A stretch of 64,000 bases of DNA from Owenia fusiformis. Its lineage: Eukaryota; Annelida; Polychaeta; Sabellida; Oweniidae. Below, one piece after another: positions 1-64,000 of this stretch. The position numbers and the translations under genes were made by a program. The DNA lies in assembly GCA_903813345.2 (NCBI GenBank), contig CAIIXF020000002.1:3200001-3264000 (forward strand), in the 5' to 3' direction. The notes below the pieces were generated by a model. It had not been told where the DNA came from. It saw only the letters and a program-made list of their open reading frames with translations, and ran no database searches. Position 1 is the stretch's first letter. Each line of letters opens with the position of its first letter.

Positions 1-1363
1 AAAATATTTTGTCTTGCGTTGCCTTTGCCTATAGACACATTTCACCATGCAGCATATCAGTGCACCAGTAGGTGTTACCCCAGGACCGGGTGAATATCAT
101 ACTGGTGACCTATACACAACAAATGCGTTATTGTTGATTATTTCATGCACTGCTGTCATGTAAAAATACTCTGTTCGGATTGGCTGGAATCTGACACACT
201 TTGCCTAGCTATGTGTGAATTGATGATTAAGTGAGTTGAATGAATTGATATAATTTACCGGTGATTAGGCAAAATTTACATTTGCCATGTAAAGTATAAT
301 TGACTGGCTATGATGACAATGTACCATATATTTTGAAATGACCAATGACATTTATACTTTAATTTATGGTACTAATACATGCTTGGAAGGATGTACCATT
401 CTCGGTAGTTTAGAAAATACATCACTAATAAAATGCATTTTGGGGTTCCTGAAGGGTAAATACAACATATACAATTTTAAATTACCAATTTTTATTCACA
501 TTTTCTAAAATACTAGTAAACATGCAGTATAAGCAGCATAGGCCTGGAAGCATGCATAAAAATAGAGTAGAATACACCATGACCATGCAGTAAAGCTTTG
601 TTACGTAACCAATTATCACACTCAAGTAAGATTGAGTCTGATCGACCCTTTGTTCAACTTTTGTGCATACTGTATACACATTAATTAAATTTTACACAGA
701 CCATCATTAGCTTTAATTCACAAACAAATACCGTGAATTAATACAAACTCCCTCCATTTTGAATTCTATCTGGACCTGCAGCCATCTTGTTTTGGCAATA
801 CCATGGATGCCAATTACGACCAATTACATTTGAATTTCGAATGATTTAGGGTTTTACTGATACCAGAAGTTAAATCAATCATTTAGATGATTGCCGGTAA
901 AATTGTAAATGTGGCTAGAATCTAATAAAGCCGTTTATTTAATTTGGTAAATCCCAATCTGGAAGTTCAGGATTTTCCATGACACAAATAAGAAACTTTA
1001 TCTCCAATGACATTTAAACTTTAAATTAGCTCGATTTGTGACAACCACATCTGCTGACATTATTTTATTTTAAGATATTAAACCGTTTGAATTAAAACGT
1101 CCAGAATAAGTGATTAAATTTGCAAAGTTTTTCACGATTTCAATCGGGGGCCCCCTCAGATTTCGAAACAGGGTTTTCTCGTCTATGGTCCTAAATAATG
1201 CAAAGAAATAGTGAGCATATTCGCATATATGTGGAAATGTGATTAGAAATAGGTAAATTGTGCATGCTGCAATTATCCTACGGGAGCCCCATCATGCATT
1301 TTATTGGTGATGTATTTTCTAAACTACCACTATTCTCAGATTAATGAAATTTTTGTTTTACAG
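1..1363. other. AT-rich non-coding region upstream of the zinc-ribbon exon
   Basis: No exon, RNA gene or clear mobile element is supported here. It probably contains the promoter or 5' UTR intron of the downstream gene, because the first coding exon is preceded by a splice acceptor. Confidence 0.4.
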
Positions 1364-1483
1364 ACATGTTTTGCACTGGCTGTGGGAAACCAGCTGTGGG
1401 AAACTTTTGCTGTCACTGTGGTGTAAAATGCCAACCAACACCAAATACCAGTCCAGGCACTAGTAGTGGTAGTGTGTCTTCAG
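1364..1483 (+). CDS. Zinc-ribbon first coding exon, probably of the HECT ligase gene
   Basis: A coding exon starts after the acceptor ending at 1363, with ATG at 1366, and stops at a GTATTT donor after 1483 in phase 1. It encodes about 39 residues: a compact zinc ribbon with C3-x2-C6 and C15-x2-C18, then a Ser/Thr/Pro/Gly-rich linker. Many invertebrate HECT proteins of the G2E3-like group begin with such a zinc ribbon, so I infer that this is the 5' coding exon of the HECT gene whose first clear catalytic exon is at 4833. The phases do not join directly (1 out, 2 in), so at least one exon between them was not found. It could also belong to an unrelated short zinc-ribbon protein. Confidence 0.5.
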
Positions 1484-1589
1484 GTATTTATTATTTATTT
1501 GGATATACAGGTACACTGTACACTTTTAACAGTAGCACTTTTATAATTTGTATAGAAGTATTTGTTTATAATCAATGTCAAATGAGTGT

Positions 1590-3555
1590 ATTATTTTGCA
1601 CCATTCACCAGTTTGGAGTAATTGGGGGTTTGGGTACTTTGAACCATCTTTGCTCAAGTACTTTTTAAATGGCTGTGTACTCTGTGTAATTATTTACCAT
1701 AATTAAACTAATGGAGTATTAGTTTCACATTATGCTGCACTGGAATTACCCAGATGCAAGTAGGTAGTAATAACTAGTAACCAGTTTCACCACCAGGTGG
1801 CTAATTCGGCGTAAATAGCATGGCAGGTATAGCAGAAAGTGCCCTTAAACTTAAATATCCATCTGTTCTGGTCGAATAATTTTCATATAACCCTTATGTA
1901 TCTGATAGTTATACAAATGAAAAAAATGTCAAGTAAAGCAAAATATTATCTGTCCACTATCTGTCCACTAAATGAAAAGACATCATTCACTTTTTGTGAT
2001 TTTATAACATGGGCTCTATGGGGAATCTCCCCGACCTAGAAGTCACATTTTCAAAGAAAATTAAATTTTGAAAGTTGATTAACTGTTTTTGTTACCACAT
2101 GTAGATTTCAATAATCACATCGACTGAATTTTGAATATTTAATGATGTAAATCAAGATTATTTCTACTTGCATGTAGGCTAATAGGTTACATGCTTCCGA
2201 AAGTGGACTAGTCATATTAACAAATACTGAATTACATGACTATTACATATTTTGCACCAGTATGGAGTATTTAGGATTTTGAGTATGTACTTTAAATCTG
2301 TGTGTTTGAGATGTTTAAAATATATCACATTACACCTACTGATCAACATGTAAAGTGGTGTTACATATATGTAATATTACCTGTACCATCTATGTTGTCT
2401 CCTTGTAGTAGAACTGGGACAAGGTAAATTCCTTTGTCTGTGTTTTGAATTCTTCTATCTTTGTTTGGACTTTTGTAATGCTTTTTAACTTATCCTAACT
2501 AACTTATGACCTATATTTAAATGTGCACATTGACTGAATCTATATCATATCCTTTGAAAAGAACTAAATTCTATCTGAGTTATAATTTCATAAAATACCA
2601 TAGCATCAATTCATAACTTTGATGTTCATTCTATAAAAACTTGGGCTCAACTGCCAGCTATTTGGCTTCTGTAGCATAGTTAGCCCTTTTTAAAAACGTG
2701 TATCCTTGAAATAACATAGCAATCAAGCAATTCCGCCCTTGCAATAGATTTTCTTACTTATTTATATTACATGTTAAATTCAAGAAATGTGCTCCAGCTA
2801 TCTATTTATCAACATGCTGCAACAGCTGCTCTGAAATTGGGTTACATGCTTCCAAAAGTGAACTGGTCATGTAAATTAATGTTAAATATTTGAATTATTT
2901 TGCACCAGTATGGAGTATTTAGGGTTCTGAGTATGTTTGAGATGTTTAAGAGATATAATCAGATCTAGTGTTACATATTGAAAGGGAAACTGATCATGTA
3001 AATTGATGTGAAATATTTTGCACCAGTTCGGAACTTGAGGGTTGTGAGTACTTCAATTCACCATCACTTAGATACTCTGTACATTGCCACACGCTCCAGA
3101 TATGATAGATATCTGTTACCATCATAAGACTAATGATCATTGGTAACACATTAAACTGCTCTGAAATTAGATTACATGCTTCCAAAAGTGAACTGATCAT
3201 GTAAACAAATGTTAAAATATGTGATCTATTTTGCACCAGTATGGAGTATTTAGGTTTCTGAGTGTTTACTTTAAATCATTTCATTTGAGATCTTTAAAAT
3301 ATATTACTGCTGTAATCAGGTAATAACTTGAACTGATTGTGCTATTACCAACATGTATATGTTTACAATATTACATCAATACTAGTTGATTTTCTAGCGA
3401 ATATACCAATGGCTAATCTGATACAATCCTTCAACCCTATGATTTAAAAATTGTTATGCATACCAAAGTGAACTGATCATGTATGTTTTAAATACAAGAA
3501 GTATTTTGCACCAGTTTGGAGTATTCAAGGTTGCGAGTACTTTAAATTGCTTAAG
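1590..3555. repeat. Degenerate intronic repeat family, about six copies
   Basis: A two-part unit recurs near 1593-1660 (second half only), 2180-2330, 2837-2965, 2980-3060, 3155-3305 and 3455-3555. The first half is like TACATGCTTCCAAAAGTGAA followed by CTGATCATGTAAA; the second half is like TTTTGCACCAGTATGGAGTA followed by TTTAGG and a TTTAAAT tract. Copies are diverged and unevenly spaced, so this is an old local expansion rather than a clean tandem array. Confidence 0.65.
1738..2165 (-). mobile_element. Dispersed repeat, partial copy of the element nested at 37.8-39.0 kb
   Basis: This intronic block is similar, in inverted orientation, to 38440-38830. Shared landmarks include the CACCAGGTGG tract with adjoining AGTAGGTAGT, the TTCTGCTATACC-like segment, and the AAGTCACATTTTC / AAATTAAATTTTGAAAGTTGAT stretch. 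The 38-kb copy lies between inverted repeats of a larger element, so this copy is a fragment of the same family. Confidence 0.6.
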
Positions 3556-3631
3556 AGGTCAGGTCAATGTTTCAGTGTGCGTCAAAAAACGTAATTAATT
3601 ATGTAAGGGGGGAGGGTGTAAATCCCTGTTA

Positions 3632-4584
3632 TGACACCACCAAAAAGTGTTGACATATTGTTATGGTCTCCGTTTTTTTGTGATGGCGGTTGGTGGTTGG
3701 AGTCTGTAACAGATTCTTACAACTTCCAATAACTTAACAAATACCGGAGTTTCTCGCGAATAGGCCCACGGGCGTTTATTTTGCACTGGGCGTTTATTTG
3801 AAAGAATTTTTAATAAACGCACATGGGCCTTTATTAAGAGGGAAAAAACATTTTTCCTAGGGGGGTGGGCGTTTATTTAGAGGGAAAATAGCTCTCCCAA
3901 GCCAGTGGGCGTTTATGTCGAGGGATATTATAGATCGCAAATATGACACATGTCCTTCATACTCATGCACTAGTATCATGAACGCGGGCAAGAACGTTGA
4001 CCAATATGTAACCTCTTGTCATATTTTTATTAATTATTTGTACTAGAATGACAGTAATCACCTATTACCTTACATATGTACTGTTCGCAATTTCATTCCT
4101 TTTCTCGAATAATTCGCCCACTGGGCGTTTATTTGAAATCATTTTTAATAAACGCCCATGGGCCTTTATAAAGAGGGAAAAAAACTTTTTCATTCACCCC
4201 TCTTTCAAATAAACGCCCATGGGCCTATTCGCAAGAAACTCCGGTACTGTTTAGACTGACTTCAATTTTTTCTGAATCATCTACAAGTTCTCAGAAGTTC
4301 ATATCTGATTTTAGATTTGACCTTCAATGACCTTCTCTAGGTCAAAAAAGGTCAAAAAGGTCTTTTTTCAACTTGCTTCAAATTGACTAAATTTTGTTTT
4401 CAAAATCAGCATTTGACTAAATTTTGTTTTCAAAATCGTCTACAAGATCTCAGAAGCTCAAATCTGATTTAAGATTTTAGATCTGACCTTCATTGACCTT
4501 CTCAAGGGCAAAAAGGCCTTCCAACTTGTTTTAAATTTACCAAATTTTTTTAGGTGGTCACATTTTGTCATGTTAATGCCTTGT
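3632..4584 (+). mobile_element. Non-autonomous DNA element with TGTCACCACC-type ends, copy A (interrupted)
   Basis: It begins TGACACCACC and finishes with GGTGGTCACA plus a TTTTGTCATGTTAATGCC tail. The same ends and interior occur at 7217-7357 (internally shortened) and, inverted, at 10724-11252. Copy A is split by a 505-bp MITE at 3742-4246. The interior has repeated TGACCTT/AAGGTCA tracts and no coding capacity. Confidence 0.7.
3742..4246. mobile_element. MITE with TA target duplication, nested in copy A
   Basis: Terminal inverted repeats of about 38 bp start CCGGAGTTTCTCGCGAATAG on the left and read GCAAGAAACTCCGG on the right. The interior repeats GGGCGTTTATTT and its complement. Flanking TA dinucleotides are the target duplication: the homologous uninterrupted site near 11134 reads ACAAATACTGTTT on the minus strand with a single TA. 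TA duplication and no coding suggest a Tc1/mariner-mobilised MITE. Confidence 0.85.
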
Positions 4585-4757
4585 GTATAACTTATGAAGC
4601 GTTTGATTACGTCATCATTTACATGAATTGCGCAGGTCTGTAAGTACATAGTGTGATATTCTTATAAATCGTTGTCTATGTAAGAATATCACACTTATGG
4701 ACGTATAGAGCTGCCCAATAAATGATGACATAATAAAACGCATCAAAAGTTATACGT
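4585..4757. repeat. Foldback sequence next to copy A
   Basis: Left arm GTATAACTTATGAAGCGTTT and right arm ending AAACGCATCAAAAGTTATAC are inverted repeats, and the centre is the hairpin GTGTGATATTCTTA / TAAGAATATCACAC. It directly abuts the end of the preceding element and the last intron segment before exon 4833. Confidence 0.6.
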
Positions 4758-4832
4758 TATTTGGGAATAATAAACATGCTATAAGTGAGTTGCAAAATCT
4801 CTTTAATAACATTCAATAATGCTTTATTTCAG

Positions 4833-7800
4833 GAAAAATGAAATAAATCCAGTGATTGTGTTGAAATCGTACCGTATCATGATTCTCAAGGGAGATGAAA
4901 TGAACAATATGGATGACAATGGATTCGATAGAGGCAAAGAGACAGATGCTCTAATATGTGTGACTAGATTGACTGGAGATGATGGGAAAATCATTTTTGA
5001 TGATTTTGATGAGCAAGTGCGAACATGGCCTCCTACACACTTTAGGCAGAGAATAGAGGTGATGTACGATGGTGAAAATGCCAAAGATCTTGGTGGGCCA
5101 CGTCGAGAACTTCTTACAGATTTAATAAGGTAATATTCTCTCAATAGATATAATGTATGTGTAACTTGGAGCAAGTGAAAATATTATGAAGGAATTAATA
5201 TTGTAACCTTTGCAAGATTTTTCATAAGGGGTTGGATTTTCATTCTTAAAATCTCGTCTGAAAAGTCTTGTCTGTATGTTTCAAGCCAAACCATTTGACC
5301 TAAATTTTTTAGCTCAATTATTTATTGAAAGTCTAGTAATGATTAGTTTTTGGTCATTCTGAGTAAATGTTAATATAGCCATTTTGGACTTTTCATTCCA
5401 AAAACTGTCTATTCTATTCAAGAGTGCAGTATTGTTTTCCTAGTGTCTTGTTTCTTTTTGCTACTGTATAATATTTTTTATGATATCTGATTTTCATTCA
5501 GTTTCAATGCAGATATAAAATTGGTCAAACAAAAAGCTGTATGTATGAATGTTCCTCCAAGAAAATCTTGGATTAAGATGTATATGGGAGGTGAGACCAG
5601 TACAAGTTATGTTCCCAGACTATTTTGTTTGTTTTGGGTTTTCTGAAAAACAACAGTGGATTGAGCATACTGTAATATAGAATTAGATAATGTAATATTT
5701 AAAGGTTTTACTGAGACTTGATTTCAACAAAATAGAAAATGGGCTGCCAAATTCCCCATCTATGTAGCAATCAAGTGAGTTAAATTCCCCATCCTGGTAA
5801 CAATAATAGCTGGTCAAATATAGTTGAAATACATGAAATACCCAGGAGGAATTCACATTTCAGAAGTTCCTACTCCCAGGAAACAGTATGATGGCAGTAT
5901 CCCACCTCCTTGGATGCTACTGTGATAATTTTCTACCCTTTTGTGGGGTGTCTCATGCAAACATTTGAATGGTACATAATGCATTATTTAAACTTATTGA
6001 AGATTCACGAAGATAAATTATTGCAGGTACATCAAAGGCGATGATTCACCATTCCTAAATGTGATCAACAATGAGTGCTGGATCAGTACTAGTGAAAGAG
6101 AACACATAGGATATTTTGCTGCTGGTGTTGCTGTTGGTGAGTAGCTGTCTAAACTAATATTAGGCCTATGGGCTCTTTAATTTTTGCTTCTAAAGTTAAT
6201 TATCCCATCCAGTGCTTGCCTTAAGGACTAATCCGTTGTCAGACATTTTGGCTGGACATAATTTTTTTCACCAGGCATTTTCAAATTTCCAAAGACATTT
6301 TAAATGGAAAAACTTTTCTAAAAACGTTTTAGAGTATTGACTTCCGCTTCAAAATAAGTTGAATAGTTTTCGTCATTTCGTCACTCTGATCTTTGATATG
6401 AAGTAGCCTTTGTACTTTCCATTAGATTCAAATGAAAGCTAAAAATATGTAGGGGTCATAAATGTTTTCTTTGAAGAAAATAAATGAAATATTTTTTTTA
6501 ATTTAAGCTATGGCATTGCTTTTTGAGGGACCACCTGTCAACTTCCTGGCAGAGGGGCAGATGGATAGACTCTTAAATAAGGAAAGCTTAGAACTAAATG
6601 GAGGAGAGCGAGAGTTTTCAAGAGGAATGAACATGTATGGTGTGCTTGAGGTAAATATATATTTAAACCCAACAAAGTTCAGAGAGAGTACCCATCAATC
6701 CATTTATTTGAGTACCCATCAATCCATCTATTTTTTCATCTACATGTATTTGTGTGTTTGTGCAATAATTCAGGAACTTGTTCTCAAAAATGTTAAAACG
6801 GCAGCATCTGTAGCTAGACTTTGATTACAATGTCAGATGGGTTTTCTGAGAATCGTAAGGATATATTACAATATGGTTGCATGCACTTGTAGCATAAGAT
6901 AAAAACTTTTCTTACAAATCCAAATGTTATATTAATTTGCCACTTGCATTCATTGAAACCTCTAACTGTACTTCAATCATTTTGTTTTAGCTTGTAAGGA
7001 AGAAGCCCGTTATGCGGTATCTGCTTCGCCCAGGAACCCAGGCAGTCATGACAATGCGCAAGTTGAAGAGTCTCGTAAAACCTGTGTTTTCCGAAGCGGG
7101 AACCAACAGTAAAATAAAAGAAGAGAAAATATTTCGAATGTTCAACAAATACTTAATAGAAGTACAGCGTAAATAACAATTTTTGATAATTATCTTCTAT
7201 TTTTCATTTTTATGTCAGCACCCAAAGTGATGACATATTGTTATGGTCTCCAACTTTTTTGTGGATGGTGTTCGGTGGTTGGTGTTCAGTGTTCGGCAGT
7301 TTGTGTCTATCACAAATAGCTGAATGGCAGGTGGTGACATTTTGCATGTTAATGCCTTGTTGTACATGCAAGCGCAAGTAATGCTAATTAGAAGTATAAA
7401 ACACTAAGTCTGACTTACATCTTCTGATTACAGTATATGGAATAAATATAAGTGCTTTAAAGAGGTCTCGTTTAAACAAAATTATCAAAGTGTCCTCTAT
7501 TTATCAATACAGGTTAACTGTACTCACTCAATTATTTACTTTATTTGCTTTTCACATAATATTGCTACTACTAGTATAGTAACTTATGAATTACAAGTAA
7601 GTCTCTTTTGGAATGAAAATAAACATGTGTTTCACTTTTCATATTTTGTATTTTCAGATGGCAACAGGCCAGTTGATATCCCAATGATACTTAAATTCAT
7701 AACAGGCTCTGAAACGGAACCCATAACAGGGTTCGACCCGGGATTAACCATTGAATTCTATGACAACAATGATGATATCCCAACATCTTCTACATGCACA

Positions 7801-7899
7801 AATACTTTCCGCCTTCCATATTATGATGGGATCAAACAAGATAGTGTATTTGCAAAATTTGATTATGCATTTAGTAATAAGTACTTTGGCAAACATTAA
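4833..7899 (+). CDS. HECT-domain E3 ubiquitin ligase (G2E3-like), C-terminal exons
   Basis: Five exons join in phase: 4833-5129, 6027-6136, 6508-6650, 6991-7168 and 7658-7899 (TAA). All have GT-AG borders, giving about 322 residues. The N-lobe carries the hallmark DLGGPRRELL near 5087-5118. The next exons hold the helical segment around GYFAAGVAVAMALLFEGPP. The last exon has the C-lobe core ILKFITGS and IPTSSTCTNTFRLP; the Cys codon at 7795-7797 lies where HECT enzymes form the ubiquitin thioester. A HECT enzyme takes ubiquitin from an E2 on this Cys and passes it to substrate lysines. The stop follows FGKH. Substrate recognition presumably lies in undetected upstream exons and the zinc ribbon at 1364. 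There are no frameshifts and the key Cys is present, so the gene looks functional. Confidence 0.83.
7217..7357 (+). mobile_element. Short copy B of the TGTCACCACC-type element
   Basis: It shares the left end (GTGATGACATATTGTTATGG) and the right end (GGTGGTGACATTTTGCATGT) with copies A and C but lacks most of the interior. It lies in the last intron of the HECT gene. Confidence 0.65.
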
Positions 7900-8035
7900 A
7901 AGTCTTGTCTACATACTGTACATGTTTCCTGGCGCACTGTCAGGATTTACATTTTTTAGTGGACATTGCCTGAAGCTTAAGATTTCTTTAGCATTAGCAT
8001 TTTAAAGCTATCATCTGAGAATTCATTTCTCTAAT

Positions 8036-8705
8036 TATCCCATCGAACGAAGTTCGGAGGGATATAGGGAACGCCTCCGTCCGTACGTCCTTCCTTCCGT
8101 ACATCCGTCTGTCCGGGGGATAACTCAAATACCGTTTGCCCGATTTTGTTTTGAGAGTAGAAGTTCTGCTCGAAAGCCGATTTTCAAAATGGCCACTCGT
8201 TTCAAAATGGCGGTCATTTTAGTGCCGATTTTACAGTAATTTAGGTACAATATATAAAACTGTAATAGCAATGTGTTTAAAATGTAAAAAAATTATATAG
8301 GACATTGATAAAGCAAGAAATGTAGATATTTAAGAAACACATGGCAGCCATCTTGAAAAATGGCGGCTTTTACACGCTACTTTACAATTTTTGCTGTAAC
8401 TTCAAAAGTAGTGGAGCGATTTTGTTCATATTTGATATGTGAATACTCATAAGCATGGCACACTGTTTTATGACACTTTAGGTAGTAGGCAGCCATTTTG
8501 AAAAATGGCCACCATTTACATGTTTGTGTGTGTGATTTTGCTGAAATTGTATATGTGCCTACTTAGAAACATATATTACTCTTGGCTAGTGAGCGACCAT
8601 TTTTAAAATGATGAATTTTTGCTATAACTGAAAAAGAAGAAGGATTTTGTAAAATGGCTGTTCGATGGGATTTGCTACGCTTCGGCGTTGCTCAGTGTTG
8701 TCTAG
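8036..8705. repeat. Dispersed repeat with ATCCCATCGAAC inverted ends
   Basis: It starts ATCCCATCGAACGAAGTTCG followed by CGTCCGT-rich sequence. The interior repeats CAGCCATTTTGAAAAATGGC-type units roughly every 150-180 bp. The right side has GTTCGATGGGAT, the inverse of the left end, then GCTACGCTTCGGCGTTGC. There is no coding potential. Confidence 0.55.
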
Positions 8706-9054
8706 TTTGATGATTAGTTTGAAGGCAAAGGAGACTGCAGACGCTTCTATAACATAGTGGATTAAAATGGGGCTGTTTTGTGAATAGTGGACAGTGGAGG
8801 GTACAGTGAATATGTGTCAGGCATAGTGTCAAAAAGATTTAACATGAGAGAGCACTGACTATGACGTAATATTATTCTTGTGGTCTAATAAAGTTGACTA
8901 TGGAGTAGTTCTACAGTGTAAATAGGATAGCTTTGGGTCCAGTCTCACACAATCTCATTAGAACTCCAGCAAAATTGAAACAGTTGATGACCAAACATTG
9001 TTAATTTGTGTATTTTCTTAAAATAGGATATATTTGGATGACGTTCATCATGTA

Positions 9055-9661
9055 CAAGGGTGACGCAAAAAATGACACCCACCTTATGCTGCATAATTTA
9101 TTTGTCCATTACCATATAGACTTGTCCTTTAGCACATTTGAAGTAGACATAATGCGTAAGCACCTCGAGAAATTTCAGATATGTAGCTCAAGTGGTTTAA
9201 ATTTTATGAGCATTACAATAAATTCTCACTTTGGAGACTTTCTCATTAGCCGCAGATCTGAGATTGAGTGGGCACCCCATTCCCCTGATATTAACCCACC
9301 AAATTTTTACCTCGGGGTATTTAAAGGACCATATGTATGAGACAAAACATCCCCAAAACAGCTGACTTAAAGAGAGAAATTACAAGGAAGATCAGGGCCA
9401 TATCTCAATGTGTAAGGGTAATCAACAACTTTGCCTGTAGAATTCATGTTCGCCTACAAAGGAATGTACGTCATATATGTCATATGGAACAAATCTTGTA
9501 ACGCTCATAAAATTTGATCCATTTGAGCTACACATCTGAAATGTCTTGAGGTCTTTACACATTATGTCTTCTTTAAATGTGCTAAATGACAAGTCTGTAT
9601 GACCATAGACCAACAAGTTATGCAACGAAAGGTGGGTGTCATTTTTTTTTGAGTCGCCCTG
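9055..9661 (+). mobile_element. Mariner-like DNA transposon, internally deleted
   Basis: The element is flanked by TA on both sides. Its ends are inverted: left CAAGGGTGACGCAAAAAATG, right reading (reverse) CAGGGCGACTCAAAAAAAAA. The inverted similarity continues for about 170 bp (9055-9225 versus 9480-9661). Between the arms, 9266-9420 encodes a transposase C-terminal remnant: the EWAPHSPDINPPNFYLG motif recalls the W-x-x-x-SPDLNP-x-D-F signature of mariner-family DDE transposases, though the Asp/Asn pattern is decayed and the frame ends at 9340. It is non-functional. Confidence 0.75.
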
Positions 9662-9663
9662 TA

Positions 9664-10720
9664 TTTATCATTCCTAAGAAGAGAAATGCAATCAAAATTG
9701 TGACATATGTTATTGACTATGAATACTCAAATGTGATTGCTATTTTTATAGCTAAAATGGATGCATGTCCAACACATTGTGGGACCACTTGTAGTCTGAT
9801 TCTGAAAGCTTTTTAAAAATATTTATTTAGTCATGATCAATATACCTATAGCATTAGCTTGCCTATGAAAAAGGTACTTGAGAAAGTTTGTTTTAAGATA
9901 TTTTTAAGTGTTCCTGTACAGTACTTAGTATTAACAATTAGACGATTCTATACAAACTTTGATTACTAAATTTTGATGACTGTATGAGAGCTGTTATTAG
10001 GTATATCATATACATTCCTGAATAATTTAAGATGTTGATTATTGTTGCTATGGATTGTGTGATGTAATACTACTAGATGCTGAAAATGTGAATTTACATG
10101 TAAGTGTGAATTGTGGATAGAATGTGGAGATTTCTGTAAGTTGTATTGCCAATTAAGAAATCGGTTCAGTACTTGATTTGTGCATAATTTAAGCTGAAGT
10201 TTATCTGTTGTAAATTGATTGCTGTTACATCATGTTAAGAATTACTCTTCGAAGCATGTAAAATATTGCCAATATTTTGAACATGCCAAACATCATTATA
10301 CCATGTCATTTTTATACCATATTTAGAAAGAATGAAGCAAATTTTCTTTAAATCTCTGATTTATAATTGTAAACTAGAGTATCTGACACTTGTATCAAAA
10401 TAACAAGTACTTTTTAGTTTATAAGTTAAATTTCTTAAGATGCATTCATTATCCCAAAGAACGAAGAAGAACAATATTTGCAGTTGCAAAGAATTAAATA
10501 ATGATGTTACTTTTTAAGGAATACTGAGTCCTAGTGCATCTTGGTGTGTATAATTCAGAAATACCTTATTCTGTGTAATATTAGTTATGAGAAATATAAT
10601 GAGATACTAAAATGCTAAGTGTTTTTATTTCATTTTATTTGTCCCACAAGTATAATGGCATATTGTACAGGGTGGCCACAGTGGAAAAGTAAAACTCCAG
10701 TGCATCCCAATAGACTGGAA
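9664..10720. other. No gene seen
   Basis: AT-rich sequence without supported exons or clear repeats. An ACAGGGTGGCCAC motif near 10668 resembles a transposon end, but no partner end was found. Confidence 0.4.
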
Positions 10721-10723
10721 TAA

Positions 10724-11252
10724 GAACAAGGCATTAACATGACAAAATGTCACCACCTAAAACAATTTGGTCAATTTAAAGCACGTCAAACCTTAAATCT
10801 AAAGTCTGATTTGAACTTCAGAAAACTTGTAGATGATTTTGAAAAAAAAATTGTGCAATTTGAAGCAGAGTAAAAAAGACCGTTTTGACCTTGAGAAGGT
10901 CATTAAAGGTCAAATCGTAAATCTAAAGTCAGATTTGAATTCCTGAGAACTTGTAGATGATTTGGAAAAAAATTTTGTCAATTTGAAGCAAGTTGAAAAA
11001 AGACCTTTTTGACCTTTTTTTGTTGATCTTGAGAAGGTCATTGAAGGTCAAATCTCATATTTTAAGTCAGATATGCACTTCTAAGACCTTGTAGATGCTT
11101 CAGAAAAAAATTGAAGTCAGTCTAAACAGTATTTGTAAAGTTATTGAAAGTTGTAAGAATTTGTTACAGACCAGATACCAGACACCAACCGCCGTAACAA
11201 AAAACAGACCACGAGACCATAACAATATGTCACCACTTTTGGTGGTGACATA
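10724..11252 (-). mobile_element. TGTCACCACC-type element, copy C (uninterrupted, inverted)
   Basis: Read on the minus strand it starts TGTCACCACCAAAAGTGGTG and ends with GGTGGTGACATTTTGTCATG then TTAATGCCTTGT. It matches copy A along its length but has no MITE, giving the empty site that proves the TA duplication at 3742/4246. Confidence 0.72.
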
Positions 11253-11727
11253 AAAACTGGAAATGAATGAACATTATCAATATATTCAATACGATTATTA
11301 TCCCACCGAAAGAGGAGCTCATGTTATGCAAGGAAAGGTGTCCAATTCCAGCTAATTACACAGTATTTCATATAATTGCATTGCATAATACTAGTCTAAT
11401 GCACCCAAAGTCATTTTTTATAACATCCATTTAACAATTTCAAATTGGCTGTTCACTCACTCACCTCTTGTATTTTCAACAAAAAAACAGATGGATGCAC
11501 TGACATAGAAATGAAAGAATTGCAATTCAAAGTAGGAGTTAGCCATTTGGTGATATTTTGAAAAAACCCTTGCACCGACAAACTACCTGAAAACTTCCAA
11601 CCACTTGAAAAATCATTACAATTAACAGCTTTACGACCAAATTATACAGAATTGTAAAACATCAACACTTCAGGCTTGATTCAAAAAATCTGAAAGCCTA
11701 CTGATGTGAATAAGCTTATTCAATGGA

Positions 11728-13595
11728 TTATTGTTGCAGTTCATGATTAATTTTATCTAACAGAAAAACCAGCAACTCTCTTGCCTCCTCTAATGTGTTA
11801 GGGGTTGATTTTCCACTTTCCTCCATAAGCATTTGGAATAATTCTTTGAAGTGTTCCTTGTTAGTTTCTACAACACAAGTATTGTCAGATTCTAACTGAG
11901 CAAATATTTCTTGGTCAATCTTTTGCAACACATCCTTATGTCCAAATTCTTCAGGGGCAAAGTACAGAATATCTGGTTTCCCATTAACTGAACTGACAGA
12001 TTTTGATTTTTGAATATGGTGTGTATTCCACATTCTTTGCGTTGTGTCAAGTTCTCTTTGCAGTAGATCCATGTAACAATATCTCATACACTCAATGTCT
12101 AGTATGTTTGAATTGTCAATAATGCCAACATCTAACAGCTGGCGGCAGTGAGATATCCACATTGCTGCTCCATATATTGGAAATTTACTCCAGAAACTTT
12201 CTATTCTCTGGTTTGCAGTTGATTTTCCATACAGAAATGCAACTTTACATGAACAGTCATCATTTACAGAGCGTAGAACAGTTTGAAGCAGTTCAACCTT
12301 GACATTCTCAGTCCCCCGATCTGCGCGAACAATCTTTGGAATACCATTTACATTTTTAACACAATCGCAAAAGTATTTGCAAATTAACATAGAGTTTTTA
12401 TTTGAAGATCCTGCTTTGAGCCACAATATTCTTCTACTGAATCCATCCAAGCATCCATGGACAGTTAAACCATATGGAGTTAGTTTATCCCAGCCATCAA
12501 TATGCCATATATAGTTGCTCCCTTCAGATGTATATTGTCGCCTTTGTAAGCGTCTCGTTGATCGTTTGTGTACACCTTCTGGGTCAAGAACTGAGAGCAA
12601 ACGGCGAATTGTTTCATGATCTGTTTTCAGCCTGCAATTCACAAAAGCTGTCATACTTTATTTTATGCCAGAAAAAGGGGAGATAAAATAGTGAAATACA
12701 GTATAATGGTAAAGAACTTTATGAGTATCTTATTGGGCGGGATGACAGGTACAAAACTGAGTTGACGGGAACAACTGAATTGATGGGTAACAGAAAATGA
12801 AACAACAGCACTCTGAGGTGACATATACCAGAAAATGAGATGACGAGGACCAAAAAGGGGAAAATACATGTACTGAGATTAAGATACGACACAACTTTTT
12901 TAACTTATGCCACAAGTGGCAACGGTTTCAAACGTCATGATGACATCTTTTTAATAATTGAGTTTGCCTTCAATGAAAACTAAGCGACAGGTACAGGTAC
13001 TGAGATGACCTAGGTAACATGTATTGAGTACTGGTGTATGTTGAACTGACTTGATGGGCAGCATACAGTAGGTATTTTCAAGAAAAGTATTCAGTTGACG
13101 GCAGAATAGTTGCTGGCCTTAAAGTGATCTGATTGGCGGAATCACATTCCAGCCTATGCCTTCCCATACATGTACCTCATAAATGTGGGGCTGATTTTTC
13201 AAATCCAATCTCCACAATTTTACAATCGGGATTCGGGGTACCAGATACTATTCTCGATTCCGGAATCAGGACATTGATACTTCCCCGATGGTAAAATTGT
13301 GGAGATTGATCAATCAATTGACTTACCCATGGACTTTTGTGATTTTGCCATGCATACTCCGGTATCCCATTGCTGACCCACTGCCATGATCTATCTCTTG
13401 AATGATAGCGTCAGCAACTGTGCCAATGGCAGTTTTATCGAATTTTCTTGAGAGCCCCATCTTCTTTAAATCCCTCTTGATCTGTCTCTCCGAAAGTGTA
13501 ATTCCATGACGGAACTTTAACAACATGCCGATCTCCTTGTACGTAAAACCGTCTTCAAAGTATGTGGCTATACATTCATCTCGATCTGACTCCAT
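11728..13595 (-). CDS. Two-exon DDE integrase-like transposase or domesticated derivative
   Basis: Exon 1 runs 13595 to 13327 (GTAAGT donor) and exon 2 12631 to 11728; phase 2 is kept across the intron, giving 390 residues. The N-terminal 90 residues look like a helix-turn-helix region (YKEIGMLL-x-RHGITLSERQIKRDL). Exon 2 has the retroviral-integrase-like core: YIWHIDGWDKL (first Asp), KIVRADRGTENV (second Asp) and NQRIESFW (Glu). This family is scattered through metazoan genomes, usually annotated only as integrase core domain. The frame is intact and the intron is removed cleanly, so it may be active or domesticated. No terminal repeats were identified around it, and the C-terminal 90 residues are acidic and unrecognised. 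Confidence 0.8.
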
Positions 13596-13629
13596 TTCTT
13601 CTTCGATTATAAGTCATGACACGCCGCAT

Positions 13630-14160
13630 CTAGATTCTACAAAATCTCCTTTACAGAAGACTTTTGTAAAATTAAAATACTTATGCATTTTCAATATTAG
13701 TTTTGTAAAATTATTTTTTATTTTGCAAAATTATTTTTATAATTCTATACTTTTGGAAAATTATTTTGAAAATAATATTTTGAATTGCAAAAGTCCCATC
13801 GTATTTTATAAAACTATTTTTAAAATCTGTAAACTAATTTGATTTCTTTAAAGTAATCTAGGTATTTTTCCATAAATATAAAAAATAAATAAATTGAAAA
13901 ATGAATTTCGAAATTAAAAAAATCAAATCCTGTTTCATTCAAGTTTTTAGATTTTAGATAAGTATTTTGTGATTTTTTATAAGTTTTTTAGATTTAAAAC
14001 AGAAAAATCGATTTTTCATTTAATATTTTGATATATTACAAAACTAAAATTGTGTTTTATTAAAGTTTTTAGATTTTATATAAGTACTTTGTGAATTTTT
14101 ATAAGTTTTTTTGAGATTTGAAAAATTAAAATTGATTTTTTTTTAATTTGAAAAATATGT
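13630..14160. repeat. AT-rich tract with a ~125-bp direct duplication
   Basis: About 13912-14030 and 14040-14155 are two diverged copies of one segment, sharing AAGTTTTTAGATTTTA then TAAGTA(T/C)TTTGTGA and TTTATAAGTTTTTT. The rest is A/T-rich without coding. Confidence 0.6.
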
Positions 14161-14896
14161 CCCTTTTAAAGCTTCGTACATAATAGTCCAAGTTTCCAAA
14201 TTTCAAAGTTTTGTCTATACACTAACTACTATGACTGATTCATATTGTATTTATTCTCAAAATCCCCTTCATTGTTGTAGAATAAAATGTAAACTGAATT
14301 TTACATATTGTCTACTTCATTGATGTTATGTATTTTACAAATTCCGTTCTGAATTGTTTGTGATGTTTCTGTCCACACGGCTCCATTAAAACATTTAAAT
14401 TAACAAATGAACCCATTTTTAGAAAAATCCGTTTAAGCATACTGCTCAGACCAACATTCCTCTGACTTTGATACTATTATCAAATTTTTTTTCCACAAAC
14501 CCTTTTCTTGGCTGCACATTGCTTTTCTGCACAGGAATATAGAGACAACTGGTGTTCTACAAAATCGCTCCTTCGCGAATTATTATGTCTAGTTTTATTT
14601 ATTTTATTTTTTTTATTTATTTGCACACACTTTTACAGCAGTGGCACATGGGTCCTTAGGTCCCAGTGCGGCATATTACATATTAAAATTACATAATATA
14701 ACATTCAAATTATAAAACAATCAATTCTAAAAGCATCAATCATGCATCTTATTTTTAATTTCATTTTATATCTAAAAAACGCTTTGTTTAGTTTTATCGT
14801 TAGCCTTAATAATGATGTTTTTCAGAATCACCTTTGTTATTTTATGCATGCTATTTTTTATCATGTAGGCCTAATACAGTAAAATTCACTGGTATT

Positions 14897-17800
14897 TCAA
14901 TTCTCCATACAGTTAAAGCATTTGAATTCCTCCCCATCGGGGACACACGCATCACACTTTGTGTATCTTTCCCTCCTTGCTTGTGAACAGCCCCAACATT
15001 TTGAATTCAGCTTGTTCCTATTTCTTCCCAATCTACATCTTCTACAGAAATAGCCACACCATTCTGAAAATCCCAAATTTTAAGATGGAGAAGTAGTTTA
15101 TTGTTTCCCGCTTAGTAGACTCTACTAAGGCTCTGTCGATACAAAAACTAACAGGAATTGATTTGAAACTCCTATCAGTATTGAGTTAATGATCCCTCCC
15201 AACCACAGAAAAATCATTACTTATAATTTTGTTTGCCGGCGTATTCTAAAGTACATAAGGTATCTTTACACAAATGGTATCATTTGAAACCTTAAGTCTA
15301 TGATCCTCTTCATTCTTCGTCATTTTTTCTTAGTTTTCCCTGCATATTAGTTTATAATCTATGACATTAAACACAAACATGTAACTATAACTATTTTTGA
15401 CAATTTTTGATCAACTTCCAGTTTTTAATTTTATATAGTTCAATTTATGTTCTACCATATTATAGTAAATATTATTTGCATGTACATCAAACAAGCCTAG
15501 TGAACATTTTCATGAACATGATAAGCTTTAAAAGTATACTATTTGTGCAAAGATATATTATTACTTTGGGATATTTCGGTTCATTTCAGAGTTTCCAGTC
15601 CATTTCTGTAACTCCTTTGTTGATAGAACGCTCGCCAATCACTAAAATGTGTATTTTGTCAATGTTTTATAGCAAAGCAAACATGTTTTTAAAGACGAGT
15701 TACATATAATATAAGGGTCAGGGTTGGAAGGGCAATTATTAACAGTTTTGCTGGCATCTCAAATAAAAAGGAGCTTTTATGATTTGGTGAGCTAAATTCA
15801 ACATTTTTATCTTACTCGTGGGTGCTATATTGTAGGGATACGTGGGCAGGCTGGTGTCTTAACTTAATTTTATCAAAAATAAATATCTAAAAGGGATAGT
15901 CACCAAAAAAACAGAATGATCTTAAAATACACACGTTATTTTGTTTTTTAGGGTACTATAGTACTTCTTTTAAATTAAACTGACTTTCCTTGTATAACTA
16001 CAATATCGTGGAAAATAAGTATATTGTGTGGCTGTCATTTTGTTCCAACGATAGAATAGAAGTACCATTTCATTCCAAACAAATGATAACAAGAACGAAA
16101 AAATGTCAGATGTTTTTACTAAAAATATTATATAAAAAATTGATATAAAAATATGTTTAAATTGAACTTTTATCATTTAGAAGATGACTATTACATTGAA
16201 GATGTTTTTCCAGATTTTTTTGACAAATGAATTAAGCTCACCAAATCATAATAAGCCCTTTATTCTCTTATAAACGTGGTTTATGTTTTAGCCCATGTAC
16301 GATTCTTGATAATAATAGTGAAAATAAACATATTTTTATCTTACTTTTGGAACATTCAGATTGTGGCAATTTGCCGTAATAGCCGTCTTCTGGAAAACCT
16401 AAATGTTTTGATTCTGGTGTATAAGACCTACCCTCACTGCCTGATGCACCTATCTGAAATGTGAATGATATGCATGAACATCTCCTTACTAGGATAGGTA
16501 TACCATTGGTCAACTCTATCGGACAAAGTCATTGCAAGGTTTTTATTTGACGTTTTAATGCATTTGAAGGCTGTCATGACCCTTGGCGACCCATGATTAC
16601 GAGACCTCGGGTAAAAGGTAACTCCTACGTTAAATGTCAATATCTTAGTTTTTGGTGAATTAAGGTCCATTGAGCTGCTGTGACCCTTGGCGACAAATGA
16701 TTACACGTGTAGGTAACATGAGTTCAAGGTCAATGTTTATGGCTCCAGGTCATCTCAAGGTCAACAGTCAATATCTAAGCATTTCACGTTTCATGGAGCT
16801 GCTGTGACCCTTGGCGAGCAATGATTAGATGACCTGAGGTCAAGGCCATCCCAAGGTCAAAGGTCAATATCGAGGTATTTAGCACTTTAAGACCCCGGGG
16901 GCTGCTGTAACCTTTTGCGATCCATGATTAGGCCACCTAAGAGGTCAAGGTCAACGTAATACTGTCTAAGAATATGAAACATGTTACACGACGTATTACT
17001 TTTTTTTCTAATCATCAGTCATTGCTTTTCAGTACAAACTTGCTTGATGCACATATACAGAGTTAGCCAAAACACCCCTAGCCAATAGACCTAATAAACA
17101 TTCATTCTTTAACAAAAAAAACATCAATGGTGTATCATTTTAAAGATAAAGTAGTTTTATATGAAAATTGAGGTGTTTTAGGCTCCCATAATAGATCACT
17201 TCGTTGCAAATTATATTATCTTTAACATGATATATCATTCATGATTTTTTACTAAAAAAATAAATATTTATCAGGACTATTGGCTAGGGGATGTTTTTGG
17301 CCTAACCTGTATATAAGTTATTACCTTGATTGGAGTCCCATCCTCCTGCCAGTAGAAGAAATTATAAGCCCTGAAACTCTCTCCGTCGCGTATTGCAAAG
17401 TCTTGGCCTACAATGAACAACTTTGAAAGCATTTATTGTTGATCTTTAAATAAAATAATCGTTTCTTCACAAAGTCCATAAGACAAACTACTATTTTATA
17501 ATAATGTTAAGGTAAATATAAGTGTAAGTTGTATTTCTGAGTTTGGTCTTTTGCTAGTTTCAGGCATCTGTCACAAATTGACAGATATGATTGTGTAAAT
17601 TATTATACCATCAATGCCTGTGAAGCACACGTTGTCCAAATCTTTAATAAACTCTTCTCCAAATTCTATTCCAAATTCTTTACATATGGCCTTGGCGCCT
17701 CTTTTACATTTCTGTCTAAATCTCACAAGTGTAGCTTTACCAATCGCAAGAACGGCATTCAGAACCTGCATTACGAAAGTGTCTTGGCTATAGGCTGGAG

Positions 17801-20800
17801 CTTCTGTTATGATCATGTCTGTCGAACAGTTGGTATCACAATTGAACAGAGATTTGAAGTATGAGTCGGTGTAAACACTGCGGGGGGAGGATTGGCCAAA
17901 TCTGTGGAAAAAGTAGACATTATTATTGAAGCATATATGCATTGAATATTGTAGTTTCTTGTTTACCATTTGGTGATTTCCTTACGGCCCTTACTGGCCC
18001 TGACTGGGTATAAATAATAAGGAAAATAATTGTAATTAGGTCACCATATAAATCAACAGAGAGTAGGACCAAAATTTGAGAGGACCACCTATCCTTTTAC
18101 CCCAGGTTTGGCTGTTTAACCTCCCATTCACGGTGGTATGTATTATGAAGGCAGTTCCGCACAGGTGTGAAATCTTACCTAAGTTTTGACATATGCTCAT
18201 CAAATAGTTTGACAGGTTCTCCATACAGGCCTACTGATATTGAGCCTTTTGCTGCTTTCTCATGACCTTTAACCAAACTTTCAGTTCTCCCCCAACCCTC
18301 TGTTCCAATAAATACAAGACCTACAAGTTATAGACATATGTATTGAAATTTGTAAAGGGTCTTAAACATCATGTGAATATGATTGTTGATTCATTCTTAA
18401 TAGTGAGTAGGCCTATAAAATTCCATGATTCAGCAGCTGTCCGAGTAGCAACAACAAGAACATTATAAGCACTAGTAGTGGTGCAAAACTTATTGGAAGG
18501 ACAGTCTGAGGGTGGGTATATTACCAGATTAATTTCAAATATGATAAATAAACTAACGTTTTCCCCTTTCATTTCCAAGATACTTTTCCTTGGCTTCTAG
18601 TAATGGTCTGATACTTGTGACTGCTGCCACATACAAAACTATATCAGTCTTTGAGGTGCTGTTTATGATGGCTGAAATTATTTGTTCATTGTTGTACCTC
18701 TTCTGTGAACTCTGAAAATAAGTAAATCTAGTCGGAGTTAGTCCAATCACGAAGTACCCTATTATCGCCCATATATTATTTTTTCAAAAATCCCAGGGGA
18801 TCTCCTCCAGAGAATACGGTATAAACTTTGAAATATTATCAAATTCTGAAGAATTACTTGTTGAGGTAAATCCACATACTCGTAAAGTTAATGGCTTCCC
18901 ATTGTAGGCGTGTACACCAATTCCGATGATTTACAAATAATTACACATAAGATTCAATCATATAATATTATATAGAAAAGAGATAAAAATATAATTAATT
19001 ACTGTCATTTAGTGCAGGAGATTTAAAATATTGACAATTCTAGTTGGATTTTTATGGTACATATGCTGTCCTTAGCTGTCCTGGCAATTATAATACAATC
19101 TTTATACATGTCATTTGCATTTGGCAAGGAGGATATCCAAGGATCGAAACTCGATATTTTTCAACAATATAAACGTCGAAATGTCTTTATTTTCTGAAAT
19201 TATAACCAACTATAAATTCAAATTAAACAGTTCAAAAGATTCTGACCAATATCTCGATCATTTCTTGTGAGTTTTGGAGTTTTTCGTTAGGATATAAGAC
19301 AAATGTTGAAGTGAACAAAATGGCGCGCGGCTGTTTGAATTCTAATTTTGTATCACGACATGTCCATATATGAGACAATATCGATGTTGTACTCTGGGAG
19401 CCAATCCCCCTTGTGCATTCGGTGTAAAAAGAGTTAAAGTTACATTAGGTTGTAAAGGATCGCTTAATGCATGAATCCTGTATATCACAACATTTAACAA
19501 AATATAACACAGATTCTTAAGTTTTAATATTTGATACATGATAATTTAATATCTTGACACCATATTATATAGTAGAAATTGAAAACAGCCCAATATACCT
19601 CTTCGAAAAAACGCCATCTACTGTGGCATAAAAATTACGCCTTGCTCTAGACTTACATTTTCATTATCTCAATGAAATTCTCTATCCCGTAACCGGTAGA
19701 CTGAGAGGTACCAGCTCTTTGGTAATCGGGATCGGGATACAAAATCAAAAGGTTTGTCATCTTTAATCATTCTGTAACGACCCTCACTCTGCATGGTAAG
19801 TGCAAAAGGTAGTGGTAGCGTTAAAGGGTTTATGAGTGAGTGGAAGAATCGTCACATTATTACCGGGTCCGTGTTGTGATTGTATATGCTCTCAAGGGTT
19901 TTACAGACATGACTGGTTGAATGGCAAAATGGCTGAATATGTCGCACTGCGACATAAAACATACACCTAACTGACAAAACAGATGATTTAGTTTAAATAT
20001 AAATGACATAATTATGGGTTTATTTACAAAGTGATTATAAATTGAGTATAGTAATTATGACAATTACACACATAGTGTGGAAATATATATATATGAATAA
20101 AAGTTCTGATATTGTGATACCTGAATGATATATGGTGCAGCGTTACTCAATGGCAACGGGTACCCATATTCAAGGATAATGCACAAAGGTGGATCGTTAT
20201 GCAACTAAGATCCCTGAAATGTGGTTACGATAATATACATAGTATTTCCTATCAAGTACAATACATACTCAAGTAAGATTACATAATTACCAAGAAGCTG
20301 ATACTGCAATTACACATTATTGAGCTCATATTCATAAATCTTACATTAAACATATAATATACAATACTTTCATCTGGGAGAGTGTGTGACACAACTGGTG
20401 ACCAAATAAACATACATAGCAATATGTATTACCATGACTTTGCAACAACCTTTGACAATGAGAACAACAACAAGTGACACCTTGGAGTGTACGACATGAC
20501 GCAAAGAACCTAATTACAACCACTGACAAAATGTAAGACCGACTAGAAATATCAACGTAACATTACGCATTCACAAGCTTGGGTGAAACATACCAAATAA
20601 TGACTATAACAATAACTTGGACAACATTTGATTCAACATACCAATTAGTGATAACAATGTTTACATGACTGCTCATTATGTAACATGCTAGGAAAATTAA
20701 TGTCATATAACATGTGGGTGCAATCACATGACATGGATATACATGTCACGCAACAAGTGGGCGCCTGCTATGAAACATGCCGACGCGTGCTACATGACAT

Positions 20801-23800
20801 ATGGGTGCGATTACACATCATGTGGGTACATGCTATGTAACAAGTGGGTGCATTTTATGTAGTAAGTGATCAATCATGAACATGAGTAAAACTGTATACC
20901 CAAGTTGGTAGTAGTACATCACCAACTTATAATATTCCATGACACAACATAGGGGTGGGTGCAACAACTTGTATTCCCTTTGGTAATATTGGGTGCAACA
21001 AATTGTATCTCCCTAGGGTGGCTTTGGGGAAAGCCATACATGCATACAGTATATAAATTATAGCACGACCTTAACGCAACAATACAATAAAACCGACACT
21101 CCAACCATCGATAAACAATAGAACAGTTCAAGTTCAAAACTAGTATCAGGCTAGACCATAAACCAGGGTTCCAACAGGGTTTAACTCAACACCATCAGCT
21201 ATCTGATACTAACTGTTGCCCAACAGTAAGACTTGAACTCCATAAGCCAACTTTACACAAGCGAGACATTACGTAACATACAACTCCACAGGGTAGTTTG
21301 CAGTGTACCAAAACATGATCAATTTGGGTATTGATCATCAACAATGAAGAAAACTGACATGATCAAACTGGGTATGTTGATCATCAACCATGTAAACCAA
21401 ATATGGGTCAAATAATTCCAATGTGCTTTTGCATTAACAAGTCAAATCCAAATCCAAATGTAATACTTGCCAATTTGTCACACTCGATACATAGAGTGCT
21501 TACAGCTTGAAATGAGGGGTAGGGTGTCCATCCACATGAGGTATTTGCATCAGCATATGAGTGGTTGGTTGTTGGTGGTAGGTAGTTCGCCATTTGACAG
21601 ACGTGCTGACATTTGCAAATCATGCGGGAGGGGTGAACCTCAAACTTCAAGCCTGATTTGGGGGTCAGACTTCGTGCAGATCCTGTTGTAATCACCTCAT
21701 GTGGACGGACGACTTACTGGTGTAAATCGTGAGACAGTTTAGACACCTCGACGGTCAACAATAGCGACATTTTGAGTGAAGATAGCGGAGCAAATCACGA
21801 ATGATTTACTCGAAAAACATAAGATGGCTACCTGTCTTCTGCGCATGCGCAGCGCCCTACATAAATTACGAACTTATGTAAATCCACAAAAACGGCCGTA
21901 ACTTCGCCAATACGGGACCGATAGCAAAGTTTAAACTACTTATAGAGAGCTGAATTTACGTATTAAGTGCATATCCTACTAGATTAATGATAAAACATAG
22001 TAAACAGGGTGAAATTTAGACCAGAAAACTACGACAGTAACCTTGACCTTTTGACGTCAAAAGTACGAACGGAAATAAGAATAGTTCGAGAATTATGCCA
22101 AAAGTACGAACGGGACCAACAATATCCACAAATTACTAGAATAGGACACTTTAGTGGATAATAACGATCTAAACATGTATGCGAGTATATAAACAACATT
22201 AAGTGAAACCCAACAGTGGTGAGACATCGAACTGACATTACTGAATATCAGCAAACAAATAAGTAAATCTGTTGGGTTATCACACTACTCCCCCTTTTGA
22301 AAAGTGTTCGTCCTCGAACATGAGGCTGAATCGATAAAGGAGTCCCAACTGATATATATATAAATATGCTAAATACAACTTTACTTTACACTAATATTAA
22401 ATTGTCCATCAGCAAAGGTGCTGGTTGATTATCACTAAAGCTGGGGACTCCGCTGTGTCCGCTGCTCCATCTGACATCGTTAGAGTTGGGGACTTCGCTG
22501 TGTCCGGGACAATCAATTCCTTTATCAAACTCAGCATCATAAGTTTATCACATGTGACGGACACATAGTGAGGTTGTCTTAATTCAGCTACTGCAGCACA
22601 CTGAATAGATATACGCATAGAATAAAGTCTCAGTCCATTGATAGAAACATGAAGGCTCACCACAAACCAACATGACTACTGGAATAAGAACATTCTTACA
22701 ACATGGATGTACATCATTACAAGTCATGAAGCCTTGCAAATAACATAGTCCATCTTCTAGAAAACTTCATGTGCTACAGGGTTATCTCTTTTTTCCAGGT
22801 CATCTAGGGTTATGACTCAACCATTAAACATGAAATCATGAAAACAGATAAGTTGGTTAGGGGCAACAAACCAACAAACTGTGATCATAACGGTGGTCAC
22901 ATATATGCCAGAATATGAGACCATAAGAGTCGTAACCCTACAACCTAATCCAGCTTATCAGGTTGTCCATTTAAATATCACACTTCATCTCACCTAATCA
23001 CTCAAGCCCAACTCTGTTTTAGATGGTAACATACATACAGTTGGCGTCTTTTTACTTTTCATACTCAATCTGATGACCTGAGACTCCTGGCCATTGCTGG
23101 AGTAGACTAGTTATGTCGCAAAAAGGCATATTGGACACAACCAGTACTACAAACACCGGATCCATTGGCTCAAGCAACATGTTGCAAAAAGGTAGCTGCT
23201 TACTTTTTACAAATTTCTTCTAGGCTAACCGGAACCATTTTTAGAGACATTATGAGTTGCCTGTCGAGCATGACAACACAAACTTCTCTACTACTAGATA
23301 TAGTAACAATGACGGCCCAGAACTCAAACCGTGAACTGAACCAGGCAAGTGGTGAGATGCAATGAGGTGAATAACAACTGTGTGAGGAACCTCTTCAGCT
23401 GGTTTGCAGAAGAAGTTACCTGTAAATACAGCTTACTCCACTAGGTAGGAACACTGGTCTGTGGCCCACCGTTGGAGTTGTCACTCTAGGTCAGTACGTA
23501 CGGTATGACCAAGACATCACAACTAACCACATGTCCAGCACAAGAACACAAAAAGAGCACAGAGAAGGCATTGTCACGATAAGGAAATTGGTATTTTTCC
23601 TTAAAACACATTTACGGGTCACACACCTCCCAGTTGAACTAAGTCGCAAAAGTTATCAATATGACAACCTTAAGAGTGGTTTGAGTAATGTAACTGTCAG
23701 CTTTATTCCTGACATAATAAATGAGTGTCCCAATGCATTTTTGAGTTGATGCACTGAGGAACACATTTTGAACAATTTTTTGGAAACTGTTATGTAACAC

Positions 23801-26800
23801 TTATATTGCCATATACATAGTTTCTGCCGTTGCGGGTCACAGCATTGAAAGAGAGCCAATCACAACTGATTATATCCCACCGCTGCCACCAAAATGTAAC
23901 GACCCTCACTCTGCATGGTAAGTGCAAAAGGTAGTGGTAGCGTTAAAGGGTTTATGAGTGAGTGGAAGAATCGTCACATTATTACCGGGTCCGTGTTGTG
24001 ATTGTATATGCTCTCAAGGGTTTTACAGACATGACTGGTTGAATGGCAAAATGGCTGAATATGTCGCACTGCGACATAAAACATACACCTAACTGACAAA
24101 ACAGATGATTTAGTTTAAATATAAATGACATAATTATGGGTTTATTTACAAAGTGATTATAAATTGAGTATAGTAATTATGACAATTACACACATAGTGT
24201 GGAAATATATATATATGAATAAAAGTTCTGATATTGTGATACCTGAATGATATATGGTGCAGCGTTACTCAATGGCAACGGGTACCCATATTCAAGGATA
24301 ATGCACAAAGGTGGATCGTTATGCAACTAAGATCCCTGAAATGTGGTTACGATAATATACATAGTATTTCCTATCAAGTACAATACATACTCAAGTAAGA
24401 TTACATAATTACCAAGAAGCTGATACTGCAATTACACATTATTGAGCTCATATTCATAAATCTTACATTAAACATATAATATACAATACTTTCATCTGGG
24501 AGAGTGTGTGACACAACTGGTGACCAAATAAACATACATAGCAATATGTATTACCATGACTTTGCAACAACCTTTGACAATGAGAACAACAACAAGTGAC
24601 ACCTTGGAGTGTACGACATGACGCAAAGAACCTAATTACAACCACTGACAAAATGTAAGACCGACTAGAAATATCAACGTAACATTACGCATTCACAAGC
24701 TTGGGTGAAACATACCAAATAATGACTATAACAATAACTTGGACAACATTTGATTCAACATACCAATTAGTGATAACAATGTTTACATGACTGCTCATTA
24801 TGTAACATGCTAGGAAAATTAATGTCATATAACATGTGGGTGCAATCACATGACATGGATATACATGTCACGCAACAAGTGGGCGCCTGCTATGAAACAT
24901 GCCGACGCGTGCTACATGACATATGGGTGCGATTACACATCATGTGGGTACATGCTATGTAACAAGTGGGTGCATGTTATGTAGTAAGTGATCAATCATG
25001 AACATGAGTAAAACTGTATACCCAAGTTGGTAGTAGTACATCACCAACTTATAATATTCCATGACACAACATAGGGGTGGGTGCAACAACTTGTATTCCC
25101 TTTGGTAATATTGGGTGCAACAAATTGTATCTCCCTAGGGTGGCTTTGGGGAAAGCCATACATGCATACAGTATATAAATTATAGCACGATCTTAACGCA
25201 ACAATACAATAAAACCGACACTCCAACCATCGATAAACAATAGAACAGTTCAAGTTCAAAACTAGTATCAGGCTAGACCATAAACCAGGGTTCCAACAGG
25301 GTTTAACTCAACACCATCAGCTATCTGATACTAACTGTTGCCCAACAGTAAGACTTGAACTCCATAAGCCAACTTTACACAAGCGAGACATTACGTAACA
25401 TACAACTCCACAGGGTAGTTTGCAGTGTACCAAAACATGATCAATTTGGGTATTGATCATCAACAATGAAGAAAACTGACATGATCAAACTGGGTATGTT
25501 GATCATCAACCATGTAAACCAAATATGGGTCAAATAATTCCAATGTGCTTTTGCATTAACAAGTCAAATCCAAATCCAAATGTAATACTTGCCAATTTGT
25601 CACACTCGATACATAGAGTGCTTACAGCTTGAAATGAGGGGTAGGGTGTCCATCCACATGAGGTATTTGCATCAGCATATGAGTGGTTGGTTGTTGGTGG
25701 TAGGTAGTTCGCCATTTGACAGACGTGCTGACATTTGCAAATCATGCGGGAGGGGTGAACCTCAAACTTCAAGCCTGATTTGGGGGTCAGACTTCGTGCA
25801 GATCCTGTTGTAATCACCTCATGTGGACGGACGACTTACTGGTGTAAATCGTGAGACAGTTTAGACACCTCGACGGTCAACAATAGCGACATTTTGAGTG
25901 AAGATAGCGGAGCAAATCACGAATGATTTACTCGAAAAACATAAGATGGCTACCTGTCTTCTGCGCATGCGCAGCGCCCTACATAAATTACGAACTTATG
26001 TAAATCCACAAAAACGGCCGTAACTTCGCCAATACGGGACCGATAGCAAAGTTTAAACTACTTATAGAGAGCTGAATTTACGTATTAAGTGCATATCCTA
26101 CTAGATTAATGATAAAACATAGTAAACAGGGTGAAATTTAGACCAGAAAACTACGACAGTAACCTTGACCTTTTGACGTCAAAAGTACGAACGGAAATAA
26201 GAATAGTTCGAGAATTATGCCAAAAGTACGAACGGGACCAACAATATCCACAAATTACTAGAATAGGACACTTTAGTGGATAATAACGATCTAAACATGT
26301 ATGCGAGTATATAAACAACATTAAGTGAAACCCAACAGTGGTGAGACATCGAACTGACATTACTGAATATCAGCAAACAAATAAGTAAATCTGTTGGGTT
26401 ATCACAATTCTTCTTGTAAAGTAAACTTTTCCAGGATGGACCTTAAATCTCCATCAATTTGCATAACTAAAGACAATGTGCAGCATTTCTTGCTTGCTAT
26501 ATCTGGACATCGGTTCAAGTCTGTTGTCATCAGCATATGATGGGACAACACAGTTTATCCCCCAGACCTGACAGCCATGGTCAGAACTCCCTACTGTAGT
26601 TCTAATAACAAGGGGTTCATAAACCTTACATATAATCCCATAGAGAGAACCCCACATTTGTTGAGTTCGTATTGAACATATAATAAATCAAATATACCAA
26701 TGACTTGAACACACTTTTAAACAAAGAAACGAGAAGAATTCTGTAGAAACTACCAAGTGAATTTATTTTGCTGCGCTTTATTATTAAGTTTAATTATCAA

Positions 26801-29800
26801 GGACTGGAAAAATACCAAGGGACTATTAGAAAGCCTTTAAAATGAACATACAGAACTACCTACTATAACATCCAGATAAATCTTACTTACATTTAGCATG
26901 TGAGTAGAGGATATGCATCTCCCCTGTTCTCCCTTTTCAAATGCTGCTTTGAATGCATTTGCCAAATCCCTGGCATACGATAAATCATCCTCAATTATTA
27001 CATGAACATTGGGCCAACCAAGACTCGTGAATAATGCTGCAAACGCAGGCCCCTGCGAGAACATAATATAAATAAATGATGATGTGCAGGACCCTTAGAT
27101 AAAAGCACGCATTTACATTTTTCATAAGAGGGGAATAATCCGAGGGCTCGAAGACAGTCTATAATACCAGAAAAACGGCAACCCCACGGAGTAGCAAATC
27201 CCACTTAACAAAACATATTTAATTTATTTCAATTATTATTTATTTAATTAATTTGATAATTAGTGGTCATCTTGAATTTCCTTCTTGAGCAGAGCTTGTT
27301 TTTCCCTAAGCATCAACATATAAAAAAAGCCATATCCGTCAATTATATTCGTCAATTAGCATTTGGGTTATCAAAGATTACATTCCTTTTTTACAAAATA
27401 TGGCAGCCATTTTGAAATTCAGCCACCATTTTAAAAATATGATAAGGCCTCGAAGCCCCTCCTTAAATGGTGGTTGCATCTACCATTGGGTCTACATCTA
27501 CCATTGGGTCTAATCATTTTTAAAATCCTAGTCAATTTGTGATAAAGAAATGTAACAAATCTAGATGTATGACATGTCCAATACTCAATACTTCAAAAAT
27601 ATTTAAATCATCGTTCAATGGAAATTAATATCCCATTGAGTCTGTTGTAGATTTGACATGTTCTACCATAAATGTCATTTATCTGGTAACTTGTAAAAGG
27701 TGTAGTTTTCAGTATGTGGGTAAAACGGAAGACCCTCTTCATGTCCGTATGAATGTTCACATGGCTAACATTCGTAACAGAAATAAATTAGTCGGTGAAC
27801 ATTTGAATGGGAATGGACATTTCCAATCTGATTTTTCTGTCCAAATAATCGACAAAATCTTTCCAATTCAAGGTGAAACCGAATAAGTCTATACACTATT
27901 TGAGGACTAAATTTTTTCTTGTCCCTTTCGAGACTACATGAAATACTTGAAAATTCTAAAAAAGCCTTTTCAGAAAACAAAATTCCTCAAAAATTGCATT
28001 GTATTATTGTTGACCTGGGAACTAGAAAGCTATATCTTCCAACTTTTACATCCAAAGAAACTAAACCTAAAAGGTTTATTAAAATATTTTTTCATAATAA
28101 AGGTATTGAACATATTAACTTATCCAGAGTGTTACATGACAAGAATGTAACTAGTAAGATACCTGCTTATTTTGAATATCAAGAGGTACCATCAATATCA
28201 TATAAATACACTGATACAATCGCTAGGAAAATCTTTAATTACAACAAAACTGTATCAGATTTTGACCACACTGACTTTGATGAAATGACTTGTTATTGTG
28301 AAGATTCCCACTTTAAGTATGAGCCCCATAATCATGTCATAACAGGTAACTTAGACATAATATCTGATAGTAAACTTAGAAATTTAATCAAGAAAGGCCC
28401 TAAATTTCGTGAATCCAATCCAATTTTATGGCGTTATGATAAAAAAATTATTTTTGAAGCAGTTGAAAAATATGCTCAAGGGTTGAAAAAAGAGCATGCT
28501 GATATTTCTGCATTAGATGAACGGGTATTTGAAATTAAGGATATCGTAAATAGAAGAATTATAAAACTTAAAAGTCAAAATACTGAAAGTCCAGTAAAGT
28601 TTTAGATGATCCAAAAGTTATTGAATATTTGGAAGAATTCCATAAAAAGTTTGTATTGGTCCCTGCAGATAAAGCTGCTAATAATGTAATAGTGATTAAA
28701 GTAGATTTGTTCAAGAAAGAATTTACAAGATGGCAGATGAATTTCAAAATGACCACCATTTTTTATTTAAAAAAACGTAATCTTTGGTAACTCAAATACA
28801 AGTGGACAGATTTGGTTCAAATTTTATATGCTGTTGCCTAGGAATGAATAAAGAAGCTACGCTAAAGAAGAGATTTTTAGAATGACTTAAAGATTTTTCC
28901 TTGCATATATAGACCAAAAAGTCGGATTTTAATTTAGCACATTTTTGGCTCTGTAGCACAATTTTAATTTTTGTGATAAGACCAGTTTTCCTATATATCT
29001 ATCATCTCTGAGGCTCTGGGGTTTCCCTCCTCTTCTTCTTCATCATCTACGCCAATAGTTTTTTGGTATAGCATCGAAGCATGCTATTTTACTCAGATTA
29101 TCAAGTTAATAATTGGGGTCGCCCATTGGTCCAAAACTCAATCATCCGAATTCGGTTGGTTCAAATCTCGATGGTCCGAATCCTAATGATCCGGATCCAA
29201 TTGGTCCAAATCCCATTGGGTCGAATCCTAATCGTCCGAATCCAATTCGTCAGAATCTCTTTTTTCTGAATCCCATTCGTCCGAAACCCTATGATCTGAA
29301 CATTGTAATCAATAGCACTGCCACGAAGTATGATTAATTTATAGCCGTCCAGTTAAATTACCCACCAACAAAATATGTCAGATAAAGAATAAGGCCCCAG
29401 CCTAGGTTTAACGTTGCTGAAGCATCTGTCTGTCTGTCCTGACATCTCCTCCTACACCGTTTGACCTTAGGCCCTCATACTTTGTCAACATACTAAGTGG
29501 GTCGGTGGGCATTCTACGAAGGTCTGAGGTCAATGTCATTCCAAGGTAAAAGGTTAATATTTATGTATTTGGCTTTTTATGATATTTGGACTGTCCTGTG
29601 ACCCTTGACGACCAATGATAAGGTGTCTGAGGTCAAGGTTAACTTTATGGGTCAAAGTCATTCCAAGGTCAAAGGCCAATGTCTTGGTATTCGGTGTTTT
29701 AATGAATTTGGGAGCTGTTGTGACCCTTGGCGACCCATGATTAGGTGACCTGTCAAAGGTCAATATCTAGGTATTTGGTGATTTAAGGACCAATGAGATT

Positions 29801-30490
29801 CAGACCATTGGTATTTGAATCAGAATTCACTCTGTATAATATTTCTTGTATTACTGCATAGTTCTTGTTCTACTGCAACCGATGGCCTTACAATGTATAT
29901 ATCTAGCCACTATTTAACAATGCAGATCATTGAATGAATAACTCAAATATATTCTCACCTGTCTACTGTCCGATGGTACAGTTCTGACAACATATGGGAA
30001 CCTAGTTCTGTCACTTAATTGAGGGCTTGTAGCAAATGGAGCCACTAAAACTGTCTTTACGGTCTTCAAATATTCTGCAACTTTCATAGTTCTATCACTG
30101 GTTTCAGATCCAACAAATCCAACAACCCTATCTGGGTCAATACGGGCACCAGTTGAATCACTGACCAACAGAACACCTTCGTAAAAGTCTTTAGTAATTT
30201 GCAATCCATGTTCTGCTGATGAACAGTCATCCAAGAAAATTGCTCCGATTCTGACACCTACCAACTGACCGTGATTCCTATATACATATTCAAGACCAAG
30301 GTCAACAGCTTCCATATACTGGAAAGGATATAATCTCATATCTTTGCAACCATTCTCTGTTAGACCAAACATTACCAAGATGTACAAATCACCATCTATG
30401 ACAACGTGGGAAGGATTAGGTGGAGTGTCAGCAAAGGTCAAGGCCAAAATAGCCAATACTTTCATGAGAGCGTACATCATTATCATTTTC
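14897..30490 (-). CDS. Class C GPCR-like (mGluR-like) ectodomain, apparently without a membrane domain
   Basis: Eight exons read 30490-29959 (ATG 30486), 27052-26891, 18711-18558, 18320-18179, 17901-17609, 17407-17325, 16453-16345 and 15063-14897 (TGA). All have GT/AG borders and every phase matches; the sum is 545 codons plus stop. Residues 1-25 are a signal peptide (core MKVLAILALTF). A Venus-flytrap ligand-binding domain follows, with IGAIFLDDC, FPYVVRTVPSDSRQ, GWPNVHVIIEDDLSYA and LVFIGTEGWGR, matching metabotropic glutamate receptor landmarks; the family's GSDGW Asp is Glu here. The last two exons form a cysteine-rich domain (LPQSECSK, KCWGC, KCDACVPDGEEFKC). Seven-helix exons should follow but none was found, so a secreted or decoy ectodomain is inferred. 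An acceptor at 30491 implies an upstream 5' UTR exon. Confidence 0.82.
15721..16270. repeat. AT-rich repeat with inverted ends in the last intron
   Basis: ATGATTTGGTGAGCT near 15780 recurs inverted as AGCTCACCAAATCAT near 16235. The interior 15970-16160 resembles 60780-60960 (TATAACTA-AATAT, ATTTTGTTCCAAC, ATTTCATTC), so a dispersed non-coding element is likely. Confidence 0.45.
16550..16960. repeat. ~120-bp degenerate tandem repeat, GGTCAAGGTCA type
   Basis: About three and a half units share GCTGCTGTGACCCTTGGCGA, ATGATTA and runs of AGGTCAAGGTCAA. A second cluster of the same unit lies at 29510-29800 in another intron of the same gene. Confidence 0.7.
17058..17309. mobile_element. 252-bp MITE with TA flanks
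   Basis: The left end CAGAGTTAGCCAAAACACCC and the right end (reverse) CAGGTTAGGCCAAAAACATC are imperfect inverted repeats continuing into CCTAGCCAATAG. TA dinucleotides flank both ends. No coding. Confidence 0.65.
19773..22284 (-). repeat. 3' LTR of the LARD-like element
   Basis: Direct repeat partner of 23895-26406 with a constant offset of 4122 bp and no internal shift. It lies immediately after the polypurine tract in minus-strand orientation. Confidence 0.88.
22288..22298 (-). promoter_or_regulatory. Polypurine tract of the LARD-like element
   Basis: Minus-strand AAAAGGGGGAG lies three bases before the 3' LTR. Just upstream is a GAGGACGAACAC motif like that at the pol end of many Gypsy elements, a remnant of the autonomous parent. 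Confidence 0.75.
23874..23891 (-). promoter_or_regulatory. Primer-binding site, tRNA-Leu(AAG) type
   Basis: On the minus strand, TGGTGGCAGCGGTGGGAT follows the LTR after three bases. It is complementary to an 18-base tRNA 3' end (ATCCCACCGCTGCCA plus CCA), which I recognise as that of animal tRNA-Leu(AAG). It would prime reverse transcription of the element. Confidence 0.8.
23895..26406 (-). repeat. 5' LTR of the LARD-like element
   Basis: 2512 bp, TG...CA bounded on either strand. It differs from the other LTR at, for example, 20853 versus 24975 (T/G) and 21069 versus 25191 (C/T). It contains a degenerate run of ACATGTGGGTGCA-like units at about 24830-24990. Confidence 0.88.
26413..26660 (-). 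pseudogene. LINE reverse-transcriptase fragment
   Basis: A minus-strand frame carries an RT palm-like SYADDN followed by about 20 residues, an in-frame stop, and WRFKVHPGK, the order seen after the catalytic YADD box in non-LTR RTs. Only this fragment remains. The LARD-like element inserted directly at its end, and minus-strand sequence left of 19772 may continue the LINE (no in-frame stop for about 35 codons), but I cannot assign a clade. Confidence 0.5.
27250..27450. repeat. Left inverted flank of the Penelope-like fragment
   Basis: Reverse-complemented, this segment aligns with about 28725-28900 over some 170 bp. Shared blocks are TGAATTTCAAAATG, TAATCTTTG(A/G)TAAC(C/T)CAAAT, ATATG(T/C)TG and GAATGAC-like ends. 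The copies are diverged. Confidence 0.55.
27536..27886 (+). pseudogene. Penelope-like element GIY-YIG endonuclease fragment
   Basis: The frame from 27536 reads a cysteine-rich lead (KKCNKSRCMTCPIL), an in-frame TAA near 27616, then the GIY-YIG region: VIYLVTCKRCSFQYVGKTED and LHVRMNVHMANI, with GEHLNGNGH. In Penelope-like retroelements this nicking domain normally lies at the C-terminus after the reverse transcriptase. The stop codon and the early end at GETE show it is dead. No RT precedes it. Confidence 0.78.
27905..28727 (+). pseudogene. Penelope-like element N-terminal region, RT missing
   Basis: An open frame to 28605 has the pre-RT signature of Penelope-like elements: IPAYFEYQEVPSISYKY, C-x-C-x-DS, NHVITGNLDIISDSKLR and KKGPKFRESN. 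After a one-base frame change near 28600 the next block reads VLDDPKVIEYL and FVLVPADKAANNV, which normally leads into the RT domain. It stops at about 28727, where the right inverted flank begins. The whole catalytic RT is absent. It lies 19 bp after a C-terminal endonuclease fragment in the same orientation, the order expected at a junction of two head-to-tail copies. Confidence 0.78.
28725..28900. repeat. Right inverted flank of the Penelope-like fragment
   Basis: Inverted, diverged copy of 27250-27450; it starts right where the Penelope-like coding similarity ends. Confidence 0.55.
29125..29305. repeat. 15-bp minisatellite, about 12 units
   Basis: Degenerate units of the form AATCC(T/C)AATxGTCCG run head to tail and read as a repeated Asn-Pro-Ile/Asn-x-Pro pattern. 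The frame has no other gene context and lies in the first intron of the receptor gene, so translation is unlikely. Confidence 0.75.
29510..29800. repeat. Second cluster of the ~120-bp GGTCAAGGTCA repeat
   Basis: About three units with GTGACCCTTGGCGACCCATG, ATTAGGTG and AAGGTCAA tracts, matching the cluster at 16550-16960. Confidence 0.68.
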
Positions 30491-33400
30491 CTATTAGAGA
30501 AATAAAAATAAGATTACTATTAACATGTGGTAAATATAAAAGCTGTAATTAGGTACATACATCTCAATATACATTTATGATGTTTCAATAAGATATCTAC
30601 CGATTCATAGCAATGGTGCATTTTGGAAGTGTAAATATCATGTCTTTCATTTAAATGTTTATTTCTTATTCACACTCAACGTACTGCTAAATGAAGCAAA
30701 ACCAATATCACTCTACTATACCTTGCATTTGGCTTTCATGAGCAACCCATTTGGCTTATTAGTAATGATTATATATTTGTTTTTATTTGTCTGTTCCTTA
30801 TTAATGGTTTATCGGTTGAAAGTTACATGTTGATAAGGTACTTTCAAAAATATACTAAACAATCCAATGGGCTTCAGGACTGTCAATAGATGGCATAAAA
30901 TTCAGTAGGTTTAATAGCATACTTTAACATGTAAAAAATGTTCCAAAAATCCCCAAATTAAATGTTATTGAAAATATCCAAAACTTCTAATTTTGAATCT
31001 TAAAACATGTTTGTAAATAATGATGAAGGAAAATATGATATTTATTTGATATATAGAGAGAATTTGAAGTTTCAAAACAGCAATATTTACACATAAACCA
31101 ATGGGCCAGTTATGGAGGACAACCTAGTAGTTAACTGCCATCTATACGAGTCCTGGCTCCCATTAGACAAACAAAGTATCTTATGCATTTCTAGGTATTA
31201 GGTATCGTAGTGTCAAAGAATAGGCAAAATAAGCTTTCCAATTATGTGCTGAATGTGTGACTAGCTATTCTAGATTATTTCAAAAACTACTTTTATATGT
31301 AGTGCTGCCAATTTGCAACAAATATTTTGTCATCTTTTATTACAGTTTGATGTACTACACTTAAACCTCAGTTTTTTGCCGCTTGGACCAAGGTGGATTT
31401 CTCCCTACCAACCACACCATGTAGGGTTATTTTTTCAATTTTTCTTGCATAATTAAAATTCAACGTTTGAGGTATCTTAACGAGTGGCAATTTTTGTTAT
31501 TAGGATTCGAATCTGCAATCAGAATTAAAACATCAGATACAGATTGGAATAAAATGAAATAACTGATAGCCTAATAATGAAGAGGACATCTTAATCTAAC
31601 TTAATTCAACATTTGGACATTCAACTGACAAGGGCAAATCTATGTTTCTTTATTTTTGCAGTCACTTCACTTCAATAGTTTACTTTGGAACTTAGCATAC
31701 AGATAGCGAAGAATATGGTGAGAGTGCCTTTTTCCGTCAGTAGGTATTTTGACCCAGTTTTGGGATGTCCGTGTCAAGTTAACGATATTAGTATAAATTT
31801 TATAAGGATTCTGAATCTAAAATTAGAATTGAAATCCGACTTCCGGTTCAGCGTCTTTGACTTAATGAAATTTCAAAAAAATAATTCGTGATATAATGGC
31901 ACGGCTGATGGGATATTTCAAAAAATCGAATGCTGTATGGTCCAGGCGGCTAATTAAACAATCCTATGTCTCAGTCCCCCAATGTATCATTTAATTCTTT
32001 CATCGAGGTAATTAGAAAATACAGAATGACATGTCTAGTGATGTGCTGTGTGCATGGATAGTCATTTTAAAAAGTAATAATCATTTCAAAAACTATATTT
32101 ATTCCATAGTAAGCATGATATTCATAGGATAACATGTCAAAATAAAAACTGTATTTTTGTAATCAGTGGTATAATATGATATTTTTGACAAATTTTCACT
32201 TAACCATAGCATACGGTGTTTTAGCCATGACATACGGCACCGTGTGCTATGAATTATGTTTTTTGCTACTTCAGACTCAAAACGAGGCTAGGTGTCAACA
32301 TCGCCAGATCCGGTTTGGAAAATTTGAATTAAATCACTAAATTTCCGACGATTTTGATGGTGACTTTAACTATGGAATAAAAAGAACATCCTATGATTTA
32401 CTCGTAATATGATTTTAATCAACTCATGGATATTGATATCTGCACTCTCTCGCTACGCTCGCTCGTGCAGTTATCATATCCATTCGTGGATAAAAATCAT
32501 ATCACTCATAAATCATAGGATATCCTCTATATACTCGTAATACTGGCAGTCCTCATAAAATATTTTGTCATCTATTATTACAGTTCTATGTCCCCGAAGG
32601 TTTATATAAAGCCTTTTGTATAAAAAATAGATTAGACACTTAGACATGCTCCATATACAATTAAGCTATTCAATAGTTTCCAGCATACTTTCACAATTCT
32701 CCTGACACTGATCAGCTTTACCTGTTTTTCCTGTAAAATATAAATTGCTGACCTGTCTTGCGTTCCCGACCTATTTAAGTCCTTTTGAAAAAACCTCTCG
32801 ATATGATTATCCTCCTCTAGATGTATAATAATCTACCCAGGATGTACATATTGACATACACAGGATGGGCCAAAAAATGTGAACTTTTTCATCATGCATA
32901 ATTTTCGATAGACTCACTTTGAAATTGTTCCTGAAATGGGATAAATGAATCTTCAGGGGTTTTGGATAAGAAATACAGATATCAAGGTTATGATGAATGT
33001 AACACAAAAGTACCATACATATTTCAGCTTGTAAGAGAGACATACAGGTTAAGGTGTTCATTGTAATCTCAAAGTCAAAAATGGAATATTTGAAATATCA
33101 TATGAAATCCTATTATATGAGAGGTTATCATTCTATGCTGCACGTTTGTGAAATTTTCATTAGAATATATTGAAAATAAAGAAATTAGAGAGATATTATG
33201 AGAACTTTATGATAACCCCTCATACACTATGCCAAATGAGTAAAATGAAAGAAAAAGATTCAGCATCAAGAAAATAAGTGACTGGAGAAATCTGTATAAG
33301 GAAGACTATTCTGAGATAATATTGGTGGCAAGGAAGATACGTAACGCGCTAGATTAAGCCTACAAATGATAGAACTTGTTATTTATATTTATAAATAGTA

Positions 33401-34666
33401 GAGTTATATTCATCAAACATTACCTATAAATCATATAAGCCATATATAATTGATTGCCGCATCCCTTGCAAAATTGACTTGTGTTGGATTTCAAGCCTAT
33501 TTAAACGAAGGTCTCAGACTGGAAAATATTTTTGATGAGTGATTGTATGTGTGTGGTATGCATGATTGAATGAATGTCGTGTGAGTGGAATGGGTCTGTG
33601 TGTCGAATTTGGTATTCTTTGTATTTCTATTTCATTTGTAAAAACGGCTTACAGCAAATCACTTGTATCCTTGTATCCTTGTGTAGTGAAAATGTATATT
33701 GAGAAAAAAAAAAAAAAAAAAAATTGATACTAAAATCCATGTGTTTGTAAAAAAATAAACTACAAAATGTATGTTTTCAGGACCACCCAGTAGAATATTA
33801 AATAATAGGACTAGTAGTATGCAATGATATTTTATTGACATTGTAATATTTTAGTCATGTTTGTTTCTATGCTTCATCTACTTTTAGACAGATGAATTGC
33901 AAATGAATTAATTCAACTATCATGTATGTCAATGGGTTATCAAATGAGTAATAATGAAGTGTCAAGCATTCTGCACTTCCAGAAAAAAATTATCATTGAT
34001 TTTGCAACATTAGACAACCCAAAATCTGACCTGATATTATCTCCAAGCGATCATTCCGTGCTTTCACCAAAATTCAAGATGGCCACCAAAAATTTATATG
34101 GTGATATCCTGATAAAAAATCAAGAGTTTTGAAGACAATAATATCAGGTACTGTCCATTTGTCAGACTGTTTTTTAAACAAGAAAAACTAGAAAAACGAG
34201 TTATTCAAAACAACAACCATAAAAATCTTGAGTAGACAAATTCGTACAGTCAATTAAGGAACTGTATCTGGATCCTTAAAAATTGAGTCAAATTTGTATC
34301 TAGGTGAATTGTGTCTCGGATGATGGGAAATTGGGTCAACCTTTTTTATCAAGAACTAGGTCAAATCTTGAGTTTTCACTATTTGACCTGTTTCCTCGAT
34401 TGTCCTTTAGTATTTTCTTGGTCTTTTTCATCTTGTTCATTGTCAACAAAACAAAGCTAATTCCGAAAGGCAAGTCGGGTTTTTATTTCTCTTACCGTGT
34501 TTGAGATATCAGTGTCCAAATAGAAGGTCATCAAAAAAGTTCTCCAAATTTGAAAATTCAAATCCATCTTGTATGTTCTGAAAATGCTCCATTGTAATAG
34601 AGATTAACTGAAGAATTGTGATGAGAGTTTTATGGGTAATTGTTATACAATGAATTCATAACAATG
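30491..34666. other. Intergenic region without supported genes
   Basis: No coding exon could be supported in these 4.2 kb. It contains a 134-bp hairpin at 32388-32521 and an A-run near 33704-33723. The 5' UTR exon and promoter of the minus-strand receptor gene should lie here, but I cannot place them. Confidence 0.4.
32388..32521. repeat. 134-bp hairpin
   Basis: Arms ATCCTATGATTTACTCGTAA and (right) CACTCATAAATCATAGGAT are inverted. The inner part pairs TGGATATTGATATCTGCAC with GTGCAGTTATCATATCCA around a CTCGCTACGCTCGCTCG core. It is a foldback MITE by structure. Confidence 0.65.
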
Positions 34667-34670
34667 CTTG

Positions 34671-35416
34671 TGTTGAGAACAGTATTTCACAATGCTGACA
34701 GCCCAAGATTTATTAGGTACATCCTGAGGTCAGTTCTGTTTATAAACATGCTCCTGATATGACTGGATCTAAATATGTAAATCAGCTTTCCTGTAATCAA
34801 TTATAGCCAGGTGCATGACGAAGGTCCAACGTTTGTCTGTTCTTGCATTATCCTGACAATGACATCATTTCTATCTTTAGAACTCTATGTAATAAGTAAC
34901 CAATCAGAGTCAATGATGAGATGCGTTTTGTTAACGTTTCAAATGGTATATAAGTTGTGAATGAATGTAAGATCAGGGTGAAGAAAATGATAGGGGAAAG
35001 ATGGTGGGAAGATAGTGGAAAAGAATCTGAAAACTTACAATCGTCATGATGTCGGAAAATAAGTCAAGGAGCCGAGGAAAGGAAATGGAGAAAACTAGGT
35101 AAACGAGGATGCCAAATTTAACATTGGTCTGACAGAGTAAACGAAAGTGAAATGGTTTAACGTACATATTATTGTTCACATGTTCACAGTTGATTAAAGG
35201 TTACACATTAATAAAGTAATTGTATTATGTAACTTACATTCGTTATTCATATTTGCGAGTACGGTAAGACTAGACGATCTAAATATCTCTCACAGCCAAG
35301 CATTTTCATGTCACAGCCAAGCATTTTCATGTCACAGCCAAGCATTTCGTATTATACAGCCAAACAATTTAAACATTAAATTAATCATTATTAGGTGGCA
35401 AAAACCACGTATAACA
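34671..35416 (+). repeat. 5' LTR of the Gypsy element
   Basis: 746 bp. It contains a TATATAA box at 34947-34953, an AATAAA polyadenylation signal at 35210-35215 and three head-to-tail copies of a 21-bp CACAGCCAAGCATTTTCATGT unit at about 35292-35347. Internal sequence right after it (TGGTGCAGCTGCC from 35419) is the likely primer-binding site; I did not identify the tRNA. Confidence 0.9.
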
Positions 35417-35519
35417 CTTGGTGCAGCTGCCTTGTTTTCTAGTCTTATCAAGAAAGCAATTTGAATAGAAAATAATAAGTGAACAAAACAAGTCAAAAGA
35501 AAAGAAATCAAATAAAACC

Positions 35520-36758
35520 ATGGCTCAAGTAGAACAAAATCGAGAAGAAAATCAAATGGAACAGGAGCGACAAAATGGAGAGATTCAACAACCGAAATCG
35601 CCAGAACAAGCAGACATTCCCTCATATACAGATGACATACATCGACATGTCAAAAGAGTGGAGAACATTGCTGATGGTCGTCTACAATCCGGGAACAAGG
35701 GCCAGCTCATAAAACCACCTGTCTTCAACAACGCAAGTTCAGTAAGTAACCCAACATCTTGGATAGATAAATATGATATATATGCACAATTTTCTAAGTG
35801 GCAAGATTCAGAAAAATGTACATTCCTCAAAATATTTCTTGGTTCTAACGCAGAGGTATGGTATGATGATTTACCAGTTGATGTCAGTAGCAATTGGAAA
35901 TCGTTGAAATCAGCATTTATTGACAAATTTGCCAATCAAACACCTCGTTGGGCTAGTGAGGAAGCTCTTTTAGACCGTTTTCAACAGGTTAATGAAAACG
36001 TTGAAGATTACATTAATGACATAAACATGCAATGCTCAAAATTAGAAATTACGCCAAATGAAAAGTTGAGAATTTTTGTCAGGGGATTAAAATCAAATAT
36101 CAAAAAGTTTGTTGTTGCCAGAAATCCAAACAGTATGCAATTAGCTGAACAGTACGCAATATTAGGAGAATTAGTAGATAATATCAAACCAGTTACACAA
36201 AAATTATCAAGTGAAAATGCAATGGTTAATGAATCTAAACTGCTTGAAATAATTCAACAACAACAATCAGTGCTGGCATCGCTCTCAACTGAGGTTAGCA
36301 TTTTAAAACAAAATATCAACAAACCTGAATCAAGAATTGCATACACATCTAACGATGACCAGTTGTCAGGTTTTGCTGTGTATTGCCAATGTAACAGAGG
36401 TTGTCATTCTCGTCCTGCTGTTATATATCCAAAAGTTTCAATGTCAACTAATGCAAAAGATGTATTTTACAATGATCAGAGTCACAGTGCTTTAAGTTGT
36501 AATTCAACTTTGAAAGTTCAAACTAGGTCTGCAGGAAGAAACAGCTGGCAAGAAGGTCATAATCATTCCTCAAATCATCACAACATTCAAAACCAGGGAT
36601 CAAAAGGTCACTTTAAATACAGACGAGGTCATGTCTCAAATGGTGTATACAGTAGGTTGGCACTGGCAGGACAGCATAAGAATCAAAACATACAAACACA
36701 AAATAAACAAATTAAGAAGCCAATACATATTTCCACATGCGCTCCTATTTTGACATAA
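35520..36758 (+). CDS. gag: Gypsy Gag protein, truncated by an insertion
   Basis: 412 residues from ATG 35520. The N-terminus is polar. A central retrotransposon-gag (capsid) domain spans about residues 60-220 (TSWIDKYDIYAQFSKW, YDDLPVDVSSNWKSLKSAF, EDYINDINMQCSKL, IFVRGLKSNIKK). A Gln-rich coiled-coil-like segment (IIQQQQSVLASLSTEV) follows, then a basic Asn/His/Gln-rich tail. No CCHC zinc knuckle is present; only a short CQCNRGC. The TAA at 36756-36758 belongs to the inserted element. The interrupted frame resumes at 41446, so this Gag was originally fused to Pol. Confidence 0.88.
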   Translation: MAQVEQNREENQMEQERQNGEIQQPKSPEQADIPSYTDDIHRHVKRVENIADGRLQSGNKGQLIKPPVFNNASSVSNPTSWIDKYDIYAQFSKWQDSEKCTFLKIFLGSNAEVWYDDLPVDVSSNWKSLKSAFIDKFANQTPRWASEEALLDRFQQVNENVEDYINDINMQCSKLEITPNEKLRIFVRGLKSNIKKFVVARNPNSMQLAEQYAILGELVDNIKPVTQKLSSENAMVNESKLLEIIQQQQSVLASLSTEVSILKQNINKPESRIAYTSNDDQLSGFAVYCQCNRGCHSRPAVIYPKVSMSTNAKDVFYNDQSHSALSCNSTLKVQTRSAGRNSWQEGHNHSSNHHNIQNQGSKGHFKYRRGHVSNGVYSRLALAGQHKNQNIQTQNKQIKKPIHISTCAPILT

Positions 36759-36769
36759 AGGTGCAGGAA

Positions 36770-37545
36770 TGGCTATATCGTCGTATAGCGATATATATCG
36801 TCTCTCAGAAGATATATTCGTGGAACTATCTCTTCCCATCCTCAAATCAAAATATATCCGATATATATCTCTGGGGTAGGATATATATCGAATATATCGT
36901 GTATATCGTGTATATCGTCATCCATAAATATAAGAACTTTTTAACAAACCTCTGTATTGAAGATATATATCTGATATATATCTTGAAGACAGGATATATA
37001 TCGATTATAGCGTATATATCGTGTGTGTATCGCTCTATATCTAGGAAAGAGGATATATATCGTGTATATCGTTATCATGTGTATATCGCTCTATATCTTG
37101 GGAAGAGGATATATATCGAATATATCGTGTATATTGTCATCCATAAATATAAGAACTTTTTAATAAACCTCTGTATTGAAGATATATATCCGATATATAT
37201 CTTGAAGACAGGATATATATAGATTTTAGCGTATATATCGCGTGTGTATCGCTCTATATCTAGGAAAGAGGATATATATCGAATATATCGTGTATATCGT
37301 GCTTGATAAATATGGTATTCGATATATATCCTGTCTTCAAGATATATATCGGATATATATTCCCAGTTTACAATTTTGTTAAATCAGTTCTTATATTTTT
37401 CAAACATGATATACATGATATATTCGATATATATCCTCTTTCCAAGATATAGAGTGATATACACACCATATTTACGATATATTCGATATATATCCTCTTT
37501 TCAAGATATTCAGGATTAGAGGGATGATATCAGGGATGATATTGA
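36770..37545. repeat. ATATATCG satellite, left block with internal inversion
   Basis: Units built from GGATATATATCGAATATATC, GTGTATATCG and CTTGAAGACAGG run forward to about 37310. From about 37316 the same motifs appear inverted (CCTGTCTTCAAG, CGATATATATCCTC), so the block is itself a large imperfect palindrome. Confidence 0.8.
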
Positions 37546-37789
37546 TACCGGGTATATTACAATTTTTACGTTTTCCAAAAAAATCATTTTCAAAATTTTT
37601 CAGTTTTTCACAAATTTTCATATTTTCAAAATTTTCATTTTTTCCAAATTTTTCATTTTTTCCAAAAAATCGTGTATATCTTCGTTATGTATCTTGATAT
37701 CAAGACAAATATCAAGTTGGTATCTTTTTTTCACAAATTAGATTTATTTCCAAAAATTTATTTTTTTCCAAAAATGAGTTTGTAAATGA

Positions 37790-38970
37790 AACCCCCTCAT
37801 TGAACTACATTTTAAAGGCTCTTTTTGTTTGAATTTTATTTAACATAACCTGTGAGGAAAATGTGTATTGATGGAAATGTAACTTGACTTCATTTCCAAT
37901 GCCCCCAAGGTTTCCCAATTTTTTCCTCAATCACAATAGGTCGAAAATTGGTGATAAACTTTATGAATTTGTGAAAATCGTCATTCCTATGTAAACCAAT
38001 GGAAAATGGTGGGTTCGGGGCAAATCTGATTTCAGGGTACCTAACCAGTAAAAGACTCACCTAAAATATTTTTATAATTATAGAAAATTGAATTGTCTAC
38101 TTTTTGTACTCTAAGTGTTCAGTTTACTTTATGAATACTTAAGTAACAGAAAAATAATTTTGACTTTGAAGACCTATAACTTTTTAAAACTGAGGAAACA
38201 TATCAAATTTTTATTAAACAAAGTAAGCAAATACAATTTTGGCCGCCTAACTTGCATTTTTTGCAACATCTCAGATGGATAAATATTCTGTCATATGACT
38301 TGCGGCAAACTTACTATTTCCCATTGGTTTGCATGGGAATGTCGATTTTCCAAAATTCATCAGATTTATCATCAATTTTCAACCTATTGCAATAGACTAG
38401 ATGCGAGTAGAAATGATCTTGAATTACGTCATTAAATATTCAAAATTCAGTCAAAGTGATGTCATATTTGAAATCTACATGTAAAAATACATCTAAAAAT
38501 ATGGTTTCGAAAATTGTTTATCAACTTTGAAAATTTAATATTTTTTGAAAATGTGACTTCTAGTTCGGGTTGATTCCCCATAGACCCCATATTACAAAAT
38601 CACAAAAAGTGAAATATCTTTTCTTGTATTGGACATATAACATTTTCTTTTACTGGACATACTTTAATTTGCATAACTATTGGATACATTAGGGCTATAT
38701 GAAAATTGAACCACTAAAACAGATGTAATTTAAATTAAAGGGAACTTTCTACTATACCCACCATGCTATCTGACCCGAGCGAGCCACCTGGTGGTGAAAC
38801 TGGCAACTACCTACTCGCATTTGCGTTATTGAGGAAGAATTGGGAACATTTGGAGGCATTGGAAATTAATTAAATTACATTCCCATCAATATTATAAGTA
38901 TTTTCCTCGCAGGTAATGGAAATAGAAATTCAAACATAAAGAGGCTTTAACACGTAGTTCAATGAGGGAA
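37790..38970. mobile_element. Nested inverted-repeat element inside the satellite element
   Basis: Left arm from 37790 (ACCCCCTCATTGAACTAC, TGAGGAAAATGT, TTTCCAATGCCCCCAAGG) and right arm to 38970 are inverted copies over about 150 bp. A second inner pair is CCAATGGAAAATGG near 38000 and TTTCCCATTGG near 38320. No coding frame. Part of it (38440-38830) recurs at 1738-2165. Confidence 0.68.
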
Positions 38971-39149
38971 CTAAGATTGCCAAACTTACGGAGGGGAGTG
39001 TATGTAACGTAAATATTTCTAAGATTCAATCCTTTTTTCTCTCATTCAACAGAAGATTTGGGGTAGATGTTGCTCTTGACCATGGTATAAGGTCGTTATT
39101 CACCTGTGGGGATGATATGGGTAATATCCCTCGGATGATATCGATATTT

Positions 39150-40680
39150 CCCTCGGTCACTATAGCGTATGTATCGTTAGTATATCGCTCTATAGGATAT
39201 ATATCGAATATATCGTATATATCATGTGTATATCGGTCAATATCTTGAAAAGAGGATATGTATAGAATATATCGTGTATATCATTAGTTTATCGCTCTAT
39301 ATCTTGAAAAGAAGATATATATCGAATATAGCGTATATATCGTGTATATCGTCGTGTATAATTTTAAGAACTGATTCAACAAACCCTGTATTGGGGATAT
39401 ATATCCGATATATATCTTGAAGACAGGATATATATCAAATATAGCGTATATATCTTGTGTATATCGTTCTATATCTTGAAAAGAGGATATATATCGAATA
39501 TATCGTGCATATCGTGTATATCGTCATGGATAATTTTAAGAACTGATTCAACAAACCCTGTATTGGGGATATATATCCGATATATATCTTAAACACAGGA
39601 TATATATCGAATATAGCGTATATATCTTGTGTATATCGTTCTATATCTTGAAAAGAGGATATATATCGAATATATCGTGTATATCGTGTATATCGTCGTG
39701 TATAATTTTAAGAACTGATTCAACAAACCCTGTATTGGGGATATATATCCGATATATATCTTGAAGACAGGATATATATCAAATATAGCGTATATATCTT
39801 GTGTATATCGCTCTATATCTTGAAAAAGAGGATATATATCGAATATAACGTGTATATCGTGTATATCGTCATGAATAATTTTAAGAACTGATTCAACAAA
39901 CCCTGTATTGGGGATATATATCCGATATATATCTTGAAGACAGGATATATATCAAATATAGCGTATATATCTTGTGTATATCGCTCTTTATCTTGAAAAG
40001 AGGATATATATCGAATATATCGTGTATATCGTCGTGTATAATTTTAAGAACTGATTCAACAAACCCTGTATTGGGGATATATATCCGATATATATCTTGA
40101 AGACAGGATATATATCAAATATAGCGTATATATCTTGTGTATATCGTTCTATATCTTGAAAAGAGGATATATATCGAATATATCGTGTATATCGTGTATA
40201 TCGTCATGGACAATTGTAAGAACCGACTTAACAATCTCTGTATTGGGGATATATATCCGATATATATCTTAAACACAGGATATATATATCGAATATAGCG
40301 TATATATCTTGTGTATATAGTTCTATATCTTGAAAATAGGATATATATCGAATATATCGTGTATATCGTGTATATCGTCATGAATAATTTTAAGAACTGA
40401 TTCAACAAACCCTGTATTGAGGATATATATCCGATATATATCTTGAAGACAGGATATATATCAAATATAGCGTATATATCTTGTGTATATCGCTCTTTAT
40501 CTTAAAAAGAGGATATATATCGAATATATCGTGTATATCGTGTATATCGTCGTGTATAATTTTAAGAACTGATTCAACAAACCCTGTATTGGGGATATAT
40601 ATCCGATATATATCTTGAAGACATGATATATATCGAATATAGCGTATATATCATGTGTATATTGCTCTTTATCCCATACT
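39150..40680. repeat. ATATATCG satellite, right block of ~172-bp units
   Basis: About eight tandem units, each with AATTTTAAGAACTGATTCAA then CAAACCCTGTATTGGGGATA, CCGATATATATCTTGAAGAC and GATATATATCGAATATA. Spacing between repeats of GAACTGATTCAAC is roughly 165-178 bp. The higher-order unit is built from 8-12 bp ATATATCG-like submotifs. Confidence 0.88.
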
Positions 40681-40856
40681 TGGACGTGTTACAGGTACAT
40701 AAAGCCGGTTGGTAAAAACTTATATTTTCATCAGCGGGCAGATATAGCTATACGTCCCGCTCCGAGCGGGCAGATATAGTATATCTGCCCGCTACGTCAT
40801 AATCGCCGTTCGCATTTTTGTTCATAATTTGTAACGTTCGCGTAATGACTGTACAC

Positions 40857-41078
40857 GACAATGGAGAAAACACAGACAATCGGGATCTGTTTGATGGTTT
40901 AAAAAAGGGAAGGAGCATCCACTTAATCAATCAAAAATTCGAGAAATTAAATGTGGGAATATTTGAGGGAACAGGAAAACCAGCCCACGGCCAAGAAAAA
41001 AAAACTGGACATGAATATTCTAAAATATTTCCACGATTGAACAATGTGAACCAGATGACCAAGATTGGTATGGGATAA
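40857..41078 (+). CDS. Short unassigned reading frame inside the satellite element
   Basis: From ATG at 40845 a frame of about 77 residues (longer with an upstream ATG at 40818) ends at TAA 41076-41078. It lies in the only stretch of the element that is neither satellite nor inverted repeat and has more balanced base composition. Composition is polar and basic (DNGENTDNRDLFDGLKKG). I recognise no family. It may be a captured host or transposon fragment, or chance. Confidence 0.3.
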   Translation, partial: DNGENTDNRDLFDGLKKGRSIHLINQKFEKLNVGIFEGTGKPAHGQEKKTGHEYSKIFPRLNNVNQMTKIGMG

Positions 41079-41079
41079 A

Positions 41080-41225
41080 CATATTATCCTATAGTCGGTT
41101 CAGGATATTTGGATTATCCCTTGGCCAATATAATATATTTTCCCTCGGGACCTGCGGCCCTCGGGCAAATATATTATATTGGCCTCGGGATAATCCCAAT
41201 ATCCTGAACCTCATATAGGATAATC
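41080..41225. repeat. Hairpin with CTCGGGACCTGCGGCCCTCGGG core
   Basis: Arms TTATCCTATA, GGTTCAGGATATTTGGATTA and GGCCAATATAATATATTT pair with AAATATATTATATTGGCC, GATAATCCCAATATCCTGAA and TATAGGATAAT, making a near-perfect stem around the GC-rich core. Confidence 0.8.
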
Positions 41226-41445
41226 TCTATATATCTTTGCAAGAGGATACATATCGAATATAGCGTGTATATCGTCATGGGTAAATGCTAGGGACATGAT
41301 AAAATCTGGAGAAGTATATCTGGCCAGATTTTATATAGCCTTATATACCGACGATATATATCGAATATATCACATGTAAGTCAATGAGAGGCAGTATAGC
41401 GATATATATCGCTATACAACGATATAGCCATTCCTGCACCATTCT

Positions 41446-44400
41446 CTATTTTGACCAGCCAAATTTTCAGAGATAATCTCATCAATGTGTCTTTTGCTGG
41501 ACATGATTTTAGGGCTTTGGTAGACACTGGTGCTCAAATATGTGCAATAAATTACAATGTGTTGAAACGATTTCCTGAACTTGTGACTCAAATTCAAAAC
41601 TCAAGTGTAAAGAAATGCGTGACCGCAAATGGCGATTCCTTACAAATAATTGGAGAAATATACACAACAATTGATATTGCGGATAGGACAGCTCAAATAA
41701 AATTGCAAGTCATAGATAACTTAGATCACGATATCATTATCGGGGTCGACTTTTTGTCAGCTTATGAAGTTACAATTGATTTCAAATCCAAAAAGATACA
41801 ATGCCCAATACCAGAACAATCAACTCTGTTTGCCGATATAGTTATTCCTCCAAAGTCCGAAGTTGCGTGTTTAGTGAAAACCCGAGACAAATTTCCGAAT
41901 GGTGTCATAGGAGAGTGCAGTAGAATTAATTTGAAATTACCGGTAGTAGTTGCTTCATCAGTGTCTTGTTTACAAAATGACCGCGTCCCAATAAAAATCA
42001 TGAATATTACAGAAAATGAAAAAATTATTTACAAGTCTACTAAACTGGGCAAATTCACATGTTTGACTAGTGATACGGAACTGGTTAGTCTATCAGCAGG
42101 CCAAAACAAGCAGATAAATAATTCTAAACAAGAAAGAGACCACATGTCAAACAGATGTTCTAAGAACACAAGATCATACCAGAAGGGCAAAACGACTCAA
42201 AGTGAACCTGTATACCGGACATTAAACAATGACGGTAACAACAGTTCAAGTAACTCAAAATGGCTGAAGAGTAAAATAAACCATACCCAAAATCAAAATA
42301 CAAAATACTTCACTCATAAGCAAGGCAAATACACAAATACACCAAGCACAAGCATGTGGGGTGCACCTGTTATATTAGTTAAAAAGCCATCCACAAAACC
42401 CAATGAACCACAACAATTTCGATTCTGTGTAGACTGGAGAAAATTAAATGCCCAAACAGTGGAAACATCTTTTCCAATGCCTCTTATCAATGAATATATA
42501 GAATCAATTGGCTCCCAAGCACCACAATACTTTACAAGCATTGACCTCGCAAACGCATATCATCAACAAAGTTTAGCAAAGGAAGACAGAGAGAAAACTG
42601 CTTTTGTCACGCATGAAGGGTCATTCCAAATGAAGCGTACAGGCATGGGTCTTAGAGGTTCTGCAGCTTCTTTTCAACGCCTCATGACGTCAGTATTGCA
42701 AAACTTGAATTGGACATGCGCATTAGTGTATTTAGATGATATTGTGGTTCATAGTCCTACATTTGACCTACATTTACAACATATTGACGCGGTGTTGTCA
42801 CGCATACAAGATGCTGGCCTGAAAATCAAAGGTTCAAAATGTCAATGGGCACAAAAAGAGCTCAAATATTTAGGTCATATAATCGATCGTTCAGGTTCTA
42901 GTCCAGATCCAGCTAAGGTGGAATGTGTGAAGAATTATCCAACACCCAAGAATGTTAAGCAAATCAGACAATTTCTGGGAGTGTCTGGATTTTATCGCAG
43001 GTATATCAAAGGATATTCAACACACTCGAGGCCATTGACCATGCTCACTCAGAAAGATACACCATTTGTATGGGGCATGGATCAACAGAAAGCTTTTCAA
43101 TATCTGAAAGATACATTATGTAGTAAGACAGTATTAGCATATCCAAATTTTGAAGCACCTTTCACGCTAACTACTGATGCGAGCAAACAGGGCATAGGAG
43201 CGTGTCTATCACAGAACATTCAAGGTGAGGAAAAAATCATTGCATACGCAGGCAGGTCATTGTCTGCTGCAGAGAAGAACTACTGTACAACCGATTTAGA
43301 AGGACTTGCAGTTGTCTGGTCAATCAAGTATTGGAGACAATATCTTGAAAATTCCAAATTCACAATAATCACAGATCACGAGAGTTTGAAATGGTTTTTC
43401 AATCAGAAACAACTGATCGGGTCAAGAAGAGCAAGGTGGTCTCTATACCTCCAGAACTTCAACTTTGAAATAAAGTATCGACCTGGCAGGATAAATGGGT
43501 TAGCTGATGGACTTAGTCGCAGAGAATACCCACCTCCCAGCGATCAAGTATTGCAACAACAAGTGGATGAAGAACTGAGGATGTTTCCAATGGATGTCAA
43601 CATTCAACAAGGAAATAAAACCAAAGGAAGTAGAAGCAAGATGGGTCAAATAAAACCAGATACACCACCAATGAGGTCAATTCGTACACGTGCACCACAA
43701 GTGCCATTGAATGAAGCGAAAACATCAGATAGTAGGCAAACTGAAGAATCACTGGATGTCCATGAGGATCAAGGTAAAGAAATGAAAGATATATTATCTC
43801 CTCAACTACAGTCTAATTTGAGACGAGTTGCGAAATTACAAAGAGAAGATGCTTTTTGTACCAATATCATTAAGTACATTGAGGATGATCTCCTACCTAA
43901 TGACACCAAACAAGCCAGGCGAATCCTACTGACGTCAGCAGACTTCATAATGCAGAGAGGTGTCTTATATCATTGGCATCAAGACAACTCAAGAAAACAA
44001 GCCAAGATGATACAACAGTTAGTACATCCATTAACGTTGGTTGACATGGCGTTGACGAGTATGCATGACGATGTTGAAGGAGGCCACTTAGGGCTGCAGA
44101 GAACACTTGCGAGAATCAAAGAAAGATTCTATTGGCCATTCATGAACAAAACAGTAGACAACTGGATCAAATCATGTGTGTCGTGTAATGGGCGAAAGCC
44201 GGGCACCAGAGGAACTGGGAAATTGCTACCTATGCCTATTCCCGATGCCATATTTTGTATGTGTGCTATTGACGTTCTGGGACCATTGACAACATCAAGT
44301 CAGGGAAACAAGTATATCGTTAGCTTTACTGACCATTTATCAAAATATTGTGTTGCCTTACCCTCTGCGAATCAATCAGCAGAGACAATAGCTCAGTTAT

Positions 44401-45053
44401 TGTTTGACCGGGTTTTCTGTATTTTTGGTGTTCCAATGAGTTTATTGAGCGATCAAGGCCAAAACTTTTTATCAAATCTTGTGTCACAACTATGCTTGAT
44501 GTTTAATTGTCAACGAAAACGCACCTCAAGCTATCACCCGGCTTGTAATGGGCAGGTAGAAGTGCGGAACAAGGTGTTATGCAACATGATGGCGATGTAT
44601 GTTGACAAGCAGCAAAAGAACTGGGATCTGGCTCTTCCTGCAATCTGTCAAGCATACAACTCATCAGTACATGCATCCACAAACCAAATTCCAGCAGTGA
44701 TGATGTTTGGCAGACTACCAAGAATGGTAATTGACACAAATTACATAATTCCTGATAATGTCTCAAATGATGTTCAACAGCATCTTGCAAGAATTATGAA
44801 AAATGTTGCAGATGCTGAGCAGAGTGCTAAAGATGCTTTAACTCAGCAGAAACAGCAAATGAAGGAATATTATGATAAGAAAAATGAGAACAAACGATCT
44901 GATTTTGCATGTGGAGACATTGTATATTTACATGTTCCACGCGTGACACCAGGCTTATCAAAGAAATTGGCATTCAGCTACCATGGCCCATACATTATCT
45001 ATGAAATGTCAAACAATATCGCGTATATTAACATAGTGCTTGAACCGATTTAA
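41446..45053 (+). CDS. pol: Gypsy Pol polyprotein (protease, RT, RNase H, integrase)
   Basis: About 1200 uninterrupted residues, numbered from the TTG codon at 41451, which continues the Gag frame. Order: aspartic protease (ALVDTGAQICAIN, residues 22-34), reverse transcriptase (FRFCVDWRKLN near 323; YLDDIVVHS near 427), RNase H (TDASKQGIGACLSQ near 575), integrase zinc finger (H-x-x-x-x-x-x-H as HDDVEGGH near 872 with CVSCNGRKP), and integrase core Asp (AIDVLGPL), Asp (SDQGQNF) and Glu (NGQVEVRN), with 35 residues between the last two as in DD35E enzymes. There is no start codon of its own, consistent with an originally fused Gag-Pol. All catalytic motifs are intact, so the polyprotein was recently functional. 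Confidence 0.93.
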
Positions 45054-46867
45054 GAATAAAAGAGTACTATAAAAGGTACAGTATAATTATGATATTCAAA
45101 ATAATATGCGTGAATTACTAAAGCATGAGATATTAGTAGATTAACATTTAGATTATTAGCCTGGCCAGGGTACTAACAAAATCAGCAAATATTAGTACGT
45201 AGCTGAGAAAATCTTAAATTCAAAACATTTTGACAACTGTCTATAAGGTGACTGATGTTGCATTTATACACATGTGTTCCGTTTTATATTTCTGCATCAT
45301 TTCGAAATCATAGGATGCTTTAACTAGTCTCTAAGAAATACTTGTACTTCCAAGCTCATTCATGAATTTGGGAGTGCTCGCCTTCATTACGTAATGGCTA
45401 TTGTGTTGTATGACAGTAACTTACTGACCTGGTTGACCTGTTTAGGTGTAATTAGGATAAGGTTCAATGTTGTTCTATGCTTACTCAAAGCAGTTGGTTT
45501 CAATTTATCTATGGTTGAAAAACATTATTAAATTTTTTGTGTTCGATATCCCCGACGAGGAATTCTTTCCCTTTTCTATCTTTATGCGAGCTCGCGAAAT
45601 AAACAAATTTTAGAATGAGATTCCACTTTGTAATTTTTTTCCAAATCTGTAAAATGTTGCAACGTAAAATTAAAAAATAATACAATTATACATATAATCT
45701 CAATTATAAACGCCCTCCTTTTATAAACATCTACAGCTAAGATGATTTTGGTATACCAAGTTACATGTATAACCAAATCCCAATTAAAAAATGTAAATAT
45801 TCCAAATTTTTTATGTTATTTTTGTGCCAAGTTTTGGCAGGGTCGACCCATTTATGAAATGCACTTACCCAGTGTCCAATTTTTCTTATCCCCTTTTGTG
45901 TCCCAATTGCCCCAATCATTTTTTTGAAATCCCCTTTTCAACGAGAACATCATACGTTGAGGTACAGTACAGGTACAGATCTGGGGTACAGTATAATGTC
46001 CGAAAAAAGGCTGGGAGCCTGTGTAAGTGAATGGAGAAGCATCACAAACAACATCGATGCCAGTGATACAGACTGCGATACTTTATTACAATTTTGCCAA
46101 AGAAACAAAAAGTGCCGAAATTCTGACCATCCCCAAAGAGAGAAGATCTACTACGCGCTACGATTTATTCGAGAGTTGCTTCAAGTTTCTAGTTTCAGGT
46201 ACCCAAAACAGGGCAACAGTCATGCCATCTATAGACGAGGTCGAATCGAACAGAGAATTGCCATCTCAAAATGCTGAATGACAAAATGACACAATCAGAG
46301 ATATATGGAACGATATCCTCCCAAATGCCAGACAATAAGTCACAATGCTAAAAGTGACTATAAAACAGAACATTGATATACGACAAATATTTGAACACGT
46401 GGACGATTAGATGTGTGCTACAAGATTCGCAGAACATTCTACTGACAGATGAAGCATCAAGATTGATACAAGAATGAACATTTGCGCCTGATCCAGATGA
46501 GATCACAATTATGTGACCCGAATGATGAATAAAGTTTAGATAACTGAACATAATCCTGTTGATTGGTAGCAGGATGGACTTTTCTATACATATTAATGAA
46601 GAAAGTTATCAATGACTGTTAGGTTAAATAAAAACACACGTCATAACTGTGTTACTGCATTTACATGTATTTAATTGCCAAGATCACGCATGAGTTACCA
46701 AATTATTGTAATAGTCATAGAAACTGTGATTGTTAAAAATATTGTACTTCATATACTTAAGGGTGAACATATTACTTTCGTACGTCGTCAAACCAGCATT
46801 AGAAAATGTATCGTTATGAAGCCATGTAATAATTCTCAGGGGAGAATTTTCCCAGAGGAGGGGCGAG
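45054..46867. other. Untranslated 3' internal region of the Gypsy element
   Basis: 1.8 kb between the pol stop and the 3' LTR. It has only short frames, none with a signal peptide, transmembrane segment or recognised envelope features. The last 14 bases form the polypurine tract. Confidence 0.6.
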
Positions 46868-47613
46868 TGTTGAGAACAGTATTTCACAATGCTGACAGCC
46901 CAAGATTTATTAGGTACATCCTGAGGTCAGTTCTGTTTATAAACATGCTCCTGATATGACTGGATCTAAATATGTAAATCAGCTTTCCTGTAATCAATTA
47001 TAGCCAGGTGCATGACGAAGGTCCAACGTTTGTCTGTTCTTGCATTATCCTGACAATGACATCATTTCTATCTTTAGAACTCTATGTAATAAGTAACCAA
47101 TCAGAGTCAATGATGAGATGCGTTTTGTTAACGTTTCAAATGGTATATAAGTTGTGAATGAATGTAAGATCAGGGTGAAGAAAATGATAGGGGAAAGATG
47201 GTGGGAAGATAGTGGAAAAGAATCTGAAAACTTACAATCGTCATGATGTCGGAAAATAAGTCAAGGAGCCGAGGAAAGGAAATGGAGAAAACTAGGTAAA
47301 CGAGGATGCCAAATTTAACATTGGTCTGACAGAGTAAACGAAAGTGAAATGGTTTAACGTACATATTATTGTTCACATGTTCACAGTTGATTAAAGGTTA
47401 CACATTAATAAAGTAATTGTATTATGTAACTTATATTCGTTATTCATATTTGCGAGTACGGTAAGACTAGACGATCTAAATATCTCTCACAGCCAAGCAT
47501 TTTCATGTCACAGCCAAGCATTTTCATGTCACAGCCAAGCATTTCGTATTATACAGCCAAACAATTTAAACATTAAATTAATCATTATTAGGTGGCAAAA
47601 ACCACGTATAACA
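46868..47613 (+). repeat. 3' LTR of the Gypsy element
   Basis: Direct copy of the 5' LTR at a constant 12197-bp offset, including the 21-bp triplet. The target duplication CTTG follows. Confidence 0.9.
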
Positions 47614-48284
47614 CTTGAAACAAAAACTAATAATTTAGATAATGTTGAAGAGTACAACGACTTCTCTTCAAAATTCGTTATATTATATTCATCAGAAAAT
47701 ATTCCTTATATATATTCCTAATTCCTACTCATCATATTATCATCAGAAATCTTCATGGGTAATGAATATTGTTTCACCAAGGCACAAGGCAAACCCCTTC
47801 CCTATCCATTACCACTGCAAGAACCCACCCCTTCCCGTGATATTTCAGTTATATTTGTCCAAACTTTCATTATATCATAATGACTATCATAACTTTATGG
47901 AACATAACATTTAATCGGGAATGTGTTCATTCCACAGCAAGCCTGTAGTGGTAGATTTAGTTGTTGTTTATCAAATTACCACCAGTAGCGCTAGCATACA
48001 TGTAGCTCAGCATGTACATTTAACTCTCAGTAGGCATTCGCTGTAATTAATACCTACACGCAAGTCAATTAACCTTAAAGTGCCCCATTACCCTATCAGA
48101 TTAAAATGTTAGTGGAAGAGATGTATGAAATATGTTAAGATATGTGTTGTTTTGCTTGAAAGAGGATTGATGCAGTCTTTGAATAATAAGTGTATGACTG
48201 ATTAATATGGGAATATAGTACTAAACTATTCATGCTCTACAGCTTCAATTAAAATATACTCACATCAGAAGCAGAGTAGTGGTG

Positions 48285-51258
48285 TCATACTTTAATCTTA
48301 GAAGGGTTGCGCTTTTTTATTATTGGATTTGAAGTTATCAATTCGGGTTGGCAGGTTACCAGGTGCTCTGTCACAATAGATGTTAATTTATTTAGGGGGT
48401 GACGTATTCCATTCATTTTACGGTCCAAGTCATTGAATATCTTATGGACACTTTCAATTCCCTGTTCACCTTGAAGACCCATCCCACAGTTATATCTTTC
48501 TATCCATTCCGATATGTGATCTTCAAGGAGATGTTGTTTCAAGGTGATATTTGTCCTTTTAAAGTAGTGTCTATATGCTTCCATGTAGCTGTCAATCTTT
48601 GCTTGAATCATTGGTACTTGCTCAGCCTCGATTTTTTTGTCGTGAGAAACTGCGTTGTGAACAATTGAAAGTTCTTTATTTACATCCTTAAAAATATTAC
48701 TAATGCGATGTGCTGCTTTTACTAATTTGTTTTCAATTTTTAGTCCTTTTGAAATTGACGTTGTAGCCTGAACAACTGCATCACAAAGATCATTGTACAC
48801 CTCTGGCTTTAAATACTTGTGGCAGTGGTTGCCAACAAAAGATTTTCCATGGTATGGTGCCCTTTGTATGTTATGCTTTTTTAGAACCTGGTCAAGTGTG
48901 GCAGCTACAGTTCCAGATTCTAAGTGAAGTTGGTTTTTTGTTTCTCTGTCTTCGATTTCTTTTTTAATCTTTTCCCGTTTTTGTTCATTTGGAATACTTT
49001 CAAGTTCTTTTTTCAGGTTGGAAATTTTCTCAAGTTGAGTAATATATTTCCCATAAGGCGTATCTCGCTTGCTTTCACTCAATGATTCATCGCTGGCAAT
49101 TTGGTGTGCAATTCTCAGATCAATTTTGTTGCAAAGTGACAATAAGAGATCATGGTGTTTTTTCACAAGTCCCAATAATATATGCAAGTAAGGGGGACAT
49201 ACATGATCAATTTCAATGGGAATCAAAGATGGGTTGATAGCGTTTTGAAAGTATTTGGCATTTGATAATTTTGCATTGCCCTTTTCAAGAAAGTCTTTGT
49301 GTGCTTTTTTAAGCGATTTAAGAGTTCTTTCAGGTAGCTTTGACCTTGATGACTTTGGTGTGTTCATGTCAGATGAGCGAATTTCACAATATATACAGGG
49401 AAATGTTCCATTTGCTCCTGATATCCCAAGTGTCTTTGACAGATACTCATAGTCACCACAGCCAAACAGGTTCACTCTCTTTCCATTCCACACCATATTT
49501 TTTAACTTCTCAATCTGTGGAGAGTATCTTTTCAACAACATTTCCATATTTTCCCTACTGTCTTTTGCACAGAATGCGGCAAAAACTAGAGTGTTCTTTG
49601 GGGCATTTGGATTCCTTGTGTTCAATATTTGGAAACATATTTTAAAAGACCCACCCCCGTGATCTGCTCCTATTTTTATCCAAATCTCATCATTGGGAAT
49701 AACATGAGATTGCTCTATCATATTGAATTTTTCCATTTTATCGAGGTGTGATTTTACATGTACTTCCAAATTGTTAATATACACCATAGGCAGTTTCTTG
49801 TATACCTTTCCATTTTTACTCTCGGGGGAAATATTGTCTTTTTTGGTAAACAATTTCAGCTTTTGTTTTAGATTAATATCATTGAGTAAATTTTTCCGAT
49901 ATTCCCTCTGTTTATTTCTGCTCTCTATTGTTATGTTTTCCCGCAAATGCCTCGTTATAACATCCATTTGGCCCCATGACAACCTGGCATCAGACTTCAT
50001 TGCGAGGGCTTGTTTTCTGGTTACCCTTGCTGCTTTTATTTTTGTCAAATGTTCCAGCTGATTCCTGTTCTTTTTCTTTCTATATGCTATTCGCCACTCT
50101 TTTGCTATCTGCTGATTGATGGAATTATCATTTTTTCCCCCTGTTGCTCTCCTGAACTTATTTATTTGTTTTGCTCTGCGCTTTTTAAGAGGTGAAGATG
50201 CTTTTTCACTCTGGACTTGGACCTTTTCTACTTTCATCAAGATCAAAGGCTGGAACATTAATTTGAATTACTTGATGATTTCATGGTATATTTAAGATAA
50301 CACTTAATGATATGTTGAAGATACTTGAATTTTATGGTGATTATCACATGATAAGAGGTTCTTTATGATAGCTTCTTAATGATTTGACATCTAGCTCTTG
50401 ATTAGACAAGTTATACTAGATTGCACTTGATTCAATAGACATTTGACAAAACTTAATACCCAAAAAATGCAATGAACACGCCTTTATCCCCCCCCATTAC
50501 TTGCACATCTTGCATTTAATAAATTAAACCAAATAAATACTCACTTTTCCACCCGTTTTGCAGATTAATGTATCCTTATCTGTTGAATGTTTCAACTTCC
50601 TTCTGACTAGCTGTGTCAATAATTTATTTTCTAAAATACTTAAAGGTGCAGCTAACGGTTTTTGTAATAATTCTTTGATAGTAGATTCACGGCCACGGCC
50701 AGGTGTCATTGATGTAGATGCGGATGATACATCTTTAATGCATACCTTTTTAGGCGTACTCGTGCATTGAAAACTTATATCATTTGTGTCAATGTCACTG
50801 ATGTTTAAACTTTTATCCATGTCTTTATTATAGCTACTCTCAAATGTTCTTTTTCTTGCAATAGCACTGTGAGAGTTCTTAGAATTTGACTTTTCACAAA
50901 TTGTACAGGAGTTCCCATCAAAGGCATTTGTCCACAGGTTATTGATTTTGTTATAGAGATCCATTGTGTTATTATCTATTTTTGCTTTCTTATTCTTCAG
51001 TCTATTATAACATGATTGACAAATCTTCTTTGGGTGAAGATCCGGATTGTCCATATCCAAGTTTATTTCTGGGCATATATTTAATAATTCCTTTTGAATT
51101 GACACACATGGTTGAGGTTTGTATTTTTTCCTAAAAACTGAATTTTTCTCACCACACAATCTACATAAACTATCCAATACTTTTTTGTGATCTTCTGTGA
51201 CATGCATTTTTGCTTTGTGTTGATAGCAGTGTTGAACATGTGTAAAGTGAATTCTCAT
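48285..51258 (-). CDS. RAG1-like transposase (N-terminal zinc region plus DDE core)
   Basis: Exon 1 runs 51258 to 50545 (GTGAGT donor) and exon 2 50249 to 48285, phase 0, giving 892 residues. Residues 32-121 have C32-x2-C35, then HPKKICQSC (H75, C80, C83) and CTIC (C118, C121), the spacing of the RAG1 N-terminal zinc-binding region. The rest resembles a DDE transposase: IGADHGGGSFK (Asp near 434), GCGDYEYL (Asp near 503), PCIYC with its first Cys 19 residues later, QHLLEDH (H-x4-H) and GEQGIES (Glu about 21 residues after the last His). Mouse RAG1 has the same order and near-equal spacing (D708 to C727 19; H937-x4-H942; E962 20 later). Molluscan N-RAG-TP transposons are the nearest described relatives I recall. 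No frameshift; no RAG2-like kelch frame nearby. Confidence 0.78.
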
Positions 51259-51823
51259 GTATTGGAATAGTATATAGACCTTTGGGGGAGGGGATGTTTA
51301 GATAAACATTTCTCAAAACCTTGCGCTTCAAATGCTTTCAAACATTTTTCATCTCATAGGAGATATAACATACTAAAAGAAGGTTTAAATTTTAGTTCAT
51401 TTGAAACGCACACTCAATGTATTATTCAGGTTTAAAGTTAATGTACATTAAGATAATCACAAGAATTTCCAGAAACAAGTTGGTAAGGATCAGATGGTTC
51501 TAATGAGGGTTAATCTAATTCCCATCCAAGAAATGAGTCAAGGGTGTTAAGTAGGGGATCATTATCAATGTTTTCATTTCAAATTCTTTATTTATAATAC
51601 CTTCCAAGGGACTTAATTAAACATTTGAAGAATTAGTTGGTTAATTGGTTACTTCTGGATTGCCATTGAAAAATCCAAATTGAGGCTACTGAACCCAGAG
51701 CGAGGCTATTGAATATTAATTAGGTATATTGGGTTTCAAGTGCCTACTGAACTAAATGCTATGCCTAGAGCTCTACAGGCTTGCTGTGATTCAGTTATAC
51801 ACTTGGAGACCGAGCTAAAGCTA

Positions 51824-51892
51824 AGTTCACACCAACGGCGCTTTGATGGCGCTTTACAGCGGCGTGCAAAGCGTCGTTGGTGTGAACTTAAA
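51824..51892. repeat. Hairpin MITE-like unit, copy 1
   Basis: AAGTTCACACCAACGGCGCT at the left and CGTCGTTGGTGTGAACTT at the right are inverted, enclosing GC-rich CTTTGATGGCGCTTTACAGC. A second copy lies about 145 bp downstream in the same orientation. Confidence 0.8.
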
Positions 51893-52036
51893 TGAAGATA
51901 TTGGAAAAGTCGAGATAATGGTTATGAAAAACGGATATACGTGCTGCAGTCATATGAGGCGAGGCTATAATACTTTAGTTTAATCTGTTTTCATGCAGAA
52001 CATAATTCAATGTAATCTAGTAGTATCTTATTGAGC

Positions 52037-52105
52037 TAAGTTCACACCAACGGCATTTTGATGGTGCTTTAAAGCGCCGTGCAAAGCCGTTGGTGTGAAC
52101 TTAGC
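52037..52105. repeat. Hairpin MITE-like unit, copy 2
   Basis: Same design as copy 1: AAGTTCACACCAACGG to CCGTTGGTGTGAACTT around CATTTTGATGGTGCTTTAAA. The outer GAGCTAAG and CTTAGCTTTAG extend the stem. Confidence 0.8.
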
Positions 52106-55100
52106 TTTAGAAACACATTTTACCTGGTTGCATCCAGAATAAGATAACATAAAAACCTTCATATCGCGAGGGGGAAGAAAAAAACAATGCGTTGATGACG
52201 GTTGATTGGCAAAAGTCGACACCCGTTTGTATACAGTTAACAACCTGGAGGCAGGGTTATTTCAACATAAATGAATAAATAGTATAAACTTTATTGTGTG
52301 TTTTATTGAACCGACATTTTAATAAAACATTAGAGTGATGCAAAAATAACACTTTCCTTTAGAACTTGTGTGACTACAGCGTGACTAATACTTCTAATTA
52401 TAACCAGTGGAATCACAATTGACGTATTCAATTATTTACATAAAAATTAAGAATAACAAAAACTTTACATGGAGTCTTTAAATGAAGCGAAATAGTTGAA
52501 GTGATAATAAATGATATTGGCATTCCAAAGATGATTGTATATTAAATAGGTTTGAATTAGAAAATGATGTATAGTCATGCACGTTTTCCTATTTAGTAAA
52601 TTATTAATTTTGTATAAATGCCTACTATCCTCGATATTTTCATTTTGGCTTTAATAACCCTCCTATCACACCAAATTGCGTCCTCGAAAACGGGCTAAAA
52701 CTTGCCACTGAATATTTAAAATGGTAACTGTAGTGATTCAACAAATGACAAGAAAAGAACCATATACATACCTGCCTGGAAAGAGCTGATTGAAACCAAT
52801 AAAACAAAAAGATTTCGTAAGTTTTTGAAATATATTCAAACTGTAATGAAAGGCCTCCAGATTTTTGATCATTAAGATCAAGTATTGAGAAGTGACTGCA
52901 ATAAGAAATGATAACATGGGACATATGTGACATGTACAAGCGACCATGAATGGAAAAAAAGATTCATATTTTGAGGAATTCACTTAATATATAAACATGA
53001 TAAGGGGAGGTCAATATTTGTATTCTTTACTAGACAATCCTAATAGAGATAATCATATTTTAAAAGATTTGGATTTATGCTAATAACAAAAACATACTCT
53101 ACCTCTACACCAAATTCTTTAAAAATTAAAATTCATAAAATATCTATTTGATGGATGTAATTTAGCGTATTAAGTTCCCTTTCTAATATGCTTTATTTCA
53201 TGAAAATCGAGCCACTATTGACTGTGTTATGAACTTTTAAAGGTAAAAACTGTACATCGCCAAGTAGTTCCGAAACACATTTTCTCCACGAATTTTAAGG
53301 AAAGTGGATTTTTTCATGGATTTTTGCATATTCCTTAATGTCTATGCACAACTTGGTATTATAATTATGATGGTACATTTTTCCAAATTTTAGACATAAT
53401 TTCTTTATCCTCCCCTAGCCCCAATTTTTCAATTTCACTTTTTAAATGTTTGTGCCGTTGCTTGGTGGTTGCTAGGCAAAATCATGGACCGAAAATATAT
53501 TGAAACAATACCAAGTCATACATCCATACATCTGCATACTAAATCACTAATTGGCATGTGTAGTTCATCTTGAAATATATATGCTAAAGACAAAAGCAAG
53601 TTGAACGTGAACTTGCAGACTATTCACTATTTCACGTTACATTGATTTCAATGGGATTTCGCGATACCTGCTATCTTTGAAAATGTATAACTTCAGTTCT
53701 AGAAAAGCTTTACCATGATTTTAGTTTGATTTGAAAGATAATAAGGCAGCGAAGCATTTTTTGGCACAAAAAATTATTGTGAAAGAAAATTGACAATATA
53801 TCACAAAATGTCATAAATGTACACGTTGACCTTGACTTGACAAATATTGACCTATTTTTTAAGAAAGTAAACTTTTCTGAAGAGGTAATTGAATACGGTT
53901 TAAAACAATACCAACAATAATTAAATGAAACAAGTAGTCAATATCAGATCAGAGGAGCGGGGGGTGTTTTCCAAATGTTTAAAAAAGGTTGCAGACATTA
54001 GGGTTAACATTATCTTGTGGCTGTCACGTTCTACAATCAGAACGATTGAAAAACGTACTTTAGACGAGCCGGACGTACTACAAACGGAACTGTCTTCAAT
54101 CCTACTAGAGACGTATTAGAACGTCGTGCAATAATATACTTGGAAGTATTAGAACGAGGTAGAACTAATTTCCAACTGGAGCTGCTTGAACAATCTAAAA
54201 TTCATAGCAATGTAGACGGAATAAATAGTAGATTGGCGAGAGACTGCTTTGAAATAGCTATCACATCGAACTAGTTGTCACTGCGTTTTTCAAAACGTAG
54301 CCGAACTGGTTTTAAACTGTATCCGAACGGACTAAACGTAGTTACATTTTTCTTTGGTCTATTTACTGACTTAATGGACGAGCTATAGAAGTGTCGCCAT
54401 CTTTTAAATCAAGAGTAATTTAAACGTGCACTTTGTCAAAAAGGTGCATGCAGTACTAATGATCTCTGAACTTCAAATGCCGTTTTCTATGTGAGTTATT
54501 TTTTCCTTGGTTTAATATTACTGCAAATTAAACTTTGTATCATATTTAATTGAGTGTGTAAGTAACATGTTTCAATGATTAATTTTTACTTTTTTCTTCT
54601 AAATTAAGCATATTTGGGCTTTAATTAACATCCGGCTAAAAATTAAACACTGAAAAACAAAAGCAACGTAGTTAGGGAGATGTAAGAATAACATAAACAA
54701 ACCATGTAATGTAAAATGAATACTTGGAAATGGTAGTTACTTATATATAAAGATATTTGGTGTTCTTTTTTCAAACTAAAAAACTGCTCCAATCTTATCA
54801 GACAATTGGGAACCTAGTATTTATAATATAGAAGCAATTATTGATTAAAAACCCGGAATAAAAGAAACTTGACTCTTCCTCGAAAGGTGTGTTTAGTTAA
54901 ATCACCAATGGCATCCCAGGTTACATATTTACTTTTAGTTTTCTAAACTCTAGAAGAATTTTTGAAAAAATAAACAAAGATATAAAAAACAAATCGTCGG
55001 TTTGAAAATATCCCGAAGTTGCATATTTTCCCCTACACATTTTTAGTAGAACATTGGTCTTAAAAAATAATTAAATGAGACAGTTTCAAATAAAGATATT

Positions 55101-55648
55101 ATTTGGAATAAAACATTTTTTCTATAATAATATATTTCAAACGTTGCAAGCACGCTGGGTTAAATGCAGTGGCTGATGTAATGAACAATCATGAAACCCA
55201 TTGAGAAATAACAAATAAAAATCCGTCCAGTCACTCACAGAACATTGTCGTGCTTATTGCAACAAAAACTGTTACGCAAGGTTAACCTATGGAAGTCATC
55301 CGAACATAACTTTTCTATTTCACCAAGAGTTGGTAAGTAGGTACTTTTTATGAAAATTTTTGTATTTATGTAAACTGCAATTATACTGTAGGCTTAATTA
55401 TTGTTTAAAGTATTGACATTTGTTCTGAAATTTATTAAAAAGGAATAAAAAAGAAGTAGATAATTATTTCAGACCACAGCAAGATTTTTACCATCGATAC
55501 ATATAAGTTCCGGGACCCTCTTGACATCTAATTTTGGATTAAAATAGATTAGAATTATTTTAGTATAATAGAGGATATTGAACAACTCTTGTATAAGTTC
55601 AAATCATTTGGATTGCTATGAATAATTTACATATTTAACCAATATGTA

Positions 55649-56261
55649 CAGGGTGTCTCGAAAGTATGCCCCTCACCCCTAGGCAGACATACACCAATGT
55701 TCCCTTAGTATGTGTCATATATCTTTTTAAAGCTTAACCAAAGTTCCATTGATTTGCCAAGTATCACCGTTCGAATTACAAATGGGCATTTCAAAACTTA
55801 GTGTCTGACCAATATTAAAGTTGAAATCAGTATCCTGGAAACACCGCTAACCTGAATGCGACCAAAAATGTGGGTGCTATCGTTAAAGAGAGGATGGATA
55901 TTGAGTTGTAAAAGAGGTTGGTAAAGGCAGATACTCCAACGAAACTCTTCTAAAATGCCTTAAAAAGCTTTAATGAGGATTCTTAAATACCATACCCATA
56001 TTTGCAGTGTATTTAAGGTCATATCTGGAAAGAATTGCTGCTGTTAACATGGCCAAGGGAGACACGGCGACTTTTAATTTTGTGTAAAATTTAAGTTTAA
56101 TTTTGGTAAAACACTACATTTTGAAATGGAGTTAAAACTTTTTCCATGATACTTGGCAAATCAATGTAATTTTGGACAAGCTTTAAAATGATATATGATA
56201 CATTCTATGGGGACATTGGTGTATGTCTGCCTAAGGGGGGGCATACTTTCAGGACACCCTG
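55649..56261. mobile_element. 613-bp mariner-type non-autonomous element
   Basis: Flanked by TA on both sides. The left end CAGGGTGTCTCGAAAGTATG and the right end (reverse) CAGGGTGTCCTGAAAGTATG are inverted, and similarity continues for about 110 bp through GGCAGACATACACCAATGT and TTGGCAAATCAATG-type blocks. No transposase coding remains. Confidence 0.8.
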
Positions 56262-56834
56262 TAGTGTTTCATGGCACGCATTTAGTAGTTATGTTATCAT
56301 ACAATGCAAGCAACCACTAAATGTTTTTTTCAGTGGATGACTTTATCAGTTTTTCGTGATAGCCCTTGACAACTATCAAAAATAACATTTTTTAATAAAC
56401 ATCAAACCTAGATTTACATCTTTTGTAGGACCCGTACTCGAATTGTATACTGATTGGTTACAATTTATTTCCGTGTATTTGATATCATACCTGATGTTGT
56501 GTCTGATTTTTATCTCATAAAACTAATTATCAAGATGAATGTGAGATTGCTCATACTAAGGCTAGTGCAATGTGGTATTTATTTGATGTCGTTTTCAATA
56601 CCTGCACAGGGAGATGGGGATAAGAATTAAATTAGATTATAAAACAATCATTGAATAGTTTATTGAAAAGTTTATCAAATTGCTAATATTACGTACAATG
56701 TGCAATCATTATTTCAGTCAGAGTCGTTTTGATTATGACTCGACGACATATGGGCGTCGAATTTCAGTGCAAAAATGCTATTGCTACTTACGCTGTCGAC
56801 GCAAAAAGCGAGAAAGAGTCGAAGGCAAATATAC

Positions 56835-56975
56835 TACACCGGCTTTTAAAGCCGGCTTCTACAGTACATCAGAAGCCGGCTTCTGGCGTCACCAAGAAGC
56901 CGGCTTTTAAGAACCGGCTTCGAATGACTTACAGAAGCCGGCTTCTGCAGTTACCAAGAAGCCAGTTTTAAAAGC
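56835..56975. repeat. Cluster of AAGCCGGCTT palindromes
   Basis: Seven to eight copies of AGAAGCCGGCTTCT or variants are spaced about 15-35 bp apart over 140 bp. Each is a self-complementary 10-16 bp dyad, and neighbouring copies can also pair. It sits at the left edge of the 346-bp tandem repeat. Confidence 0.78.
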
Positions 56976-57001
56976 CAGATTCTCTCTCTCAATCATTTTG
57001 T

Positions 57002-57985
57002 TGTGCATTATGCATCTTATTCTCGTATAATTAGCATGGAAATGAGAAAAAATGAAAATAAGTAAAATTGTTACAAATTGCAAGATTTTTTGCAAAAAGT
57101 AATTTCAAACAAAAACTATGGGGGAAATTTAATTCTAAGTAAAAATAGCGATGAGTTCAATCATGTTCGTTAAATAAGAGTAGATTATGCATTGCATTTC
57201 TGTTTGATAAAAACGCATCGCTCATTTTACAAAACTGGCTCCAACTTGGAGCCAGTTTGCAAATCAGCTCGCTCCATCTTACACAAGCTATGTAGGGGCA
57301 ATCTAGCAACTGGGAATCACGGGATACTGTTTCATGATAATTGTTATGTGCATTATGCATCTTATTCTCGTATAATTTGCATGAAAATGAGAAAAAACTG
57401 AAAAATACGTAAAATTATTACATATTTCGAGATTTTTTGGAAAAAGTCATTTCAAGCCAAAACTATGACAGTAAATTGAATTTTAAGCACAGATATCAAT
57501 GAATAAGATCACATTCATTAAATCAGAATAGATTATGCATTGCATTTCCGGCAAAAAAAAACGCACCGCTCACTTTTCAAAACTGGCTCCAACTTGGAGC
57601 CAGTTTGCAAATCAGCTCGCCCCATATGACAAATGCTATGTAGGTACAATCTGGTAACTGGGAATCACGAAATACTATCTCATGATTATTTTTATGTGCA
57701 TTATGCATGTTATTCTCGTATAATTTGCATGAAAATGAGAAAAAACTGAAAAATACATAAAATTGTAATATATTTAAAGATTTTTTGCAAAAAGTCATTT
57801 CAAGCCAAAACTATGAGAGAAAAATCAATTCTAAGTAAAAATATCGATGAATTAGATCATGTTCACCAAATCAGAACAGATTATGCATTGCATTTCCGTT
57901 TAATAAAAACGCACCACTCATTTTTCAAAACTGGCTCCAACTTGGAGCCAGTTTACATAGCTTGTGTAAGATGGAGCGAGTTGAT
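57002..57985. repeat. Tandem repeat, three units of about 346 bp
   Basis: Units start near 57002, 57347 and 57695 with TGTGCATTATGCATCTTATT. Each contains GATTATGCATTGCATTTC and the dyad AACTGGCTCCAACTTGGAGC-CAGTTT (two and a half turns, at 57231, 57590 and 57927). The third unit is cut by GC-richer sequence after 57985. Confidence 0.85.
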
Positions 57986-58179
57986 TTGTAAACTTTTTTT
58001 TTGTAAACTTTTGCCAATCAACCGAAGATACCTCAAGAAAAGCCGGAGATTGCCGAAGATTGCCGAAGCTTTTCTTTGCAAACGAAGTTGGCCGAGGGAA
58101 CCACGAATGTGAAGAGGACGTCTCTAATTGGTCAAAAATAGGGGCTCGGCATTCTCCGTCAGATTGAATCGGCAAAATT

Positions 58180-58245
58180 CGGTTGTATGGCTTACCTTCG
58201 GTTGTATGGCTTACCTTCGGTTGCATGGCCCAACCTCGGTTGATT
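58180..58245. repeat. Short tandem repeat, ~20-bp unit
   Basis: Three to four copies of TTCGGTTGTATGGCTTACC-like units in a row, the last diverged (TTGCATGGCCCAACC). Confidence 0.75.
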
Positions 58246-59249
58246 GGAAAAGATGCTGTCCCGTATACAAACTCGGGGTCCTAGGCTGAACCCACTGTAT
58301 CATATGTTCTCGTTACGAACTGTCAAATTGCAATGCATTCCATATTAAACATTTTTCATTACATGATATCATAATGCCATACTAAATGTTCATACAGTGG
58401 CCCAATGCTATATCAAATGTCAAAATCCAAGAAAAAATCTCATATTCAAAAGTTGAAAAAGACATTGAAGAAATGATAAAAAAATAAATAAAACCTAATG
58501 TAAAATAAAAACGTTCGTAACTTCTGGACAAATGCTATATCATAAGAGTTAGATGTTGTAATCCAACGACCATTCTGCGGCACAGTCAGTACGCAGAGTA
58601 CGTTAGTGCTAACCCTACTGCACCTATCAATAATTGATTCAAAACAACAAATTGAATGGTGGATTATTTATTTATAGTGATCACAACACGTCAAAATCGG
58701 ATGATGACATGCCATGATATAACACATAAGTGAAATTTATTGTTAATTATATAAAGCTATGAAATGACACGACATGACTTGCTACCGTTCTTTGTATATA
58801 CTCATTGTGATTTCATTAGTTACTAGTTTGACATCTACCTTGTCTCTGATATCATCAGTCTATGTTGCCATGACCAGCCGAAGCTGCACCATGGCAACTG
58901 TTTTGTTGTGTTTCAAGAGCATTTCAATATGGGAACCGATTGACGAACAGATGTTGATCAATTGACAATCTAATAGACTAAACTTATCTTTCATTTACCA
59001 TTTAAAATGGATTCTCCCATACCACTCAAATCCACTAAGATAATCAAAACCCACGGTTTGGCGGTTTTGGGGGCTGTCTAGTTGCGTCAAATGGGTTTCA
59101 TTAAAACGCAGCGTCTTAAACTGACCATCGCAACCCCGGGGATCGCGGTGTCTACACTTACACCCCTCCCGGCGATGACCAGTCTAACAGACAAGCTTAT
59201 GCCATCTAACCAACCGCACACGCTGTTACGCGGTAAACACGATACAAAA

Positions 59250-59815
59250 ATATGTCATATTCCGCAACAAATATGGCATATTCACTTGCGGTGTATGACA
59301 GATTCACCTGCGGTATATGGCATACACACTAACCAATGAGAACGTGATACGGAAGTACGCAATTGTCAATTGCATCGATTGAACAAACAAGTAAAACGTT
59401 ATAAATTATTATAATGATTACTGAATCAACAGTACTGTGTATCGAATATATTAACTTAGCAGAAGTATCAGTCACTCAATCATTCCAGGATTCATATATT
59501 AGTACTCGACGCACTAAATATATTGGTAATCCAGCGTAGTTTTACATTTAGAGTCGATTCCCGCAACCAATCAAATCAAGGCTTTCTGTATCACGTTTTC
59601 AACTGCGGTATATGTCATTTTCACCTGCGGTATATGACATATTCCGCAGGTGAGTATCGGGTATTCACTGAAATTAATGTATCGCATATTCACTGCGGAA
59701 TATCGCATACTCAACTGCGGAATATGCCATATACCGCAGGTGAGTATGGCATATTCACCCGTATCACAAATACCGCGCAACCATGAATATATGCCATATA
59801 CCGCGTAACACACGC
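59250..59815. repeat. Clustered CACCTGCGGTATATGxCATA motifs on both strands
   Basis: A dyad-like motif of about 20-25 bp (TATGCCATATTCACCTGCGG and its complement) occurs some 10-12 times in two groups, 59250-59330 and 59600-59815, in alternating orientation. No coding relevance. Confidence 0.72.
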
Positions 59816-60094
59816 CTTGTTTTGTTATTTTATCAATGTATCGATACTGTCATCATTACAATACATGTTTCGAAATAGAGATAGGAAAATTGTAGAATTA
59901 AGTTAATCTTTAATCATGAATGGAATTAACTGTCGACAGAGCTTGCTTTTTAGTATTGAATTGTTTTCTTGTCAATGCAAAAATTATAAAATTCCGATTA
60001 ATTAAGTTGGGAAAACTCCTTTTGGAATCCTGTTTATTATCAAATGATAGACCTAATGACGTAGAGTCTCCATGCGTGCTAGCCATTCTAAAAG

Positions 60095-60336
60095 CACTGG
60101 CGGATTAGGGGGGGGGGGGGGGGGCTGGAGGCCCGCTCCCCCCCCTTGGGTGGGCCCAGAAAAAGAAATTGGGCCCAAAAAAATGTTAGACCAAAAAAGG
60201 CCTTTTAAGGCCTTTTTTTAATTTCAGGCCAAATTTTGAAGAAAATGGGCCTCAAAATTTCAAAATGTGGGCCCACTTTTGGATTACAGGGGCCTGAAAT
60301 TCGTCCCCCCTTGTTGGTTTCCAGATCCGCTCCTGA
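60095..60336. repeat. Dispersed repeat with GCGGAT inverted ends and a G-run
   Basis: It starts CTGGCGGATTAGG with an 18-base G-run, contains GGGCCC-A and AAAGGCCTTTTAAGGCC tracts, and ends CCAGATCCGCTCCTGATA. Left GGCGGAT and right ATCCGCT are inverted. This looks like a short non-coding mobile repeat. Confidence 0.55.
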
Positions 60337-60399
60337 TAAGTATGTAACAAAACTCTTTTTTTTGTTATTTTTTTACCGACCTATTTGAAGGGAATGGTC

Positions 60400-61010
60400 G
60401 ATATGGAGAACTTTTTGAACACACGTTTTTCTAAGACCAGTTATAAAAAAAGTTAAAAAATTAACACATCGTCAATTTAAGGGTCAACTTTTGAATGGTA
60501 ACAATATAATTTGAAAATTTTATATTATACTTTCATCTATATTGTTTTAGAAAACACATCAAACACTTGTTTTGTTCTTGGTATCATGTTTCCAGAGTGA
60601 AATGAAACATCTTTCCGAACCTCATTGGAACAAAACGCAAAACACAATATTGTTATTGTACAAAGGAAATTTTGATTTCAAAAAAGTATCTTGTTAATGA
60701 AATAAAAGGTTTATCTTGATTTTTATCTATTTTCGGGGGATTTTGTTTTAATTTTTAGAATACTTTTCTAAAATCAACCAAGAATTCCTATGTATAACTA
60801 TAATATTGAGAGATATAAAAAACATTTTGTATGTGCTATTTTGTTCCAACAAGGTTCGGAAAGACATTTTATTTCATTCACAAGAATTAGTAGAAAGGAG
60901 CAAAAACAATTGCACTAAAAAACAAAAAATGTTAACAAAAACAGTTATATAAAATATTTTTAAATAATTTTTGCATTAAATTGTTGTCAATCAGTCAACA
61001 TTACATAAAA
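60400..61010. repeat. AT-rich inverted-repeat element
   Basis: GAAATGAAACATCTTTCCGA followed by ACCTCATTGGAACAAAA near 60597-60638 recurs inverted as ATTTTGTTCCAACAAGGTTC then GGAAAGACATTTTATTTCAT near 60838-60880. The right arm resembles 15970-16160, so this is probably a dispersed family. Confidence 0.55.
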
Positions 61011-61432
61011 TACCGTGTTTTTATACAGAATGTTTTCAATAATTGGTTTGAGAAAAACATTGTTGAATTCAGTTCTCCATATCGATACCACCCCTTTGAT
61101 GAAGTACTGTATCTTTTGTTTCAATTGTAGAACGAGAAAATACCACGTTGATCTGCAAGCCATGATACATTTCGATTTAGAATATACAGATGCACTTTAA
61201 ACAAAACATATTAACGGCAATGTGTAGCTGTCAATCCCAATATTCCAATTATGACACCTAAATGAATAACATCACGTAAACTGTACCAAACAAGTGATAT
61301 CAGATGGTTTGATTCGTCAAAGTTGAGAATACATTTCCGATGAAAACCGCTCCATCGATTAAACCTCACATCGTACTTTGCTATCCAGAATCAACTATAG
61401 AGGAATACATTCAAGCAAGGATACTTAAAATT

Positions 61433-64000
61433 ATGAAAGCGAACATAGTTATTATGCTGTGTTTCATTTCATTCATTGAAACGGGAAACGTTGAAATTTC
61501 AATTAATCTTTCCAATCGACAACCGGTGAAAACAACGTATTTAAAATCCGTTAACGAAGAACGACTAGACCAACCAATTAAGTCGTTTAAAGTGGTAACA
61601 AACGGTCGATGCGCTGCTACCTGCTCGGCAACCCCGGAATGCACGTCGTACAATTTGCGGATGATAGACGATGAGATATACAAAGCAGTCTGCGAATTAA
61701 ATGGATACAGTGCATCTCCCCCGACTCCTTCATCTGATAAAGTAGACTGTTACATAAAACCACGTAAGCAATAATGTCTTAGAATTATTTCGTAAATTTT
61801 TCAGAATCTGGTTACATTAGCGTAACAAAATAGAGGCACTTCCTGGCTTCGAATCCGATGGGGACTTTTGTTTTCTCGATTTACACCCTATGCAGACAGA
61901 GCCTGTGGGAAATATTGGGTGCGGCGCAAATGAGCGGAGGGTGCGGAGCTAACGGTCATTTTTGAATTTAAAATTGGGATATTTCTGAAACTAAGCCGTT
62001 TTGGGACTTCAAATATACCAAGATATGTGTATTTGACACCAAATATCAATAAAATTGTGAAAATAGTAGTGCAATTCATTTTATAGCGACGCAGTATGCC
62101 TTAAACATTTCCCAGACCTATATATTTTGAGACTATCCTTTTAATACTGCGTCCCCAGCATTCATAAAACATGGTGTTCAAGATACACTACCCATGCAAA
62201 TTATTTTTGCATCTTGGAAGCCAGGCAGTATCTGTGTGATTTTATAAAAATTCGGAAATGTTCTTCAGATATGAGCCCCTCTAAATATTGGGTGCGGAGC
62301 TACGTTTATGGAGCTGCTCCGCACCCAATATTTAGAGGGGCTCATATCTGAAGAACATTTCCGAATTTTTATAAAATCACACAGATACTGCCTGGCTTCC
62401 AAGATGCAAAAATAATTTGTATAGATAGTGTACCTTGAACACCATTTTTTATGATGCTGGGGACTCAGTATTAAAAGGATAATTTCAAAATATATAGGTC
62501 TGGGAAAGGTTTAAGGCACACTGCGTCGCTATAGAATGAATTGCGCTACTATTTTCACAATTGTATTGATATTTGGTGTCAAATACACATATCTTGGTAT
62601 ATTTGAAGTCCCAAAACGGCTTAGTTTCAGAAATATCCCAAATTTAAATTCAAAAATAACCGTTAGCTCCGCACCCTCCGCTCATTTGCTCCGCACCCAA
62701 TATTTCCCACAGGCTCTGTCTGCATAGGGTGATTTACTGTATACCAAATCTACTAATACGTAAAGTTACAGACTATAGCGTGGCAAAAAACTAGAAAATA
62801 TAATTTAGCTTCAAGAAAGGTCATCGGTTTAAACTTGGTGAGAAGTGAAGCCGCAATTCATATATTTAGTATCTTTGTTACATTAACGAAAGTCTATGTG
62901 AACGAATGGACACGTATACGTACGATCCTGTCTTAGCTTCTCGTCATTTGAATTGACCATGTCTATCAGGACTCCTTGTTAGAACAAATATGGCGCGTGT
63001 GTAAATCATTGCCATCCAATATACGTCGATGTAACACAGGTTTAAATGTTACGTCAAAGTAACAAAAGTTCAAAATCGCACCTCATCTTAGTGACATTGC
63101 TTTTTCGTCAATGTAACAAAAGCGAAAGAGTAAATGTATAAATTACGGCTCCAAAGATTGTTTCCGACATTTTACATTTACTTTAAATTATATTTGAATT
63201 AAAACCGAAAAGCATATTTTGGACAGCAAGAAAAAATGGCTCTTCTGTATTCATTGATCATACTTCAGGTAAACCTGGTCCACCCGGAATCCCTACCGTA
63301 TCTGCACGAAACGACACCGCTCATGTTACCTGGACACCAACTCAAGATGACGGGGGTGCAAAGGTCACAAATTACAAAGTTGAGATACGTCGTTCCAACC
63401 AATATACGTGGGAGCTTTTAAACACAAATGATCGTATTCCTGGTACTAGTTATTTGGTGAGAGGTCTAGTAGAAGGTGTTGAGTATGAGCTGCGCGTCAA
63501 GGCAGAAAATGAAGCCGGCACTGGTGAACCATCGCAACCATCAGGGGCTTTAACGTATGGTAAGCAAGTAGTTGACTGGATTCCAACTAATCTAGGTGAA
63601 CTCATATTTATTTTTTATATTGTATACGGCTGTATGTTCGTCGCTCGATCGATCTGAGTATTCTGTTTGAGGAAGATATGTGATATTATACATCAAGTTT
63701 GCACACGACTGCCTGATATTTAGTTCCATGATGAAAGTCATAACTATATCGGTGGTTAATGTATTTATTTTTGTAATTTCAGTCGGACCAAGTGTTTTCA
63801 TGAGGCAGCTGCAAACAGGTAAAATCTCAGATCTGACAGTCAGCCGACTTGGAAATATTGCTGTAACAAATCCAGTTGTTTCTTCAACAACAATCTATAA
63901 CAGGACTTTCCACATGATAAAAGACATTAGCATAGCAACCAGGCGTGTAAGCCAGACCATAGATGGCCAGCTTGTTTTCACAGGTGCAGACGGTAAAACG
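61433..64000 (+). CDS. Secreted PAN plus fibronectin-III protein, 5' part (runs off the window)
   Basis: Exons 61433-61763, 63269-63559 and 63783 to the window end join in phase 1 at both junctions. ATG 61433 is preferred over in-frame ATG 61340 because MKANIVIMLCFISFIETGNV is a good signal peptide. Exon 1 then has a PAN/apple-like module: GRCAATCSATPECTSYN, YKAVCELN and DKVDCYIKP. Exon 2 is one fibronectin type III domain (PGIPTVSARNDTAHVTW, VTNYKVEIR, YELRVKAENEAGTGEPS). Exon 3 starts VGPSVFMRQLQTGKISDL and is unrecognised. An extracellular adhesion or matrix role is inferred. Unspliced, exon 1 would stop at 61774, so the intron is required. Confidence 0.8.
61884..62731. repeat. 848-bp near-perfect palindrome
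   Basis: Arms 61884-62305 and about 62310-62731 are inverted copies with few mismatches. Outer ends are CACCCTATGCAGACAGAGCC and its complement. AATATTGGGTGCGG occurs near the outside and again at the centre (GGGTGCGGAGCTACGTTTAT then GGAGCTGCTCCGCACCC). It lies inside the first intron of the PAN/FN3 gene. It has foldback-transposon structure without coding. Confidence 0.88.

Follow-up and report, generated by a model that had tools for sequence, protein, structure and literature searches.

RAG1 is the enzyme that assembles antibody genes. The Chapaev superfamily of DNA transposons (Kapitonov and Jurka 2007, cited in PMC4079192) counts Chapaev1_BF and Chapaev1_ACa among its members; according to the accessible portion of PMC4079192, it is characterised by CAC ends and by C(2)C, LH and H(4)H motifs. 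In the available excerpt of Majorek et al. (2014), DUF1280 proteins are treated as putative Chapaev transposases and fall into one clade with RAG1. The accessible part of Kapitonov and Koonin (2015; PMC4411706) describes a Chapa N-terminal domain in Chapaev and RAG1 and a RING finger in two Chapaev subgroups, and proposes that a common ancestor had already acquired Chapa and RING by fusion to the core, which would make the RAG1 N-terminus ancestral. Later papers, in the excerpts at hand, derive the RAG1 N-terminus from a fusion with N-RAG-TP of Aplysia, a transposon that carries the N-terminal portion of RAG1. The window, a 64,000-nucleotide stretch of Owenia fusiformis DNA, contains an element that bears on this question. 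With a probability of about 0.93, we consider it to be a complete, autonomous, recently mobile cut-and-paste transposon of the Chapaev superfamily, in which one spliced gene encodes an 875-aa transposase.

The ends of the element were located by a scan of every position pair between 43500-48285 and 51258-57499. A single pair, 47933 and 51788, combined a perfect 16-bp inverted repeat with a 4-bp duplication, and when the flanks were shuffled 60 times with dinucleotides preserved, the same rule yielded 11 bp at best, compared to the 16 bp observed. The element thus delimited is 3856 bp long and lies on the minus strand (47933..51788). Its terminal inverted repeats, CACAGCAAGCCTGTAG, lie at 47933..47948 (plus strand) and, reading inward on the minus strand, at 51773..51788, and are flanked by copies of the target site duplication ATTC at 47929..47932 and 51789..51792. 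The repeat starts with CAC (CACAGCA...), as Chapaev ends do. The sequence-only reading had given the feature an extent of 48285..51258, which now has to be widened to the whole element, 581 and 352 bp of which fall outside the coding span. It had also expected terminal repeats and 5-bp duplications; the repeats are there, but the duplication is 4 bp. The octamer ATTTAGTT occurs 22 nt inside the left end (47955..47962, plus strand) and again 31 nt inside the right end (51750..51757, minus strand), a weak candidate for an asymmetric subterminal site that could be a chance 8-letter match. Between 47933 and 51788 no other ORF of at least 80 aa was found in the coding direction, and antisense ORFs reach at most 117 aa. 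Judged by size, a RAG2 gene would not fit into the 3856-bp element, which agrees with the earlier claim that a RAG2 partner is absent.

On the minus strand, exons 51258-50545 and 50249-48285 fuse in phase 0 to give 892 codons and a stop, as had been read from the letters. The 295-nt GT-AG intron (50250..50544, minus strand; GTGAGT...TTCCAG) has the donor AAAA/GTGAGT and the acceptor TTCCAG/CCT, and the junction CKTGGK/PLILMKV corresponds to a CKTGG(Q/K)P block that is uninterrupted in relatives (for example CKTGGQP). In the three copies with an open frame, the 1-nt indels are located in the intron and the sole exon indel is a 3-nt deletion. Since the N-termini of relatives start near residue 18 of the 892-aa frame, the start codon is likely the ATG at 51207, giving a product of 875 aa instead of the 892 residues given previously; the in-frame upstream ATG at 51258 is thought to be unused. 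Exon 1 would then encode residues 1-221 (50545..51207, minus strand) and exon 2 residues 222-875 and the stop (48285..50249, minus strand). The gene structure, splice included, is a homology-based prediction.

Exon 2 matched DUF1280 (PF06918) with an E-value of 3.8e-19 and 69.6 bits, against a cut-off of 25. A protein search using residues 230-892 as the query (E <=0.001; 7995 candidates scored) listed 58 relatives, and DUF1280 was present in 58/58. Relatives in the searched protein set share at most about 40% identity with the query. The best eight are 37-39% identical, and the six of these that are species-named come from four molluscs (Haliotis, Littorina, Nucella and Elysia), amphioxus and a sea urchin. 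A second family search, based on a 17-row alignment, yielded three proteins only. Because of the DUF1280 match, the 4-bp duplications in all four full-length copies and the CAC...GTG ends, we assign the element to Chapaev, whose DNA transposons belong to the CMC/Transib group, and not to RAG1, Transib or ProtoRAG. The duplication length falls within the 3- to 4-bp range of the superfamily, and the 5'-CAC...GTG-3' terminal inverted repeats are likewise found in 4/4 full-length copies. The DUF1280 core, the C(2)C, LH and H(4)H motifs with the DDE residues, the Chapa N-terminal domain (a RAG1-type zinc region) and the single transposase gene are also those of Chapaev; a RING finger, found in some members according to the available text of PMC4411706, is lacking here. 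The Chapaev3 subgroup (Merrow, Garfield, Conan) shares the core motifs and, in some members, a two-exon gene. It differs, as far as the accessible part of PMC4079192 goes, in having 3-bp TWA duplications, compared to four different 4-bp duplications here (GAAT, TAAG, TACA and TTCC on the coding strand), and a silkworm protein of 556 aa compared to 875 aa. The sequence-only reading had called the gene an intact RAG1-like transposase. The frame is indeed intact and joins the zinc region to a DDE core like that of RAG1, but the family is Chapaev rather than RAG1 or Transib.

To define the ends by further copies had been an earlier suggestion, and it succeeded: a search of the assembly (498 Mb, 525 contigs) gave at least 35 matches to the transposase gene, of which four are full length, three of them outside the window. 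The 16-bp ends are identical in all four, and the perfect 4-bp duplication differs from copy to copy. Compared with the window copy along the full element, the other three show 99.7, 99.5 and 99.4% identity. Collectively, the ends, the separate duplications and the near identity show that the element transposed in the recent past. The window could alternatively hold a dead copy, its open frame surviving by chance or recency, and one of the four full-length copies is in fact frameshifted by a 5-bp insertion in exon 2, the frame being open in the other three. This is improbable given that the window copy retains 875 open codons and all catalytic residues and that the exon indels in three copies are in frame. 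At a further locus, L006, both outer parts are kept and the middle is gone, which makes it an internally deleted derivative; its left end is an imperfect repeat, and no duplication was seen there. Diverged matches to the transposase gene, with 64-92% identity, occur elsewhere in the assembly (for example G000:C25:88930-90491 and G000:C2:5464039-5465268) and likely belong to older related Chapaev families in the same genome; those with 64-78% identity point to older relatives.

The N-terminal zinc region (residues 1-104; 50896..51207, minus strand) is of the Chapa / RAG1 C1-C3 type and is ZAD-like. Its C-x2-C, H-P-x3-C-x2-C and C-x2-C motifs, recognised in the sequence-only reading, are located at residues 15-18, 58-66 (HPxxxCxxC) and 101-104 of the 875-aa protein. 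C15, R16, C18, C63, C66, W92, C101 and C104 are invariant in 27 rows. The zinc-region pattern is present in 24/58 relatives, most of the others being shorter proteins. A 27-row profile of the region matched mouse RAG1 with an E-value of 1.2e-12, over a span that takes in the RING carried by some relatives, and matched the RAG1 N-terminal chain 21wb, without RING, with an E-value of 7.7e-9. Mouse RAG1 and 21wb account for the top three among 95 matches at E <=1, and the best 60 of the 95 are mostly RING proteins. An hhalign comparison of 25 N-termini with mouse RAG1 gave a probability of 96 and a score of 60.3, whereas the best of 100 shuffles scored 24.0. RAG1_imp_bd was above its cut-off in three of the nine relatives scanned and was not listed at E <=5 for the window protein alone. 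The window N-terminus reached no Pfam cut-off; zf-AD scored 24.1 bits (E 4.4e-5; cut-off 28). In a fold search with the N-terminus, ZAD chains ranked best, weakly, and the solved RAG1 N-terminus 21wb was absent from the results. No paper linking ZAD or the zinc-finger associated domain with RAG1, or ZAD with Chapaev, was found in the open-access literature, and we treat the ZAD-like zinc region as a lead.

No RING finger was matched after the C1-C3 zinc motifs of the window protein; this part of the RAG1 N-terminus is missing from the transposase. RING is present in several relatives. In a 24-row tree of rows with a known N-terminus, constructed after a quick tree had been viewed, the RING-less rows did not form a single clade (AU p 0.00033), and at least four changes were counted. 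Nine rows in this tree were scored as RING-bearing, seven by pattern, P0017 by Pfam and P0058, a long branch, by eye. The tree gave no support for the position of the window protein itself.

The RNase H-like catalytic core (48453..49664, minus strand) contains D417, D487, C506/C509, LH at 576-577, H794/H799 and E820. D487 and C506 are 19 residues apart and H799 and E820 are 21 apart, compared to 19 (708 to 727) and 20 (942 to 962) on the mouse RAG1 sequence, so that the order and spacings reported earlier hold on the sequences themselves. In a 53-row alignment of the window protein with 52 of the 58 relatives (P0027, P0040, P0046, P0052, P0055 and P0057 omitted), both D residues and the first C are conserved in 53/53 rows, the second C in 52/53, the two H residues in 48/53 and 49/53, and the E in 48/53, with gaps in four or five rows. 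Because the series is near-invariant in this alignment, we regard it as above chance.

Sequence comparison did not tie this core to RAG1. Neither exon 2 nor the 53-row profile retrieved RAG1 or Transib when searched against PDB sequences. The core scored 25.2 against mouse RAG1 in hhalign, where the maximum of 60 shuffles was 25.5 and one of the 60 reached the observed score; a second run gave 25.4 against a 100-shuffle maximum of 26.1, and a profile of 22 vertebrate RAG1 sequences gave 27.6 with a probability of 2%, run without shuffles. In the hhalign register D487, C-x2-C, H-x4-H and E820 fall on D708, C727/C730, H937/H942 and E962, with the first D off. Full-length alignment to RAG1 reached a probability of 96.5 over 727 columns, a value obtained without a shuffle control and carried in large part by the N-terminus. 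Searching with the core of mouse RAG1 gave 273 matches; the 120 of these that were listed include no DUF1280 protein, and no invertebrate RAG-like protein was seen among the named ones. The HMM comparison that had been proposed therefore divides: the N-terminus matches RAG1 far above shuffles, and the core is at or near shuffle level. Likeness of the core to RAG1 is decided by fold comparison, not by sequence, and in the predicted exon 2 model (pLDDT 93.1) the core adopts a RAG1-like fold, as the sequence-only reading had anticipated. This predicted fold supports placing DUF1280 beside RAG1, where Majorek et al. (2014) have it in their tree. The LH and GN motifs, 56 residues apart in mouse RAG1, are separated by 117 here, and a helical pair (exon 2 model residues 404-444, protein residues 619-659) sits between them.

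Upstream of the core, the exon 2 model has helices at 25-43, 47-63 and 65-75. The basic helical stretch at residues 240-290 (50043..50195, minus strand) is a possible counterpart of the RAG1 nonamer-binding domain (NBD) in this model; some RAG1 fold alignments begin with model residues 14-19 opposite RAG1 391-411, at an rmsd of at least 8 A. The element resembles RAG1 and RAG-like proteins (ProtoRAG, BbRAG1L) in its zinc N-terminus, domain order, predicted core fold, catalytic residues and their spacing, and differs from them in its lack of RING and RAG2, its 4-bp duplications, its longer LH-GN distance and a core sequence match not clearly above shuffles. Transib (HzTransib) differs in lacking an equivalent of the zinc N-terminus and of the pre-core helices, the fold match beginning at HzTransib residue 21 and model residue 79, and, in the available part of PMC4411706, in its 5-bp duplications.

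The similarity to RAG1 in the N-terminus and fold would also suit a Transib or RAG-like (RAGL/ProtoRAG) transposon, or a direct-line ancestor of RAG1. The V(D)J heptamer is CACAGTG, and its first five letters, CACAG, are also those of the element's ends. We nevertheless judge this highly improbable, as the duplication is 4 bp and not 5 bp in 4/4 full-length copies, the RAG1 core family PF12940 gave no match at E <=1 while a vertebrate RAG1 scores 1267 bits, ORF sizes within 47933-51788 reveal no second long coding-direction ORF that could be a RAG2-like gene, and DUF1280 is present in all 58 relatives listed. Least probable of all is a domesticated host gene of Chapaev origin, which the open frame in the window copy and two more would allow, but ends and duplications are intact at all four full-length copies in four insertion places, and near-identical copies alongside an internally deleted derivative are typical of a mobile family.

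As a Chapaev transposon, the element might work as follows. RAG1 and ZAD proteins dimerize through their zinc regions, which perhaps also aid import; the zinc N-terminus may, by analogy, serve in dimerization and perhaps help import. The basic helical stretch and the next domain would read the 16-bp CACAGCA... ends, and two protomers would bring both ends together. D417, D487 and E820, with metal ions, would cut at the CAC borders. RAG1 and Transib act by nicking and hairpin formation, and by analogy the flanking DNA would probably be nicked and then form a hairpin. The freed 3' ends would be joined 4 bp apart in the target, and repair would leave the 4-bp duplication.

An N-terminus of RAG1 type joined to a transposase core has been known since 2015 (available part of PMC4411706), and the element is a new Chapaev member. 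The sequence-only reading held that a single frame uniting both halves would bear on how RAG1 was assembled; the union is real, but the architecture had already been published in that paper, as its accessible text indicates. The element fits the view of an ancestral N-terminus and leaves the choice between this view and fusion with N-RAG-TP undecided. N-RAG-TP, reportedly presented by Panchin and Moroz in 2008, may itself be a Chapaev element. More tentatively, and with somewhat less than an even chance of being right, Chapaev may have the whole RAG1 layout, with the order kept throughout: a ZAD-type dimerization domain, NBD-like helices, then a DNA-binding and catalytic core. If so, the ancestor of the Chapaev-Transib-RAG group would already have had the RAG1 N-terminus and NBD, Transib would have lost both, and N-RAG-TP fusion would not be their source; C1-C2 of RAG1 would belong to the ZAD domains; and a still mobile Chapaev would show a RAG1-like enzyme working without RAG2. 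With its ends and target duplications defined, this RAG1-type transposase, which appears intact, is low in copy number, moved recently and has no RAG2 beside it, makes two points testable: whether the RAG1 zinc N-terminus belonged to the transposase from the outset or was fused to it later, and which components of the RAG1 layout are by themselves sufficient for transposition.

Several other features lie in the window. Immediately to the right of the Chapaev element is a 296-bp foldback (51815-52110) with perfect 25-nt inverted ends, in whose flanks no clear duplication was seen. To the left, a Ty3/Gypsy-type LTR retrotransposon (34670-47617) has LTRs at 34670-35420 and 46867-47617 that are 99.87% identical, a gag-like ORF (35469-36758), a pol-like ORF (41400-45053) and, between the two, a 172-bp tandem array (39240-40673). 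The interval 19773-26406 contains a pair of 2512-bp direct repeats with 99.92% identity and 1610 bp between them; they have TG...CA ends, outer flanks ATTC/ATTC and no open stretch above 107 codons, and this looks like a large non-autonomous LTR element. An 848-bp foldback at 61884-62731 is 94.8% self-complementary, has ends CACCCTATGCAG...CTGCATAGGGTG and ATTTA on both sides, and is possibly a foldback DNA element with a 5-bp duplication. A 309-codon open stretch at 11728-12657 (minus strand) matches an integrase core domain (rva_4, E 7.4e-33). Exon-like stretches at 29914-30513 (minus strand), 63187-63657 (plus strand) and 7414-7899 (plus strand), with matches to ANF_receptor (ligand-binding receptor), fibronectin III and HECT, are probably parts of host genes.
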